Assembly: GCA_028875185.1 (NCBI GenBank)
Contig: JAPPFH010000088.1
Span: forward strand, 1-48,749
Reading direction: 5' to 3'
From: Chloroflexota bacterium
GTDB lineage: Bacteria > Chloroflexota > Anaerolineae > Aggregatilineales > Phototrophicaceae
DNA: 48,749 nucleotides
Positions 1-48,749 of this stretch are shown here, piece after piece. A program made the translations under genes and the position numbers. The notes beneath the pieces were generated by a model. It had not been told where the DNA came from and made no database searches. It was given only the letters and a program-made list of their open reading frames with translations. The first letter of the stretch is position 1, and each line of letters starts with the position of its first letter.

Positions 1-8
1 GCTTCCTT

Positions 9-37
9 TTGCTCCTTGGATACAGTGCCATTATAAT
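9..37 (+). promoter_or_regulatory. Candidate sigma-70 promoter of the BMP-protein gene
   Basis: A TATAAT hexamer at 32-37 is preceded at 17 bases by TTGCTC (9-14), which keeps only the TTG of a -35 box. It points at the binding-protein gene starting at 160 and would give a leader of about 115 bases. Seen by eye only; a perfect -10 with a weak -35. Confidence 0.4.
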
Positions 38-159
38 CCAAGACTATACACCTAGACCTGTGCCCGCGCCGATGCGGAACGTTGTAAATCCGTCAGCGCG
101 GTAGTACAGTAATCGCGGTGAATCCACCATCGCATTAAGTATTGTCAGGAGATACCGAA

Positions 160-2199
160 ATGAAAAAGCTCATAGTAATGTTCAGCCTTTTTGCGCTGAT
201 GCTGGGCTTCATGCCCCTCGCCGCAGCGCAGAGCAACGTCGAAACGCTCTGCCTCGTCACTGACATCGGGCGCGTCAATGACGGCACATTCAATCAGTTC
301 GCGCATGAAGGCGCGCTGGACGCCGCCGATGAATACGACTTGGAGTACAAGTTTATTGAGACGCAAGCCGAGACAGACTACGACGCCAACATCCAGACCT
401 GCATCGATGAAGGCTTCGAGATAATCATTACGGTCGGCTTTTTGATCGCCGATGCCACTTACGCCGCGGCTGAATCCAATCCCGATGTTTACTTCCTCGG
501 CGTCGATCAATTTGTCATGGGCGGTCCGGCGAATTATGTCGGCATCCAATTCCGCGAAGATCAATCGGGTTTCCTCGCGGGCGTCTTGGCTGCCCAAGTC
601 GCTGATTCAATCGGCTCCGATACGATTGCCGGCATTTACGGTATCGATATTCCGCCGGTCAAGAAATTCCGCAACGGCTTCGAGCAGGGCGCGCTCTACA
701 TCAACCCCGATATCAACCTGCTCGGCGTCTACATCGACAGCTTCATCGCGCCCGACCGCGGCGCTTCGGCGGCGATGCAATTCATCGGCGAAGGCGCTTC
801 GGTCATCTTTGGCGCTGGCGGACCTACCGGCACCGGCGGCATCTTGGCGGCGGCGCAGGAAGGCGTTTACGTCATCGGCGTCGATCAGGATGAGTGGGTC
901 ACCAGCTTCGGCGCGGGCGTGACCGACGGCTCCGAGTACATTATTTCAAGCGCGGTCAAGCGCGTCGATCAAGGGGTTTACGATATGGTCGCCGCGATCG
1001 CCGATGCCATGATGGCGGACTTCCCCGGCGGCGGCATCTACCTGATGGATGTGGCGCTGAACGGCGTGGGCTTGGCCGACAAACACGATGCCGATATCGA
1101 TGATGCCTTCTTCGAGACAGCGGCTGGGGTCGCCGAGATGATGATCGCCGGCTCAGTGACGACCGGCGTTGATCCGGTCTCGGGCGATCTCATGGCGATG
1201 GACATGATGGACGAGCAGGCGGCTGAGATGATGGGCATCGAAACTGTCTGCCTGGTCACGGATTTGGGGCGCGTCAATGACGGCACCTTCAACCAGTCGG
1301 CGCATGAAGGCGCGGTCGCGGCTGCTGATGAATACGACCTGGAGTATGACTTCATCGAGACCCAAGCCGAGACCGACTACGAAGCCAATATCCAAACCTG
1401 CGTTGACGAGGGCTATGAAGCGATTGTCACGGTTGGCTTTTTGATTGCCGACGCCACCTATGCTGCGGCCGAAGCCAACCCCGATGTGTATTTCCTGGGC
1501 GTGGATCAATTCGTCATCGATGGACCCAGCAACTACGTGGGCATCCAATTCCGCGAGGATCAATCCGGCTTCATGACCGGCGTCCTCGCCGCCTACGTCG
1601 CCGAATGGCAAGGCTCCGATACCATCGCCGGCGTCTACGGCATCGACATCCCGCCGGTTAAACGATTCCGCAACGGCTACGAGCAAGGCGCGCGCTATGT
1701 CAATCCGGATTTGACCATCCTCGGCGTTTACATCGACAGCTTCATCGCGCCTGATCGCGGTGGCTCGGCGGCGCTGCAATTTATCGGCGAAGGCGCGACT
1801 GTGCTCTTCGGCGGCGGCGGACCGACCGGCACCGGCGCTATCCTGGCGGGCGCTCAAGAAGGCGTTTACGTCATCGGCGTCGATAAGGACGAATGGCTGA
1901 CCAGCTTCGGCGCGGGCGAGACCGATGGCTCCGAGTTCATCATCTCGTCGGCGATGAAGCGGGTTGACGTCGGCGTGCGCGATATGGTGGCGATGCTGGC
2001 GGAAGGCGACTTGAGCGACTTCCCCGGCGGTGGCGTCTTCCTGATGGACGCGGCGATGAATGGCGTTGGCTTGGCGCCGCCGCATGAAGCGGATATTCCC
2101 GACTCGGTTTGGGAGAAGGTGAACGCGCTCAACGCCGAGTTGATCGCCGGTGAGATCGAGACCGGTGTGAACCTTATCACGGGTGACTTGCTGGAATAG
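160..2199 (+). CDS. Tandem-duplicated BMP-family ABC transporter substrate-binding protein
   Basis: Secreted binding protein of the BMP/Med/PnrA family, whose characterised members bind nucleosides or similar small ligands for an ABC importer. Residues 1-23 are a signal peptide (MKK, hydrophobic core, AAA-Q). There is no lipobox cysteine, although family members are usually lipoproteins. Two complete copies of the domain follow, about residues 28-350 and 361-679. Matching positions lie exactly 333 residues (999 bases) apart, for example CLVTD-GRVNDGTFNQ at 31 and 364. A usual family member has one copy and about 330-400 residues. Each copy keeps two cysteines, in CLVTD and QTC-DEG, a possible disulfide. 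The start at 160 is preferred over an upstream TTG (142) because AGGAG lies 8 bases before it and the signal peptide begins there. No permease or ATPase partner lies downstream; the next features are a terminator and an unrelated small gene. The family is secure, the ligand unknown. Confidence 0.93.
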   Translation: MKKLIVMFSLFALMLGFMPLAAAQSNVETLCLVTDIGRVNDGTFNQFAHEGALDAADEYDLEYKFIETQAETDYDANIQTCIDEGFEIIITVGFLIADATYAAAESNPDVYFLGVDQFVMGGPANYVGIQFREDQSGFLAGVLAAQVADSIGSDTIAGIYGIDIPPVKKFRNGFEQGALYINPDINLLGVYIDSFIAPDRGASAAMQFIGEGASVIFGAGGPTGTGGILAAAQEGVYVIGVDQDEWVTSFGAGVTDGSEYIISSAVKRVDQGVYDMVAAIADAMMADFPGGGIYLMDVALNGVGLADKHDADIDDAFFETAAGVAEMMIAGSVTTGVDPVSGDLMAMDMMDEQAAEMMGIETVCLVTDLGRVNDGTFNQSAHEGAVAAADEYDLEYDFIETQAETDYEANIQTCVDEGYEAIVTVGFLIADATYAAAEANPDVYFLGVDQFVIDGPSNYVGIQFREDQSGFMTGVLAAYVAEWQGSDTIAGVYGIDIPPVKRFRNGYEQGARYVNPDLTILGVYIDSFIAPDRGGSAALQFIGEGATVLFGGGGPTGTGAILAGAQEGVYVIGVDKDEWLTSFGAGETDGSEFIISSAMKRVDVGVRDMVAMLAEGDLSDFPGGGVFLMDAAMNGVGLAPPHEADIPDSVWEKVNALNAELIAGEIETGVNLITGDLLE

Positions 2200-2217
2200 C
2201 CATTACATTCAGAATTC

Positions 2218-2244
2218 GTAGGGGCGAGCCGGTGGCTCGCCCGC
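2218..2244. repeat. GTAGGGGCG-type intergenic hairpin repeat
   Basis: One copy of the window-wide family: GTAGGGGCGAGCC, then GG, then TGGCTCGCCC, an imperfect hairpin just after the BMP gene. Confidence 0.8.
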
Positions 2245-2311
2245 TCTTCAATTGTGCAGTATGTAGGCTGCTGCAAGAGTCTCATTGATCTGAGATTGTG
2301 TAAAAGAGGAT

Positions 2312-2346
2312 CAGCCTCATCAAGCGATGGGGCTGTTGTTTCTTTG
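2312..2346 (+). terminator. Rho-independent terminator after the BMP gene
   Basis: The stem CAGCCTCATC (2312-2321) pairs with GATGGGGCTG (2326-2335) across the loop AAGC, fully paired with one U-G pair. A T-rich tail follows (TTGTTTCTTTG). The same two stem arms recur 500 bases downstream at 2812-2835. Confidence 0.75.
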
Positions 2347-2391
2347 TCACGGATGAGCGGTTTTCATGTTTAGCAGCGGATCAGGGATGAG

Positions 2392-2422
2392 TTGACGAAT
2401 TTGCTAGAATCGGTGTTATTAT
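2392..2422 (+). promoter_or_regulatory. Candidate promoter of the small coiled-coil gene
   Basis: TTGACG (2392-2397) and TATTAT (2417-2422) are separated by 19 bases, or 18 if TTATTA is used. The stretch is richer in A and T than its surroundings and lies just downstream of the preceding terminator. Confidence 0.45.
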
Positions 2423-2469
2423 AGTAGCGTCATGGAATTCATAACCTGATAGACAAATTGGATCATGAC

Positions 2470-2784
2470 ATGGCGGAAATCAGGAACGATCACGAAAGAC
2501 GCATCTCAACTATTGAAGGTGAGATGAAGTCACTGGCCACGAAAGCCGACCTCGCGGAATTCAAAGCTGAGATCATGGAATATGTCCAGAGCGCTATTCG
2601 AGCGCAGACGGAAGAGTTTCGACCGACTCTCGAGAAAATCAGCGAGGCATTGGACAGGCACAGTGACGAAATCCGCGAGCTGCGTGAGAAGGAAAGCCGC
2701 TTCAGAGGCGCGGTGGATACGCTCAAATACGCGTTGCCTTTTCTCATCAGCATCATTGCCGTGCTGGTGGCGGTCTTGAAATAA
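2470..2784 (+). CDS. Small coiled-coil protein with C-terminal membrane anchor
   Basis: A protein of about 104 residues. Residues 1 to about 80 are charged and heptad-like (a segment resembling LATKADLAEFKAEI, then LEKISEALDRHSDEIRELREKE), so they should form a long coiled coil. The last 20 residues (ALPFLISIIAVLVAVLK) form one membrane helix, leaving only a lysine outside. The layout resembles bacterial DUF1640/CCDC90-like proteins, of unclear function; this is a resemblance only. ATG 2470 is chosen because GGAT lies 7 bases upstream; a TTG at 2458 is possible. The gene is a single unit, with a terminator before its promoter and a near-identical terminator after its stop. A second small coiled-coil membrane protein of opposite layout (anchor first) lies at 43330-43665. 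Confidence 0.72.
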   Translation: MAEIRNDHERRISTIEGEMKSLATKADLAEFKAEIMEYVQSAIRAQTEEFRPTLEKISEALDRHSDEIRELREKESRFRGAVDTLKYALPFLISIIAVLVAVLK

Positions 2785-2811
2785 TCAGCGAAAACCCAAT
2801 CAAACGTGAAG

Positions 2812-2845
2812 CAGCCTCATCGTTTGATGGGGCTGTTTTCATTTT
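2812..2845 (+). terminator. Rho-independent terminator after the small coiled-coil gene
   Basis: CAGCCTCATC (2812-2821), loop GTTT, GATGGGGCTG (2826-2835), then TTTTCATTTT. Both arms are identical to those of the terminator at 2312; only the loop differs. It serves the + strand gene; on the other strand it has no T-tract directly after the stem. Confidence 0.8.
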
Positions 2846-2851
2846 CGCAAG

Positions 2852-4426
2852 TCAGAGCGCCCCATCCGTATACACATCATCCACCAAGCGCAGTATCCCC
2901 AGCGGATTCCCATCCTTCAGCGCGTCGGGCAGCAGGGCGTCCGGCAGATTCTGGAAGGCGATCGGGCGCATGAAGCGGTAGATCGCGTTCATGCCGACGG
3001 AAGTCGTGCCGGGCGCGGTGGTGGCTGGGTAGGGACCGCCATGCTGCATGGCGTGCACAACGGCGACGCCGGTGGGGAAACCGTTCCAGATCACGCGGCC
3101 CGCTTTCTCGCGCAGCTGATGCAGCAGGTCGCCGATGTCGTCGAGTTCGTCGGCTTCGGCGTGGATGGTGCTGGTCAGGTTGCCTTCGAGCGCGTTGACG
3201 GTCGCGCGCAGGTCCGCGTCATCTTCGCAGACGACGAAGAGCGTGACCGGTCCAAAGTGTTCCACCTGCAGGCTGTCATCGGCGCGGATGGCGGAGGCAG
3301 TCGTCTGCAGCACGGTGTTGCTGAAGCAGAAAGAATCGCTATCAGCGACGGCGCCGCCGGTCAAGACCTCAATTTGCGGATTCGCTGTTGTCTGCCCGAC
3401 CGTCCCCTGCAAGCCGCGCGCAATCGTCTCATTGAGCAGCACGCCAGCCGGCGCCGCGCTCATCTTTTCGCTGACGGCGGCGATGAAGTTCTGCGCCAGC
3501 GGGCCGTCTTGCAGCAGGATTAAGCCGGGATTGGTGCAGAATTGCCCCGTGCCCATCGTGATTGAAGCGACTAGCCCGTCGGCGATCTCATCGGCGCGTT
3601 CCTCGAGTGCGGCGCCGGTGATGACCACCGGATTGACGCTGCCCATCTCGGCGAAAACAGGTATCGGTCGCGGCCGGCGAGCGGCGGCATCGTATATCGC
3701 CCGCCCGCCGCGCAGGCTGCCGGTGAAGCCCACCGCTTCTATGCCATCATGCGCCACCAGCCTCTGCCCGACATCAATGCCCGCGCCTTGCAGCATGGAA
3801 AAGGTTCCGGCGGGGAAGCCACCCGCGGCAATAGCGGCATCGAAAGCCCGCGCGAACATCTCCGATGTGGCCGGATGACCCGGATGCGCCTTGACCACCA
3901 CTGGGCAGCCAGCCGCCAGAGCCGAGGCCGTGTCGCCGCCGGCGACGGCAAATGCGAAGGGAAAATTGCTGGCGGCGAAGATGGCGACGGGACCAACGGG
4001 AAACTGCATCTGACGAATCGAAGGCTGATCGGGCTGTTCGGAATTAATGATGGGGCGCAGGTAGTCGCCCTCGCGCAGCAGTGCCCCGAAGGCGCGGAAT
4101 TGCCCGGTGGTGCGGGCGCGCTCGCCGGTCAAGCGCGGCAGCCCGAGCCCGGTTTCACGGTCAGCCGAGTGCAGCAAGTTATCGCCGAGCGCTTCGATCT
4201 GGTTCGCGATTTCGTCGAGGAAATCGGCTATCCGCTCTGAAGAATAATTCCGGATTTCGCCGAATGCGGCGACGGCGGCGTCCACCGCGCGATCGACCTC
4301 GGCGCTGGTCGCGTTATGGAAGGGCAGGTCGGCGCGCGTCTTGCTGCGCGGATCGACGCTGAAGAAGGTTTCGGTTCCCTCGGCTGATGTGCTGCCAGCG
4401 ATATAGTTATGGCCAGTGAGTTGCAT
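2852..4426 (-). CDS. Alpha-ketoglutarate semialdehyde dehydrogenase (NADP-type aldehyde dehydrogenase)
   Basis: Oxidises 2,5-dioxopentanoate (alpha-ketoglutarate semialdehyde) to 2-oxoglutarate, the last step of non-phosphorylating pentose, glucarate or hydroxyproline breakdown. The 524-residue length is typical. Visible features are the catalytic Asn154 (ASNFPFAF), the glycine-rich FTGS cofactor segment near 234, Glu260 in FAEMGSVNP and nucleophile Cys297 in GTGQFCTNPG. The FAEMGSVNP and GQFCTNPGL signatures are the subfamily forms. The gene lies 10 bases downstream of the DapA-like gene on the same strand, so the two are very likely co-transcribed and perform consecutive steps. Which sugar acid feeds them cannot be read from the sequence. 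Confidence 0.88.
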   Translation of the reverse strand: MQLTGHNYIAGSTSAEGTETFFSVDPRSKTRADLPFHNATSAEVDRAVDAAVAAFGEIRNYSSERIADFLDEIANQIEALGDNLLHSADRETGLGLPRLTGERARTTGQFRAFGALLREGDYLRPIINSEQPDQPSIRQMQFPVGPVAIFAASNFPFAFAVAGGDTASALAAGCPVVVKAHPGHPATSEMFARAFDAAIAAGGFPAGTFSMLQGAGIDVGQRLVAHDGIEAVGFTGSLRGGRAIYDAAARRPRPIPVFAEMGSVNPVVITGAALEERADEIADGLVASITMGTGQFCTNPGLILLQDGPLAQNFIAAVSEKMSAAPAGVLLNETIARGLQGTVGQTTANPQIEVLTGGAVADSDSFCFSNTVLQTTASAIRADDSLQVEHFGPVTLFVVCEDDADLRATVNALEGNLTSTIHAEADELDDIGDLLHQLREKAGRVIWNGFPTGVAVVHAMQHGGPYPATTAPGTTSVGMNAIYRFMRPIAFQNLPDALLPDALKDGNPLGILRLVDDVYTDGAL

Positions 4427-4436
4427 TGCTTACCTC

Positions 4437-5351
4437 TCAATTGTTTTTGGCGACTCTCAAATCAAGCGCGTCAACTATAGCAAAGAATGCGGGCAAATCA
4501 CATTCGTCGAACGCAATTGTCGGCTTCCGCACGATGGCGCTGCCGATCGCGCCGTAGCGCTTCATCAATTGTTTGCGCATGTGCAGCGAATATTCGTGCC
4601 CCGGGCCCGAGACGGCTCGGGTTAGCGGAGCGCCCTTCAAAATGATCGCCTCGGCCGACTCCTCATCGCCGCGCTTCCACTGGTCCCAAGCGGCCAAGAA
4701 TAGCTCGTTGAAGCCGACGCCGGGGATCAAGCCGGCAGCGCCATTGCGCAGCTCTTCAAGCACGGTTATGCCGCCGCCACCGCCGAACATCTTGCGGTCA
4801 GCCGGGAGCAGTGGCTTAAGCTCGCGCATTTTCGCCGCCGATCCAGGTCCTTCGAGTTTGTAGTACAAAACGTTCGGCGAGCGGTCAGCAATCTCGGCGA
4901 GCGCCTCCGCTGTCAGTTCGGTGTGGCGATATTGCGGGATATGCGGCGCTTGCTGGAGGATGATCGGCACATCAGTCGCCTTGGCGAAATCGATATAGAA
5001 TTCCACGAGCGCCCCCGCGCCATTGTCCATCGTCGCCGGCGGCAGCGTCATAAGCGCGGCGGGCCGATAGGCGGCGAATTGACGCGCCTGCTGGATGGCT
5101 GATTCGGCGCTGTTGGGCGCGATGCCGATGATCAAGGGGAGCGCGCCCGCCAATTCGCCCGCGACAAGCTCGACAGTCCGCCAGCGTTCGTCATCGGTCA
5201 TCTTGTAGGCTTCGCTGGCGAAGCCGTTGATGCCGATGGCATGGACGCCGCCATCAATTTCAAAGCGAACGATGCTGCGCAAGCCGTCGGCGTCGATGTC
5301 GCCCCGGTCGTCAAAGGGCGTGAATAGAATAGGGGCGATGCCTTCTAGCAT
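4437..5351 (-). CDS. DapA-family dehydratase/aldolase, probably 2-keto-3-deoxy sugar-acid dehydratase
   Basis: A 304-residue (beta/alpha)8 class I enzyme of the dihydrodipicolinate synthase/N-acetylneuraminate lyase superfamily. The Schiff-base lysine is Lys165 in VLYYKLEG. The usual DapA tyrosine segment (YNxPxRT) is replaced by QQAPHIP at 134-140, so true lysine-pathway DapA is unlikely. From memory, L-2-keto-3-deoxyarabonate dehydratases also carry a Q-x-A-P segment here. With the adjacent ketoglutarate semialdehyde dehydrogenase, the likely reaction is dehydration of a 2-keto-3-deoxy-pentonate (or 5-keto-4-deoxyglucarate) to ketoglutarate semialdehyde. An aldolase role remains possible. 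The start codon overlies the end of a repeat-bearing intergenic stretch (5352-5574). Confidence 0.8.
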   Translation of the reverse strand: MLEGIAPILFTPFDDRGDIDADGLRSIVRFEIDGGVHAIGINGFASEAYKMTDDERWRTVELVAGELAGALPLIIGIAPNSAESAIQQARQFAAYRPAALMTLPPATMDNGAGALVEFYIDFAKATDVPIILQQAPHIPQYRHTELTAEALAEIADRSPNVLYYKLEGPGSAAKMRELKPLLPADRKMFGGGGGITVLEELRNGAAGLIPGVGFNELFLAAWDQWKRGDEESAEAIILKGAPLTRAVSGPGHEYSLHMRKQLMKRYGAIGSAIVRKPTIAFDECDLPAFFAIVDALDLRVAKNN

Positions 5352-5449
5352 GGAGCAGTCTGCGATAGAGTCAATACTTGGGTCATTTTACCACAGAGGA
5401 AATGTGGCAAAACAGCAGTAGCGCCAACAGAGTCATGCAAATGAAATCT

Positions 5450-5541
5450 GTAGGGGCGTCTGATCCGCTGTGTCTACGCGCGGCGCCGAAACGCCCATAA
5501 ATGCGCTTGGAAATCGGGCGTCTCAGCGAGACGCCCCTGCA
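5450..5541. repeat. Two intergenic hairpin repeats, one with a GTGTCTACGCG module
   Basis: TGTAGGGGCGTCTG begins a copy that carries GTGTCTACGCG before GCCGAAACGCCC. A second copy (GGGCGTCTCAGCGAGACGCCCC) follows at 5516. No gene is seen between 5352 and 5574. Confidence 0.7.
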
Positions 5542-5574
5542 TGTTCTCTATATTCTTGCATTACTTCCTTGGCG

Positions 5575-6723
5575 CTATTGACTGAACTGCGGAATCTCCA
5601 CGCGCGCGCCGCCATTCATCGCCGACTCGTGCGCGCAGATGCCAGCGGCGGTCCAGGCGGCTGTCGCGAGCGCATCGGGCCAGGGCTCGCGTCCATCGAT
5701 GATGCTGCTTACGAATTCATGCGCCAGATGCGGATGCGAGCCGCCATGCCCGCCGCCCTGCAAGAAGGACAGATGCGCCTGCGTCTCGTCATAGACGCCG
5801 CGCTGGGTGAAACGGGCGATCTCCGGCGGCAGCAAGTCTTGCCGGTCGCGCACTTTCAGGCGCTCATCGGTGATATCGTTGCCGCGCCCCCAATGCGTAA
5901 CCACCGGCTTCATGCGAAAGACCACCGGCGGCTCATCTTCGATCTGCTCCCATTCGAAGGTGGCTTTCTCGCCGTAGACGTTGAAGCTCTCGGTGTAGCC
6001 GCGCGCCGTGTGGAATAGGCTGCGCGTGATCTCGGCCGCCAGCGGCGGATCGCTGCTGAGTTCATAAATGGCGGTTTCAACCGGGAAGGGATTGCCATAC
6101 TGCTCGTGCAATTCCGGGCGCATCACGCCAGAGCCGAAGCAATGCACCGCCTTCGCCTGGGCGCCCGCCAGCGCCAGCACCGGCGACACGGCATGGGTGG
6201 CGTAATACATTGGCGGCAAACCCATCCAGTAGGGCGGCCAATATTCCATATCCTGATAATGCGCCCCGCGCAAGAACTGGATGCGCCCGATTTCGCCGTT
6301 TTTGATCATCTCCCGCACATGCAAGAAACGCCGTGTATACACTGCCGTCTCCATGCCCATGTAGTTCTTGCCGCTTTCCCGCTGCGCCGCAATGATGCCA
6401 TGCAAGTCGGCGATGCTGATCGCCATCGGCACCGTGCAGGCGCAATGTTTGCCGGCATTGAGTACGGCGACAGTCTGCTCGGCGTGCAGCGGGATGGGCG
6501 TGACCAGATGCACAGCATCGATACTGTCGTCAGCGAGCGCGTCGTCCAGATCCGGGACGCGCTTTTGCACTTCAAAGCGGTCGCCGATCTTTGCGAGGAC
6601 CTCTGGATCCGAATCGCAGATGGTCAGGCTCTCGACATTCGGATGATGCAAATATATAGGCGCGAACTCAGCGCCGAAGCTGAGCCCGGCGAGTGCGATG
6701 TTGATTTGGCGAGAAGCGGTCAT
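5575..6723 (-). CDS. Gfo/Idh/MocA-family NAD(P)-dependent oxidoreductase
   Basis: 382 residues. An N-terminal Rossmann fold (INIALAGLSFGAEF, with the acidic end CDSDPE) is followed by the C-terminal alpha/beta domain of this family, which oxidises or reduces sugars, inositols and related polyols. The normally conserved EKP segment, whose lysine is catalytic in many members, reads CTVPMA here, so the lysine is missing; a histidine in YYATHAVSPVL remains. Substrate and even redox activity are therefore uncertain. The gene lies between the two-gene dehydratase/dehydrogenase operon and an importer on the same strand, which suggests work on the same imported sugar. Confidence 0.85.
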   Translation of the reverse strand: MTASRQINIALAGLSFGAEFAPIYLHHPNVESLTICDSDPEVLAKIGDRFEVQKRVPDLDDALADDSIDAVHLVTPIPLHAEQTVAVLNAGKHCACTVPMAISIADLHGIIAAQRESGKNYMGMETAVYTRRFLHVREMIKNGEIGRIQFLRGAHYQDMEYWPPYWMGLPPMYYATHAVSPVLALAGAQAKAVHCFGSGVMRPELHEQYGNPFPVETAIYELSSDPPLAAEITRSLFHTARGYTESFNVYGEKATFEWEQIEDEPPVVFRMKPVVTHWGRGNDITDERLKVRDRQDLLPPEIARFTQRGVYDETQAHLSFLQGGGHGGSHPHLAHEFVSSIIDGREPWPDALATAAWTAAGICAHESAMNGGARVEIPQFSQ

Positions 6724-6761
6724 CGTCTATTTCTCCGCGTCTGATAATGGGTCGCCCCTAC

Positions 6762-6956
6762 AAGGCTTGATTGGTATTAGCGAAAATCGCCTGATTTTCT
6801 GCCCCCATCCCCCAGCCCCTTACCCCAAAATGAGGGAAGGGGAGCTTAGCCCAGTGCGAAACAGTACACAGATTGCGATTTCGTCTCGTTATTAGGATCT
6901 GTCATGCAGTATTCTGCCCATTTTTCATGCCGGTCTTGTAATACCAATCAAGCCTT
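6762..6956. repeat. 195-bp element bounded by perfect 18-bp inverted repeats (MITE-like)
   Basis: AAGGCTTGATTGGTATTA (6762-6779) is exactly the reverse complement of 6939-6956. Between the arms lies a copy of the C-rich family (CCCCATCCCCCAGCCCC...GAGGGAAGGGGAG) and no reading frame of note. The arm ends are flanked by AC on both sides, too short to prove a target duplication. The whole gap 6724-7033 holds this element and one GTAGGGGCG repeat (from 6981), with no gene. Confidence 0.6.
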
Positions 6957-6980
6957 ACATGCAACTTAGTATTTGGAAAA

Positions 6981-7012
6981 TGTAGGGGCGACCTACCAGG
7001 TCGTCCGCTCGC
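6981..7012. repeat. GTAGGGGCG-type intergenic hairpin repeat
   Basis: TGTAGGGGCGACCTACCAGGTCGTCCGC, the commonest form of the family, placed 20 bases after the permease stop. Confidence 0.75.
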
Positions 7013-7033
7013 AATTCAATGTCGGCGCCCACG

Positions 7034-7882
7034 CTATCCCTGCACCGCGCCTAAGGTGATGCCTTCCACCAACTGCCGTTGCGTCAGCATCAGCAGGGGA
7101 ACGAGCGGCAGCAGGACAAACATGCCGGCGGTCGCCACCAGATCGAGATTGCTCGATTGGTAATCGGCTTCGCGCGGTGGAATGGTATACAGTTTCGTCG
7201 TGAGCACTTGGGTATCGGGCGATGTCGACAAGGTGAAGACGAAGAGGAATTCGTTCCAGCCGCCGATGAAAAGCAGCAGGAAGCTGACGAAGACGCCCGG
7301 CATGGCGATGGGCATGATGATGCGGAACAAAGTCATGAAGCGCCCGGCGCCATCAATCGCGGCCGCGTCATCCAGCTCGCGCGGGATGGCGTTGAAATAG
7401 GCGAATTGCAGCAGTGTCGCCAACGGCATGCCGCCAGCGGTGAAGACGAGTATGAGTCCGATATGCGTATCGAGCAGGTTGAACTGAAGATAAGCGATGA
7501 AAATGGGTCCCAGCGTGACCATGGCCGGAACCGCCATGCTGGCGACCAGCAGGCTGTACATCAAGGTGCGGCCGCGGAAAGTGCCGCGGCTGAATGCGTA
7601 AGCCGCCATCGCGCCCAGCACCGTCGCCGCCAAGCCCGAGCCGCCAGCCAAAATAACCGTGTTGCGCAGCGTCAGTCCAAAGTCCCAAGCCCGCGCCATG
7701 AAGGGGTAGTTCTCCCATGTCGGGTAGCGGGGAATAATCGTCGGCGGGATGCGGTTGACCTCGCCGACTGACTTGAATGAGGTAAGCGCCATAAACAGCA
7801 CAGGAAAAACCAGGCCGACCAAGACGATGACCAGCAGGGTGTATAGCAAGGCATTGCGCAGACGCCGCCGCTGATGAATCAT
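7034..7882 (-). CDS. Carbohydrate ABC transporter permease (MalG-type)
   Basis: Inner-membrane permease of 282 residues with about six membrane helices. The ATPase-docking EAA-like loop is ELDDAAAIDGAGRF...IIMPIAMP, and the C-terminal end QLVEGITLGAVQG is typical of MalG-type subunits. The open frame runs upstream to 8431, but that extension is a shadow of the neighbouring permease. ATG 7882 is chosen because it shares its A with the TGA stop of that gene (TGATG overlap), a sign of translational coupling. It forms an importer with the permease at 7882-8799 and the binding protein at 9045-10312. No ATPase gene accompanies them. Confidence 0.9.
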   Translation of the reverse strand: MIHQRRRLRNALLYTLLVIVLVGLVFPVLFMALTSFKSVGEVNRIPPTIIPRYPTWENYPFMARAWDFGLTLRNTVILAGGSGLAATVLGAMAAYAFSRGTFRGRTLMYSLLVASMAVPAMVTLGPIFIAYLQFNLLDTHIGLILVFTAGGMPLATLLQFAYFNAIPRELDDAAAIDGAGRFMTLFRIIMPIAMPGVFVSFLLLFIGGWNEFLFVFTLSTSPDTQVLTTKLYTIPPREADYQSSNLDLVATAGMFVLLPLVPLLMLTQRQLVEGITLGAVQG

Positions 7883-8799
7883 CAGATCTCCCGCGAACGA
7901 TACAAGAGCCAGGCGAAAATGGCGCCGATGACGATGGTCAGCAAAAGCAGCACGATATTGACCGCCGAGCCGTAGCCGTAGCGCAGCTGCTGGAAAAAGC
8001 GTTCGAAGGTATAGAGCGCCAGGGTCTTGGTGGCGCTGCCCGGTCCGCCGCGCGTCAAGCCATAAATCTGCTCGAAGGTCTGCACCTCGGCCATGGCGCG
8101 CAGCAGCAGCACAAGGTAGATGGCTGGCTTGAGCAAGGGAAGCGTCACATACCAGAAACGCTGCAGGGTATTGGCGCCATCGACAGCGGCCGCCTCCAAT
8201 ACTTCTTTGGACAGCGAGCCGATCGCCGCCATGAAGATCAGCGCGACCCAGCTCACGTTCTTCCACACCGTCATGGCGATGACGGAGAAGCGGGCCGTTT
8301 CGGCATCGCTCAGCCAGCGCACGGCGGCGTTGCCAAAGCCCAGCTCCTGCAGGATCGCGTTCAGAATGCCGCCGTCTTCGAAGTATAGAATCCGAAAGGC
8401 GACCGCCGCCAGCATGGGCGCGACCACCCAAGGCAGCAGCATGATGAAATTGCTCAGCCAGCGCAGGCGCAGGTTCTGCATCAGGAGCACGGCGATGCCC
8501 AAACCGATGACGGTTTCGGCCACCGCGGAAGCGCCGGTGTAGAGCAGGGTCCAGCCCAGGCTGCCGATGAGGGTGGCGTCACGCGTGAGGCTCTCGTAGT
8601 TGCGCAGGCCGATGTATCTCCCGCCCATGATGGTGCGATTGGTGAAGCTGATGAGCACCGTCTGGATGATGGGAATGACGGTATAGATCATGCGCAGCAG
8701 GAACGCCGGCAGCACCAGCACATAGAACACAGCATATCGGCTGGCGAATATATCTTGCAGGCGGCTCTGCGGCGCTGACGTTGCTTTGGCTTGCGCCAT
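7882..8799 (-). CDS. Carbohydrate ABC transporter permease (MalF-type)
   Basis: Inner-membrane permease of 305 residues; six helices are apparent, the first around residues 25-50. The EAA-like loop is EVLEAAAVDGANTLQRFWYV, followed by TLPLLKP. The ATG at 8799 (MAQAK) is preferred to an upstream TTG at 8826 because AGGAAA lies just before it. It ends in a one-base overlap with the next permease gene. Upstream, a 245-base gap filled with C-rich repeats separates it from the binding-protein gene. Confidence 0.9.
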   Translation of the reverse strand: MAQAKATSAPQSRLQDIFASRYAVFYVLVLPAFLLRMIYTVIPIIQTVLISFTNRTIMGGRYIGLRNYESLTRDATLIGSLGWTLLYTGASAVAETVIGLGIAVLLMQNLRLRWLSNFIMLLPWVVAPMLAAVAFRILYFEDGGILNAILQELGFGNAAVRWLSDAETARFSVIAMTVWKNVSWVALIFMAAIGSLSKEVLEAAAVDGANTLQRFWYVTLPLLKPAIYLVLLLRAMAEVQTFEQIYGLTRGGPGSATKTLALYTFERFFQQLRYGYGSAVNIVLLLLTIVIGAIFAWLLYRSREI

Positions 8800-8840
8800 T
8801 ACAGTTTTCCTGTGGCTCGGTCCCAAATCACGCAGGGGCG

Positions 8841-9035
8841 GTATTCTACCCCTCCCCCCAGCCCCCTCCCCAACACCTTAGGGAGGGGGAGCGCCGCGGG
8901 CGAAGATGGTAGTCTCTTTCCATATCCGTACGATGTAGCGTCGCGATACCCGTGGCGAGTTTCTCCGCAAGTCTCCCCCCATAGCTAAGGGGTCGCGTAG
9001 ACACTGACCCGTCGGGGGAGATTTAGAGGGGGGTG
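8841..9035. repeat. C-rich hairpin repeat cluster between binding-protein and permease genes
   Basis: CCCCTCCCCCCAGCCCCC...TTAGGGAGGGGGAG (8850-8890) can fold on itself. A second block (8976-9035) contains CCCCCATAGCTAAGGGG and GCGTAGACACTGAC, the reverse of the recurrent GTCAGTGTCTACGC module. It occupies most of the gap 8800-9044. Confidence 0.65.
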
Positions 9036-9044
9036 AAAAGCGCC

Positions 9045-10312
9045 CTATTCCGCTTGCCTGATGATCGTGTGCTCTTCTTGCAGCCACTGGAAGGCTTGGT
9101 CTACATTGCGTTCGCCAGAGAGGATCGACTCCCCGAGCTGGTCAAACATCGACCAGAGCTGCGACACTTGCGGATTGTTCACAATCGGATAGCGGAATTG
9201 CGCGCCCTGCGTGATCTCGCCCCAAGACGGATTCTGCAGGTTCAGGATTGGGATCTGGGCGACGACCTCTTCGTCTTCAAAGAGTGACTTCAAGCCGGGC
9301 ATGACGTTCTCCAGCGCGACGGCTTTCAATTGGTCGTAAGAACCCAGGAACTCAAGCACTTCTCTCGCTTGCTCACGCTTTTTCGAGGCGGTTGGGATCG
9401 AATAGCCCCAGCCATGGATCAGCAGGCTGTCGTTGGCGGGTCCCATCGGGAAGCGCCCCCAGGCGAGATTGTCCTCGGTCACAACGGTGTCAACCGTACT
9501 CGTGATATTGCTGTACATACCTTCGTAACCCCAAACCATGCCCGCTTTGCCCCCGGCCATCAGCCCGATGACCTCGTTCCAGCCTTCGTTGATGGTGGAT
9601 GGCGGCGTGATTTCGTAGTCGTTGACCCAGTCGTACATCCACTGGAGCGCGGCTCTGGTGGCGTCGTCATCGAGCGCCTGCAGATCGGCGCCCGTATGGT
9701 GCAGCGCCAACAGCACGGTATTGAAGGCGTGCCCCCCGCCGCCCAGTGGACGCCAGCCCCAAACGCCGGCTTCCTGGTCCGTGGCGGCTAATCCGGCGGA
9801 GACAAAGTCATCCCAAGTCGCCGGGTGTTCCGGTACCAGGTCGGTGTTGTAGAAGAAGGGCGTGGCGCCCATGAAGTAGAAAATTCGGAAAACACCGCCC
9901 ATCGCATTGTCCAAGACGTTTACGCTATCGGTGAGGTCATCGGCATTGTCGGTATAGGCATTCAAATCGCTCAGGTCGAGCGCCCAGCCATTGATGCCAT
10001 ACATGCCGCCCAGCAGGTCATCGAGGAACATGATGTCGGCGTGGGAATAACCGGTTTGACCCCAGAGCGTGTACTTCTGCATCACATCGCTCCAGCTCCC
10101 CGTTGGCAAACCCTCCTGAATGATCTTAATCCCGGTCGCTTCCTCAGCCGCTTCATACTGCGACTCCCGGAATTCCCCGCCCCAGCCGACGAGGTTGATC
10201 TCGTGGTTGTCGGCGCGGACGATGTTGGGGAAGTGCGGCAGCAGCGAGCTGGCCGCGACCGCGCCCGCCCCCTCAAGAAATCACGTCGCGATATGTTTTT
10301 GACCTTATTCAT
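9045..10312 (-). CDS. ABC sugar-binding protein with Tat signal, broken by a one-base frameshift
   Basis: Family 1 extracellular solute-binding protein for the adjoining permeases. The start (ATG at 10312) has AAGGAG 6 bases upstream and begins a twin-arginine signal (NISRRDFLRG). The frame is lost at the run of five Cs on the + strand at 10268-10272. With one more base the product reads on as RRDFLRGAGAVAASSLLPHF, then IVRADNHEINLVGWGG, into the long frame that ends at 9045. There are no stops between, so the intact protein would have 422 residues. Without the fix, the short frame continues to 10082 as unrelated sequence, and the long frame only has starts from 10109 on. A homopolymer assembly error and a real inactivating deletion are both possible. 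The C-terminal part looks under normal protein constraint. Confidence 0.82.
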
Positions 10313-10425
10313 TTCTAGCTCCTTCTCAAATCAATAGAAATTTGCTGGTTTATTGCGTTCCAGCGGATTCTACCCCCCCTTGGCAAAAAAGGCGAAATTT
10401 TCACAATTCACGACGAAGTCTGTAT

Positions 10426-10535
10426 GGGCGACCTGCGGTCAGTGTCGCCGGTCAATGTCTGCGCGACCTACGCGCGGCGCCGAGGCGCCCGAACGAGCCT
10501 CAGGATTGACACGGGCGTTTCACGAAACGCCCCTA
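10426..10535. repeat. Composite intergenic repeats
   Basis: The divergent gap 10313-10687 holds no gene. It contains a hairpin-repeat mosaic with GGTCAGTGTCGCC, GGTCAATGTCTGCGCGACC, GGCGCCGAGGCGCC and GGGCGTTTCACGAAACGCCCC (10513-10533). The last is a clean 9-base hairpin of the family. Confidence 0.65.
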
Positions 10536-10687
10536 CATCCCTGCCGTCGGATGACCTCCGCAGGCGCGATTAAGCGAGTCGCCCCATACTGCAATTTAAG
10601 GCGGTAGGCTGTTGGCAGGGGCTATAGCCTTTGACAGCCAATCGCAAACCCATTATGCTTGGCGCGTCTAGCGCAGATGGAAAAGAT

Positions 10688-11644
10688 ATGCGGCTCTATA
10701 TCACCGGCGGCACCGGCCTGGTCGGCAGCAACATCATCCGCTTGGCGCGCCGGCGCAGCGACATCGAAATCATCGCCTCGCAGTACGGTCCCCCGCCGGA
10801 ATGGCAGGTCGACTACCAACTTGATCCCCTTGACATTGCCGATGCCGCCGCCATCCGCGCTTCCATTGAGCGCTACAAACCCGATGCCGTCATCCATTGC
10901 GCCGCCATGCTCGACCATGTTTATATGCAGTACCACCGCGCCGAAGCCTGGCGCGCCACGGTGGACGCCAATCTGGCTTTCGCCCAGGCCTGCGCCGAAG
11001 TGGACGCGCGCTACATCTTCGTCTCTTCAGACTGGGTCTTCGACGGGCAGGAGCCGCTGGTCAGCGAAGAGTCGCCGCCCAATCCGGTGAATTTCTACGG
11101 CTTCATGAAGGCGGTCTGCGAACGCGATATCATGAGCCGGCCCGGCTTGCGTTATGGCATCGGCCGCATGGCCGGCATTTATGGCTTGAATTACGCGATT
11201 CCCCATCTGCTGATGAAGGACAATCACCTCGGCTTCCCTATCACCAACTACATTATCGACCGGCTCTCGCAGGGCTTGATCGCGGAAGTCTGGACCGGTC
11301 CCAAGGTCAATGACATGGCGCACGCGTCGCTGGCGTCGGATGGCGCCGAGCTTCTGCTGCGCCTCGTCGAGCACGACGAAAATGGCATCTTCCACTGCTG
11401 GGGCAGCGAGCCAGCCAACCGTCTGGAGTTGGCGCATAAGATCGCCGACGTCTTTGAATTCGACCATTCCTTAATTGTGCCGACGCCGACCGATCCCATC
11501 GTGCTTGATGAGTTTCGCCACGTTCGCATCCCCTTCCGGACGGTAGCGAACAGCGAGCTTACCTATAAGGCGCTGGGCCGCCGCAGCTATAATCTAGTTG
11601 ACGGGCTGCGCGCCTTTAAGGCTGAATTGGCCGCCCAACGTTAG
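10688..11644 (+). CDS. RmlD-like SDR sugar-nucleotide reductase/epimerase
   Basis: An extended short-chain dehydrogenase of 318 residues, related to dTDP-4-dehydrorhamnose reductase. Seen are the NAD(P)-binding GGTGLVG at 7-13, SSDWVFDG around 115-122 (the RmlD-type STDYVFDG) and the catalytic YxxxK as FYGFMK around 138. ATG 10688 is chosen over TTG 10631 because the Rossmann fold starts there directly (MRLYITGG) and GGAAAAG lies upstream. No other rhamnose-biosynthesis genes are nearby. Its neighbours are catabolic, so it may act on a free sugar or a sugar-acid intermediate instead of a nucleotide sugar. Family sure, role open. Confidence 0.85.
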   Translation: MRLYITGGTGLVGSNIIRLARRRSDIEIIASQYGPPPEWQVDYQLDPLDIADAAAIRASIERYKPDAVIHCAAMLDHVYMQYHRAEAWRATVDANLAFAQACAEVDARYIFVSSDWVFDGQEPLVSEESPPNPVNFYGFMKAVCERDIMSRPGLRYGIGRMAGIYGLNYAIPHLLMKDNHLGFPITNYIIDRLSQGLIAEVWTGPKVNDMAHASLASDGAELLLRLVEHDENGIFHCWGSEPANRLELAHKIADVFEFDHSLIVPTPTDPIVLDEFRHVRIPFRTVANSELTYKALGRRSYNLVDGLRAFKAELAAQR

Positions 11645-11651
11645 CAGCAAC

Positions 11652-11678
11652 TGTAGGGGCTACTCGGTGAGTCGCCCG
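11652..11678. repeat. GTAGGGGCG-type intergenic hairpin repeat
   Basis: TGTAGGGGCTACTCGGTGAGTCGCCCG in the 68-base gap between the reductase and the dehydrogenase genes. Confidence 0.7.
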
Positions 11679-11712
11679 AGCGAATAAATCGACAAGTGGA
11701 GCGAGCATTACG

Positions 11713-12864
11713 ATGAAAGCACTGACACTTAGCGCCGACTGGTCGCCCAAGCCTGGTTACGATATGACCGAAACCGAGCGCGATCTGCGCCGCCCGCGCA
11801 ACGCCAACATGACCTGGAAGCATCCCAAGCTGACGCTGGGCGATGCGCCCGACCCGACGCTGCGGCCCGATCAAGCGCTGCTCGAAGTGGCGGCGGTTGG
11901 TATCTGCGGCTCGGATATGCATATGTATGAAGCCGACGCCGATGGCTACATGCTTTATCCCGGCTTGGTACATACGCCGAATATCATCGGTCACGAGTAC
12001 GCTGGGCGGATTGTCGAAGTCGGCAAGGATGTGAAGGGCTTGCAGGCCGGCGATTTGGTCGCGGTGGAAGAAATCCAGTGGTGCGGCGAATGCATCGCTT
12101 GCCGCAAAGGCTTCGTCAACCACTGCCTCGACATTGAGGAAACTGGCTTCACTATCCCCGGAGCGATGGCGCAGTATCTGCCCGTCTGTGGCAAATACTG
12201 CTGGAAGCTCGACGAGATCGCCGAGCGCTACGGCGAAGATGAGGCGCTGGTGATGGGCGCCATGGTCGAGCCGACTGGCGTCTCTTATCAAGGGCTCTTC
12301 AATCGCCTGCGCAATTGGCAGCCGGGCAATAATGTCGTCATCTTCGGCGCGGGACCGATCGGGCTGGCGGCGGAAGCGCTGGTGATCGCCGCCGGGGCGG
12401 GGCAAGTGATCATGTTCGATCCATCAGAGAGCCGCTGCCAGATCGCCATGAAAATGGGGGCGTCGGCCGCGCTGAGCCCAATCGGCATCGATCTCGATGA
12501 AGCGATCATGCAGCAAACCCTGGGGCGTGGCGTCGACTACGTGGTGGAATGCGCCGGCTTCGCCGACCAGACGATTGAAAAGCTCGATCGCTGCCTGGCG
12601 GTGAATTCGTCAATCATTGACATAGGTATGGGTGAAGCCGAGCCCACAGTGCCGATCGTCGCTTACAAGCGCATGGGCGTGCAATACGCCGGCGCTCTGG
12701 GGCATGCCGGCGGTCCCTTCCAGCATGTCATCCGTATGATGGCGGCGGGCCGAATCGACATGCGGAAGATGGTCAGCGCGCGCCTGCCGCTGGATGAGGC
12801 GCTGGCCGCTTTCAAGCGCCTGGAAAGCCGCGAAGACGCCAAGATCATCTTGCAGCCGAATTAA
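11713..12864 (+). CDS. Zinc-dependent alcohol/polyol dehydrogenase (sorbitol/threonine dehydrogenase type)
   Basis: A medium-chain dehydrogenase of 383 residues. The catalytic zinc site is visible as Cys65 (GICGSDMH) and His94-Glu95 (GHEYAG). The structural zinc site is Cys124, 127, 130 and 138 (CGECIACRKGFVNHC). The NAD-binding motif is GAGPIG in VVIFGAGPIGLAAEAL, followed by an aspartate in MFDPSESR that favours NAD over NADP. Such enzymes oxidise sugar alcohols or aldoses at a secondary hydroxyl. The N-terminal 35 residues are longer than usual. It follows the RmlD-like gene on the same strand, separated by one hairpin repeat, and probably belongs to the same sugar pathway. Confidence 0.9.
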   Translation: MKALTLSADWSPKPGYDMTETERDLRRPRNANMTWKHPKLTLGDAPDPTLRPDQALLEVAAVGICGSDMHMYEADADGYMLYPGLVHTPNIIGHEYAGRIVEVGKDVKGLQAGDLVAVEEIQWCGECIACRKGFVNHCLDIEETGFTIPGAMAQYLPVCGKYCWKLDEIAERYGEDEALVMGAMVEPTGVSYQGLFNRLRNWQPGNNVVIFGAGPIGLAAEALVIAAGAGQVIMFDPSESRCQIAMKMGASAALSPIGIDLDEAIMQQTLGRGVDYVVECAGFADQTIEKLDRCLAVNSSIIDIGMGEAEPTVPIVAYKRMGVQYAGALGHAGGPFQHVIRMMAAGRIDMRKMVSARLPLDEALAAFKRLESREDAKIILQPN

Positions 12865-12889
12865 TTTTCACCAAATACGTGTTGGGTCG

Positions 12890-12991
12890 ACCAACCTGGT
12901 CGCCCGCCGGAACACCGAAAATGTAGGGTCGACCTACCAGGTCGCCCGCCAATATGAAGAATCTGTAGGGGCGTTTCGCCGAAACGCCCGC
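12890..12991. repeat. Three consecutive GTAGGGGCG-type repeats
   Basis: Copies at about 12890-12909 (GGGTCGACCAACCTGGTCGCCC), 12922-12950 and 12963-12991 (GGGGCGTTTCGCCGAAACGCCC) differ in the inner stem while keeping the outer bases, so pairing is maintained. Confidence 0.8.
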
Positions 12992-13016
12992 AACCGAAAC
13001 TGAAAGAGTAGCGCTC

Positions 13017-13238
13017 ATGGGCGACTGGCTTCTAATCCTCGGCGGCATGGCCTTTTGGATACTGGCGGGGCTCTGCGTCTTTCGCCGCGATTGGGTCTGG
13101 CGCTTGTATTCGCTCGAGCCGCGCTGGCGTGCCGATAACCCTGAGCGCACGGAAGCCTGGGACGTCAAGACCAAACGCTCGGCTTATATCTTCGTGCTGC
13201 TTGGTTTGGTCTTTGTGGCGCTCGGTTTACTGATATGA
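13017..13238 (+). CDS. Small two-helix membrane protein of unknown function
   Basis: 73 residues. Two membrane helices (about 4-22 and 53-73) flank a polar middle with three tryptophans and charged residues (RRDWVWRLYSLEPRWRADNPERTEAWD). The hairpin topology would put both ends on the same side. The layout resembles small uncharacterised bacterial membrane proteins (DUF6199-like), but I cannot name a family with certainty. Only a weak purine stretch (GAAAGAG) precedes the ATG. It stands alone, between repeat clusters. Confidence 0.65.
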   Translation: MGDWLLILGGMAFWILAGLCVFRRDWVWRLYSLEPRWRADNPERTEAWDVKTKRSAYIFVLLGLVFVALGLLI

Positions 13239-13257
13239 CGGGGAAATAGATATGAGT

Positions 13258-13403
13258 TTGCGAGCGAGCCAAGGCTCGCCCCTACAGTTCGTTCACGTGG
13301 TCACGCGCGTATACGGGCGAGTCGCCGCCGACGGTCAGTGTCTACGCGACCTCGCCCCTACGTCTTCAGCGTTTATGCGGGCGAGACAAGTCTCGCCCCT
13401 ACA
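13258..13403. repeat. Three intergenic repeats, the middle one with an inserted GTCAGTGTCTACGCG module
   Basis: The outer copies read GAGCGAGCCAAGGCTCGCCCC and GGGCGAGACAAGTCTCGCCCC. The middle copy (13314-13362) is GGGCGAGTCGCCGCC interrupted by GACGGTCAGTGTCTACGCGACC before CTCGCCCC. Confidence 0.75.
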
Positions 13404-14778
13404 CCTTGACCGCGCCCAAATTGTGATACAAGCGCGCCGCCGCCTCAAGCGATGTATAGAAGCTGTCAAGCTTGAGGTACTCATTGGGCGAGTGGATGCC
13501 TTCGCCCTCGCCATAGGCAAAGGCGGTGATAGGCAAACCGATCAGCCGATTGAAAACGCCGAGAATCGGGATTGAGCCGCCGGTGCGGACGAGCTGCGCT
13601 CGCTTTCCGATGGTCGCTTCAATCGCCGCTTGCGCCGCTTCCAGCCAGGGACCGTCAGTGACTAGCTCGAAGTACCAGGCTGTTTCGCCCAGGTTGCACT
13701 CCACGGCGACGGTATCGGTGGCGAAACCTTCGACATACGCTTTGAGCGCCTCGGCGATCTCGTCCGGGTCTTGATCGGGCGCGAGGCGCATGGTGACTTT
13801 GAAGCCGGCTTCGGCTGGGATGATGGTCTTGTTGCCCGCGCCTTGATAACCGCCCCACATGCCGGTGATATCGCAGGTGGGGTAGACGGTGGCGCGCTCC
13901 GCGGCCGGCGCGATTGTATCCCCCCAGAAGCGCTCGACGCCGGCGCCTTCCAGCAGCGCCTCCGCCTGAAAGCCGGCGTCGATGCGCGCCTTGTCCCGCG
14001 CATTCGCTTCGCGTACGTTGTCGTAATAACCGGGCAGTTGGACGCGTCCCTCATCATCGTGGAAGGCGCCGATGATCCGGCCGGCGACATGAAGCGGGTT
14101 CTGCACCAAGCCGCCATAGAGCCCGGAGTGGATATCGGCTTTTGGCCCAGTCACCCGGACTTCGGCGGTGACCATGCCGCGTCCGCCGTAATATAGCCGC
14201 GGATCAGCCGGCGCGAAATCGCCATCGCAATTCAGCAGCACATCGGCAGCCAGCCGTTCTTTATTCGCCTTGACGAAGGCTTCTATGCTGGGCGAGCCCG
14301 ATTCTTCTTCGCCTTCGAACATGATCTTGATATTGACCGGCAGCTTCCCATTTGTCCGCAGCAGCGCTTCAAAGGTCTTGAGATTGCCCCAAACGCCGGC
14401 TTTATTGTCGCTGGCGCCGCGCGCGAACATCTTGCGCTCTTTGATTAGACCCTCAAATGGATCGCTCTCCCAAAGCGGAAGCGGATCGACCGGCTGCACA
14501 TCGTAATGCGCATAGACGAGCACGGTCGGCTTGTCGGCTCCAGCTTTGAGCCACTCGCCATAAACCACCGGGTAGCCAGCGGTGGCGATCGCTTCGCATT
14601 TGTCGAAGCCCAATGCCTCGAGCTGCCCAACGATCCAGTCGGCGCAGGCGCGCACATCATCCGCGTGAGCCGGATCGGCGCTGATGGACGGAAAGCGCAG
14701 CAGTTCCTTGTAATCTTCCATCATCTTGTCTTGCGTCTCTGCCAGATAATCGATCGCGTTTTGAATGCTGTCGGTCAT
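13399..14778 (-). CDS. M20-family dipeptidase/peptidase
   Basis: A cytosolic di-zinc metallopeptidase of 459 residues (M20, dipeptidase or carnosinase-like group). Metal and catalytic residues are visible in VYAHYDVQP (His, with the catalytic Asp two on), GASDNKAG (bridging Asp), MFEGEEESGS (general-base Glu and metal Glu) and LNCDGDF (metal Asp). The dimerisation insert lies about residues 200-350, from GPKADIHSGLYGG on. It hydrolyses short peptides or N-acyl amino acids; the exact substrate is not readable. It is a single gene whose 3' end runs into a hairpin repeat at 13383-13403. Confidence 0.88.
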   Translation of the reverse strand: MTDSIQNAIDYLAETQDKMMEDYKELLRFPSISADPAHADDVRACADWIVGQLEALGFDKCEAIATAGYPVVYGEWLKAGADKPTVLVYAHYDVQPVDPLPLWESDPFEGLIKERKMFARGASDNKAGVWGNLKTFEALLRTNGKLPVNIKIMFEGEEESGSPSIEAFVKANKERLAADVLLNCDGDFAPADPRLYYGGRGMVTAEVRVTGPKADIHSGLYGGLVQNPLHVAGRIIGAFHDDEGRVQLPGYYDNVREANARDKARIDAGFQAEALLEGAGVERFWGDTIAPAAERATVYPTCDITGMWGGYQGAGNKTIIPAEAGFKVTMRLAPDQDPDEIAEALKAYVEGFATDTVAVECNLGETAWYFELVTDGPWLEAAQAAIEATIGKRAQLVRTGGSIPILGVFNRLIGLPITAFAYGEGEGIHSPNEYLKLDSFYTSLEAAARLYHNLGAVKV

Positions 14779-14905
14779 ATTGTTCCCCTCGTGGGTCTGT
14801 CAATGTCGTGCCGCTAATCATAGCGCAATGGCGTTGGAAATTCCGCCGCGAAGATTGAGCGAAAACGGTTTTATCGATTGGGTCGGCTGGGGACAATTCG
14901 GAATC

Positions 14906-14974
14906 TGTAGGGGCAACTCGGTGAGTCGCCCGACGGAGCGCGAAAACTGTAGGGGCGACCCGATGGGTCGCCCG
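14906..14974. repeat. Two GTAGGGGCG-type repeats
   Basis: TGTAGGGGCAACTCGGTGAGTCGCCCG and TGTAGGGGCGACCCGATGGGTCGCCCG, about 40 bases apart. They lie in the divergent gap 14779-15206, which holds no gene. Confidence 0.75.
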
Positions 14975-15040
14975 AAAAAGCCCAAGAAAACACGTAATTT
15001 GCGACGAAAATCCGCTCGCCGCAAAACTGTCCTGTCCTCA

Positions 15041-15105
15041 GCTCCTTGTGGGGCGCGCGTAGATACTGCACTATGGCAAGGGGCCGGGGATGGGGGTTTG
15101 TCGCG
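15041..15105. repeat. C-rich repeat related to the one at the right end of the window
   Basis: The reverse strand reads CCCCCATCCCCGGCCCCTTG, then CCATAGTGCAGTATCTACGCGCGCC, then CCACAAGGAG. The block at 48432-48520 has the same order with an extra GAAGGTCTATGTCTAC segment. Further right, TAGAAT at 15166-15171 may be the -10 of the response-regulator gene, with no clear -35. Confidence 0.55.
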
Positions 15106-15206
15106 GTATCAATATTTCACCACTTCCGCTTGATTTAAGCGCTCGGTTAGATTTTCAAGCTAAGTTAGAATAGGGTAAACAGCGAGCGCGGAATGATGTG
15201 AGGACG

Positions 15207-15935
15207 ATGGGCAAAGATCGAAACATTCTGGTAGTTGACGATGAACGCACGATAAGAGAAGTGGTGCGGCGATACCTTGAACTGGAGGGCTTCGCCGTCA
15301 CCGAGGCGGAGACGGGTCCGCAAGCGCTGTCTATCCTGCAGAGTAGCCGTCCCGACTTAATCGTGTTGGATATTATGCTGCCCGGCGTCGATGGCTTTTC
15401 CATCACCCGCCGTTTGCGGCAGGCTGATGATTTCACTCCTTTGGCGATTGATGACGACATTCCCATTATCTTGCTCACCGCGCGGACCAACGAAGTCGAC
15501 CGCGTGGCCGGGCTGGAGCTGGGCGCCGATGATTATGTCACCAAACCATTCAGCCCGCGCGAGTTGGTGGCGCGGGTGAAGACGGTGCTGCGGCGGACGA
15601 CCGCGGCCGAAGTTGAAAGCGAGGGCCCGGTTGAGTTTGGCGGCTTGTCGCTGGACCCGCGCAGCCGCTCGGTCACGGTCGATGGCGCAGGCGTCAGCTT
15701 GACGGCGAAAGAATTCGACCTGCTCTCTTTCCTGTTGCGCCATCCGCGGCAAGTTTTTACGCGGCAGCAGCTGCTCGACAAAGTCTGGGGCTATGAGTTT
15801 TACGGCGATGAAAGCACCGTGACCGTACACGTCCGGCGCTTGCGTGAAAAGCTGGAGCCGAACCCGAGCAAGCCGAGTTATATCCAGACCGTTTGGGGCG
15901 TCGGTTATAAGTTTGAAGCGCCCGCAGCCGATTAG
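15207..15935 (+). CDS. OmpR/PhoB-family response regulator
   Basis: A DNA-binding response regulator of 242 residues. The receiver domain (5-125) has acidic Asp11-Asp12, phospho-acceptor Asp55 (VLDIMLPG), Thr91 and Lys113 (TKPFSP). The winged-helix output domain (about 140-240) includes LTAKEFDLLSFLLRHPRQVFTRQQLL and the recognition region VTVHVRRLREKLE. The receiver has about ten extra residues between its third helix and fourth strand (DDFTPLAIDDD). ATG 15207 is preceded by GAGG at only 3 bases; GTG 15198 is a possible alternative. It lies 17 bases upstream of the histidine kinase and will be its partner. Confidence 0.93.
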   Translation: MGKDRNILVVDDERTIREVVRRYLELEGFAVTEAETGPQALSILQSSRPDLIVLDIMLPGVDGFSITRRLRQADDFTPLAIDDDIPIILLTARTNEVDRVAGLELGADDYVTKPFSPRELVARVKTVLRRTTAAEVESEGPVEFGGLSLDPRSRSVTVDGAGVSLTAKEFDLLSFLLRHPRQVFTRQQLLDKVWGYEFYGDESTVTVHVRRLREKLEPNPSKPSYIQTVWGVGYKFEAPAAD

Positions 15936-15952
15936 CGAAAGTAATTGAGACC

Positions 15953-17218
15953 ATGCGCGTCGATCAGAGACTGTACCAAAACCCCCTAACCATATTCTTG
16001 CTGGTATTGGTGATTCCGATAGCCGGCGCCGTGTTCAGCGAGCTGATCATGTTTGATCTGCCGGGGAATGAAGTGCAGGATCTCCTGGGCTTCATGACCG
16101 TCACCGGCTTGACAAGCTCGCTGCTCTCGTATGCCTTCTATCGCTTGGGCGTTTTGGAGTGGTTTCGCAGTTTGCGCTGGGCGATCTTGATGGTGATTGC
16201 CCTGCTGGTGCTGATGATCTTTCTCAACGTCTGGGTCATCGCCCGCTTCACCTTCATTCAAAACCATTACCTGACGCTGACTTCAGTTCTGCTGGTATTC
16301 GCCGGGCTATCGGCGCTGACCATCGGCTTCTTCGCCTCCAAGACGATGACTGACCGCCTTAGCAAATTGAGCGACGCCACCCGATCGCTCGCCGCGCGCG
16401 ACTTTGCGATTCGCTTGAAAATCTCGGGCAATGACGAAATCGCGCAACTGGCGGATACATTTAACGCCATGGCGCGGAATCTGCAAGAAGTTGAAGAGCA
16501 GAAACAGCAGCTGGAGCAGACGCGCCGCGACTTGACCGCCTGGGTCTCCCACGATTTGCGGACGCCGTTGACCTCAGTTCGCGTGATGATTGAAGCCATG
16601 CTAGATGGCGTCGTCGATGATGACGCGACGGTGCAGCGCTATCTGGACAGCAGCCGCAGCGAGATTGAACATCTCAGCAGCCTGATTGACGATCTGTTTG
16701 AATTGGCGCAGCTTGATGTCGGGCACCTGCAGATCCGCATGCAGCGCGCCTCGATACGCGATTTGATTTCGGATACGTTGGGCAGCATGCGGCTGAAGGC
16801 GGCGGAGCGGCGCATCAATCTGAAGGGCGAAGTGTCCGACGATGTCGACATGATTCAAATGGCGCCGGACAAAATCCAGCGGGTCTTGACGAATCTGGTC
16901 GACAACGCCATCAAATATGCCGAGAGCGGCGAGCGCGTCACCTTAAGCGCCTGGCGCGTCGGCGGCGAGATCCGCATCGACATCCACAACAGCGGCTCAT
17001 ATATCCCGCAGGATGTATTGCCGCGTCTGTTTGAGAGCTTCTATCGCGGCGAAGGCTCGCGCAGACGGGGCGACGATGGCGCGCGCGGAACCGGCTTGGG
17101 GCTGGCGATCGCCCGCGGTTTTATCGAAGCGCATGGCGGGCGCATCTGGGCCACGAGCGCTCATTCGCAGGGAACGACTTTCAGTTTCTCGCTGCCGCAG
17201 ACGCAAATGCGGAACTAA
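15953..17218 (+). CDS. Membrane sensor histidine kinase
   Basis: 421 residues. Four membrane helices (about 11-31, 43-64, 77-98, 107-128) leave almost no periplasmic domain, so it probably senses the membrane itself or a small partner. A HAMP domain follows (about 129-182) and a coiled linker. The dimerisation domain has His200 (WVSHDLRTPLTS). The ATPase domain shows the N box (LVDNAIKYAE) and G boxes (GTGLGLAIARGFIEAHGG). It phosphorylates the response regulator encoded directly upstream. Its last four bases overlap the end of the convergent deaminase gene. Confidence 0.93.
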   Translation: MRVDQRLYQNPLTIFLLVLVIPIAGAVFSELIMFDLPGNEVQDLLGFMTVTGLTSSLLSYAFYRLGVLEWFRSLRWAILMVIALLVLMIFLNVWVIARFTFIQNHYLTLTSVLLVFAGLSALTIGFFASKTMTDRLSKLSDATRSLAARDFAIRLKISGNDEIAQLADTFNAMARNLQEVEEQKQQLEQTRRDLTAWVSHDLRTPLTSVRVMIEAMLDGVVDDDATVQRYLDSSRSEIEHLSSLIDDLFELAQLDVGHLQIRMQRASIRDLISDTLGSMRLKAAERRINLKGEVSDDVDMIQMAPDKIQRVLTNLVDNAIKYAESGERVTLSAWRVGGEIRIDIHNSGSYIPQDVLPRLFESFYRGEGSRRRGDDGARGTGLGLAIARGFIEAHGGRIWATSAHSQGTTFSFSLPQTQMRN

Positions 17219-17607
17219 GCCTGCTCGACGATGCGATAGCACGCCTCAAGCCGCCACTCCGCCAATTCAATCCCGTGCAGCTGCATGAAATCGCGTGAGG
17301 CTTTGCTGTGGTCCCAACTGGCGCCGATGACCACCAGGGGGATCTGGTAGCGCACGATTGCCCCGGCGCACATCAGACAGGGAAAGGCGGTGGTGTAGAG
17401 CACGGTGTCGGCGTAGGATTCTTGCAAGCCCGCCGCTTTGATCGCTTCCATTTCGCCATGGCTCAGCGGGTCGTTGTTCTGGATCATTAGATTGCGCCCG
17501 CGCCCGATGACTTCGCCACTGCGAACCAGCACCGCGCCGAAGGGGTTGCCGCCCTCGGCTTTGGTGGCGTACGCTTCTTCAATCGCCATTGCCATGAACT
17601 TGTCCAT
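17215..17607 (-). CDS. Cytidine/deoxycytidylate-type nucleobase deaminase
   Basis: A zinc deaminase of 130 residues. The metal ligands are His50 and Cys77/Cys80, and Glu52 is the proton shuttle (SHGEMEAI and FPCLMCAGAI). These are the forms seen in yeast-type cytosine deaminase and in guanine deaminases; tRNA adenosine deaminase is less likely. CAGGAG lies 8 bases before the ATG. It is monocistronic and converges on the kinase gene with a 4-base overlap. Substrate: cytosine or guanine, undecided. Confidence 0.85.
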   Translation of the reverse strand: MDKFMAMAIEEAYATKAEGGNPFGAVLVRSGEVIGRGRNLMIQNNDPLSHGEMEAIKAAGLQESYADTVLYTTAFPCLMCAGAIVRYQIPLVVIGASWDHSKASRDFMQLHGIELAEWRLEACYRIVEQA

Positions 17608-17660
17608 TATTTCGCTCCTGTTGCGCTCGACTTTGCATCTTAGGGTATCCGCGACGACTT

Positions 17661-17668
17661 GCTATAAT
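17661..17668 (+). promoter_or_regulatory. Extended -10 promoter of the membrane-protein gene
   Basis: TGCTATAAT (17660-17668) is a perfect extended -10; no good -35 is seen. The leader to the ATG at 17717 would be about 42 bases. Confidence 0.45.
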
Positions 17669-17716
17669 CTAATTGCGATTTACTTTCGACAAAATAGCGG
17701 ATGCAGGAGATCAGCG

Positions 17717-18154
17717 ATGAATGAAGAGGCGCAAACGGGACTGAATGAACTAAGTAAGAATAGACACGGGCTTGTAACCATCGCCGGCATTGTCGTCTGC
17801 GTCCTCGTGGCTTTGGTGGCGGGGCGCGGTTTACTCTTCGGTCTGGTGATGGGCACAGTTTACAGTTCGGGCTTGGGCATTGGCCGGCGCGTTTCGGCGG
17901 AGATTCGCAGCAATGTTCCAAGCGAGAGTATGGCGCCAGCGCTTATCGCCGGGCCGATCGCGGCTGCCATCGTGGTGGGTATTATTACCGCGCTCATACT
18001 TTCAGCTATACAGGGCGCGGTCGATATCAGCCCGATGGAAGGCGACGACATTATCGCGTCCATCGTCAAGTCTTTCTTCGATAGCGCTGCCGCGCTTGCC
18101 GTAGCCGCTGGCGTGGTCGCAGGCAGCTGGGGGCATAGAGCCGAATCGGACTAG
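17717..18154 (+). CDS. Multi-helix membrane protein of unknown function
   Basis: 145 residues with four likely membrane helices (about 19-40, 41-57, 78-100 and 120-140), small-residue rich (GLVTIAGIVVCVLVALVAG; AGPIAAAIVVGIITALILSAI). A conserved family is not recognised. The start is supported by AGGAGA 6 bases before the ATG and by the extended -10 upstream; the open frame before 17717 is not coding. It lies just before the TetR-men operon but has its own promoter, and the TetR gene has another, so a link is not shown. Confidence 0.7.
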   Translation: MNEEAQTGLNELSKNRHGLVTIAGIVVCVLVALVAGRGLLFGLVMGTVYSSGLGIGRRVSAEIRSNVPSESMAPALIAGPIAAAIVVGIITALILSAIQGAVDISPMEGDDIIASIVKSFFDSAAALAVAAGVVAGSWGHRAESD

Positions 18155-18203
18155 GCCTCAGAAGCCTGCAACAACGCGCTGCGCTATTGCCAGTCTGCAT
18201 CTT

Positions 18204-18230
18204 TTGAAACAATAGCGCCTATGCTATAAT
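18204..18230 (+). promoter_or_regulatory. Promoter of the TetR-men operon
   Basis: Extended -10 TGCTATAAT (18222-18230) with TTGAAA (18204-18209) at a short 15-base spacing. Transcription would begin about 18237, inside the palindrome that follows. Confidence 0.55.
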
Positions 18231-18256
18231 CACAGTACTGACCAGTCAGTACTGTG
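18231..18256. promoter_or_regulatory. Perfect palindromic operator for the TetR regulator
   Basis: CACAGTACTGAC (18231-18242), CA, GTCAGTACTGTG (18245-18256): two perfect 12-base arms around a 2-base centre. It starts at the base after the -10 box and covers the expected start of transcription, 7 bases before the TetR start codon. This is the usual arrangement for autorepression. Confidence 0.85.
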
Positions 18257-18263
18257 TATCGTC

Positions 18264-18857
18264 ATGACTGAGCAAGGAACCGATCCACGCTCCACGCGCG
18301 ACCGCATCCTCGACGCGGCGATGAGTATCTTCAGCGCCAAGGGCTTTCACGATACCAAGCTGGATGAGATCGTCGCCACGGGCGGCATCAGCAAGGGCTC
18401 AATCTATTTTCATTTTCCAAACAAAGAGAAGCTATTCATCGCGCTGGTCGATCAATTCGCCGATGTGATCGAACGCCGCGCCCGCGAAGCGATCGAAGAT
18501 GAGGCGCCGGGCATGATCCGCGTCCGCGTCGCCCTTGAGGCGGTGCTGGAGACCTTCGCCAAGTATCGGGTGCCCGCCAAGCTGCTGCTGGTGCAAGCGG
18601 TCGGTTTGGGCACGGTCTTCGAGCGCAAGCGCATGGAAGTTACGGACAGGTTCGCGCTGCTGATCAAGACTTATCTCGATGAAGCGGTCGCTGATGGCTC
18701 GATCGCGCCGGTGAATACGCATATCGTTGCGCACGCCTGGATGGGCGCTATCTACAGCGTCGTGATTCAGTGGGTGTATACCGGGGAGCCCAGCCGCGAT
18801 GAGATTATGAAAGCGCTGCTGCCCTTGCTGCTGAAAAGCGTCGGCTATCAGGATTGA
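18264..18857 (+). CDS. TetR/AcrR-family transcriptional regulator heading the men cluster
   Basis: 197 residues. The N-terminal helix-turn-helix (about 10-56) reads RILDAAMSIFSAKGFHDTKLDEIVATGGISKGSIYFHF in pieces typical of the family. The C-terminal helical domain (60-197) binds an unknown ligand. No good Shine-Dalgarno sequence precedes the ATG, and the predicted leader is under 30 bases. A perfect 12+12 palindrome covers its promoter, so it most likely represses itself. The menF start codon follows its stop after 3 bases, so the regulator and menaquinone synthesis genes should share this transcript and the repressor would set quinone synthesis. That link is inferred from layout. Confidence 0.92.
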   Translation: MTEQGTDPRSTRDRILDAAMSIFSAKGFHDTKLDEIVATGGISKGSIYFHFPNKEKLFIALVDQFADVIERRAREAIEDEAPGMIRVRVALEAVLETFAKYRVPAKLLLVQAVGLGTVFERKRMEVTDRFALLIKTYLDEAVADGSIAPVNTHIVAHAWMGAIYSVVIQWVYTGEPSRDEIMKALLPLLLKSVGYQD

Positions 18858-18860
18858 GCC

Positions 18861-20234
18861 GTGGATATCAGCGCGATTCGGCATTCGACCATCAATGAGC
18901 GTTACGGCCGCCTGCTAAGTTGCAGCGTTCCCTGCGGTGGCTTCAGCCTTGAGGCTTTCCTGGCTTCAGCCGCCGGGGGCGCGCGCTTTTATTGGGAAAA
19001 CGGTGACGACCGCATTGCCTTCGCCGGCGCTGGCACGGCGGTCGAGCTGATGGCATGGGGACCAGAGCGCTTCGCCAAGATCGCCAAAGACACTCGCGCG
19101 CTATTTGATGGCGCGCATGTGGAATGCGCGGGGGCGCCCTTAAGCGGACCGCGTTTGATGGGCGGGTTCGCCTTCCGCAGCGATTTCACGCCCGACAACA
19201 CCTGGTCGATATACAGCCCCGCATTCTTTGCGCTGCCCCATTACCAATTGGTTAAAGCCGGCGACGCTGCCTGGCTGACGATCAATACCCAGATTCCGCC
19301 GGACGAATCGCCCACGCGGCTGATGCCGGATTTGCGGGCGGCGTTGCAAGAGAAGATCGCGCAGTTGAGGGATAGTGAATGGTCAGCGAATCGGGGCGTG
19401 GGAAGTACGCTGATCGACATTGATTATCCGATGCCCTATCGAGCCTGGGATAAGATGATCAAGCAAGCGACCGCGCGGATTCGCGCCGGCGCGCTGCGCA
19501 AAGTCGTGCTGGCGCGGGCGGCGGAATTGCGCTTCGATGGGCCCGTGCATCTGCTGCCGATCTTACGACACCAGGCGGCGCATTATGCCAATTGCTGCCG
19601 ATTCCTCTTTGAGCCGCGCCCGCGCTACGCCTTCTATGGCGCGTCGCCGGAATTGCTGGCATCGGTGCGCGGGCGGCAGCTCTGCACGATGGCTTTAGCG
19701 GGCAGCGCCGCCCGTGGCCAAACTGAAGCCGCCGACCATCGACTTGGAGCGGACTTGCTCGCCAGCGCCAAAGAGCGCGAAGAACACGCGATCGTCGTCG
19801 ACAAGATGCGCGATCGCCTCGCGCCGGTCATGGATTCGCTTGAGATCGGCAAGAGCGATCTATTGAAATTGACTAACATACAGCACATCAACACGCCGAT
19901 CCGCGGGATATTGAACCGGCGGAGCGGCATTCTGCCCTTGGTCGAGGCGCTGCACCCGACGCCGGCTCTGGGCGGCGACCCGCGGCCAGAGGCGCTGCGC
20001 CTTATCCGCGAGTTGGAGCCGATTCCGCGCGGCTGGTACGGGGCGCCGGTCGGCTGGATTGATTCGCGGCTTGATGGCGAATTCGCGGTGGCGATTCGCT
20101 CGGCAGTGGCGCAGGAAGCGCGCGCCTGGGTATACGCCGGCGCCGGCATCGTCGCCGATAGCGAACCGCGAAGCGAATGGGCGGAAACCGAACTCAAGTT
20201 CCGCCCGATGCTCGATGCGCATGGGGTAATTTGA
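18861..20234 (+). CDS. menF: Isochorismate synthase
   Basis: First committed step of menaquinone synthesis: chorismate to isochorismate. 457 residues. The chorismate-binding domain is at about 195-455, with LRKVVLARA (general-base Lys), MALAGSAARGQT, the glutamate-rich KEREEHAIVV, PTPALGGDPRPEAL and the C-terminal WYGAPVGWID and YAGAGIVADSEPRSEWAETELK. These are isochorismate-synthase forms more than anthranilate or aminodeoxychorismate synthase. GTG start with AGGA 7 bases upstream. The TGA stop shares its final A with the left inverted repeat of the inserted GxxExxY cassette. Confidence 0.93.
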   Translation: MDISAIRHSTINERYGRLLSCSVPCGGFSLEAFLASAAGGARFYWENGDDRIAFAGAGTAVELMAWGPERFAKIAKDTRALFDGAHVECAGAPLSGPRLMGGFAFRSDFTPDNTWSIYSPAFFALPHYQLVKAGDAAWLTINTQIPPDESPTRLMPDLRAALQEKIAQLRDSEWSANRGVGSTLIDIDYPMPYRAWDKMIKQATARIRAGALRKVVLARAAELRFDGPVHLLPILRHQAAHYANCCRFLFEPRPRYAFYGASPELLASVRGRQLCTMALAGSAARGQTEAADHRLGADLLASAKEREEHAIVVDKMRDRLAPVMDSLEIGKSDLLKLTNIQHINTPIRGILNRRSGILPLVEALHPTPALGGDPRPEALRLIRELEPIPRGWYGAPVGWIDSRLDGEFAVAIRSAVAQEARAWVYAGAGIVADSEPRSEWAETELKFRPMLDAHGVI

Positions 20235-20702
20235 CCACCGAGTACACCGAGTACACCGAGAAAAACGTCGCTGATCGTAATGAGAAAGAGGAATTGCATG
20301 TATAGGCGAGACGATCTAACACATGAAATAATCGGCGCCGCGATGGAAGTTCATAGTGCGATGGGAGCCGGGCTGATAGAGCAAATCTACGAAAACGCGC
20401 TGTGCGTCGAACTAACTAAGCGTGGGATAGGTCATCAGAAACAAGTGCGTGTGCCGGTGCAATACAAGGGTGTAGCGGTCGGTGACTTGTACGCCGATCT
20501 TGTAGTCAAAGGCCGGGTAATTGTGGAATTAAAGTCGGTCCGCGAATTGGCGCCTATCCATGAAGCGCAGCTGATAACTTATCTGAAGCTGTCAAAAATC
20601 AAGACTGGCCTGCTCATCAACTTCAACGTCGTTTCTCTGAAAAAGGGCGTAAGACGCTTCAGCGTATAGCACATTCTCGGCTTCCTCGGTGTACTCGGTG
20701 GT
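20234..20702. mobile_element. Cassette bounded by 29-bp imperfect inverted repeats, carrying a GxxExxY gene
   Basis: Left arm 20234-20262 is ACCACCGAG followed by two TACACCGAG and AA. Right arm 20674-20702 is its reverse complement with four mismatches, all in the innermost 9-mer (GAAGCCGAG in place of TACACCGAG). The outer 18 bases are perfect. The arms enclose a single gene and almost nothing else. The cassette separates menF from menD in an otherwise orderly men cluster, so insertion is the simplest reading. No transposase is encoded. Confidence 0.65.
20298..20669 (+). CDS. GxxExxY-family protein (PD-(D/E)XK nuclease-like fold, function unknown)
   Basis: 123 residues. The family signature G-x-x-E-x-x-Y is GLIEQIYENAL around residues 30-40. 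A nuclease-like core follows: YADLVVKGRVIVELKSV has the D...E-x-K pattern of PD-(D/E)XK enzymes, and AQLITYLKLSKIKTGLLINFN is the family's typical C-terminal half. Activity has not been shown for this family as far as I know. ATG 20298 is chosen for GAGGAA about 5 bases upstream; ATG 20280 is possible. The base use looks richer in A and T than the men genes around it. It lies alone between inverted repeats and breaks the menF-menD junction. Confidence 0.88.
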   Translation: MYRRDDLTHEIIGAAMEVHSAMGAGLIEQIYENALCVELTKRGIGHQKQVRVPVQYKGVAVGDLYADLVVKGRVIVELKSVRELAPIHEAQLITYLKLSKIKTGLLINFNVVSLKKGVRRFSV

Positions 20703-20718
20703 GAAATAAAAGATTACC

Positions 20719-22455
20719 ATGCCCAATCCAAACACGATCTACGCCAATACATTCATAGACGCCCTGATCGCTTGCGGGCTGAAGCGCGTCTGCCTGGCGC
20801 CGGGCTCGCGGCACACCCCGCTGGTTCTGGCGCTGGCGCGGCATCGGCAGGACATCGAGATTTACTCCCACCTGGATGAACGCAGCGCGGCATTTTTCGC
20901 CTTGGGTCTGGCTTTAGGGGCGGATGAACCGGCGGCGGTGGTCTGCACGTCCGGCTCGGCGGCGGCGAATTTCTTCCCGGCGATTGTCGAGGCGCATCAG
21001 TCGCGCGTCCCCTTGATCGCGCTGACAGCCGATCGTCCGCCTGAATTGCGGGCTAGCGGGGCGAACCAAACCATCGACCAACTCAAGCTCTATGGGGATT
21101 ACGCCGATTGGTTCGTTGACACGCCCTTGCCCGAGGCTGATCCGCCTGCGGTCGCGCTGCGTAATCTGCGGTCGCTGGCGGCGCGCGCCTATGCTATGGC
21201 GGCTTCAAAACGCGGCGTCGTTCATATCAATTTGCCATTCCGCAAGCCGCTTGAACCGGAGGCCGATGCGCTTAAGATCGAGCGGCGGGCGCCAACGCGC
21301 TTCGTCAGCGAGATCGGCGCGCGCGATTCCGGATTGCCGGCGCTCTTGAGCGACGATGTCCTGCGGCGGCGAGGCATCATATACTTTGGGCATGGCAGCT
21401 GCCGCAGCGAAAAGGAACGGGATTTGATGCTGCCCTGGGCGGACCGACTGTCGGCGATCAGCGGCTTCCCGCTGCTGGCGGAGTCCACATCAAATATGCG
21501 CGCCGCTAACGCGATTGTCGCCTACGAAAGCGTCATGGCCGCGGCTGAGTTGGATTTCGCGCAGGTTGAAGTCTTGATCCGATTTGGCGCGCCGCCGCTC
21601 GCCAAAAACATGGCGGAATTTATCGCCCGCAGCCAGTTGCCTTACCATATTTATTGCAGCCGAGCGAGGGAGTGGGCGGACGACAGCCACACTGTGACCC
21701 ACCACCTGACCATCGATCCGGCAAGCATTGACGCCGCCGAGTGGGACCGGTTTGAACGGGCGGCGCCGACCGCGAACGCATGGCGTCAGCAATTGTCGCG
21801 CGCCGACGGAGCCGCCCGAGAAGTGATCGGCGATGAAATCGAATGCGGCGCTTATTTTGACGGCGCCGTCCTTCACGATGTCGTCGAGCTGATGCCAGCC
21901 GGGGGGACGCTATTCGCCGGCAACAGTTTGCCGGTGCGGCATCTCGATCAATTTGGGCTGCGGGGTGACAAGCCCATTTTCGCCTACGCCAATCGCGGCG
22001 CGTCGGGCATCGATGGCAATATATCTACCGCTTTGGGCGTCGGCGCGGCGCGCAGGGGCAAACGGCTGGTGGCGGTCGTCGGCGATATCACGCTATATCA
22101 TGACATGAGCGGCTTGCTGGCCATCAAGCGCTGTGATGTGCCGCTGACGATTGTGCTGCTCAACAATGGCGGCGGGGGAATCTTTCAACGCCTGCCGATA
22201 CGCGAGTTCGAGCCGGCATTCAGCGATTATTTCATCACCGCGCCGGGCTTGGAATTCGCCCACGCGGCCGCCTTGTACGATTTAGAGTACGCGCGCGCTG
22301 ATGATCGCGCAGCGTTTCGGCAGGCATTTAGCGAGGCGGTAGCGGGAAGCGCATCGACCTTGATTGAAGCGCGCACCGATGCGGTCGCCGACCTGAAGCG
22401 GCGGCGCGAGATTATGGCGGCCGCGCGCAATGCTGTTCATACGACGCTTCACTGA
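20719..22455 (+). CDS. menD: SEPHCHC synthase (2-succinyl-5-enolpyruvyl-6-hydroxy-3-cyclohexene-1-carboxylate synthase)
   Basis: A thiamine-diphosphate enzyme of 578 residues joining isochorismate and 2-oxoglutarate in menaquinone synthesis. N-terminal signature: CLAPGSRHTPLVLAL, then SHLDERSAAFFALGLA with the cofactor-activating Glu. TSGSAAANFFPAIVEA and LTADRPPELRASGANQTIDQ are MenD-specific. The cofactor-binding stretch at the C-terminal third is VVGDITLYHDMSGLL...NNGGGGIF. No Shine-Dalgarno sequence is evident before the ATG. The right arm of the GxxExxY cassette ends only 16 bases upstream, so the insertion may have removed the original ribosome-binding region. Confidence 0.95.
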   Translation: MPNPNTIYANTFIDALIACGLKRVCLAPGSRHTPLVLALARHRQDIEIYSHLDERSAAFFALGLALGADEPAAVVCTSGSAAANFFPAIVEAHQSRVPLIALTADRPPELRASGANQTIDQLKLYGDYADWFVDTPLPEADPPAVALRNLRSLAARAYAMAASKRGVVHINLPFRKPLEPEADALKIERRAPTRFVSEIGARDSGLPALLSDDVLRRRGIIYFGHGSCRSEKERDLMLPWADRLSAISGFPLLAESTSNMRAANAIVAYESVMAAAELDFAQVEVLIRFGAPPLAKNMAEFIARSQLPYHIYCSRAREWADDSHTVTHHLTIDPASIDAAEWDRFERAAPTANAWRQQLSRADGAAREVIGDEIECGAYFDGAVLHDVVELMPAGGTLFAGNSLPVRHLDQFGLRGDKPIFAYANRGASGIDGNISTALGVGAARRGKRLVAVVGDITLYHDMSGLLAIKRCDVPLTIVLLNNGGGGIFQRLPIREFEPAFSDYFITAPGLEFAHAAALYDLEYARADDRAAFRQAFSEAVAGSASTLIEARTDAVADLKRRREIMAAARNAVHTTLH

Positions 22456-22540
22456 GACATGCAGGATTGTCTAATCATGAGGATATCAGGTTAAACGCAG
22501 TCTGTTTGCGGGAATCACTTTCATCTCAATTGGCGAAAAA

Positions 22541-22590
22541 TGCAGGGGCGACCGGCGGGCAGTGTCTACGCGCCCTGCCAGGTCGCCCGC
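22541..22590. repeat. Composite hairpin repeat between menD and menB
   Basis: TGCAGGGGCGACC, then GGCGGGCAGTGTCTACGCGCC, then CTGCCAGGTCGCCCGCC: a family copy split by the CAGTGTCTACGCG module, within the 202-base gap. Confidence 0.7.
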
Positions 22591-22657
22591 CAGCGCCACC
22601 ATTACAGATTGCATTATCGCCTGGCTGACTTCAATCGACTGAGTACAGGAGACCAGA

Positions 22658-23545
22658 ATGGCAACGAGCAAAGAAGAGGGCGCCAAAATCACAACGCGTG
22701 ATCTGATGCGGCTGGCCGATTGGCAGGAAGTCAAGCCTTACGATGACATCAGCTACCACAAAGCCGCCGGCATCGCCCGTATCGCCTTTGACCGCCCGGA
22801 TATCCGCAATGCTTTCCGGCCCAAGACCATCGACGAAATGACCGAGGCGCTGCTGCACGCCTGGCACGATGGCGAGGTCGGCGTTCTGTGGATCACAGCC
22901 AATGGTCCGAGCGCGAAAGACGGGGTCTGGTCCTTCTGCGCCGGCGGCGATCAGAAGGCGCGCGGGCATTCCGGTTATGTCGGTGATGACGGCGTTCCAA
23001 GACTAAACGTTTTGCAGCTGCAGCGTTACATCCGCAACATCCCCAAGCCAGTGATCGCGGTTGTGCCCGGTTATGCGATCGGCGGCGGGCATGTCTTGCA
23101 CGTTTGCTGCGATCTCACGATCTCCAGCGACAACGCCATCTACGGCCAGACCGGTCCCATCGTCGGCAGCTTTGACGCCGGCTTCGGCTCATCGTTCTTG
23201 GCCGCGCATATCGGGCAGAAGAAGGCGCGCGAGATCTGGTTCCTCTGCCGCCAATACAGCGCCGCAGAGGCTGAGGCGATGGGCATGGTGAACACGGTCG
23301 TGCCGCTGGCGGAGCTCGAGAAAGAGGCGCTGCAGTGGTCGCGCGAGATCCTCAGCAAGAGCCCGATGGCGCTGCGTTTTATCAAAGCGGGCTTGAACGC
23401 CGAGCTGGACGGGCAGACCGGTGTGCAAGTGCTGGCGGGCGACGCCACCATGCTCTTCTATATGACCGAAGAAGGCAGCGAAGGCAAGAACGCCTTCCTC
23501 GAAGGGCGCAAGCCGGATTTCGGCAAGTTCCCGCGGCGGTCTTGA
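22658..23545 (+). CDS. menB: 1,4-Dihydroxy-2-naphthoyl-CoA synthase
   Basis: A crotonase-fold enzyme of 295 residues that closes the naphthoate ring from o-succinylbenzoyl-CoA. Family marks are [21 protein letters not shown], the oxyanion-hole stretch [13 protein letters not shown] and [24 protein letters not shown] in pieces, and FDAGFGSS. The C-terminal [15 protein letters not shown] is characteristic of MenB. It begins 202 bases after menD, across a hairpin repeat, and is followed after 30 bases by menE. Confidence 0.95.
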
Positions 23546-23575
23546 GCGCGGCGGGAGAATTGGAGCGAGCCCATT

Positions 23576-25054
23576 TTGCGCGAATGTAAGCATCGGCTAA
23601 ACCTTGATAGCGACCTTACCTTCATCAACCTTGACGGCAGCGAGTTTACTTTCCGCGCGATGAATCGGCTGGCGTCGGGCGGATGCGGCGCGATTCTGAG
23701 CCATCTGCCGCTGGCGCCGGGTGACAAAGTCGGCATCTTGTTGCCGGATAAGCTCCTGTTTGTAGCCGCCTTGCTTGCGTTAATGCGGCTGCGCGCCGTC
23801 TCCGTACCGCTGAATACGCGCTTGACGGCGGCGGAATTGCGCTGGCAGGTCAAGAATGCGGATTGCCGGCTCCTAATCTGCCAGGCGGAGACCAAGATGC
23901 TGGCGGCTGAAACTTCCCGCGATGCCCTTGAATTGCAGCCGAAGCGCTTTCTTGACGCCGCGTCTCGGCACAACGACTATGGCTGGATGAACCTTGATGA
24001 CGACTTCGCCATCATCCATACATCAGGCACGAGCGGCCGCCCGAAAGCGGCGGTCTTAACTTACGGCAATGTATTCCAAAGCGCGCGCGCCTCGGCGAAA
24101 ATGCTTGGGCATTTGGAAAACGAGCGCTGGCTCTGTGTCTTGCCGCTTTACCATATTGGCGGCTTGAGCATCATTTTGCGTTCGCTGATCTACGGAACCG
24201 CCGTCCACATATCGTCGGAGTCGTTTTTCAACGTTGATGCAGTGAATCGCAAGCTTAGTTCGCCTGGATATTCAATGGTCTCGCTCGTGCCGACCATGCT
24301 GCAGCGGCTCCTTGATGCCAAAAAGCGCCCTTGGAATCCCCGCCTGCGCTTGATCTTGCTCGGTGGCGAAGCGCCATCTCCAGAGCTGCTTGCCCGCTGC
24401 GCCGCGCAGGATCTGCCCGTCGCGACAACTTACGGCCTCACGGAAACGGCGTCACAAGTCGCGACCGCCACCCCCGAACTCGTCTACCGCAAAAGGGGCA
24501 CGGTGGGCAAGCCGCTCAGTTGCACGCAAGCGCGCGTCATCGACGACCGAGGCGATGAGGCCGCGCCTATGGTCGCGGGTGAAGTGCTGGTCAAAGGCGA
24601 TACCGTCATGCGCGGCTACTACAACGATCCCGCGGCCACGGCTTTAGCCCTGCGCGATGGCTGGCTGCATACCGGCGATATCGGGTATTTGGACGAAGAC
24701 GGCGATCTCTTCATCCTGCAGCGGCGCGAGGACCTCATCGTCAGCGGTGGCGAAAATATCTATCCCGCCGAAGTCGAGGATGTCTTGCGCCAGCATCCCG
24801 CCGTCGCCGAAGCGGTCGTCTTTGGCGCCCCCGACGCCAGTTGGGGGCAAGCTGTCGCCGCGGTCGTCGAGCTGCGTGCAGGGCGGTCGGCCTCGACCGA
24901 TGACATCATCGCTTTCTCGCGCATGCGCCTGGCAGGTTACAAAATCCCGCGTCAGATCGCTTTGGTCGCGTCTTTACCGCGCACAGCATCGGGCAAAATT
25001 CAGCGGCGAGAAGCGCGGCGGGTCTTCGATGAAGCGTTATCGCGCGATCAATAG
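23576..25054 (+). CDS. menE: o-Succinylbenzoate-CoA ligase
   Basis: An adenylate-forming ligase of 492 residues making o-succinylbenzoyl-CoA, the substrate of MenB. Motifs: HTSGTSGRPKAAVLT (phosphate binding), TTYGLTETASQVAT, GWLHTGDIGYLDEDGD, RREDLIVSGGENIYPAEVE and the C-terminal catalytic lysine in PRTASGKIQRREAR. The N-terminus is a little short for the family. The only in-frame start in reach is TTG 23576, with GGAG 10 bases upstream, so translation may be weak. The last 26 bases overlap menH in another frame, a sign of coupling. Confidence 0.9.
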   Translation: MRECKHRLNLDSDLTFINLDGSEFTFRAMNRLASGGCGAILSHLPLAPGDKVGILLPDKLLFVAALLALMRLRAVSVPLNTRLTAAELRWQVKNADCRLLICQAETKMLAAETSRDALELQPKRFLDAASRHNDYGWMNLDDDFAIIHTSGTSGRPKAAVLTYGNVFQSARASAKMLGHLENERWLCVLPLYHIGGLSIILRSLIYGTAVHISSESFFNVDAVNRKLSSPGYSMVSLVPTMLQRLLDAKKRPWNPRLRLILLGGEAPSPELLARCAAQDLPVATTYGLTETASQVATATPELVYRKRGTVGKPLSCTQARVIDDRGDEAAPMVAGEVLVKGDTVMRGYYNDPAATALALRDGWLHTGDIGYLDEDGDLFILQRREDLIVSGGENIYPAEVEDVLRQHPAVAEAVVFGAPDASWGQAVAAVVELRAGRSASTDDIIAFSRMRLAGYKIPRQIALVASLPRTASGKIQRREARRVFDEALSRDQ

Positions 25055-25838
25055 CGGGCATCGCTACCACATTGAAATCCACGGCGCGGGTGATAGGCTC
25101 GTGCTGCTGCACGGCTTCAGCGGCGACGCCTCAACCTGGCGCGCGATTATTGAGCGCTTGGCAGACAAATTTCAGTTGATCGCCATTGATCTGCTGGGTC
25201 ACGGAGCGAGCGACGCGCCCGCGGATATCGCCAGCTATCGGATGGAAGCGGTCGCCGCCGATATCGTCGACTTGCTCGATCAACTTGCCGTATGTGATCC
25301 ATACCTGCTCGGTTATTCCATGGGCGGGCGGCTGGCGCTCTTTCTGGCTTGCGCCTATCCGAGCCGATTCAGCGCCCTGATTCTGGAGAGCGCGTCGCCC
25401 GGCTTGGCTGACCAGCGCGCTCGCGCTGACAGGCGCCTAAAGGACGATCAGCTGGCGGATCAAATCGAAAAGGCTGGGGTGGCGTCATTTGTCGCCAATT
25501 GGGAAAGCCTGCCGCTTTGGTCTACCCAATCCAAGGCGCGGATCCGCGCTCAGCGAGCGCAGCGCTTGGCTAATCGCTCGCAGGGACTGGCGAACAGTCT
25601 GCGCGGGATGGGCGCCGGCGCGCAGCCGAATCTGTGGCGACAGCTTCCGAAACTAAATCTGCCGACTTGCTTGATTGTCGGCGAGCGCGATGACAAGTTC
25701 CGGCGAATCAATCAAGACATGGCGAGTGCCATACCGCGCTCGCGCCTCTCGCTAATCCCTGCGGCCGGGCACAATACCCACTTGGAGGAGCCGGATGCCT
25801 TCTGTCAGGCAATTCGCGCTTTCCCACAGCGCCGCTAA
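25029..25838 (+). CDS. menH: SHCHC synthase-like alpha/beta hydrolase
   Basis: 269 residues. MenH removes pyruvate from SEPHCHC in menaquinone synthesis. The fold marks are VLLHGFSGDAST (oxyanion region), nucleophile Ser97 in LGYSMGGRLAL, the acid in IVGERDDKF and the base in AAGHNTHLEEPDAF. The ATG at 25029 lies inside the menE end (26-base overlap); the longer frame upstream of it is a menE shadow. Position in the men cluster plus GFSG and GYSMGGR motifs make MenH the best call, although this fold is easily confused with other hydrolases. Its 3' end overlaps the convergent APH-like gene by 87 bases. Confidence 0.85.
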   Translation: MKRYRAINSGHRYHIEIHGAGDRLVLLHGFSGDASTWRAIIERLADKFQLIAIDLLGHGASDAPADIASYRMEAVAADIVDLLDQLAVCDPYLLGYSMGGRLALFLACAYPSRFSALILESASPGLADQRARADRRLKDDQLADQIEKAGVASFVANWESLPLWSTQSKARIRAQRAQRLANRSQGLANSLRGMGAGAQPNLWRQLPKLNLPTCLIVGERDDKFRRINQDMASAIPRSRLSLIPAAGHNTHLEEPDAFCQAIRAFPQRR

Positions 25839-26702
25839 TCGACCGATGGCGTCGGCGACAAATGCCTCGTATTGCGCGCGCATTTTCGGAATCAGTCCCG
25901 GCGCTGGCGCGAATGACGGAAAGCGCGACAAACGAAACGCGCCCCATAAGTCCCAGAATGGCAGGGCAGTCGCGTTCAACTGCTGGCTCAAAGCCAAATA
26001 CGCTGCGGTATAATCTTTTATCGCCTCAGGACCGAGCGCCCAGAGAACTTCCAAGCGGCTTTTCCCCAGGTCAGCCAGCGGATCGCCCAGCATCGCGTCT
26101 TCCCAATCGATGATCGCCGCCAGATCGTCGCCATTCCAGAGCAGATTGCCAGGCCAGAAGTCGCCATGCAGCAGAGCGGGCGCGTTGAACTCGACCCGCG
26201 GCAATGCCGCTTGCAGCGCCTCGTGAATCATTAGCCGCTCCGATGTGTGGGGCGCGCGGTCTCTGTTGATCGCATCGTCGATATGAGGAAGGAATGAGAG
26301 TTCGTATTCGCTAAGGTCCAGCGTATGAATGCTATTCAGAGCCTCGGCGAGCCGGCGGGAAAAGGCGGCGCGTTGAGAGGCGTCAAAACGGGCGCGCCCC
26401 TCAACGAATGCGGTAATGAGGAAGGGTGGCTGATGCGCCTCGCTCCGGTAGAGGGCTTCGGGTACCGGCAATCCAGCCTGCTTCAACACCTTGAGCAGTT
26501 GATACTCGTCGCGCGCGATGCGCGGATTGCGCTTGCGATCCCGCTGGCTGTGCGTCAGCAGGATCAGGCGCGCTGGCGGCTGCCCACTTGTTACAACATT
26601 TATTGCGGAGGCGCGCCCACCGAGCGCTTGAACGTCTTGCAGGGACCAGCGCGGATCAATGCCGCGGATGCTTCGCTGGATGTCTTGCTTGCGTATGCTC
26701 AT
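25752..26702 (-). CDS. Aminoglycoside phosphotransferase (APH)-family kinase-like protein
   Basis: 316 residues with a small-molecule kinase fold. The catalytic loop is LLHGDFWPGNLLW (Asp within HGD), and the metal-binding segment is IIDWEDAMLGDPLADLGKSR. The N-terminal lobe has ILLTHSQRD where kinases bind nucleotide, less clearly conserved. Many such genes phosphorylate sugars, choline, homoserine or unknown metabolites, not drugs; nothing here indicates resistance. ATG 26702 is preferred over TTG 26738, though neither has a clear ribosome-binding site. It is divergent from the binding-protein gene at 26932 and overlaps menH end to end by 87 bases. Confidence 0.82.
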   Translation of the reverse strand: MSIRKQDIQRSIRGIDPRWSLQDVQALGGRASAINVVTSGQPPARLILLTHSQRDRKRNPRIARDEYQLLKVLKQAGLPVPEALYRSEAHQPPFLITAFVEGRARFDASQRAAFSRRLAEALNSIHTLDLSEYELSFLPHIDDAINRDRAPHTSERLMIHEALQAALPRVEFNAPALLHGDFWPGNLLWNGDDLAAIIDWEDAMLGDPLADLGKSRLEVLWALGPEAIKDYTAAYLALSQQLNATALPFWDLWGAFRLSRFPSFAPAPGLIPKMRAQYEAFVADAIGRLAALWESANCLTEGIRLLQVGIVPGRRD

Positions 26703-26861
26703 GATGTTGTCGGCGCAGCGATCAAGTCGCGTTCGCAATCTTCAGGGCTGATTGAAAGTCGTTTCATCCGCGAGAGGCTGATGTCGCGCAAGCGCCAAAA
26801 GCGACGGACAAGACGATAATTGAGATGATAACCATTATGTCGTGAATTCAGTGCGAAACGG

Positions 26862-26891
26862 TTGCAAATGGAACATAAGACTCGGTAGAAT
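26862..26891 (+). promoter_or_regulatory. Candidate promoter of the second importer operon
   Basis: TTGCAA (26862-26867) and TAGAAT (26886-26891) are separated by 18 bases. The leader to ATG 26932 would be about 35 bases. Confidence 0.5.
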
Positions 26892-26931
26892 CAGCGGTCA
26901 GCGAAAATCAACAGATAGGAGATTAGATAGG

Positions 26932-28221
26932 ATGACTGAGAATCGCTATAGCAGGCGGGTGAAAAAGCTAGCTTTATTTATTATGGTTGCGGCTCTGCTG
27001 GGGTCGCTCAGCCTGGGCGCCGTTGTCGCGCAGGACGCGACCGATATTCTTGTCTGGTCGCTGGGATACGGCGGCGATTACGACGACACGCTGGTCGAGC
27101 GCTTCAACGAGGCGAACGATGACGTCCAGATTACCTTTGAAGATGTCTTGACCGGCACCTTCACCGAGAACAATCAGAAGGTGCGCATCGCCCTGGAAAA
27201 CGAAGCCGGCCCCCATGTGCTCGGCGGCGTTGATGTTGGCGCGAACTTGCAAGCGCTGGTCTCGACCGGGCAGGTCAGAGATCTGACGGAGTATTATCGC
27301 GCCTCTGGCTTGATCGATCGCATCCCGCCAAACCTGCTCGCGCAAGTCACGGTCGAAGGTCGGATTTACGCTATCCCGCAAAACATGGAATCGGTCGGCA
27401 TCTTCTACAATAAGGATCTCTTTGCCGAAATGGAGCTGGATGTCCCGTCGGAATGGGCGGAATACATCGACGTGTTGGAGGCGGTCAAAGACGCGGGTTA
27501 CTATGGCTATACCATGGGTCTGGCTGGCGGCTGGCCCTCGGCGCTAATGGCTTCCATGTTTATGTACAGCAGCGCTGGCTCTGAGTATATTGACGTGCTC
27601 AGCGGCACACAGCCCTGGACGGATTGTGACAATTGCCTCGATGGCTTGAACGCCTTCTACGGCATGGTCGAAAACGGATACGCCAATCCAGAGCCGCTGG
27701 GCATCGACTACGATCAGTCGCTGGACTTGTTCTACCAAGGCATTAACGCCATGGTGCTCAACGGTCCCTGGTTCATCGACGCATCGGTATCCGCCGCGCC
27801 CGATTTCGAAATCGGCTTTTTCTATCTGCCGGCCGTCAATCCGAATACCGATATTAAGACGCTTGGCGGCATCGGCGGCTCGATCATCATTGCCGAGTAT
27901 GCTGATGTGGATGCCGCATTTAAGGTAGTGGATTGGCTGACCAGCGAAGCGGTAGCGGTGCAAGCGCTGCGCGAAGCCTTCCAGTTGCCGGCTTTCTCAA
28001 TCGAAGTGCCCGAAGATATCGATCCGCTCACCTATCAGATTGCATCAGAGACAGCCGCCAATGTCGATAAGATCGGCTTCTGGCCCGTTACTTACCTGCC
28101 GCCCAAGGTCTTTGGCGATATGAACCAGATCGTGCAAGGCATGATCGGCGGCATGCTCACCCCCGAAGAGTTCATGAGTGAAATGCAGGAGACGCACAGC
28201 ACTTACCTGGCGGAGAACTAA
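26932..28221 (+). CDS. ABC sugar-binding protein (family 1 extracellular)
   Basis: 429 residues, secreted. The start ATG (26932) has AGGAG about 10 bases upstream. A signal peptide follows (RRVKK, then hydrophobic LALFIMVAALLGSLSLGAVVAQ), probably cut after AVVAQ or nearby, with no lipobox cysteine. The mature protein has the two-lobe binding-protein pattern (ILVWSLGYGGDYDDTLVERFNEAN; IYAIPQNMESVGIFYNKDLF). It feeds the permeases at 28419 and 29324. A sulfatase closes the operon, so the ligand may come from a sulfated glycan. Confidence 0.9.
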   Translation: MTENRYSRRVKKLALFIMVAALLGSLSLGAVVAQDATDILVWSLGYGGDYDDTLVERFNEANDDVQITFEDVLTGTFTENNQKVRIALENEAGPHVLGGVDVGANLQALVSTGQVRDLTEYYRASGLIDRIPPNLLAQVTVEGRIYAIPQNMESVGIFYNKDLFAEMELDVPSEWAEYIDVLEAVKDAGYYGYTMGLAGGWPSALMASMFMYSSAGSEYIDVLSGTQPWTDCDNCLDGLNAFYGMVENGYANPEPLGIDYDQSLDLFYQGINAMVLNGPWFIDASVSAAPDFEIGFFYLPAVNPNTDIKTLGGIGGSIIIAEYADVDAAFKVVDWLTSEAVAVQALREAFQLPAFSIEVPEDIDPLTYQIASETAANVDKIGFWPVTYLPPKVFGDMNQIVQGMIGGMLTPEEFMSEMQETHSTYLAEN

Positions 28222-28240
28222 GCGCCGGCTTCAGCGAAAA

Positions 28241-28382
28241 TTGTAGGGGCGAGGCTCGCCTCGCCCTAAACCAGCAAAGGCAATGCGGGCGAGCCACCGG
28301 CTCGCCCCTACACATTGCCATAAATGCGAGCCTTGTAGGGGCGAGTGATGGATATTGTTGGCGGTCAGTGTCGACGCGGCCT
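28241..28382. repeat. Three hairpin repeats between binding-protein and permease genes
   Basis: GTAGGGGCGAGGCTCGCCTCGCCC (28243 on), GGGCGAGCCACCGGCTCGCCCC (about 28288-28309), and a third with GTAGGGGCGAGTGATGG...GGCGGTCAGTGTCGACGCGGCC (28336-28382). Together they fill most of the gap 28222-28418. Confidence 0.8.
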
Positions 28383-28418
28383 AAGCTACCCTTGTCTCGC
28401 CCAATTGGACCAGTAAGC

Positions 28419-29336
28419 ATGGCGCAAACCTTAAGCGCGGCGAAGAAAAAACGGCATAGTCCTCGATTCCGCATTGACCTGATGCCCTATCTGTTCATCC
28501 TGCCCGCCGTCGTCATTTACGTTATCTTCAACCTGGGTCCGGTGCTGGCCTCCTTCTTTTTGAGCTTCTTCCGCTGGGATCTGCTGTCGCCGACCACAGA
28601 ATATATCGGCTTCAAGCACTACGACTTCATCCTCAATGACGACAAGTTTTGGAATGCGCTAAGCCACAACTTCACTTTTCTTATTCTGGCGGTCATTATC
28701 CCGGTTTGGATGGGGCTGTTCCTGGCGGTATTCATTTATGAGATACGCAGGGGGCGCGTCTTTTTCCGCGCCGCGCTCTTCCTGCCCGCCATCTTCTCCG
28801 GCGTGGTGATCGCCTACGTCTGGAAGTGGATCTATCATCCCTTCGCCGGTGTGTTGAACCCGACGCTGGAATTGATCGGTTTAGGCGCGTTCACACAATC
28901 CTGGCTGGGCAATCCCAAGATCGCGCTCTACTCGACCTTCATCGCCTACACTTGGGCCAGCTTTGGCTACTCAATGGTCATCTTTCTCGCCGGCCTGCAA
29001 GATATCTCCACCGATATCTTTGACGCGGCGCGGGTTGACGGCGCCAATTTCTGGCAGAAGCTCATTTGGATTACGATTCCCTGCCTCTACGATGTTTTCA
29101 CATTTGTCATCACATTGCGCATATTTACGGCGATGGGCGTCTTCGGCGTCATCTATATCTTGACGGGCGGCGGACCCTTCTATCAGTCGGACGTCATCGA
29201 TATCTACGTCTTCCGGATGATCGGCAATTTTGAGATGGGCTGGGCGACGGCGGCCGCGACCGTGAACACGGTTGTTGTTGTTTTCATCTCGACCGGTTTC
29301 ATCAAGTGGCGGGAGTGGCGCTCGTGGAGTTCTTAA
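28419..29336 (+). CDS. Carbohydrate ABC transporter permease (MalF-type)
   Basis: 305 residues, six membrane helices starting at about residue 22 (LMPYLFILPAVVIYVIFNLG). The EAA-like loop is DIFDAARVDGANFWQKLIWI, then TIPCL. The frame is open upstream to GTG 28368, but that stretch belongs to a repeat; ATG 28419 is chosen. Its end overlaps the next permease gene. Confidence 0.9.
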   Translation: MAQTLSAAKKKRHSPRFRIDLMPYLFILPAVVIYVIFNLGPVLASFFLSFFRWDLLSPTTEYIGFKHYDFILNDDKFWNALSHNFTFLILAVIIPVWMGLFLAVFIYEIRRGRVFFRAALFLPAIFSGVVIAYVWKWIYHPFAGVLNPTLELIGLGAFTQSWLGNPKIALYSTFIAYTWASFGYSMVIFLAGLQDISTDIFDAARVDGANFWQKLIWITIPCLYDVFTFVITLRIFTAMGVFGVIYILTGGGPFYQSDVIDIYVFRMIGNFEMGWATAAATVNTVVVVFISTGFIKWREWRSWSS

Positions 29337-30166
29337 GCGGCAAAGCGCAGCGGCGGCTGCAGGGCGCGCCCTTCTACTTCTTGCTGACGCTGGCGACTGT
29401 CATCACCCTGGTGCCCATCATCTGGGTCTTCGCCAGCGCGCTGAAGTCCAACAAAGAAATCCGCGAAAACGCCCTCGCGCTGCCACAGGAGTGGCGCTTT
29501 CAGAATTATCTTGACGCCTGGTTCGGCGCCAGCTTCGATGAATATTTTTTCAATAGCATCTTCATCACGGTGACGAGCGTCGCCATAGTGCTGTTTCTGA
29601 GTTCCTTGGCCGCGTATTCATTTGCCAAAATGCGCTTTCGCGGCAATCAGATGATCTTTTTTCTCTTTCTCGTGGGCATGGCCTTTCCCTTGTCGGCAAA
29701 GCTGGGACCCTTGCTTTCCCTCATGTACGAATTGAATCTGGCAAATAGCCGCTTTGGCTTGATCCTGGTCTACGTAGCGGGCAGCTTGCCCTTCGCCATT
29801 CTGATGCTGCGCGCCTTCTTTCAGGGCTTCCCGCAAGAGCTGGAAGACTCGGCCGCGCTGGACGGCTGCAACCGCTTCCAATTCTACCTGCGCATCCTGC
29901 TGCCGCTGTCCAAGCCATCGCTGATGGCGCTGGGCATATTTGTCTTCATGGGCACTTGGAACGAATTCTTCCAGGCGCTGCTCCTGATCAACGAAGACAG
30001 CAAGCGCACCTTGCCATTGGGCTTGACCGCCTTCCAGGACGAATACTTCACCGACTTTGCTTTGTCCTTCGCCGGCATCAATATCACGGCGGTGCCAGTG
30101 ATCATCGTCTATATCATGTTTCAGCGCAATCTAATCGAAGGCATCACGGTCGGCTCGCTCAAATAG
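29324..30166 (+). CDS. Carbohydrate ABC transporter permease (MalG-type)
   Basis: About 280 residues, six membrane helices. The EAA-like loop is ELEDSAALDGCNRFQFYLRI, then LLPLSKP, and the MalG-type end is NLIEGITVGSLK. Starts GTG 29306, 29315 and 29324 are all possible. The last has GGGAG about 9 bases upstream and gives a 13-base overlap with the preceding gene. There is no ATPase gene nearby. Confidence 0.88.
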   Translation: MEFLSGKAQRRLQGAPFYFLLTLATVITLVPIIWVFASALKSNKEIRENALALPQEWRFQNYLDAWFGASFDEYFFNSIFITVTSVAIVLFLSSLAAYSFAKMRFRGNQMIFFLFLVGMAFPLSAKLGPLLSLMYELNLANSRFGLILVYVAGSLPFAILMLRAFFQGFPQELEDSAALDGCNRFQFYLRILLPLSKPSLMALGIFVFMGTWNEFFQALLLINEDSKRTLPLGLTAFQDEYFTDFALSFAGINITAVPVIIVYIMFQRNLIEGITVGSLK

Positions 30167-30212
30167 GGCAGCAAATCTTGCATTCACATTTGGAAAAGGA
30201 CGTCTGAACGGC

Positions 30213-31718
30213 ATGGCACATTCAAAACCCAATATCGTCTTCATCATCGCCGATCATCAAGCCTTCTACGGGCACGATCGCGAAGGCGAATACGAGTACA
30301 AGTGGCCCAATTACGAACGCTTCGCCTCGGAAGGCCTTCGCTTCGACCGCGCCTATTCGGTCTGCCCGCTCTGTTCTCCGGCGCGCAGCAGCATGATGAC
30401 CGGCGTCTACCCCAGCTCGCACGGCATCATCATGAATACCGAAGGAGAGATCTTCGGGAACCAATCCGATCTTGACTCGGGGCAAAGGCTCTACAGCCAC
30501 TACTTGTCGCAGGCTGGCTATCGCAATGGCTACGTCGGAAAATGGCACTGCGGCCGCCAGCGCCTGCCCATCGACTACGGAATTGAAGGCTGGAGCTTGC
30601 CCGATTATGGCAAGATCTACATGTCCGACGAATACAAGCGCTATGCCGAGGAACGCGGATTCGGCGATGCGCGCGCCCAGATCGAGTACAACATCAATTA
30701 TCCCGAGTGGCGCGGGCAAGAAATCGTCTTGCATGATCCGTCGCCTTGGAAGTTTATGAACGGCTCGGGCGTCCTGGCTGGACCGCCGGAAGCCCATGAA
30801 GAGCAATTCGTCGCCCATCTGGCTTGCGAGAAGCTGCGCGAATTCGCCGCCGACGATCAGCCATTTAGCCTGGTTGTCAGCCTCTGGGGGCCTCACCAGC
30901 CTTATTACCCGTCTGAGGAATACGCGGCGCAGGTTGACCCAGCCAACATACCCGAATACCCGAGCTTCCGCGACGACTTGAGCGGGCGCCCGCTCCGTCA
31001 CCTCTACCACCGGGAAATCTCCCATCAAAGCGCGCGATCCTTTCCCGAATGGTCCACCTGGCAAGAGATCCTCGCCCGCTGCTACGCGCAGGGGTATCAG
31101 ACCGACGCCGCCGTCGGAAGCGTGCTGGATACGCTGGATGAACTGTCGCTTACGGAGAACACCATTGTGATCTGGCTAGCGGATCATGGCGATGCCGTGG
31201 CCAGTCACGGCGGCTTGTGGGACAAGTCCTCAACCTTTATTGAGGAGGTCGTTCGCGTGCCCATGGCGATTCGTTGGCCCGCGGCAATCGACGGGGGCGC
31301 GCGTACCGAACAGCTGGTGTCTAATATGGACGCGACCGCTACTATCCTGGACGCCGCCGGCATTGACGCGCCAGATACTATGCACAGCCGCAGCCTGCTG
31401 CCGCTCTGCCAGGGCGCCGATGATGCCGACTGGTCCGATGAGCTGGTCTGCGAGCACATGGGGCATGGTGGACATTTCTTTCCCATGCGCATGATCCTGC
31501 ATGACCGCTACAAATACGTTTTCTCGCTGCACGACATGAACGAACTCTACGATCTGCAAGATGATCCGTTTGAACTGAATAACCTGGTTCACGACAAGCA
31601 GTACGCCGATGTCACCGTTGATATGCGGGCGCGCCTGACGCGGCATCTCGAGGGCTCGACAATGCGCGATCAAAGACTGAAGCGCGTTATGCTGCTCGCC
31701 TTGGAGCATGGCCAGTAA
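30213..31718 (+). CDS. Type I sulfatase
   Basis: A formylglycine-dependent sulfatase of 501 residues that releases sulfate from a sulfate ester. The activation site CSPAR is at 54-58 (PLCSPARSSMMTG), with Cys54 the residue to be oxidised. Metal and active-site stretches are FIIADHQ at the start (Asp14), GKWHCG near 110 and IWLADHGD around 317-324. There is no signal peptide, so it should act in the cytosol on an imported sulfated compound, which fits its place 46 bases after the importer permeases. Subfamily and substrate (sulfated sugar or another ester) cannot be set here. No formylglycine-generating enzyme is in the window. Confidence 0.92.
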   Translation: MAHSKPNIVFIIADHQAFYGHDREGEYEYKWPNYERFASEGLRFDRAYSVCPLCSPARSSMMTGVYPSSHGIIMNTEGEIFGNQSDLDSGQRLYSHYLSQAGYRNGYVGKWHCGRQRLPIDYGIEGWSLPDYGKIYMSDEYKRYAEERGFGDARAQIEYNINYPEWRGQEIVLHDPSPWKFMNGSGVLAGPPEAHEEQFVAHLACEKLREFAADDQPFSLVVSLWGPHQPYYPSEEYAAQVDPANIPEYPSFRDDLSGRPLRHLYHREISHQSARSFPEWSTWQEILARCYAQGYQTDAAVGSVLDTLDELSLTENTIVIWLADHGDAVASHGGLWDKSSTFIEEVVRVPMAIRWPAAIDGGARTEQLVSNMDATATILDAAGIDAPDTMHSRSLLPLCQGADDADWSDELVCEHMGHGGHFFPMRMILHDRYKYVFSLHDMNELYDLQDDPFELNNLVHDKQYADVTVDMRARLTRHLEGSTMRDQRLKRVMLLALEHGQ

Positions 31719-31793
31719 GTTAAGTCGACTCGCCGTCAGCAGCGGACGCAATCCGGCGTGAGCGCGGCAGCCGATTGAACGCGTAAGCCCGCC

Positions 31794-34334
31794 TTATCCT
31801 TCAATTCGGGCGACCTCAAATTCGCGATCAAAGCGCTCGCTGGTGGCGGAAACTGTTCCGCTGTGGGTCTCGTGGGTCTCGAAGTCGTATACGATGAGCC
31901 GCACGGAATAGGCGCCTTCGCGCAGCGGCGAGACGTCGAACTCGTGCACAGCCAATAAACTGCGCCCGATGACATGGTCGTACTGGTGGACCTTTTGTCC
32001 GCCATCGTTATAGAATTGGAGCGAGAATCCGTATTCAATCGCCGGATCTTTTTCCCATGCCAAAAAGAATCTTAGCAAGTTCGCATTGATCTCATAAGAC
32101 GCATTGCGCAGGCGAATGCCGTTATCATATTGGACTGCGAAGGCGCTGCTTTCGTCCATCGCTGTGCATGGAATCCCCTTTCGCAGGTATAGATCGATGG
32201 TTGACATGCCGTCCTCATAGTAGCGCGCGCAGAAGTTGAAGCGAGGCGCGAACCACTCTCGATAGGCGCTGGTCTGCGCCGCATCGAATTGCCCGAGCTC
32301 GTTGACCAGCCAAACCGCCGCTTCCGATTCCAGGTTGTAGCCAGCATCCGCATCGAGGATTTCTGAATTCTGCATCTTGATGCGGCCCTGTTCATCGCTG
32401 GCGATGGTTGCGACAGCGCGGTCGGACTGTGCGAAGTGGCGCATGTACTGCCTGATCTGATCGCCCGCTTCCGGCGACGGCGGAAACAGCAGGGCTGTCC
32501 CATGCCGGTTGTCAATGACCGAAAGCTGCCGCAAGGCGTCGACATAATCACGCGCGACTGGATGGCGCGCAAGAAAATCCTCGGGACAGCTATCGCGAAG
32601 GTCGCTCATCCGATAAATCGAAACGTGGTCGTCGCGGTAGGCTGGGTCAAGGTAGCGGAAACTTTCAATATATCTTTGCCAGTGGTAGCGGTCGTTATGA
32701 TGGACAATGTGGCTGAAGCCATCGGCTATGAGTTGTTGGATGCCGGCCAGATAGGCGTCTTGATTCTGGATGTTGCAATTGGTGGGCTGGAGATTGTTCC
32801 AGATGCTGAGCACGGGATTGGCTTTGATATAGTCATACGCGCTTTCGGGCGTGCGGCTGATTGCGCCTTCCGCGTGAGGATAGCCGCTAAGCGATTGGAA
32901 AAGCATATATTGCTTCGAATTAATCCGGCCAAAGGGCAGGTGGACTAGCCGGATCTCTCGCTCGTCTTCTTGGTCGAGCCACTCGATGTAGGCAAAGCGA
33001 TCAAAGGGAAAGGACTTTTCAACCGTAGGCACATAATATTCGAGCGCCAGGAAAGCGAATAACAGCGCGATGACCCAGGGACGGTCAACGATTGGTCGCA
33101 GTTTCCGCAAAGCAATAAAGCCGTAGCCGGCCAGCACCGCTAGCGGCAGCAGGAATCCAATCTGAAACCGGTGCGTCGCGGAAAAAGCTTCGAAGATGGA
33201 CGGCAAGATTTTATCCAAGTAGTGCTTCGGCAAGAGAATTTCGCTATAGACCGCGCCGTTGACATGGAGCGTCGAGCCTAATCGTAGGACGAAGAAAACA
33301 GCGGCGAGAGCCAGCCAGGGCAGCGCTTGCCGCCTGGATGCCCGGCTAAAGATTCCGAAGCAGGCTAGCAAGCCCGGCACGAAGCCTATATAGCTTGTCG
33401 TGCTAAGCTGAATGTCGGCGGGTGTTTGAAAGAAATACTCCAGCGCAGGACCCAAAACCGGGTTGTTGTGATTGATAAAGGAAGAGATCAGATCGTTCCG
33501 CAACTCTTTGCCGTGCCACCCCAGCGCGGAATCAAGGCTTTGCGCATCGGCCATCATGGGATAGATGACCCACACGCTTGACAAGGCTATTGTGAGCGCC
33601 AGCAGCGCGATGTTGGCCCAATAACGCCGGTCGCGCCAGCGGCTCACAGCCAAGGCGAATATGCCCGCCGCCAGCATGATCAGGAGACAAGAGAAACTGT
33701 ACAACGTTATGGTGCTGGTCAACCCCGTTAAAAGACCGGCGGCGACGATTAGCCGCTCGCGCCGCTCCACAGTGCCGCGATGGAAACAGTAGACCGCTAA
33801 GGGCAAGGTAACGAGGGTGGCGTCGTGAAGCTGATTTGGCTGACCGAGAATATGCGGGCTAAGAGCAAAAACGGCCGCGGACAGCAAGGCGATTCGCTTG
33901 TCCTTGAACAGCCACAAAGCGTAGACATAAGCCCCGATGGCGTTTAGGTAGATGACCAGCAGAAATACCAGGTTGAATGCATTAGATACGGGCATGAAGC
34001 GTTGCAGCGCTATCTGCAATGTATTGATCGGCATCGAAGACAAGGGATGATGGACGAGCGATAAGCCATGCGGATAAAACATAGTGTTTGTATAAGCGCG
34101 ATCCGCCAAGCCGGATAGGATCTGCTTCCAATACCAGACATCCCAAATGTGGATGAAAATGTCGTAGCTGTCGCCAGTCGGCAAGGCGAAAGCATCGGTT
34201 TTGAACAAAAGGAGGATGGTGGGGAAGGTCATCACCAGCAACAGGAGGGATATGACGATGATAAAATGCCGATGACCTTTTAATGTCTTGATGATGCGCG
34301 ATTCGCGTCGCGTGAGTGGCGGCACGAGATTCAC
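31794..34334 (-). CDS. Large polytopic membrane protein, GT-C/YfhO-like glycosyltransferase candidate
   Basis: 846 residues. The N-terminal half (about 22-440) has some ten or more membrane helices with an early acidic pair after the first helix (GDSYDIFIHIWDVWYWKQ), the pattern of GT-C enzymes that use lipid-linked sugars. A soluble C-terminal half (about 450-846) follows, ending in a beta-rich module (HVIGRSLLAVHEFDVSPLREG in part). I do not recognise a closer family. The GTG start has AAGGA only 2-3 bases upstream, so the true start may differ. It lies 75 bases from the convergent sulfatase gene. The 264 bases upstream (34335-34598) hold no gene that I can support. Confidence 0.65.
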   Translation of the reverse strand: MNLVPPLTRRESRIIKTLKGHRHFIIVISLLLLVMTFPTILLLFKTDAFALPTGDSYDIFIHIWDVWYWKQILSGLADRAYTNTMFYPHGLSLVHHPLSSMPINTLQIALQRFMPVSNAFNLVFLLVIYLNAIGAYVYALWLFKDKRIALLSAAVFALSPHILGQPNQLHDATLVTLPLAVYCFHRGTVERRERLIVAAGLLTGLTSTITLYSFSCLLIMLAAGIFALAVSRWRDRRYWANIALLALTIALSSVWVIYPMMADAQSLDSALGWHGKELRNDLISSFINHNNPVLGPALEYFFQTPADIQLSTTSYIGFVPGLLACFGIFSRASRRQALPWLALAAVFFVLRLGSTLHVNGAVYSEILLPKHYLDKILPSIFEAFSATHRFQIGFLLPLAVLAGYGFIALRKLRPIVDRPWVIALLFAFLALEYYVPTVEKSFPFDRFAYIEWLDQEDEREIRLVHLPFGRINSKQYMLFQSLSGYPHAEGAISRTPESAYDYIKANPVLSIWNNLQPTNCNIQNQDAYLAGIQQLIADGFSHIVHHNDRYHWQRYIESFRYLDPAYRDDHVSIYRMSDLRDSCPEDFLARHPVARDYVDALRQLSVIDNRHGTALLFPPSPEAGDQIRQYMRHFAQSDRAVATIASDEQGRIKMQNSEILDADAGYNLESEAAVWLVNELGQFDAAQTSAYREWFAPRFNFCARYYEDGMSTIDLYLRKGIPCTAMDESSAFAVQYDNGIRLRNASYEINANLLRFFLAWEKDPAIEYGFSLQFYNDGGQKVHQYDHVIGRSLLAVHEFDVSPLREGAYSVRLIVYDFETHETHSGTVSATSERFDREFEVARIEG

Positions 34335-34598
34335 TGTCCTTGGATTGAGTATCGCTTAGCCGTCACCCTGTATTGTACTAAAGAAGAGATTTGCGCTGGT
34401 ACGGATATAGCGCGTTTAGACGATAATCGCTTAGACGCGCCCAGACCCCGCTCTGTTCGCGCCAATGCTGCCGCTGCCGCATTCAATGCAGCTGTGCGCA
34501 TCCGGGGCCTGAAGCGGTAAACTTGTGTTGCGCAAGCGATCCGTCAATTAGCTGGCTCACTGCGCGCCGCTGTAGGCCGAATTTTGGAGTGAATTCTT

Positions 34599-34799
34599 AT
34601 GCAGAGCGATAAGCCGCCGCTTGATGCGGACGAGGTTACGGAGCAGCTAACCTGGCTGGCGGAGATGCTGCGAATGGATGTCGAAAAAGAAGACCTAATG
34701 GCGCTATCAGAGCAGTTGCGGCGTATTGACGCGCTGGAAAAAGCGGCGCTTCGCGATGTGCCGCCGATACTGAGAATGGATGCCGGCTGGCATGACTGA
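34599..34799 (+). CDS. AtzG/GatC-like small amidase partner
   Basis: 66 residues, helical: PLDADEVTEQLTWLAEMLRMDVEKEDL, then LSEQLRRIDALEKAALRDVPPILRMDAGWHD. The pattern of two helices and a tail that wraps an amidase is that of GatC and of AtzG, the small partner of 1-carboxybiuret hydrolase AtzE. GGAG lies 9 bases before the ATG. Its end overlaps the start of the amidase gene (20 or 8 bases, depending on that start), so the two are translated together, which supports partnership. Confidence 0.75.
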   Translation: MQSDKPPLDADEVTEQLTWLAEMLRMDVEKEDLMALSEQLRRIDALEKAALRDVPPILRMDAGWHD

Positions 34800-36216
34800 T
34801 TCGCGCTCCCTTATCAATTTGTCCATTCTAGAAGCGGCGACCGCTCTGCGGCGCGGCGAAACAACAGCGGTCGCGCTGACCGAAGCCATCCTCATGCGCG
34901 TCAAAGAAACCGAGCCGATGCTGCAGGCTTATGCCACGCTGCCGGTCGACAAGGCGCTGGCGGCGGCGCAACAGGCCGACCGGGAGCTGGCCGCTGGGCG
35001 CGATCGCGGTCCCTTGCATGGCATCCCCATCGGCGTCAAAGACAATTGCTATACCATGGGCATCCTCACCGAAGTGGGGTCGAAGGTATTAAAAGGCTTT
35101 GTGCCCGACTTTGACGCGACGGTCGTGCATAAGCTGTACGAGGCCGGCGCCATCCTGATCGGCAAGACGCGCTGCCATGAATGGTCCTGCGGCGGCAGCG
35201 ACCCGCCGACGCGCAGTCCCTGGGACCTCGAGCGCTTCCCCGGCGGCAGCAGCATCGGCTCCGGCGTCGCTCTGGCGGCGCGCTCGGCTTTCGCCGCGAT
35301 TGGCACCGATACCGGCGGATCAATCCGCATACCGGCGTCGATCAATAATCTTGTCGGCATGAAAGCGACATACGGACGCGTGAGCGCTTATGGCGTTCTG
35401 CCCTTGGCTTGGTCGCTTGATCACGTCGGTCCCTTGACGCGAACCGTGCGCGACAATGCGCTCATGCTGGGGGCGATCGCCGGGCACGATCCCAATGACG
35501 CCAATTCCGCTCGCGTCAACGGGGCTGACTTTACGGCTGGCATTGATGGCGGCGCGCGTGGGATGCGCATCGGCATCGACCGCGCATATTTCCTGTATCC
35601 TGGCGTGGTCGACAGTGTTCGCGCCATCACCGAAGCCGTCATCAATGAATTGGCGCGGCTGGGCGCGGACATAATTGTGGTCCGCTTGCCCGAGCTGGAA
35701 CTGACGCGCGAGACGCAGATGACCATCCGAATGGTGGAATCGGCCAGCTATCATCGCCATCAGATACGCGAGAAGGGGCATCTCTACAGCCCGGGCACAC
35801 GCGCCACCTTGCGGATGGGTGAGCCTATTCTGGCGACGCAGTATGTCGCCGCCCTGCGCGCCCGCGAACTATTCCGCTCTGCCATGAAGGAGCTTTTCCG
35901 GCGGGAGAATCTGGATGCGCTGATATCGCCGACGATTCCCGTGCCGGCGCCACTGCGCGAAGATGTCTGGCAAGCGCGCGCTGACATGGAAAACGGCGAG
36001 ACGCCCACCGATGGATTCGTGCGTCACGTTTACCCCGCCAATCTGAGCGGACAGCCGGCGATCAGCGCGCCTGGCGGCTTCACACCCGAGGGCTTGCCTG
36101 TCGGTTATCAGTTGATGGGAAAGCCCTTCGATGAAGCGACGCTTTATCGCATCGCCTTCGCCTACGAAGCGACGCGGGACTGGCATAGACGTCAGCCGCC
36201 GCAAGTTTACGCTTGA
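34780..36216 (+). CDS. Amidase-signature hydrolase (AtzE/GatA-like)
   Basis: 478 residues. The Ser-cisSer-Lys triad is complete: Lys87 (GVKDN), Ser157 (PGGSSIGSG) and Ser181 (TDTGGSIRIPAS). Enzymes of this family cleave amides; GatA forms do so on tRNA-bound glutamate with GatB, which is absent here. Together with the small AtzG/GatC-like partner, a free-standing heteromeric amidase such as an AtzE-type hydrolase is likelier than tRNA amidotransferase. ATG 34780 (GAG 5 bases upstream) or ATG 34792 (in an ATGACTGA overlap with the previous stop) may be the start. It precedes the third importer operon but is separated by a promoter region. Confidence 0.87.
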   Translation: MPAGMTDSRSLINLSILEAATALRRGETTAVALTEAILMRVKETEPMLQAYATLPVDKALAAAQQADRELAAGRDRGPLHGIPIGVKDNCYTMGILTEVGSKVLKGFVPDFDATVVHKLYEAGAILIGKTRCHEWSCGGSDPPTRSPWDLERFPGGSSIGSGVALAARSAFAAIGTDTGGSIRIPASINNLVGMKATYGRVSAYGVLPLAWSLDHVGPLTRTVRDNALMLGAIAGHDPNDANSARVNGADFTAGIDGGARGMRIGIDRAYFLYPGVVDSVRAITEAVINELARLGADIIVVRLPELELTRETQMTIRMVESASYHRHQIREKGHLYSPGTRATLRMGEPILATQYVAALRARELFRSAMKELFRRENLDALISPTIPVPAPLREDVWQARADMENGETPTDGFVRHVYPANLSGQPAISAPGGFTPEGLPVGYQLMGKPFDEATLYRIAFAYEATRDWHRRQPPQVYA

Positions 36217-36368
36217 GGCGCAGGGTTGTAGTGTGCCTGCGCGCTGAATGCCAAGGCTCGCGATTGGCCTGCGCCAAAAGGAGACGCCTATCCAATAGCC
36301 GCAATTCACTTAAACGCCTTGTCAGCCGGCGGCCGCGACGAATCCTTAGCCGATGACGCGCCATCGGT

Positions 36369-36411
36369 TTTTGCTCGCAAAATGTTGTTTATAGGCAAAA
36401 TAGGTTATACT
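36369..36411 (+). promoter_or_regulatory. Shared-operator promoter A, upstream of the third importer
   Basis: Palindrome TTTTGC-TC-GCAAAA (36369-36382); a second weaker site has its GCAAAA at 36395-36400, centres 18 bases apart. TATACT (36406-36411) follows as a likely -10. The same paired layout recurs at 42372 and 46221. The gap 36217-36537 has no gene. Confidence 0.7.
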
Positions 36412-36537
36412 CGCGCTAGTGATGCTGAAGGGCATACTTAGCGTGCTTCGAGCGGAAAGGAGTAAGCTGGATATGACATTTTGCGGCGGGACTGGTTTTT
36501 GTTTGACAGGTCACCATTAGACAGGAGAGAGTCAATT

Positions 36538-37893
36538 ATGTTGCGAAGAATTTGCCTGATTGTACTGGCGTTGACAGTGATTAGCGTATTCGCTGTCGGC
36601 GCGCAGGATGAAGCGCAGTACGCCGGCTTGGACATGGACTTGTCCGGCATTACCATAAGGATGGCGAATATTGGCGGCGGTCAATATGAAGCCATGTACG
36701 AGTCGATTTCAGTTTTCGAGGAAGCGACCGGCGCCACCGTGGAAATCGTCGCCTTGCTGGACGGCTTCGCGATTGACCAGAAGCTGAAAGTCGATTTCGC
36801 CACAGGCGCGGCCGATTACGATGTTGCCTGGGATCACACCAGCTTCGTCGCGCAATACACGAACTTTTTGCTGCCGCTGCAAGACTTTTTCAGCGAAGAA
36901 GAGCTGGCTGCCTTCAGCCCAGCGATCCTTGAAGCCGCCACGATTGACGGCAACTTGTACTTGATCCCGCGCCACGCCGATATCAGCCCAATACATTATC
37001 GCGCCGACCTCTATACGGACGATGCGATCGCAGCCGCTTACATGGATGCGACCGGTGAGGAGCTAAGCGTCCCTTCGACCTTGGAGCAGATCGACCGGCA
37101 AGCGCGCTTCTTTGTCGACAATGGGCACGCCACCTTCGGCTATGTTTTGGCTGGCAAGGAAGAAGCCTTGACCGGACGCTTCTACGAAATGCTCTTCGCC
37201 AGTGGCGGCGCGCTATTCAACGATGCTTACGAACCGACCTTCAATGACGAAATTGGCGTCGCCGTCGCTGAATTGCTCGCGAGCTGGTATGCTGACGGAG
37301 TCATTCCGTCGGACACGACTTCGCTGCTCTGGGACGGCGTCGCCCAATACTTCTGCAACAACGATGTCGCCATCAAGCTGGAGTGGTACGGTTGGTATGC
37401 GTACTTCCAGGGTGCCGATTCCTGCGCGGTTGCTGGCAACTTTGGGTTGGCGCGCGGCTTCACTGGACTGTCGGTTGGCGGAGACGCCGTGCGCCCATCG
37501 GGTTGGGCCGGCGCTCATGCCTTCTCAATTCCGGCCACCGCGCCGAACCCGCAGGCGGGCGCTCAGCTGATCAAGTTCCTGGCTTCGGAACGGGTCGCTT
37601 ACGAAGAAGCGCTGCTGGGCTTCTTGCCGACGCGCAACGATGTCTGGGATCGCATCATCGCTGACGCGGCCGATGCCGAGAATCCGCTGGATCGCGAACG
37701 GCTCGAGCTGGCGCGCATTCAAGTCGGTGAAGACTTCAAGACGCCGCCGCTGATCGCCGAGTGGATTCCGTTCTCGAACTTGTTCTACCCTCAGTTGCAA
37801 GCGATCATCTTGGGCGATATCGGCGCGCAAGCAGGCTTGGATGCCGCGGCCGAAGCCACCCGCGAGCTGATGGCTGACGCCGGCTACTTTTAG
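36538..37893 (+). CDS. ABC solute-binding protein (third importer)
   Basis: 451 residues. The signal peptide is 1-21 (MLRRICLIVLALTVISVFAVG, cut near GAQ). No lipobox. The mature part has binding-protein features: ITIRMANIGGGQYEAMYESI, FEEATGATVEIV and DVAWDHTSFVAQYTNFLLPL, in part. The long C-terminal segment resembles sugar-binding ABC proteins. ATG 36538 is supported by AGGAGA about 9 bases upstream and the signal peptide. It is the first gene of the third importer and has operator A at its promoter, shared with the CoA-transferase/lactonase and MaoC/RraA units. Confidence 0.9.
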   Translation: MLRRICLIVLALTVISVFAVGAQDEAQYAGLDMDLSGITIRMANIGGGQYEAMYESISVFEEATGATVEIVALLDGFAIDQKLKVDFATGAADYDVAWDHTSFVAQYTNFLLPLQDFFSEEELAAFSPAILEAATIDGNLYLIPRHADISPIHYRADLYTDDAIAAAYMDATGEELSVPSTLEQIDRQARFFVDNGHATFGYVLAGKEEALTGRFYEMLFASGGALFNDAYEPTFNDEIGVAVAELLASWYADGVIPSDTTSLLWDGVAQYFCNNDVAIKLEWYGWYAYFQGADSCAVAGNFGLARGFTGLSVGGDAVRPSGWAGAHAFSIPATAPNPQAGAQLIKFLASERVAYEEALLGFLPTRNDVWDRIIADAADAENPLDRERLELARIQVGEDFKTPPLIAEWIPFSNLFYPQLQAIILGDIGAQAGLDAAAEATRELMADAGYF

Positions 37894-37974
37894 CGCCTGG
37901 CGGGTCATTCAAAACGGACGATCACAAGCCAGCATGTGGCTCATACAGAGCATGAGCCCGCGAAGATGAGAATA

Positions 37975-38180
37975 TGTAGGGCTTGTCGGTAGTGAGGAGG
38001 CGACCCCGCATTTTCCACCCCATCCCCCCAGCCCCCTTCCCCAGCGAGCTAGGGAAGGGGGAGCGTTCGCACTGCGAACAAGGTCGCTCAGTATTCTCGC
38101 CGATAATGCACGCGAATCTCCCAGATTTGGCGTCGAGTCACCCTTCCTCAGTTCACTGGGGAAGGGCCGGGGATGGGGTA
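37975..38180. repeat. Inverted pair of C-rich repeats between binding-protein and permease genes
   Basis: A copy at about 38020-38070 (CCCCATCCCCCCAGCCCC...TAGGGAAGGGGGAG) and an inverted copy at about 38138-38179 (CACTGGGGAAGGGCCGGGGATGGGG) could pair into a long hairpin in the mRNA. The gap 37894-38259 holds no gene. Confidence 0.65.
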
Positions 38181-38259
38181 AACTCTGCTGTATACAGGCA
38201 TTGTTTAGAACCGCACAGCCTTCCGCCGCGAGCAACCATTCAAACCTCACTCTATCGCC

Positions 38260-39216
38260 ATGGCTGCCAATTCCAATAGCCCCGGTGAAAAGGGCGCGGC
38301 AACACGCTTCTTAGAAGTCAGCCGGATTGAGGCGGGCTTTTTCCCTTTCGCTATGATCTCGCCCGCGCTAATCCTCATCTTGTTGGTGGTTGGCTTTCCG
38401 CTGCTTTATTCGCTCTACGTGAGCTTCACCCCCTATGAGCTTCTTAAGCCCAACAGCTTAAACTTCACGACCGCGAGAGCGCTGCGCAATTATCAGAAGC
38501 TGCTAAACGATGAGATATTCTGGCGCTCGCTGTGGAATACGATTGTATTTCTGGCCGTGACGGTGAACTTGAGCTACGCGCTTTCGATGGCGCTTTCGCA
38601 GTTGTTGGCGCGGGTGACAGTGGGGCAGAGCCTGCTGCGAACCTTGCTGATGGTGCCGATGATGTTCGCGCCCATCCTGGTTGGCATGCAGTTCCGCTGG
38701 TTCTTCAACGCCAACGTTGGCTTGGTAAACAACTTCTTGATCAGCATCGGGCTCATCCAGGAGCAGGGGCAGATCGCCTGGCTGGTTGATGTGCCGCTGG
38801 GCATGATCTCAATCATGATCGCCTCGATCTGGATGAACATCCCGGTGCTTACGATAATTCTGCTGGCGGGCACGCTGTCGTTGCCGTCGGAGACCTTTGA
38901 GGCCGCCGAGGTGGATGGCGCCTCGGGCTGGCAGAAATTCCGCTTCATCACCTTCCCGCTGCTGGCGCCCTTTTCTTATATCGCCTTGACCATCATGTCG
39001 CTGGATATCGCGCGCGCCTTCGATATCGTGCGGATCATGACCGATGGCGGACCGGCGCGGCGCACCGAAATGCTCTGGACCTATATCACGCGCCTGGCGA
39101 TTGAAGACACCAAATTCGGATTGGGCAGCGCGATGTCTTGGATAACCGTGAGCCTGTCGGTGCTGTTCACTTTGTACTTCTTCCGCCAGTTGGTTAAGGC
39201 GAGGATCGTGCAATGA
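38260..39216 (+). CDS. Carbohydrate ABC transporter permease (MalF-type)
   Basis: 318 residues, six membrane helices; the first is ISPALILILLVVGFPLLYSLY near 30-50. The EAA-like loop is ETFEAAEVDGASGWQKFRFI, then TFPLLAP. The start lacks a clear Shine-Dalgarno sequence. It follows the binding-protein gene after a 366-base repeat-filled gap. Confidence 0.9.
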   Translation: MAANSNSPGEKGAATRFLEVSRIEAGFFPFAMISPALILILLVVGFPLLYSLYVSFTPYELLKPNSLNFTTARALRNYQKLLNDEIFWRSLWNTIVFLAVTVNLSYALSMALSQLLARVTVGQSLLRTLLMVPMMFAPILVGMQFRWFFNANVGLVNNFLISIGLIQEQGQIAWLVDVPLGMISIMIASIWMNIPVLTIILLAGTLSLPSETFEAAEVDGASGWQKFRFITFPLLAPFSYIALTIMSLDIARAFDIVRIMTDGGPARRTEMLWTYITRLAIEDTKFGLGSAMSWITVSLSVLFTLYFFRQLVKARIVQ

Positions 39217-39244
39217 TAGCGCGTCAGCGCATCCGCGCGATTTT

Positions 39245-39271
39245 CGGGCGAGCCGCCAGCTCGCCCCTGCA
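39245..39271. repeat. Hairpin repeat between the two permease genes
   Basis: GGGCGAGCCGCCAGCTCGCCCC in the 91-base gap; in the other two importers the permease genes overlap. Confidence 0.7.
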
Positions 39272-39307
39272 ATTCGCCAGCTTTTGGATGCGGCATAGGA
39301 TCGACCA

Positions 39308-40177
39308 GTGATCACGCGCAGCGTCGGACCAAACCGCCAGCGAAACGACCGCATCTGGAACGCGGTCGCCTGGGTGGTCTTGCTTATGTTGGCGCTGCCG
39401 GCTTTGTGGATCATCATCACCGCTTTTCGCCCCAATGTCGAGATCAACACATTCCCGCCGGTTTGGATTCCGCAGCGGCTGACCTTGGAAGCCTACGCCA
39501 ATATGTTCGGGCTGAATCCGGAGGTGCAGCAGCGCGTCGCGGTGGAGGCTTATCTGCGCAACTCGCTGCTGGCATCGGGGGTAAGCACAGCCATCGCCGT
39601 AGCCTTGGGCACGCTGGCGGGTTACGCTTTCGCGCGCTTCCGGTTTCGCTTTCACACGCCCTTGTTTCTGGGCATCATGCTCTCGCGCGCTGTGCCCGGC
39701 GTCGCGCTCAGCCTGCCATTATTTCTGCTCTTCAATCGCTTCGGGCTGGTGAACAATGTGCTGGGATTGGCGCTCGTTTACATTGCGATCAATATCCCCT
39801 TCACCGCTTGGCTGATGGATGGCTTCTTTCGGCAGATCCCCAAGGAATTGACGGAATCAGCTTATATCGATGGCTGCGGATATTGGTCGGCTTTTTGGCG
39901 GATTGAGTTGCCGCTCTCGCTGCCGGGGCTGGCCACAGCCGCCATATTCGCCTTCCTGGCTGCCTGGAACGAATTTCAGATCGTCAGCGTATTGGCGCGC
40001 AACAATGCGGCGAAGACTTTCCCGCCCGGTCTCTTCGCCTTCACCGAGCAGTTCACCGTCGATTGGCGCGGCATGGCGGCGATGAGCGTGATTATGATGG
40101 CGCCGGCGGTCATCTTTGTGATTCTGGTTCAGCGCAACCTGGTCAGCGGTTTGACATTTGGCGCGGTCAAGGGATGA
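39308..40177 (+). CDS. Carbohydrate ABC transporter permease (MalG-type)
   Basis: 289 residues, six membrane helices. The EAA-like loop is ELTESAYIDGCGYWSAFWRI, then ELPLSLP, and the end NLVSGLTFGAVKG is MalG-type. GTG start. Together with the previous permease and the binding protein at 36538 it forms an importer lacking only its ATPase, which must be shared from elsewhere. Confidence 0.9.
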   Translation: MITRSVGPNRQRNDRIWNAVAWVVLLMLALPALWIIITAFRPNVEINTFPPVWIPQRLTLEAYANMFGLNPEVQQRVAVEAYLRNSLLASGVSTAIAVALGTLAGYAFARFRFRFHTPLFLGIMLSRAVPGVALSLPLFLLFNRFGLVNNVLGLALVYIAINIPFTAWLMDGFFRQIPKELTESAYIDGCGYWSAFWRIELPLSLPGLATAAIFAFLAAWNEFQIVSVLARNNAAKTFPPGLFAFTEQFTVDWRGMAAMSVIMMAPAVIFVILVQRNLVSGLTFGAVKG

Positions 40178-40208
40178 TGCGCCGCGCCCACGTCAACCGA
40201 GAATCATG

Positions 40209-40243
40209 GTAGGGTGTATACGGGCTAGCCGGTGGCTCGCCCC
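40209..40243. repeat. Hairpin repeat after the permease gene
   Basis: TAGGGTGTATACGGGCTAGCCGGTGGCTCGCCCCC, a diverged copy between convergent genes. Confidence 0.55.
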
Positions 40244-40283
40244 CATGCTTGCAGCCTAGGCGAAGGGGGAATTCGGTCGGTGC

Positions 40284-40607
40284 CTAATCCACATGGAAAA
40301 CTTCTTCGATAGTATGCCACCACTCGCCCTCGGCGCGCTCATCGACCGGCTTCTGCATCGGCATGCAGACTTCCCACCATTTCTGCGTGGTCTCGTCGGC
40401 CGCCATTTTCGCCATATCCGCTTCAAAGTCGTCGCCGTGATATTCCATATAGGCGAAGAGCAGATCGCCGTAACGAAAGATTGAATAATTGCGCAGATTG
40501 CATTCTTCGATTTTCTTCAAAACGCCGGGCCAAACATCCGCGTGCAGACGGATGTATTCATCCGCGTCTTCCGCGCGTAAGCCGATGACTTGTCCAAAAC
40601 GCTGCAT
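40284..40607 (-). CDS. L-rhamnose/L-fucose mutarotase-like protein (RhaM family)
   Basis: 107 residues, the normal length of RhaM-type mutarotases that interconvert the alpha and beta forms of a free sugar. It has RFGQVIGLRAEDADEYIRLHADVWPGVL in part (with a catalytic-type His), NYSIFRYGDLLFAYMEY and the paired tryptophans KWWEVCMPMQ. This family acts on deoxysugars such as L-rhamnose or L-fucose, the best clue to the pathway's substrate class. It is the last gene of a three-gene operon with a MaoC-type and a CoA-transferase gene, gaps 10 and 10 bases. Confidence 0.88.
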   Translation of the reverse strand: MQRFGQVIGLRAEDADEYIRLHADVWPGVLKKIEECNLRNYSIFRYGDLLFAYMEYHGDDFEADMAKMAADETTQKWWEVCMPMQKPVDERAEGEWWHTIEEVFHVD

Positions 40608-40617
40608 AATGCCGCTC

Positions 40618-41130
40618 CTATTCTTTTGACTTGTTGAAATTCTGCGGGTGACGGTACATCACCGTTTGCAAATGCTCGCAATACAGCGCCAGGATGCCCT
40701 CGTTCTTGTAGACCTCGTAGCTGACCTTGACTAGACCCATCTCGGGATATTTCGGCTCCTTGCTCAATTGCGTGCGCACGGTGTAGATGGTATCGCCGAT
40801 GAAGACCGGCTTGATGAAGCGGAGCTTGTCGTAGCCGTAGCTGAAAGTGTGCACATTGTTGTGCGCCATCAAGCCCAAGCCGATGCTGAAGACCATTGAG
40901 CCAGCCACGAGCCGCTTGTCGAATATGCCTTCATCGCGAGAGAAGATCTCATCGGCGACATAGGGGTGCATGTCGAGCACAATGGCGTTGAAGATCATGC
41001 ACTCGCCTTCGGAGAGGGTGCGGCGGATCGATTTAATCTTGGCGCCGATCTCGAAATCCTCATACATCCAGGTCTCGGTGTTAAAGAGGGGCAAGTCTTT
41101 GTGCGTTTCCACGGGCGTGTTTTCCGGCAT
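40618..41130 (-). CDS. MaoC-family hot-dog acyl-CoA hydratase/dehydratase
   Basis: 170 residues, a single hot-dog domain. Family segments are [14 protein letters not shown], the helix with [19 protein letters not shown], and [21 protein letters not shown]. The usual catalytic D-x-x-P-x-H reads [10 protein letters not shown], with His just before Pro, so the active site is not canonical. These enzymes add or remove water on acyl-CoA. It lies 10 bases after a class III CoA-transferase gene, which can supply that CoA ester. A second MaoC-type gene is at 45693. Confidence 0.85.
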
Positions 41131-41140
41131 GGCTTTCTCC

Positions 41141-42289
41141 TCAACTGCGGATGGCGTATTCTGACAGGATTCGCGCGGTATCTTCGCCGATTCGCGGCGC
41201 GCCCTTGGCGCTCTTTAAGACTTCGCCATCGATGCGGATGGGGCAGCGCGTGGTATCCAGCTTGACATGCGCATCGCGCGAAACCTCTTGAATCATATCG
41301 ACTGCTTTGAAGCCATCGTGCTCCAGCAAGCGCTCCCAGGTCAAAACATCGGCGCACCAGATATCCTGCGGCTCCAGAATAGCGAGCCAATGCGCGGTTG
41401 ATTCAATCTTGAGGTGTTCGACCAGGATCGCCTTGATTTCGTCCCGCTTTGTGAACCAGGTGGCGGAATCAGTGTAAGCCAGCAATGCCGGGCAATCCAG
41501 CAGATCGCCCAGGACTGGAATCGATCCCATCGCCAGGGCGAGGAATCCGTCAGCTGTCTGATAAATGCCATAGGGCGCGGCGAGATAGGCGTGCGCGTTG
41601 TTGATGGCGCTGCGCTGCGGCAGCTTGCCGCCATCGTTGAGATGGGTAGTGAGCACTTCAAACTGAAAGTCCAGGATAGACTCAAGCAGGCTGACCTGAA
41701 CCAAGCCGCCTTCCCCGGTTACGCCGCGGCGAACCAGACAGGCGAGAATGCCCTGCACCAGATGCGCGCCCGCGAAGAGATCGACGACCGCCAGACCAAA
41801 TGGCGTCGGCGGCCGGTCGGCATCACCATTGAGCCATACCAGACCGGAGATCGATTGCAGCAGCAAATCTTGCCCCGGCTTGTATACCCAAGGACCTTCA
41901 TTGCCGTAACCGGTAATCTCGCCATAGACGATGCGCGGATTGAGGGCGCGCGCCGATTCGTAATCCAAGCCCAGGCGTGTCATCACGCCCGGACGAAAAT
42001 TCTGAATGATGACATCGGCTTGCTTGATCAGGTCCTTGGCGCGGCCGAGATCAAGCGGATCCTTCAAGTTGGCGGCGAAGCTCTCCTTGTTGCGGTTGAT
42101 GGAGTGGAAGAGCGTACTCTCGCCATCGAGCTCGAGCTCAGAGATGTAGAGCTGCCGGCAAAGATCGCCGCCATCGGGCCGCTCGACCTTGATGACGCGC
42201 GCGCCTAAATCGGCTAGGCGCAATGCCGCCGAAGGACCCGACAGAAAAATGCTGAAATCCAATACAAGCAAGCCTTCCAATGGTCTCAT
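41141..42289 (-). CDS. Class III CoA-transferase (CaiB/BaiF family)
   Basis: 382 residues. It moves CoA from a donor thioester to a carboxylic acid. Family marks: [33 protein letters not shown] in part, [32 protein letters not shown] and the catalytic Asp about residue 170 in [20 protein letters not shown] 42289 is chosen because GAGG lies 6 bases upstream; a longer frame starts at 42346. It heads an operon with a MaoC-type and a RhaM-like gene. Its promoter region faces the lactonase gene across operator B. The acid it activates is unknown; the cluster suggests a sugar acid or a product of it. Confidence 0.9.
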
Positions 42290-42371
42290 CGTCGCCTCTG
42301 TTTCTTCTCTGGCTAAAGCGGATCTCGTAAGCCGATCCGGGCGCAACTTGCCGCGAAAGTTAGCGATGCTA

Positions 42372-42410
42372 TTTTGCTTGCAAAAACACTTTTTGTCCGT
42401 AAAATATAGA
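42372..42410. promoter_or_regulatory. Shared-operator promoter B, between CoA-transferase and lactonase genes
   Basis: Palindrome TTTTGC-TT-GCAAAA (42372-42385), then TTTTGT-CC-GTAAAA (42391-42404) 19 bases on, then TATAGA (42405-42410). Over about 40 bases it nearly matches the reverse strand of site C. Confidence 0.75.
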
Positions 42411-42471
42411 GGGCAAAGTCAATTCTGTCAAATCGTCGGGCGGGCTGGATCGCTATTCTTTGGAGGCGAAG

Positions 42472-43317
42472 ATGGTAACGGTTGATACGCATCAGCACTT
42501 TTGGAATCTGGATGAAGTCGCTTATCCCTGGCTCGTGCCGGCATACGGTCCAATTTATCGGACTTATACCGCGGATGAATTGGCGCCGCAGCTTGCGGCA
42601 GCGGGTATCGACAAGACGGTGATTGTCCAGGCGATGGATTCTTACGCTGATACCGATTCGATGCTGGCGATCGCCGAAGCTTACGACTGGGTCGCTGGCG
42701 TTGTCGGCTGGGTTCCGCTGCATGACCCGGCCGAAGCATCCAGGAAGCTGGATGAATACGGGCGGAATCCTTATTTCAAAGGCATCCGGCATCTTATCCA
42801 CGAAGAGACCAATCCCGACTGGGTCACCCAGAAGCAGGTGATTGAGAGTTTGCAAATCCTGGCGGATCGCGACCTTACGTTTGACGTAGTGGCGGTCTTC
42901 CCCAATCATCTCAAGCACGTGCCGACGCTGGCGGAGAAGCTGCCGAATCTGAAGATGGTGATCGACCATCTGGCGAAACCGCCGCTGGGCCCCGACGAGC
43001 GCGCGGTCTGGCGCGCTCAGATGGCGGCTGCCGCCGAAAGTCCCAATGTCTATGCCAAGGTCTCGGGGTTGAACACCGTAACGCCGGACTTTGAAAACTG
43101 GACGTATGAAGACATCAAACCGCTGGTGGATTACGCTCTGGAGCTGTTTGGCGCCGATCGCTTGATGTTCGGCAGCGATTGGCCCGTAGCCGTGCTCGCT
43201 GGCGATTACGCTAAAGTCTGGGAAGAGACGAATAAGTGTCTTGCGGACCTGTCGCAGGCGGAGCGCGAGGCGGTCTTGGGCGGGACGGGCAACAGCTTTT
43301 ATGGGCTGAATCTGTAA
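42472..43317 (+). CDS. COG3618 amidohydrolase, L-fuconolactonase-like sugar lactone hydrolase
   Basis: 281 residues, TIM-barrel hydrolase of the amidohydrolase superfamily. Metal and catalytic residues: VDTHQHFWN (HxH), FDVVAVFPNHLKHV, IDHLAKPPLG (conserved His) and MFGSDWPV (Asp). Characterised relatives open sugar-acid lactones such as L-fuconolactone. ATG 42472 has GGAGG 6 bases upstream; the TTG at 42460 is not needed. It is transcribed away from the CoA-transferase operon and shares operator B with it. It fits a step after sugar dehydrogenation to a lactone. Confidence 0.88.
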   Translation: MVTVDTHQHFWNLDEVAYPWLVPAYGPIYRTYTADELAPQLAAAGIDKTVIVQAMDSYADTDSMLAIAEAYDWVAGVVGWVPLHDPAEASRKLDEYGRNPYFKGIRHLIHEETNPDWVTQKQVIESLQILADRDLTFDVVAVFPNHLKHVPTLAEKLPNLKMVIDHLAKPPLGPDERAVWRAQMAAAAESPNVYAKVSGLNTVTPDFENWTYEDIKPLVDYALELFGADRLMFGSDWPVAVLAGDYAKVWEETNKCLADLSQAEREAVLGGTGNSFYGLNL

Positions 43318-43329
43318 GCGGCGAGCGTC

Positions 43330-43665
43330 CTAGTCAGTGGCCTCAGCTTCAGTTATCGCGTCAATCAAACCCTCGCGCGACAAGATGACTCCCTCAAGCC
43401 TTGCGATACGCTGGTTGCTGTCGTCGAGCTTATCGTCAAGGGCTTTGACATCCTTCCGCAACTCCGATATGTCGGCTTTGAGTTCCGTACGCAATTTGTC
43501 GTTGTCGGCTTTGAGTTCCTCGCGCAGGTCCACGTAATCCGACTTTAACTCGGAACGCAACGCAGCAATCTTTTTGTCAATATCGCGATTGAGCTGCCAA
43601 ACGGCGCCAAATATGGCGACAACCGCGATTACAATATCCAAGGAAAGTGTTGTATCCAATTGCAT
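43330..43665 (-). CDS. Small N-anchored coiled-coil protein
   Basis: 111 residues. A membrane helix (about 9-24, LDIVIAVVAIFGAVWQL) is followed by a long charged coiled coil with an 11-residue-like repeat (LRSELKSDYVDLREELKAD, NDKLRTELKADISELRKD). Function unknown. The product resembles, in reverse layout, the protein at 2470-2784. The ATG at 43665 starts directly before the membrane helix; the frame continues to 43731 without a convincing start. It converges on the lactonase gene with 12 bases between. Confidence 0.65.
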   Translation of the reverse strand: MQLDTTLSLDIVIAVVAIFGAVWQLNRDIDKKIAALRSELKSDYVDLREELKADNDKLRTELKADISELRKDVKALDDKLDDSNQRIARLEGVILSREGLIDAITEAEATD

Positions 43666-43731
43666 CGAGGAATCCCGCTTCGCCGACGCCTGAATTGTAG
43701 CCTTTGTCGGCGCAGTTGGCAAGCTACCCAA

Positions 43732-44817
43732 TCACACCTGAGGCAGTGGCGCGCCGCCATGCTGGCTGGATTCGTAAGCCGCTTCCACCGTCGCCATCGT
43801 CAGAATGGCGTCCTCAACCGATGTGGGCAGGCTGTTGGTTTCGCCGTTGGCATAGCGCATCAGGCTCGCCATCGTGCCGATGAAAGCTTCGGGGAACCAT
43901 GACCCCGCGATATCGAGCGTCCGCCAATTGGATTCGCCTTTATCGTCCAGCAAAATATATTCGAAGCGGTCGGGCGCGCCAATGGGATAATTCATATTGA
44001 GTCCGGCGCGGATCTGAATCGCGCCTTTGCTGCCCTCGAACTTGACGAAGGATTGCTGCTTTTCGGCGCCATAAGCGTGGCTGTGATTGGTCATCACATT
44101 GGCGCGCGGGTTTTCCCCGTAATCCATGATGATCATCGAGCGGGCGCCGCCGCGCAGTTCGGGCGCGCTGGGATGGCTCAACGTCTTCGCGTAAACGCGC
44201 TGCGGACTGCCACAGAAGGAGCGGACGAGATCCACATAATGAATGCTGTGATAAAGGATCTCGCAACGGGGCAAGGGAAACAAGAAGGGCCACAGGTGCC
44301 AGGGCGTATTGCATTGCACGCGGAATTCCAAATCGTAAATTTCGCCGAGGGCGCCGCGCTCGATGATGTCGCGGGCGGCGATGACGAAGGGGGCGAAGCG
44401 CAACTGGAAGTTGATGGCGGCGACCAGCTCTTGTTCGCGGCAGATGCGCAATATCTCTTGAGCGGCGGCAAAGTCTTCGCCCATCGGCTTTTGGATAAGC
44501 ACGGCGCGTCCGCTGGGGATTTCCCGCAAGATATCGGCGATAGCGCTGCCGGGTACGGCGATATCAAAGACGGCGTCGGATGGCGCCTTCGAAATCGATT
44601 CCGACAGCGAGTTGTATAGCCGCGGTATGCTGAAGGTCTCCGCCATCATCGCCGCCCGCTCGCTGTCGATATCATAGCCCCCAACCACCTCAAAGCCGGC
44701 GATTTGATAGGCGGGACAGTGGGCGTCGCGCACGATACCGCCCAAGCCGATGCTGACGATCGGCAAGGGCTTGGCGGGCAATAACGCTGTTTGGCGAATA
44801 TCATCTGCTAGTGGCAT
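43732..44817 (-). CDS. Gfo/Idh/MocA-family NAD(P)-dependent dehydrogenase
   Basis: 361 residues. Rossmann fold (VSIGLGGIVRDAHCPAY; acidic GGYDIDSERA) and the C-terminal family domain. The catalytic lysine segment is IQKPMGED (QKP in place of EKP), and a histidine in LYHSIHYVDLVRS lies where the family's catalytic His is found. It probably oxidises the imported sugar or reduces an intermediate. GAGGA lies 9 bases before the ATG. It is co-directional with the IclR gene upstream (43 bases apart). Confidence 0.88.
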   Translation of the reverse strand: MPLADDIRQTALLPAKPLPIVSIGLGGIVRDAHCPAYQIAGFEVVGGYDIDSERAAMMAETFSIPRLYNSLSESISKAPSDAVFDIAVPGSAIADILREIPSGRAVLIQKPMGEDFAAAQEILRICREQELVAAINFQLRFAPFVIAARDIIERGALGEIYDLEFRVQCNTPWHLWPFLFPLPRCEILYHSIHYVDLVRSFCGSPQRVYAKTLSHPSAPELRGGARSMIIMDYGENPRANVMTNHSHAYGAEKQQSFVKFEGSKGAIQIRAGLNMNYPIGAPDRFEYILLDDKGESNWRTLDIAGSWFPEAFIGTMASLMRYANGETNSLPTSVEDAILTMATVEAAYESSQHGGAPLPQV

Positions 44818-44860
44818 GTGATTTCATCCTCGTCGACTTCTAATTGAACGAGCGGCGGTC

Positions 44861-45655
44861 TCAAGCGGGCTGCCCGGCGAAGTGGGTCAGGCCGGCGCGC
44901 GCGTTGATTTCGCCGGCGCAGCGGAGCAAGGCATGCACGACTTCTTGGGGATCTTTGCGTTGGCGGCTGGCGGTCAATTGCGTGACGGCGATGGCGGCGG
45001 TGACCCCGACTTCCGGATTGCCCACCAGCACCGCTGTATCATGCAAACCTATGTAGGATTCATCGACTGCGGTGGATACGCCGCTTGAGCGAATCTTGGC
45101 GATGCGCGCCCGGAACAGAACACGCTCTTCCGCCGCCATTCGCCGATAGCCATCGTCTTCTTCGAGGATAGCATTGAGGCTGCCCTCATCCATTACCGAA
45201 AGCAACAAGCGACCGGAAACGGTGGATACGAGCGGGAAGGATGTGCCGACCGATACTGAGATCTGCACTTTCTCCGGGCTTTCGGCCTGGCCGACGACTA
45301 GCAGCTGTCCGTGTTGGATAATGCTGATATGGCAAGACTCGCGAATGGCGCGCGCCAACTCTTGCATCGGCAGGATGGCTACGCGCAGCAAGTGTTTCAG
45401 CGGTGAATGACGATTCGCCAGTTCAAAGAGCTTGAGCGTGAGGCTGTACGTCCCATGCGCGTCATCCTTGATGACATAGCCGCTTTCGACCAGACAGTTC
45501 ATCGTGCGAAACAATTGGCTGGCGCTGTTCGCCATCATCTCGGAGATTTGCGACAGCGACAAAGGTTCCGCGGCGCGCGCCAGCAGCTCAAGCGCCGCCA
45601 AGCCCTTTTCCAAAGCCGGCACGCTGTAATTGGGCGCGGATTTCAGTTCCGCCAC
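44861..45655 (-). CDS. IclR-family transcriptional regulator
   Basis: 264 residues. Winged helix-turn-helix at about 10-70 (SVPALEKGLAALELLARAAEPLSLSQISEM in pieces, with SASQLFRTMNCLVESGYV as the recognition region). The effector-binding domain is at about 85-255 (VSVGTSFPLVSTVSGRLLLS; GVSTAVDESYIGLHDTAVLV in part). It lies 37 bases downstream of the MaoC-type gene at 45693, in the same direction, and is the only regulator in this cluster, so it is the natural candidate for the TTTTGC-NN-GCAAAA operators. That assignment is inferred. Confidence 0.9.
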   Translation of the reverse strand: MAELKSAPNYSVPALEKGLAALELLARAAEPLSLSQISEMMANSASQLFRTMNCLVESGYVIKDDAHGTYSLTLKLFELANRHSPLKHLLRVAILPMQELARAIRESCHISIIQHGQLLVVGQAESPEKVQISVSVGTSFPLVSTVSGRLLLSVMDEGSLNAILEEDDGYRRMAAEERVLFRARIAKIRSSGVSTAVDESYIGLHDTAVLVGNPEVGVTAAIAVTQLTASRQRKDPQEVVHALLRCAGEINARAGLTHFAGQPA

Positions 45656-45692
45656 GGTCCAAACCTTTCAACGGCCGCCGATATTGGATGGG

Positions 45693-46151
45693 CTAGTCGG
45701 CCGGCGCGAGTTCCTTGCGCTGCGCGAGGTACAGATGTTGACAGGCGAGCACGATCTGCCCCTGCTGATTGAAGACCTCCACCTGCTCGATGACATAACC
45801 ATGATCGGCGCGCTTGGGATAATCCCGTTTCTCGCTGATGCTGGCTTTCACGGTGATGGTATCGCCGATAAAGACCGGGCGGATGAAGCGGATGCGATCG
45901 TAGCCATAAGAAAAGGCGACCGGGTTAATCTCATTGGCGGTCATGCCGATGGCGACGCTCAAGATTAGCGTACCGTGAGCGATGCGCGCTTTGAATTCTT
46001 GCGTCTTAACCCACTCGGCGTCCATGTGATGGGGGAAGAAATCGCCAGTTTGGCCCGCATGCAGCACGATATCGGCTTCGGTGATCGTCCGGCCGAAACT
46101 TTCGCGGCTGGAACCGATCTCGTAATCTTCAAAATAGGTCGTCTTAATCAT
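45693..46151 (-). CDS. MaoC-family hot-dog acyl-CoA hydratase/dehydratase
   Basis: 152 residues, one hot-dog domain with the canonical catalytic pattern D-x-x-P-x-H in [12 protein letters not shown]. Also [20 protein letters not shown] and [22 protein letters not shown], like the copy at 40618. ATG 46151 is chosen (AGGA 8 bases upstream); the open frame to 46253 crosses operator C. The first gene of a unit with IclR and probably the dehydrogenase, divergent from the cytosolic binding-protein gene. Confidence 0.88.
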
Positions 46152-46220
46152 GGGAATATCCTGGAAGAATAGTGAACTCGGCGGACGATCGCGCTCTGAT
46201 TGACAAGATTGCAATAACTG

Positions 46221-46259
46221 ACTATATTTTGCAGACAAAACTGGTTTTTGCAAGCAAAA
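46221..46259. promoter_or_regulatory. Shared-operator promoter C, between MaoC and binding-protein-like genes
   Basis: Palindromes TTTTGC-AG-ACAAAA (46227-46240) and TTTTGC-AA-GCAAAA (46246-46259), centres 19 bases apart. On the reverse strand ATTTTGCTTGCAAAAAC...TTTTGTCTGCAAAATATAG follows site B almost base for base; TATAGT there would serve the MaoC gene. Confidence 0.75.
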
Positions 46260-46310
46260 TGTTTTTTATCGTCGCAGCGCCGGTAAACGCGGAGATATAA
46301 GGAGGGCGGC

Positions 46311-47471
46311 ATGGGCGCCAAGACCGTCTTGCGCGGCATCACCTGGAATCATTCACGCGGCTTCGTGTCGGTGGTGGCGACGGCGCAGCGATTCTGCGAA
46401 ATTCATCCGCAGGTCGATATCGTCTGGGAAAAACGCTCGCTGCAGGAATTCGCCGATGCGCCCATCCAGGGCTTGGCTGAAGAATTTGACCTGCTCGTGA
46501 TCGACCACCCCTGGGCTGGTTACGCCGCGCATAGTCAAGCGCTGTTGCCGCTGCAGGAGCTCATACCGGCTGAATACCTGCGCAATCAAGCGGCGCACAC
46601 GGTCGGTCGCTCGCACGCGAGTTATATCTTTGACGGCAATCAATGCGCGCTGGCGATTGACGCGGCGACGCCGGTCGCCTCTTATCGCGCGGATCTGCTG
46701 GAGCGCTATGGCTTGGAGCAGCCGCGGACCTGGCGCGATCTGCTGGCATTGGCGCGGCAAGGGCGGGTCATCATGCCGGGTATACCCATCGACACCCTGA
46801 TGAACTTCTATATGTTATGCGCCACCCAGGGAGAACCGCCATTCGTCGATGATGAGTGGGCGGTATCGGATGACATGAGCTTGCTGGCGCTCGAGCAATT
46901 GCGCGAGTTGGCGCGCCTGTGCCCTAAGGATATCTTCGATTGGAATCCAATCGCGGTGTATGAGGCATTGTCGCGGCGCGATGACTTCGTCTACTGTCCC
47001 TTCGCTTATGGATATTCGAATTACGCGCGCGCCGGCTACTCGGACAACTTGCTCACCTTCGACGATATGGTGGATATAGACGGGCAGGGGCGCTGCCAAT
47101 CGACGCTCGGCGGCACGGGCTTGGCAATTTCCAGCCGCTGCCAGGCGCCGGATGCCGCTCGCGACTACGCTATGCTCACCGCGGGCGCTGATATGCAGCG
47201 CACACTCTTCTTCGAGAGCGGCGGCCAGCCGGGGCATCGCAGCGCTTGGGAAGATGCCGAGGTCAACCGGCGGTCGAATGATTACTTCCGCAACACATTG
47301 CCGGCGCTGGACCGAGCATATCTGCGTCCGCGTTTTCCCGGTTATCTGCATTTTCAGGATCACGCCGGCGCGCCGATTCGCGACTACTTGATGCGGGGCG
47401 GCGGCGGGCTGCAGGTGTTGGCGGAACTGAAGCGATTATTCGAGGAAGCCAAGACGCTGTATGCTGAGTGA
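46311..47471 (+). CDS. Solute-binding-protein-like protein without a signal peptide
   Basis: 386 residues of the family 1 extracellular binding-protein fold (GITWNHSRGFVSVVATAQRF, FDLLVIDHPWAGYAAHSQALLPL, VASYRADLLERYGLEQPRTWRDLL, all in part). The N-terminus (MGAKTVLRGITWNHS) goes straight into the first strand. There is no signal sequence, Tat motif or lipobox, and the ATG follows GGAGG at 6 bases, so a longer start is unlikely. The product should stay in the cytosol, where it might sense or carry a ligand. It begins a unit that continues through a 49-residue frame into the RraA-family gene, and has operator C at its promoter. Confidence 0.85.
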   Translation: MGAKTVLRGITWNHSRGFVSVVATAQRFCEIHPQVDIVWEKRSLQEFADAPIQGLAEEFDLLVIDHPWAGYAAHSQALLPLQELIPAEYLRNQAAHTVGRSHASYIFDGNQCALAIDAATPVASYRADLLERYGLEQPRTWRDLLALARQGRVIMPGIPIDTLMNFYMLCATQGEPPFVDDEWAVSDDMSLLALEQLRELARLCPKDIFDWNPIAVYEALSRRDDFVYCPFAYGYSNYARAGYSDNLLTFDDMVDIDGQGRCQSTLGGTGLAISSRCQAPDAARDYAMLTAGADMQRTLFFESGGQPGHRSAWEDAEVNRRSNDYFRNTLPALDRAYLRPRFPGYLHFQDHAGAPIRDYLMRGGGGLQVLAELKRLFEEAKTLYAE

Positions 47472-47610
47472 GCTTGACGGCGCGTCCGGTCAATTCGCGC
47501 TGCGCGAAGCGGCGCTCGCGATGGCGTACCGGCTCAGGGATGCAGCCTGGCGCGCCGCCAAGCGCTCGCCTACACTCTCGAAGGTAGCAGTTGTGGCAAA
47601 AGGAGGATGA
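47461..47610 (+). CDS. Possible 49-residue coupling ORF
   Basis: An ATG at 47461 overlaps the preceding stop by 11 bases. The frame runs 49 codons, rich in Ala and Arg (FALREAALAMAYRLRDAAW, then RAAKRSPTLSKVAVVAKGG). Its TGA stop at 47608-47610 overlaps the ATG of the RraA gene (47607), and its last codons contain the AGGAGG of that gene. The two-sided overlap suggests a real translated link. No homologue is recognised; a chance frame is possible. Confidence 0.4.
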   Translation: MLSELDGASGQFALREAALAMAYRLRDAAWRAAKRSPTLSKVAVVAKGG

Positions 47611-48311
47611 TCATTAGCGCCATTGATTGGAAGGACGATGAAGGACTGTTCAGCTTGGCGCGGCGTGAGCTGTTCACCGCGGTTGTCGGCGATATCATGG
47701 ACAAGCTGGGTTTTTTGCACCAGTTCTTGCCGCCGCAGATCCAACCCATCCGCGCCGATATGGTGGTCATCGGCCGGGCGATGACGGTACTCGAAGCTGA
47801 TGTATTCGAGGAAAGCGCGTCGTCGAAGGACAACCCGGTCATGCAGAAGCCTTTTGGCTTAATGCTGGAAGCGCTTGACGATTTGAGTCGGAACGAAGTC
47901 TACGTCTGTACCGGCGCGTCGCCGCGTTATGCCTTGTGGGGTGAATTAATGAGCGTGCGGGCGCTGAAACTTGGGGCTGCCGGCGCGGTAGTGGATGGCT
48001 ACCTGCGCGATACCGCCGGCATCCTGGCGCTGGATTTCCCGGCTTTTTCCTATGGCTCATACGCGCAGGATCAGGGACCGCGCGGCAAGGTGATCGATAT
48101 TCGCGCCCCGTTGGAAATCGGCGGCGTACGCGTTCGCTCGGGCGATATCATTTTCGGCGATGTTGATGGCGTGCTGGTCGTGCCGCAAGAGGCGGAACGG
48201 GAAATCTTCAGCGGTGCCATCGAAAAAGCGCGCGGGGAAAAGCTCGTGCGGCAGGCGATTGAAGCTGGCATGAGCGCGAGCGAAGCTTTCCGGAAATTCG
48301 GCATTATGTAG
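47607..48311 (+). CDS. RraA-family aldolase/decarboxylase (HMG/CHA aldolase-like)
   Basis: 234 residues. Characterised catalytic relatives cleave 4-hydroxy-4-methyl-2-oxoglutarate-type acids or decarboxylate oxaloacetate; RraA itself inhibits RNase E. Seen are GDIMDKLG (start of the fold), WGELMSVRALKLGAAGAVVDGYLRDT in part, with G-E-L-M and the R-D pair that bind metal and substrate in the aldolases. So an enzyme is likelier than an RNase E regulator. The AGGAGG sits directly before ATG with no spacer. Start by re-initiation from the overlapping upstream frame, or an ATT at 47613, are alternatives. As last gene of its unit it could end the pathway by C-C cleavage. Confidence 0.87.
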   Translation: MIISAIDWKDDEGLFSLARRELFTAVVGDIMDKLGFLHQFLPPQIQPIRADMVVIGRAMTVLEADVFEESASSKDNPVMQKPFGLMLEALDDLSRNEVYVCTGASPRYALWGELMSVRALKLGAAGAVVDGYLRDTAGILALDFPAFSYGSYAQDQGPRGKVIDIRAPLEIGGVRVRSGDIIFGDVDGVLVVPQEAEREIFSGAIEKARGEKLVRQAIEAGMSASEAFRKFGIM

Positions 48312-48429
48312 GCTTGAACTAGGATCTGACAACCAGCACCTCGGCGGCAGATGCGCTTGTACTTGTCCGGCGATTTCGCGAGCGATGACTTCTATATGGC
48401 TTGTCCGGTACTCGACGTTGGGCGTACAT

Positions 48430-48749
48430 TGCTGCCCCCATCCCCGAAGGTCTATGTCTACCTGACCCCGCCCCCTTGCCGCAGTGCAGTGTCTACGCGC
48501 ACCCCACAAGGAGGGAAGGGGAGTTTTCCAGCGTCTTCGCGCAATTTAAGCCTCTCCCTCTGTGGTGAGACGATCAATGATGCTCGACAACGAGCGATAG
48601 CCAACACAGCCGCCACCTCCGCGATTCCCATAATTTGACAGTCCTAACCGGCGAAGGGAGTGGTGAATTTCATTGATAGCGCGACAAACCCCCGTCCCCG
48701 AAGGTCTATGTCTACGTGACCCGGCCCCTTGCCGTAGTGCAGTGTCTAC
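48430..48749. repeat. Right-end repeat block with a 54/55-bp near-identical direct repeat
   Basis: The unit CCCCGAAGGTCTATGTCTAC...GCAGTGTCTAC occurs at 48442-48496 and 48696-48749 (cut by the window end), with a few differences. The first is followed by GCGCACCCCACAAGGAGGGA, as in the repeat at 15041-15105. No gene is supported between 48312 and 48749. Confidence 0.65.

Follow-up and report, generated by a model that had tools for sequence, protein, structure and literature searches.

The window, a stretch of 48,749 nucleotides, contains a cluster of transport and catabolic genes around a gene for an IclR-family regulator. On the forward strand, SBP1 (36538-37893), permF (38260-39216) and permG (39308-40177) encode the binding protein and the two permeases of a sugar-type ABC importer. 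They are followed on the reverse strand by MaoC1 (40618-41130), a hydratase, and CoAT (41141-42289), a class III CoA-transferase. The next forward-strand gene, AmdH2 (42472-43317), encodes a COG3618-like amidohydrolase closest to L-fucono-1,5-lactonase and is referred to here as the lactonase gene; its score against the L-fucono-1,5-lactonase model NF052480 is 204.1 bits, under the curated cut-off of 400. GfoIdh (43732-44817; Gfo/Idh/MocA oxidoreductase), the IclR gene (44861-45655) and MaoC2 (45693-46151; a second hydratase) lie on the reverse strand, with MaoC2 leading a presumed MaoC2-IclR-GfoIdh operon, and SBP2 (46311-47471, forward strand) encodes a second solute-binding protein. None of the cluster genes scanned was recognised as a beta-ketoadipate gene. 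In the surroundings, an amidase gene (34780-36216) adjoins site A in one relative (G006), where comparison often covered just 1-2 kb before A, and an enolase-superfamily gene lies near the cluster in some relatives.

Three candidate operator pairs, A, B and C, accompany these genes, each consisting of a strong palindrome TTTTGC-NN-GCAAAA and, as the original prediction had described, a weaker second copy in an 18-19 bp register. Pair A (36369-36400, forward strand; strong palindrome 36369-36382, weak 36387-36400) is located upstream of SBP1-permF-permG, and its weak copy has three mismatches and lies in an 18-bp register to the strong palindrome. The weak copies of pair B (42372-42404, forward strand; strong 42372-42385, weak 42391-42404) and pair C (46227-46259, read on the reverse strand; strong 46246-46259, weak 46227-46240) have two mismatches and one mismatch, respectively, each at 19 bp from the strong palindrome. 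In 19 of the 20 genomes compared, the two centres at A are 19 bp apart, as against 18 bp in the window's genome. B and C align gaplessly over 33 bp and are identical at 33 of 39 positions (hand count), in line with the near-identity over about 40 bases claimed for them.

To evaluate the frequency of such sites, the exact 14-mer was counted in the 4.37 Mb genome, where it occurs three times, always in this cluster at A, B and C; the sites are thus not equally common elsewhere in the genome. The reversed-pattern control gave no exact match in the window's genome and five in total over 41 genomes. Allowing up to two mismatches within the window yields five matches compared to 2.38 expected, a mild enrichment reached in 8 of 100 shuffles, and at one mismatch the genome holds 10 matches versus 9 for the reversed control, so that a lone palindrome at one mismatch is uninformative. 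At E<=1, the tandem-site profile described below recovers A, B and C and nothing else from this genome, among the best 150 candidates. Stray exact sites were found at 12 loci (L049, L051-L061), in genomes with and without IclR; since none of the 12 has a second copy at <=1 mismatch in register, we treat them as chance. For A, B and C, a chance origin is ruled out by the exact 14-mer, the tandem arrangement and the comparison across the genus.

The sites at B and C overlap promoters of the form TTGACA-N17-TATATT, which match 11 of 12 consensus positions. One reads toward CoAT-MaoC1 (42403-42431, reverse strand) and the other toward SBP2 (46200-46228, forward strand), each sharing two bases with the weak palindrome of its site. 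Hereby, the operators lie downstream of the -10 box, across the -10 end and the start site, which argues for repression. A TATA box had been proposed to adjoin each site; the boxes are present, those at B and C being mainly the -10 elements of promoters reading in the opposite direction. We accordingly reject TATAGT as the main -10 element for the lactonase and MaoC2 genes, given that TTGACA-N17-TATATT is read on the opposite strand, and likewise the conserved YTGTCAA beyond it as a third operator box, as it is the complement of the TTGACA -35. A scripted survey of carriers of IclR with both flanking genes on one piece (22 of 23 at B, 20 of 23 at C) found this promoter with the two-base overlap in 22/22 B regions and 18/20 C regions; the remaining two C regions (G002, G017) carry one mismatch in the strong palindrome, and visual inspection shows the same register. 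A strict-pattern search, which also covers the B region of G017 that is cut, places the promoter at B in all 23 carriers and at C in all 21 places adjoining SBP2.

Weaker promoter matches are embedded in the operator pairs. Within B, a putative divergent promoter toward the lactonase gene (42378-42405, forward strand; TTGCAA 42378-42383, spacer 16, TAAAAT 42400-42405) is the best match in all 22 carrier regions. At C, its even weaker counterpart toward MaoC2, TTGCAA-N16-CAAAAT, is the best match in 9 of 20 regions. At A, a possible weak promoter toward SBP1 (36385-36411, forward strand; TTGTTT 36385-36390, spacer 15, TATACT 36406-36411) has its -35 inside the operator pair and scores 8/12, a value that chance matches on the other strand equal. 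TTGTTT-TATACT or TTGTTT-TATAGT is among the two best matches in 11 of 20 A regions, the survey comprising 20 A sites, with G044 and G049 outside it and G013 without SBP1 at E<=1e-100. Site A shows no near-consensus promoter, which leaves room for activation there.

To follow the sites through the genus, we built a 33-position profile from 46 of 48 tabled sites, leaving out A of G000 (18-bp register) and A of G017 (degenerate); A of G011 was observed and stands outside the 48-site table. Applied to the 150 top-ranking first-look candidates of each genome, the profile finds two or three full sites in each of the 23 genomes that carry IclR. All 66 full-length matches (positions 1-33; E<=1.8e-4) belong to these carriers and lie beside cluster genes, with three per genome in 20 carriers and two in G005 (where IclR is cut by the contig end), G017 and G022. 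The next match is partial, with an E value of 0.019, and none of the 11 genus genomes lacking IclR has a match below 0.04 among its best 150 candidates. Six carriers held out of profile building show three sites each.

Four IclR-less genomes keep the core cluster while regulator and operators are both absent, which indicates that the operators follow IclR and not the enzymes. Likewise, the lactonase gene is found in 9 and SBP1 in 4 of the 11 IclR-less genomes without operators, and the CoAT promoter is kept in IclR-less genomes that lack them. In a quick-search, unrooted tree of 32 of the 34 genomes (G014 and G042, without a lactonase match, left out), a clade of five IclR-less genomes (support 100) is nested in a group to which seven carriers also belong (support 98). 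Two changes of the IclR state suffice on this tree, so the ratio of 23/23 to 0/11 does not represent 34 independent trials. Operators and IclR seem, from these sequences, to have disappeared jointly from one lineage, with gain and loss of IclR indistinguishable because the tree is unrooted. The conserved positions cluster in the palindromes and, for B and C, also in the promoter; linkers and flanks have diverged. In G013 and G022, where SBP2 lies away from the MaoC2-side site, TTGACA is lost or changed and the tandem site before MaoC2-IclR is kept; this presence of the site without adjoining SBP2 points to self-regulation. Taken together, the comparison of carriers with IclR-less genomes supports the original view of one conserved control element at three places. 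Its extension to one regulon is supported for the importer, CoA-transferase, MaoC and lactonase genes; RraA as a conserved member is not supported, since it adjoins SBP2 in the window's genome alone (SBP2 is on the analysed piece in 21 of 22 other carriers, G005 being the exception, and the sequence covered past SBP2 is about 0.5 kb in G004 and G047). RraA in the window's genome could still be transcribed from the promoter at C.

The IclR protein passes both Pfam cut-offs (HTH_IclR, 37.8 versus 22 bits; IclR_C, 84 versus 24 bits) and is one of two IclR-family proteins found in the window's genome. In line with the original claim, no other regulator was found among the cluster genes, and the nearest within the window is a two-component pair at 15198-17218. 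Its best NCBIfam match is the PcaR/PcaU/PobR group (TIGR02431), which includes activators; the score of 104.1 bits is below the cut-off of 284.75, and the published motif of that group differs. PDB matches include 8eju, a solved Pca-regulon regulator, and the solved family member TtgV (2xrn/2xro), an efflux regulator with weak sequence similarity (E 1.3e-8). Over 22 IclR proteins, the HTH region is more conserved than the effector domain, with a mean commonest-residue share of 0.90 versus 0.81. The operators, in turn, vary little across the genomes with these proteins. With sites in 23/23 carriers versus 0/11 non-carriers, IclR is supported as the best candidate regulator of the candidate operators A, B and C.

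Given the sites, their conservation, their joint presence and absence with IclR and the promoter geometry at B and C, all observed computationally, we consider it probable that the local IclR uses the three paired palindromes as operators, acting as an autoregulated repressor of the uptake and catabolic genes. Each site would be occupied by two IclR dimers, most likely as one tetramer, on its two palindromes, whose centres are 19 bp (18 at A in the window's genome) or about two DNA turns apart. At B and C, IclR would overlie the near-consensus promoters toward CoAT-MaoC1 and SBP2 at their -10 end and start site. The weaker divergent lactonase promoter, which lies within the pair at B, would be covered as well; its counterpart at C, toward MaoC2-IclR-GfoIdh, is weaker still. 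At A, IclR would sit over or adjoin the importer promoter, and a substrate-derived effector would release it from the DNA.

The same operators and regulator could instead serve activation or dual control, with IclR repressing CoAT and SBP2 and activating the lactonase, MaoC2 and importer promoters. We regard this as rather unlikely, although the -35 regions of the latter three lie under the operator and match the consensus poorly, the promoters at A and toward MaoC2 are weak, and the best NCBIfam match is the PcaR/PcaU/PobR group. The IclR family moreover comprises repressors, activators and dual regulators, according to Suvorova and Gelfand (2021, PMC8222616). However, the operators of B and C follow the -10 of an 11/12-consensus promoter, a position suited to blocking polymerase, and the PcaR/PcaU/PobR score is far below its cut-off.

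It is less probable still that the operators belong to another DNA-binding protein common to the same 23 genomes, with IclR a linked bystander. The genome does encode one further IclR-family protein, and because IclR belongs to the cluster, some other linked factor that escaped notice could account for the co-occurrence. Against this, the cluster genes scanned include no other regulator, the two-component pair being the nearest in the window, the IclR gene is part of the operon that follows C and is the very one absent from the genomes without operators, and the tandem spacing fits the IclR family as described in PMC8222616. That there is no operator, the likeness of B and C reflecting a recent promoter-segment duplication and the palindromes A+T-rich promoter DNA, can practically be dismissed: B and C do share the entire block from TTGACA to the strong palindrome, but carriers whose IclR proteins are just 67-70% identical keep this block at both places while linkers and flanks have diverged, A has operators without that promoter, IclR-less genomes have the CoAT promoter without operators, and intact operators occur in 0/11 IclR-less relatives (best 150 candidates per genome).

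The repressor reading agrees with the IclR systems described in PMC8222616. There, 94 of 181 IclR orthologous groups are predicted to have tandem palindromes at a centre-to-centre distance of 18-22 bp, tandem spacing is linked to tetramers, with TtgV cited for tetramer binding on DNA, and self-regulation is described as common. Our cluster resembles those tandem-site regulons in the 18-22 bp spacing, a small local regulon, self-control (predicted here) and a content of sugar/acid metabolism and transport genes, COG3618 included. In those groups the regulator controls its own operon and neighbouring operons; the presence of sites suggests the same here, with C standing before MaoC2-IclR-GfoIdh. 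In contrast, TTTTGC-N2-GCAAAA fits neither of the consensuses printed there, group 1 (GKTYCRYW3-4RYGRAMC) or group 2 (TGRAACAN1-2TGTTYCA). The 48 strong palindromes have at least five mismatches to group 1, at least four to its WTT-11-AAW subgroup and at least three to group 2, bearing in mind that single published sites may stray from their consensus. TphR of Comamonas, also an IclR-family protein, has the site TTTTTGCGCATAGCGCAAAAA (quoted in PMC8222616), which shares the outer half-site letters TTTTTGC / GCAAAAA; compared by site, the TphR palindrome is longer, its centre is wider and it controls terephthalate genes. In the literature searched, we found neither an earlier report of this regulon nor a paper combining at least four of COG3618, CoA-transferase, MaoC, lactonase and IclR.

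Reading these observations jointly, we tentatively suggest an operator form that departs from both published IclR consensuses, in which the half-site TTTTGC with its two-base centre would bring the arms closer together. A single tetramer might then silence a pair of overlapping divergent promoters together, since one has its -35 and -10 within the operator pair and the other is covered by it at the -10 end and start site. Where the regulator was lost, the operators would have eroded and the strong promoter beneath them persisted. The enzymes of the cluster may convert a sugar-derived acid by way of CoA thioesters.

In conclusion, this is a well-supported regulon of an ordinary kind and no new type of regulation. 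For a lineage represented here by metagenome bins only, it supplies a complete regulon open to testing, with regulator-bearing and regulator-less genomes as a natural comparison. By placing the importer, SBP2, dehydrogenase, lactonase, CoA-transferase and two hydratases near one switch, it helps to narrow the function of the cluster, and it adds a motif to the IclR family, whose DNA code is still being collected.

All three tandem sites predicted in the window, each a TTTTGC-NN-GCAAAA palindrome with a weaker second copy, were found as claimed. Hereby, the strong palindrome and weak copy lie at 36369-36382 and 36387-36400 for site A, at 42372-42385 and 42391-42404 for site B, and at 46246-46259 and 46227-46240 for site C (reverse strand); B and C have the same base at 33 of 39 positions. 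Across the 4.37 Mb genome (158 contigs), the exact 14-mer has three occurrences, namely A, B and C. The reversed pattern, used as a control, has no occurrence in this genome and five in total across 41 genomes. With one mismatch allowed, the 14-mer is found at 10 places versus 9 for the control in the window's genome, and at two mismatches a mild enrichment is seen within the window alone. Since the one-mismatch 14-mer is no more frequent than the control and the window enrichment is mild, the case rests on the exact tandem form and the comparison of genomes.

The regulator in the cluster, assigned to the IclR family by its domains, is encoded in 23 of 34 genomes of the genus, the window's genome counted, and is absent from 16 of 16 same-order genomes (E ≤ 1e-20). 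These carriers mostly retain a core around it, i.e. the importer genes SBP1-permF-permG, the CoA-transferase and hydratase genes CoAT-MaoC1, the lactonase, MaoC2-IclR-GfoIdh and the second binding protein SBP2, with some pieces moved, missing or on other contigs (genome G013, for example, has no SBP1 match). The 11 named records with close relatives are metagenome bins labelled Anaerolineae, Chloroflexi or Chloroflexota, some of them, as we guess from isolate names, perhaps of marine sponge origin. An operator profile 33 positions long was derived from 46 of 48 listed sites and run on all 34 genomes; it gave 66 matches across positions 1-33 at E ≤ 1.8e-4, every one of them in the 23 carriers and adjoining a cluster gene. 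Three full matches were obtained in each of 20 carriers, including G044-G049, which contributed nothing to the model, and two in each of G005, G017 and G022. The next-best match is partial (0.019), and in the 11 non-carriers none is better than 0.0425.

The enzymes are distributed more widely: 32 of 34 genomes have the lactonase, including 9 of 11 that lack IclR, where it shows 79-83% identity. SBP1 is present in 4 of these 11. Four IclR-less genomes (G003, G007, G041, G043) have kept the core cluster, with IclR missing between GfoIdh and MaoC2 (gap of about 115-135 bases between aligned ends) and no operator site at up to one mismatch in their control regions. In a quick tree of lactonase and oxidoreductase they form, together with G015, a clade (support 100) nested within a group that includes seven carriers (support 98). 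Provided that the root lies outside this group, a single joint loss of IclR and operators would thus be the simplest reading. As the tree requires just two state changes, operators in 23/23 carriers versus 0/11 non-carriers are not to be read as 34 independent trials. Four further IclR-less genomes (G001, G010, G018, G023) contain lactonase and oxidoreductase and say less on this link; CoAT, MaoC2 and a close SBP1 were not found in the stretches examined. The genome comparison indicates that the operators go with the regulator and not with the enzymes, strongly supports the proposed single regulon, and points to IclR as its likely regulator.

The original prediction had also taken the TATA box at B and C as the -10 element of lactonase and MaoC2. 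This assignment was corrected: the same bases belong to TTGACA-N17-TATATT on the opposite strand, directed toward CoAT at B (42431 to 42403, opposite strand to lactonase) and toward SBP2 at C (46200 to 46228). These are the sole two 11/12 matches, at spacers of 16-18, in the 48.7 kb window, and the motif is the top match in its direction in 22/22 carrier B regions and 20/20 C regions tested. By script, the weak palindrome begins two bases inside the -10 in 22/22 B and 18/20 C regions; the same register is seen by eye in G002 and G017, where the strong palindrome of C carries one mismatch. With a stricter pattern, the promoter block is present at B in 23/23 carriers and at C in 21/21 places adjoining SBP2 (the SBP2-side copy of G013 counted). 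The MaoC2-side site of G013 lacks it, and so does C of G022; in the latter, SBP2 is some 8 kb away and the -35 reads TTCACA. At both places the tandem operator before MaoC2-IclR is still present. Thus, the strong promoter is tied to SBP2 and the operator also to the IclR operon. In G013 the C region exists in two copies (L035:6317-6349 and L035:19594-19626), one operator pair standing with MaoC2-IclR without the TTGACA promoter and the other with SBP2 and the promoter, a naturally occurring split between the two divergent units. IclR-less B regions retain TTGACA-N17-TATAGT without an operator in 4/4 loci examined by script. Including L093, inspected by eye, five IclR-less loci (L087, L088, L089, L090, L093) keep this promoter upstream of lactonase toward the CoA-transferase side; they also have a TACAAT-like box close to the lactonase start.

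Toward lactonase at B, TTGCAA-N16-TAAAAT (9/12) is the top match in 22/22 carrier regions, both elements lying within the operator pair. The weak palindrome ends in GTAAAA at B versus GCAAAA at C, as if at B it had to double as a -10. Toward MaoC2 at C, TTGCAA-N16-CAAAAT (8/12) is the top match in only 9/20 regions. At A, the two best matches include TTGTTT with TATACT or TATAGT in 11/20 regions, and TTGCAA-N16-TAAAAT leads in four (G008, G009, G016, G021); the promoter there is uncertain because the other strand yields scores at least as good.

The cluster combines a sugar-type ABC importer, a class III CoA-transferase, two MaoC hydratases, a lactonase, a Gfo/Idh oxidoreductase and a second binding protein. 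The family nearest to the lactonase is L-fucono-1,5-lactonase, with a score below the cut-off. A divergent MR/MLE enolase-superfamily gene begins 19-21 bases past operator A in 6/19 A sites examined, and relatives also flank SBP1 in IclR-less G003, G007 and G041; the loci noted for these genes are L044:3934-5175, L048:555-1793, L045, L097, L099 and L100. Sugar-acid dehydratases are members of this superfamily. No close copy is present in the window's genome, whose best match reaches 34% identity along part of the protein. As a guess at the route, reasonable but no more, a sugar would be oxidised to a lactone and the lactone opened to the acid, after which CoA-thioester steps would follow.

Several other genes and clusters were also noted. 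A small predicted coiled-coil-like protein is encoded between lactonase and oxidoreductase (43330-43731, minus strand), with diverged, at times repeated relatives at the same position in some relatives. An amidase gene upstream of site A (34780-36216, plus strand) was seen next to the cluster in just one relative (G006, 86%), upstream sequence being limited in the others. Two more clusters, which encode binding proteins and permeases of sugar type, lie at 26842-31718 and 2852-10109; one adjoins a sulfatase and the other has aldehyde dehydrogenase, DHDPS-like and Gfo/Idh genes. In IclR-less G023, an RraA-like gene (L091:7621-8316, 82% identical to the window's RraA) adjoins GfoIdh and lactonase, so that RraA can accompany them where IclR and the operators are absent.

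Systems of this kind are already known. A survey of IclR-family regulons (PMC8222616) describes tandem sites, regulons of small size and self-control as habits of the family. Compared with the consensuses printed there, the 48 strong palindromes show at least five mismatches to group 1, at least four to its WTT-11-AAW subgroup and at least three to group 2, none matching either printed consensus. A description devised here, WTTYTRY-W2-RYARAAW, alters the WTT half-site by one fixed change and narrows the centre from three bases to two; it matches 13/48 palindromes exactly and 27 with one mismatch. This comparison covers the printed consensuses, and a group listed in the survey may share this motif.

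At near-consensus promoters, the operators cover the start site and the end of the -10, a position that would suit repression by occlusion. The 19 bp between centres would place both dimers on one DNA face, an arrangement described in the survey for the tandem sites of 94 IclR groups, with spacing tied to tetramers (PMC8222616). At the weaker promoters, activation or mixed action by IclR is a less likely alternative. In the most likely picture, IclR would be an autoregulated repressor that closes the strong promoters in front of CoAT-MaoC1 and SBP2, and likewise the importer and the weaker divergent promoters next to the strong ones, until an effector derived from the substrate would free these promoters from IclR.
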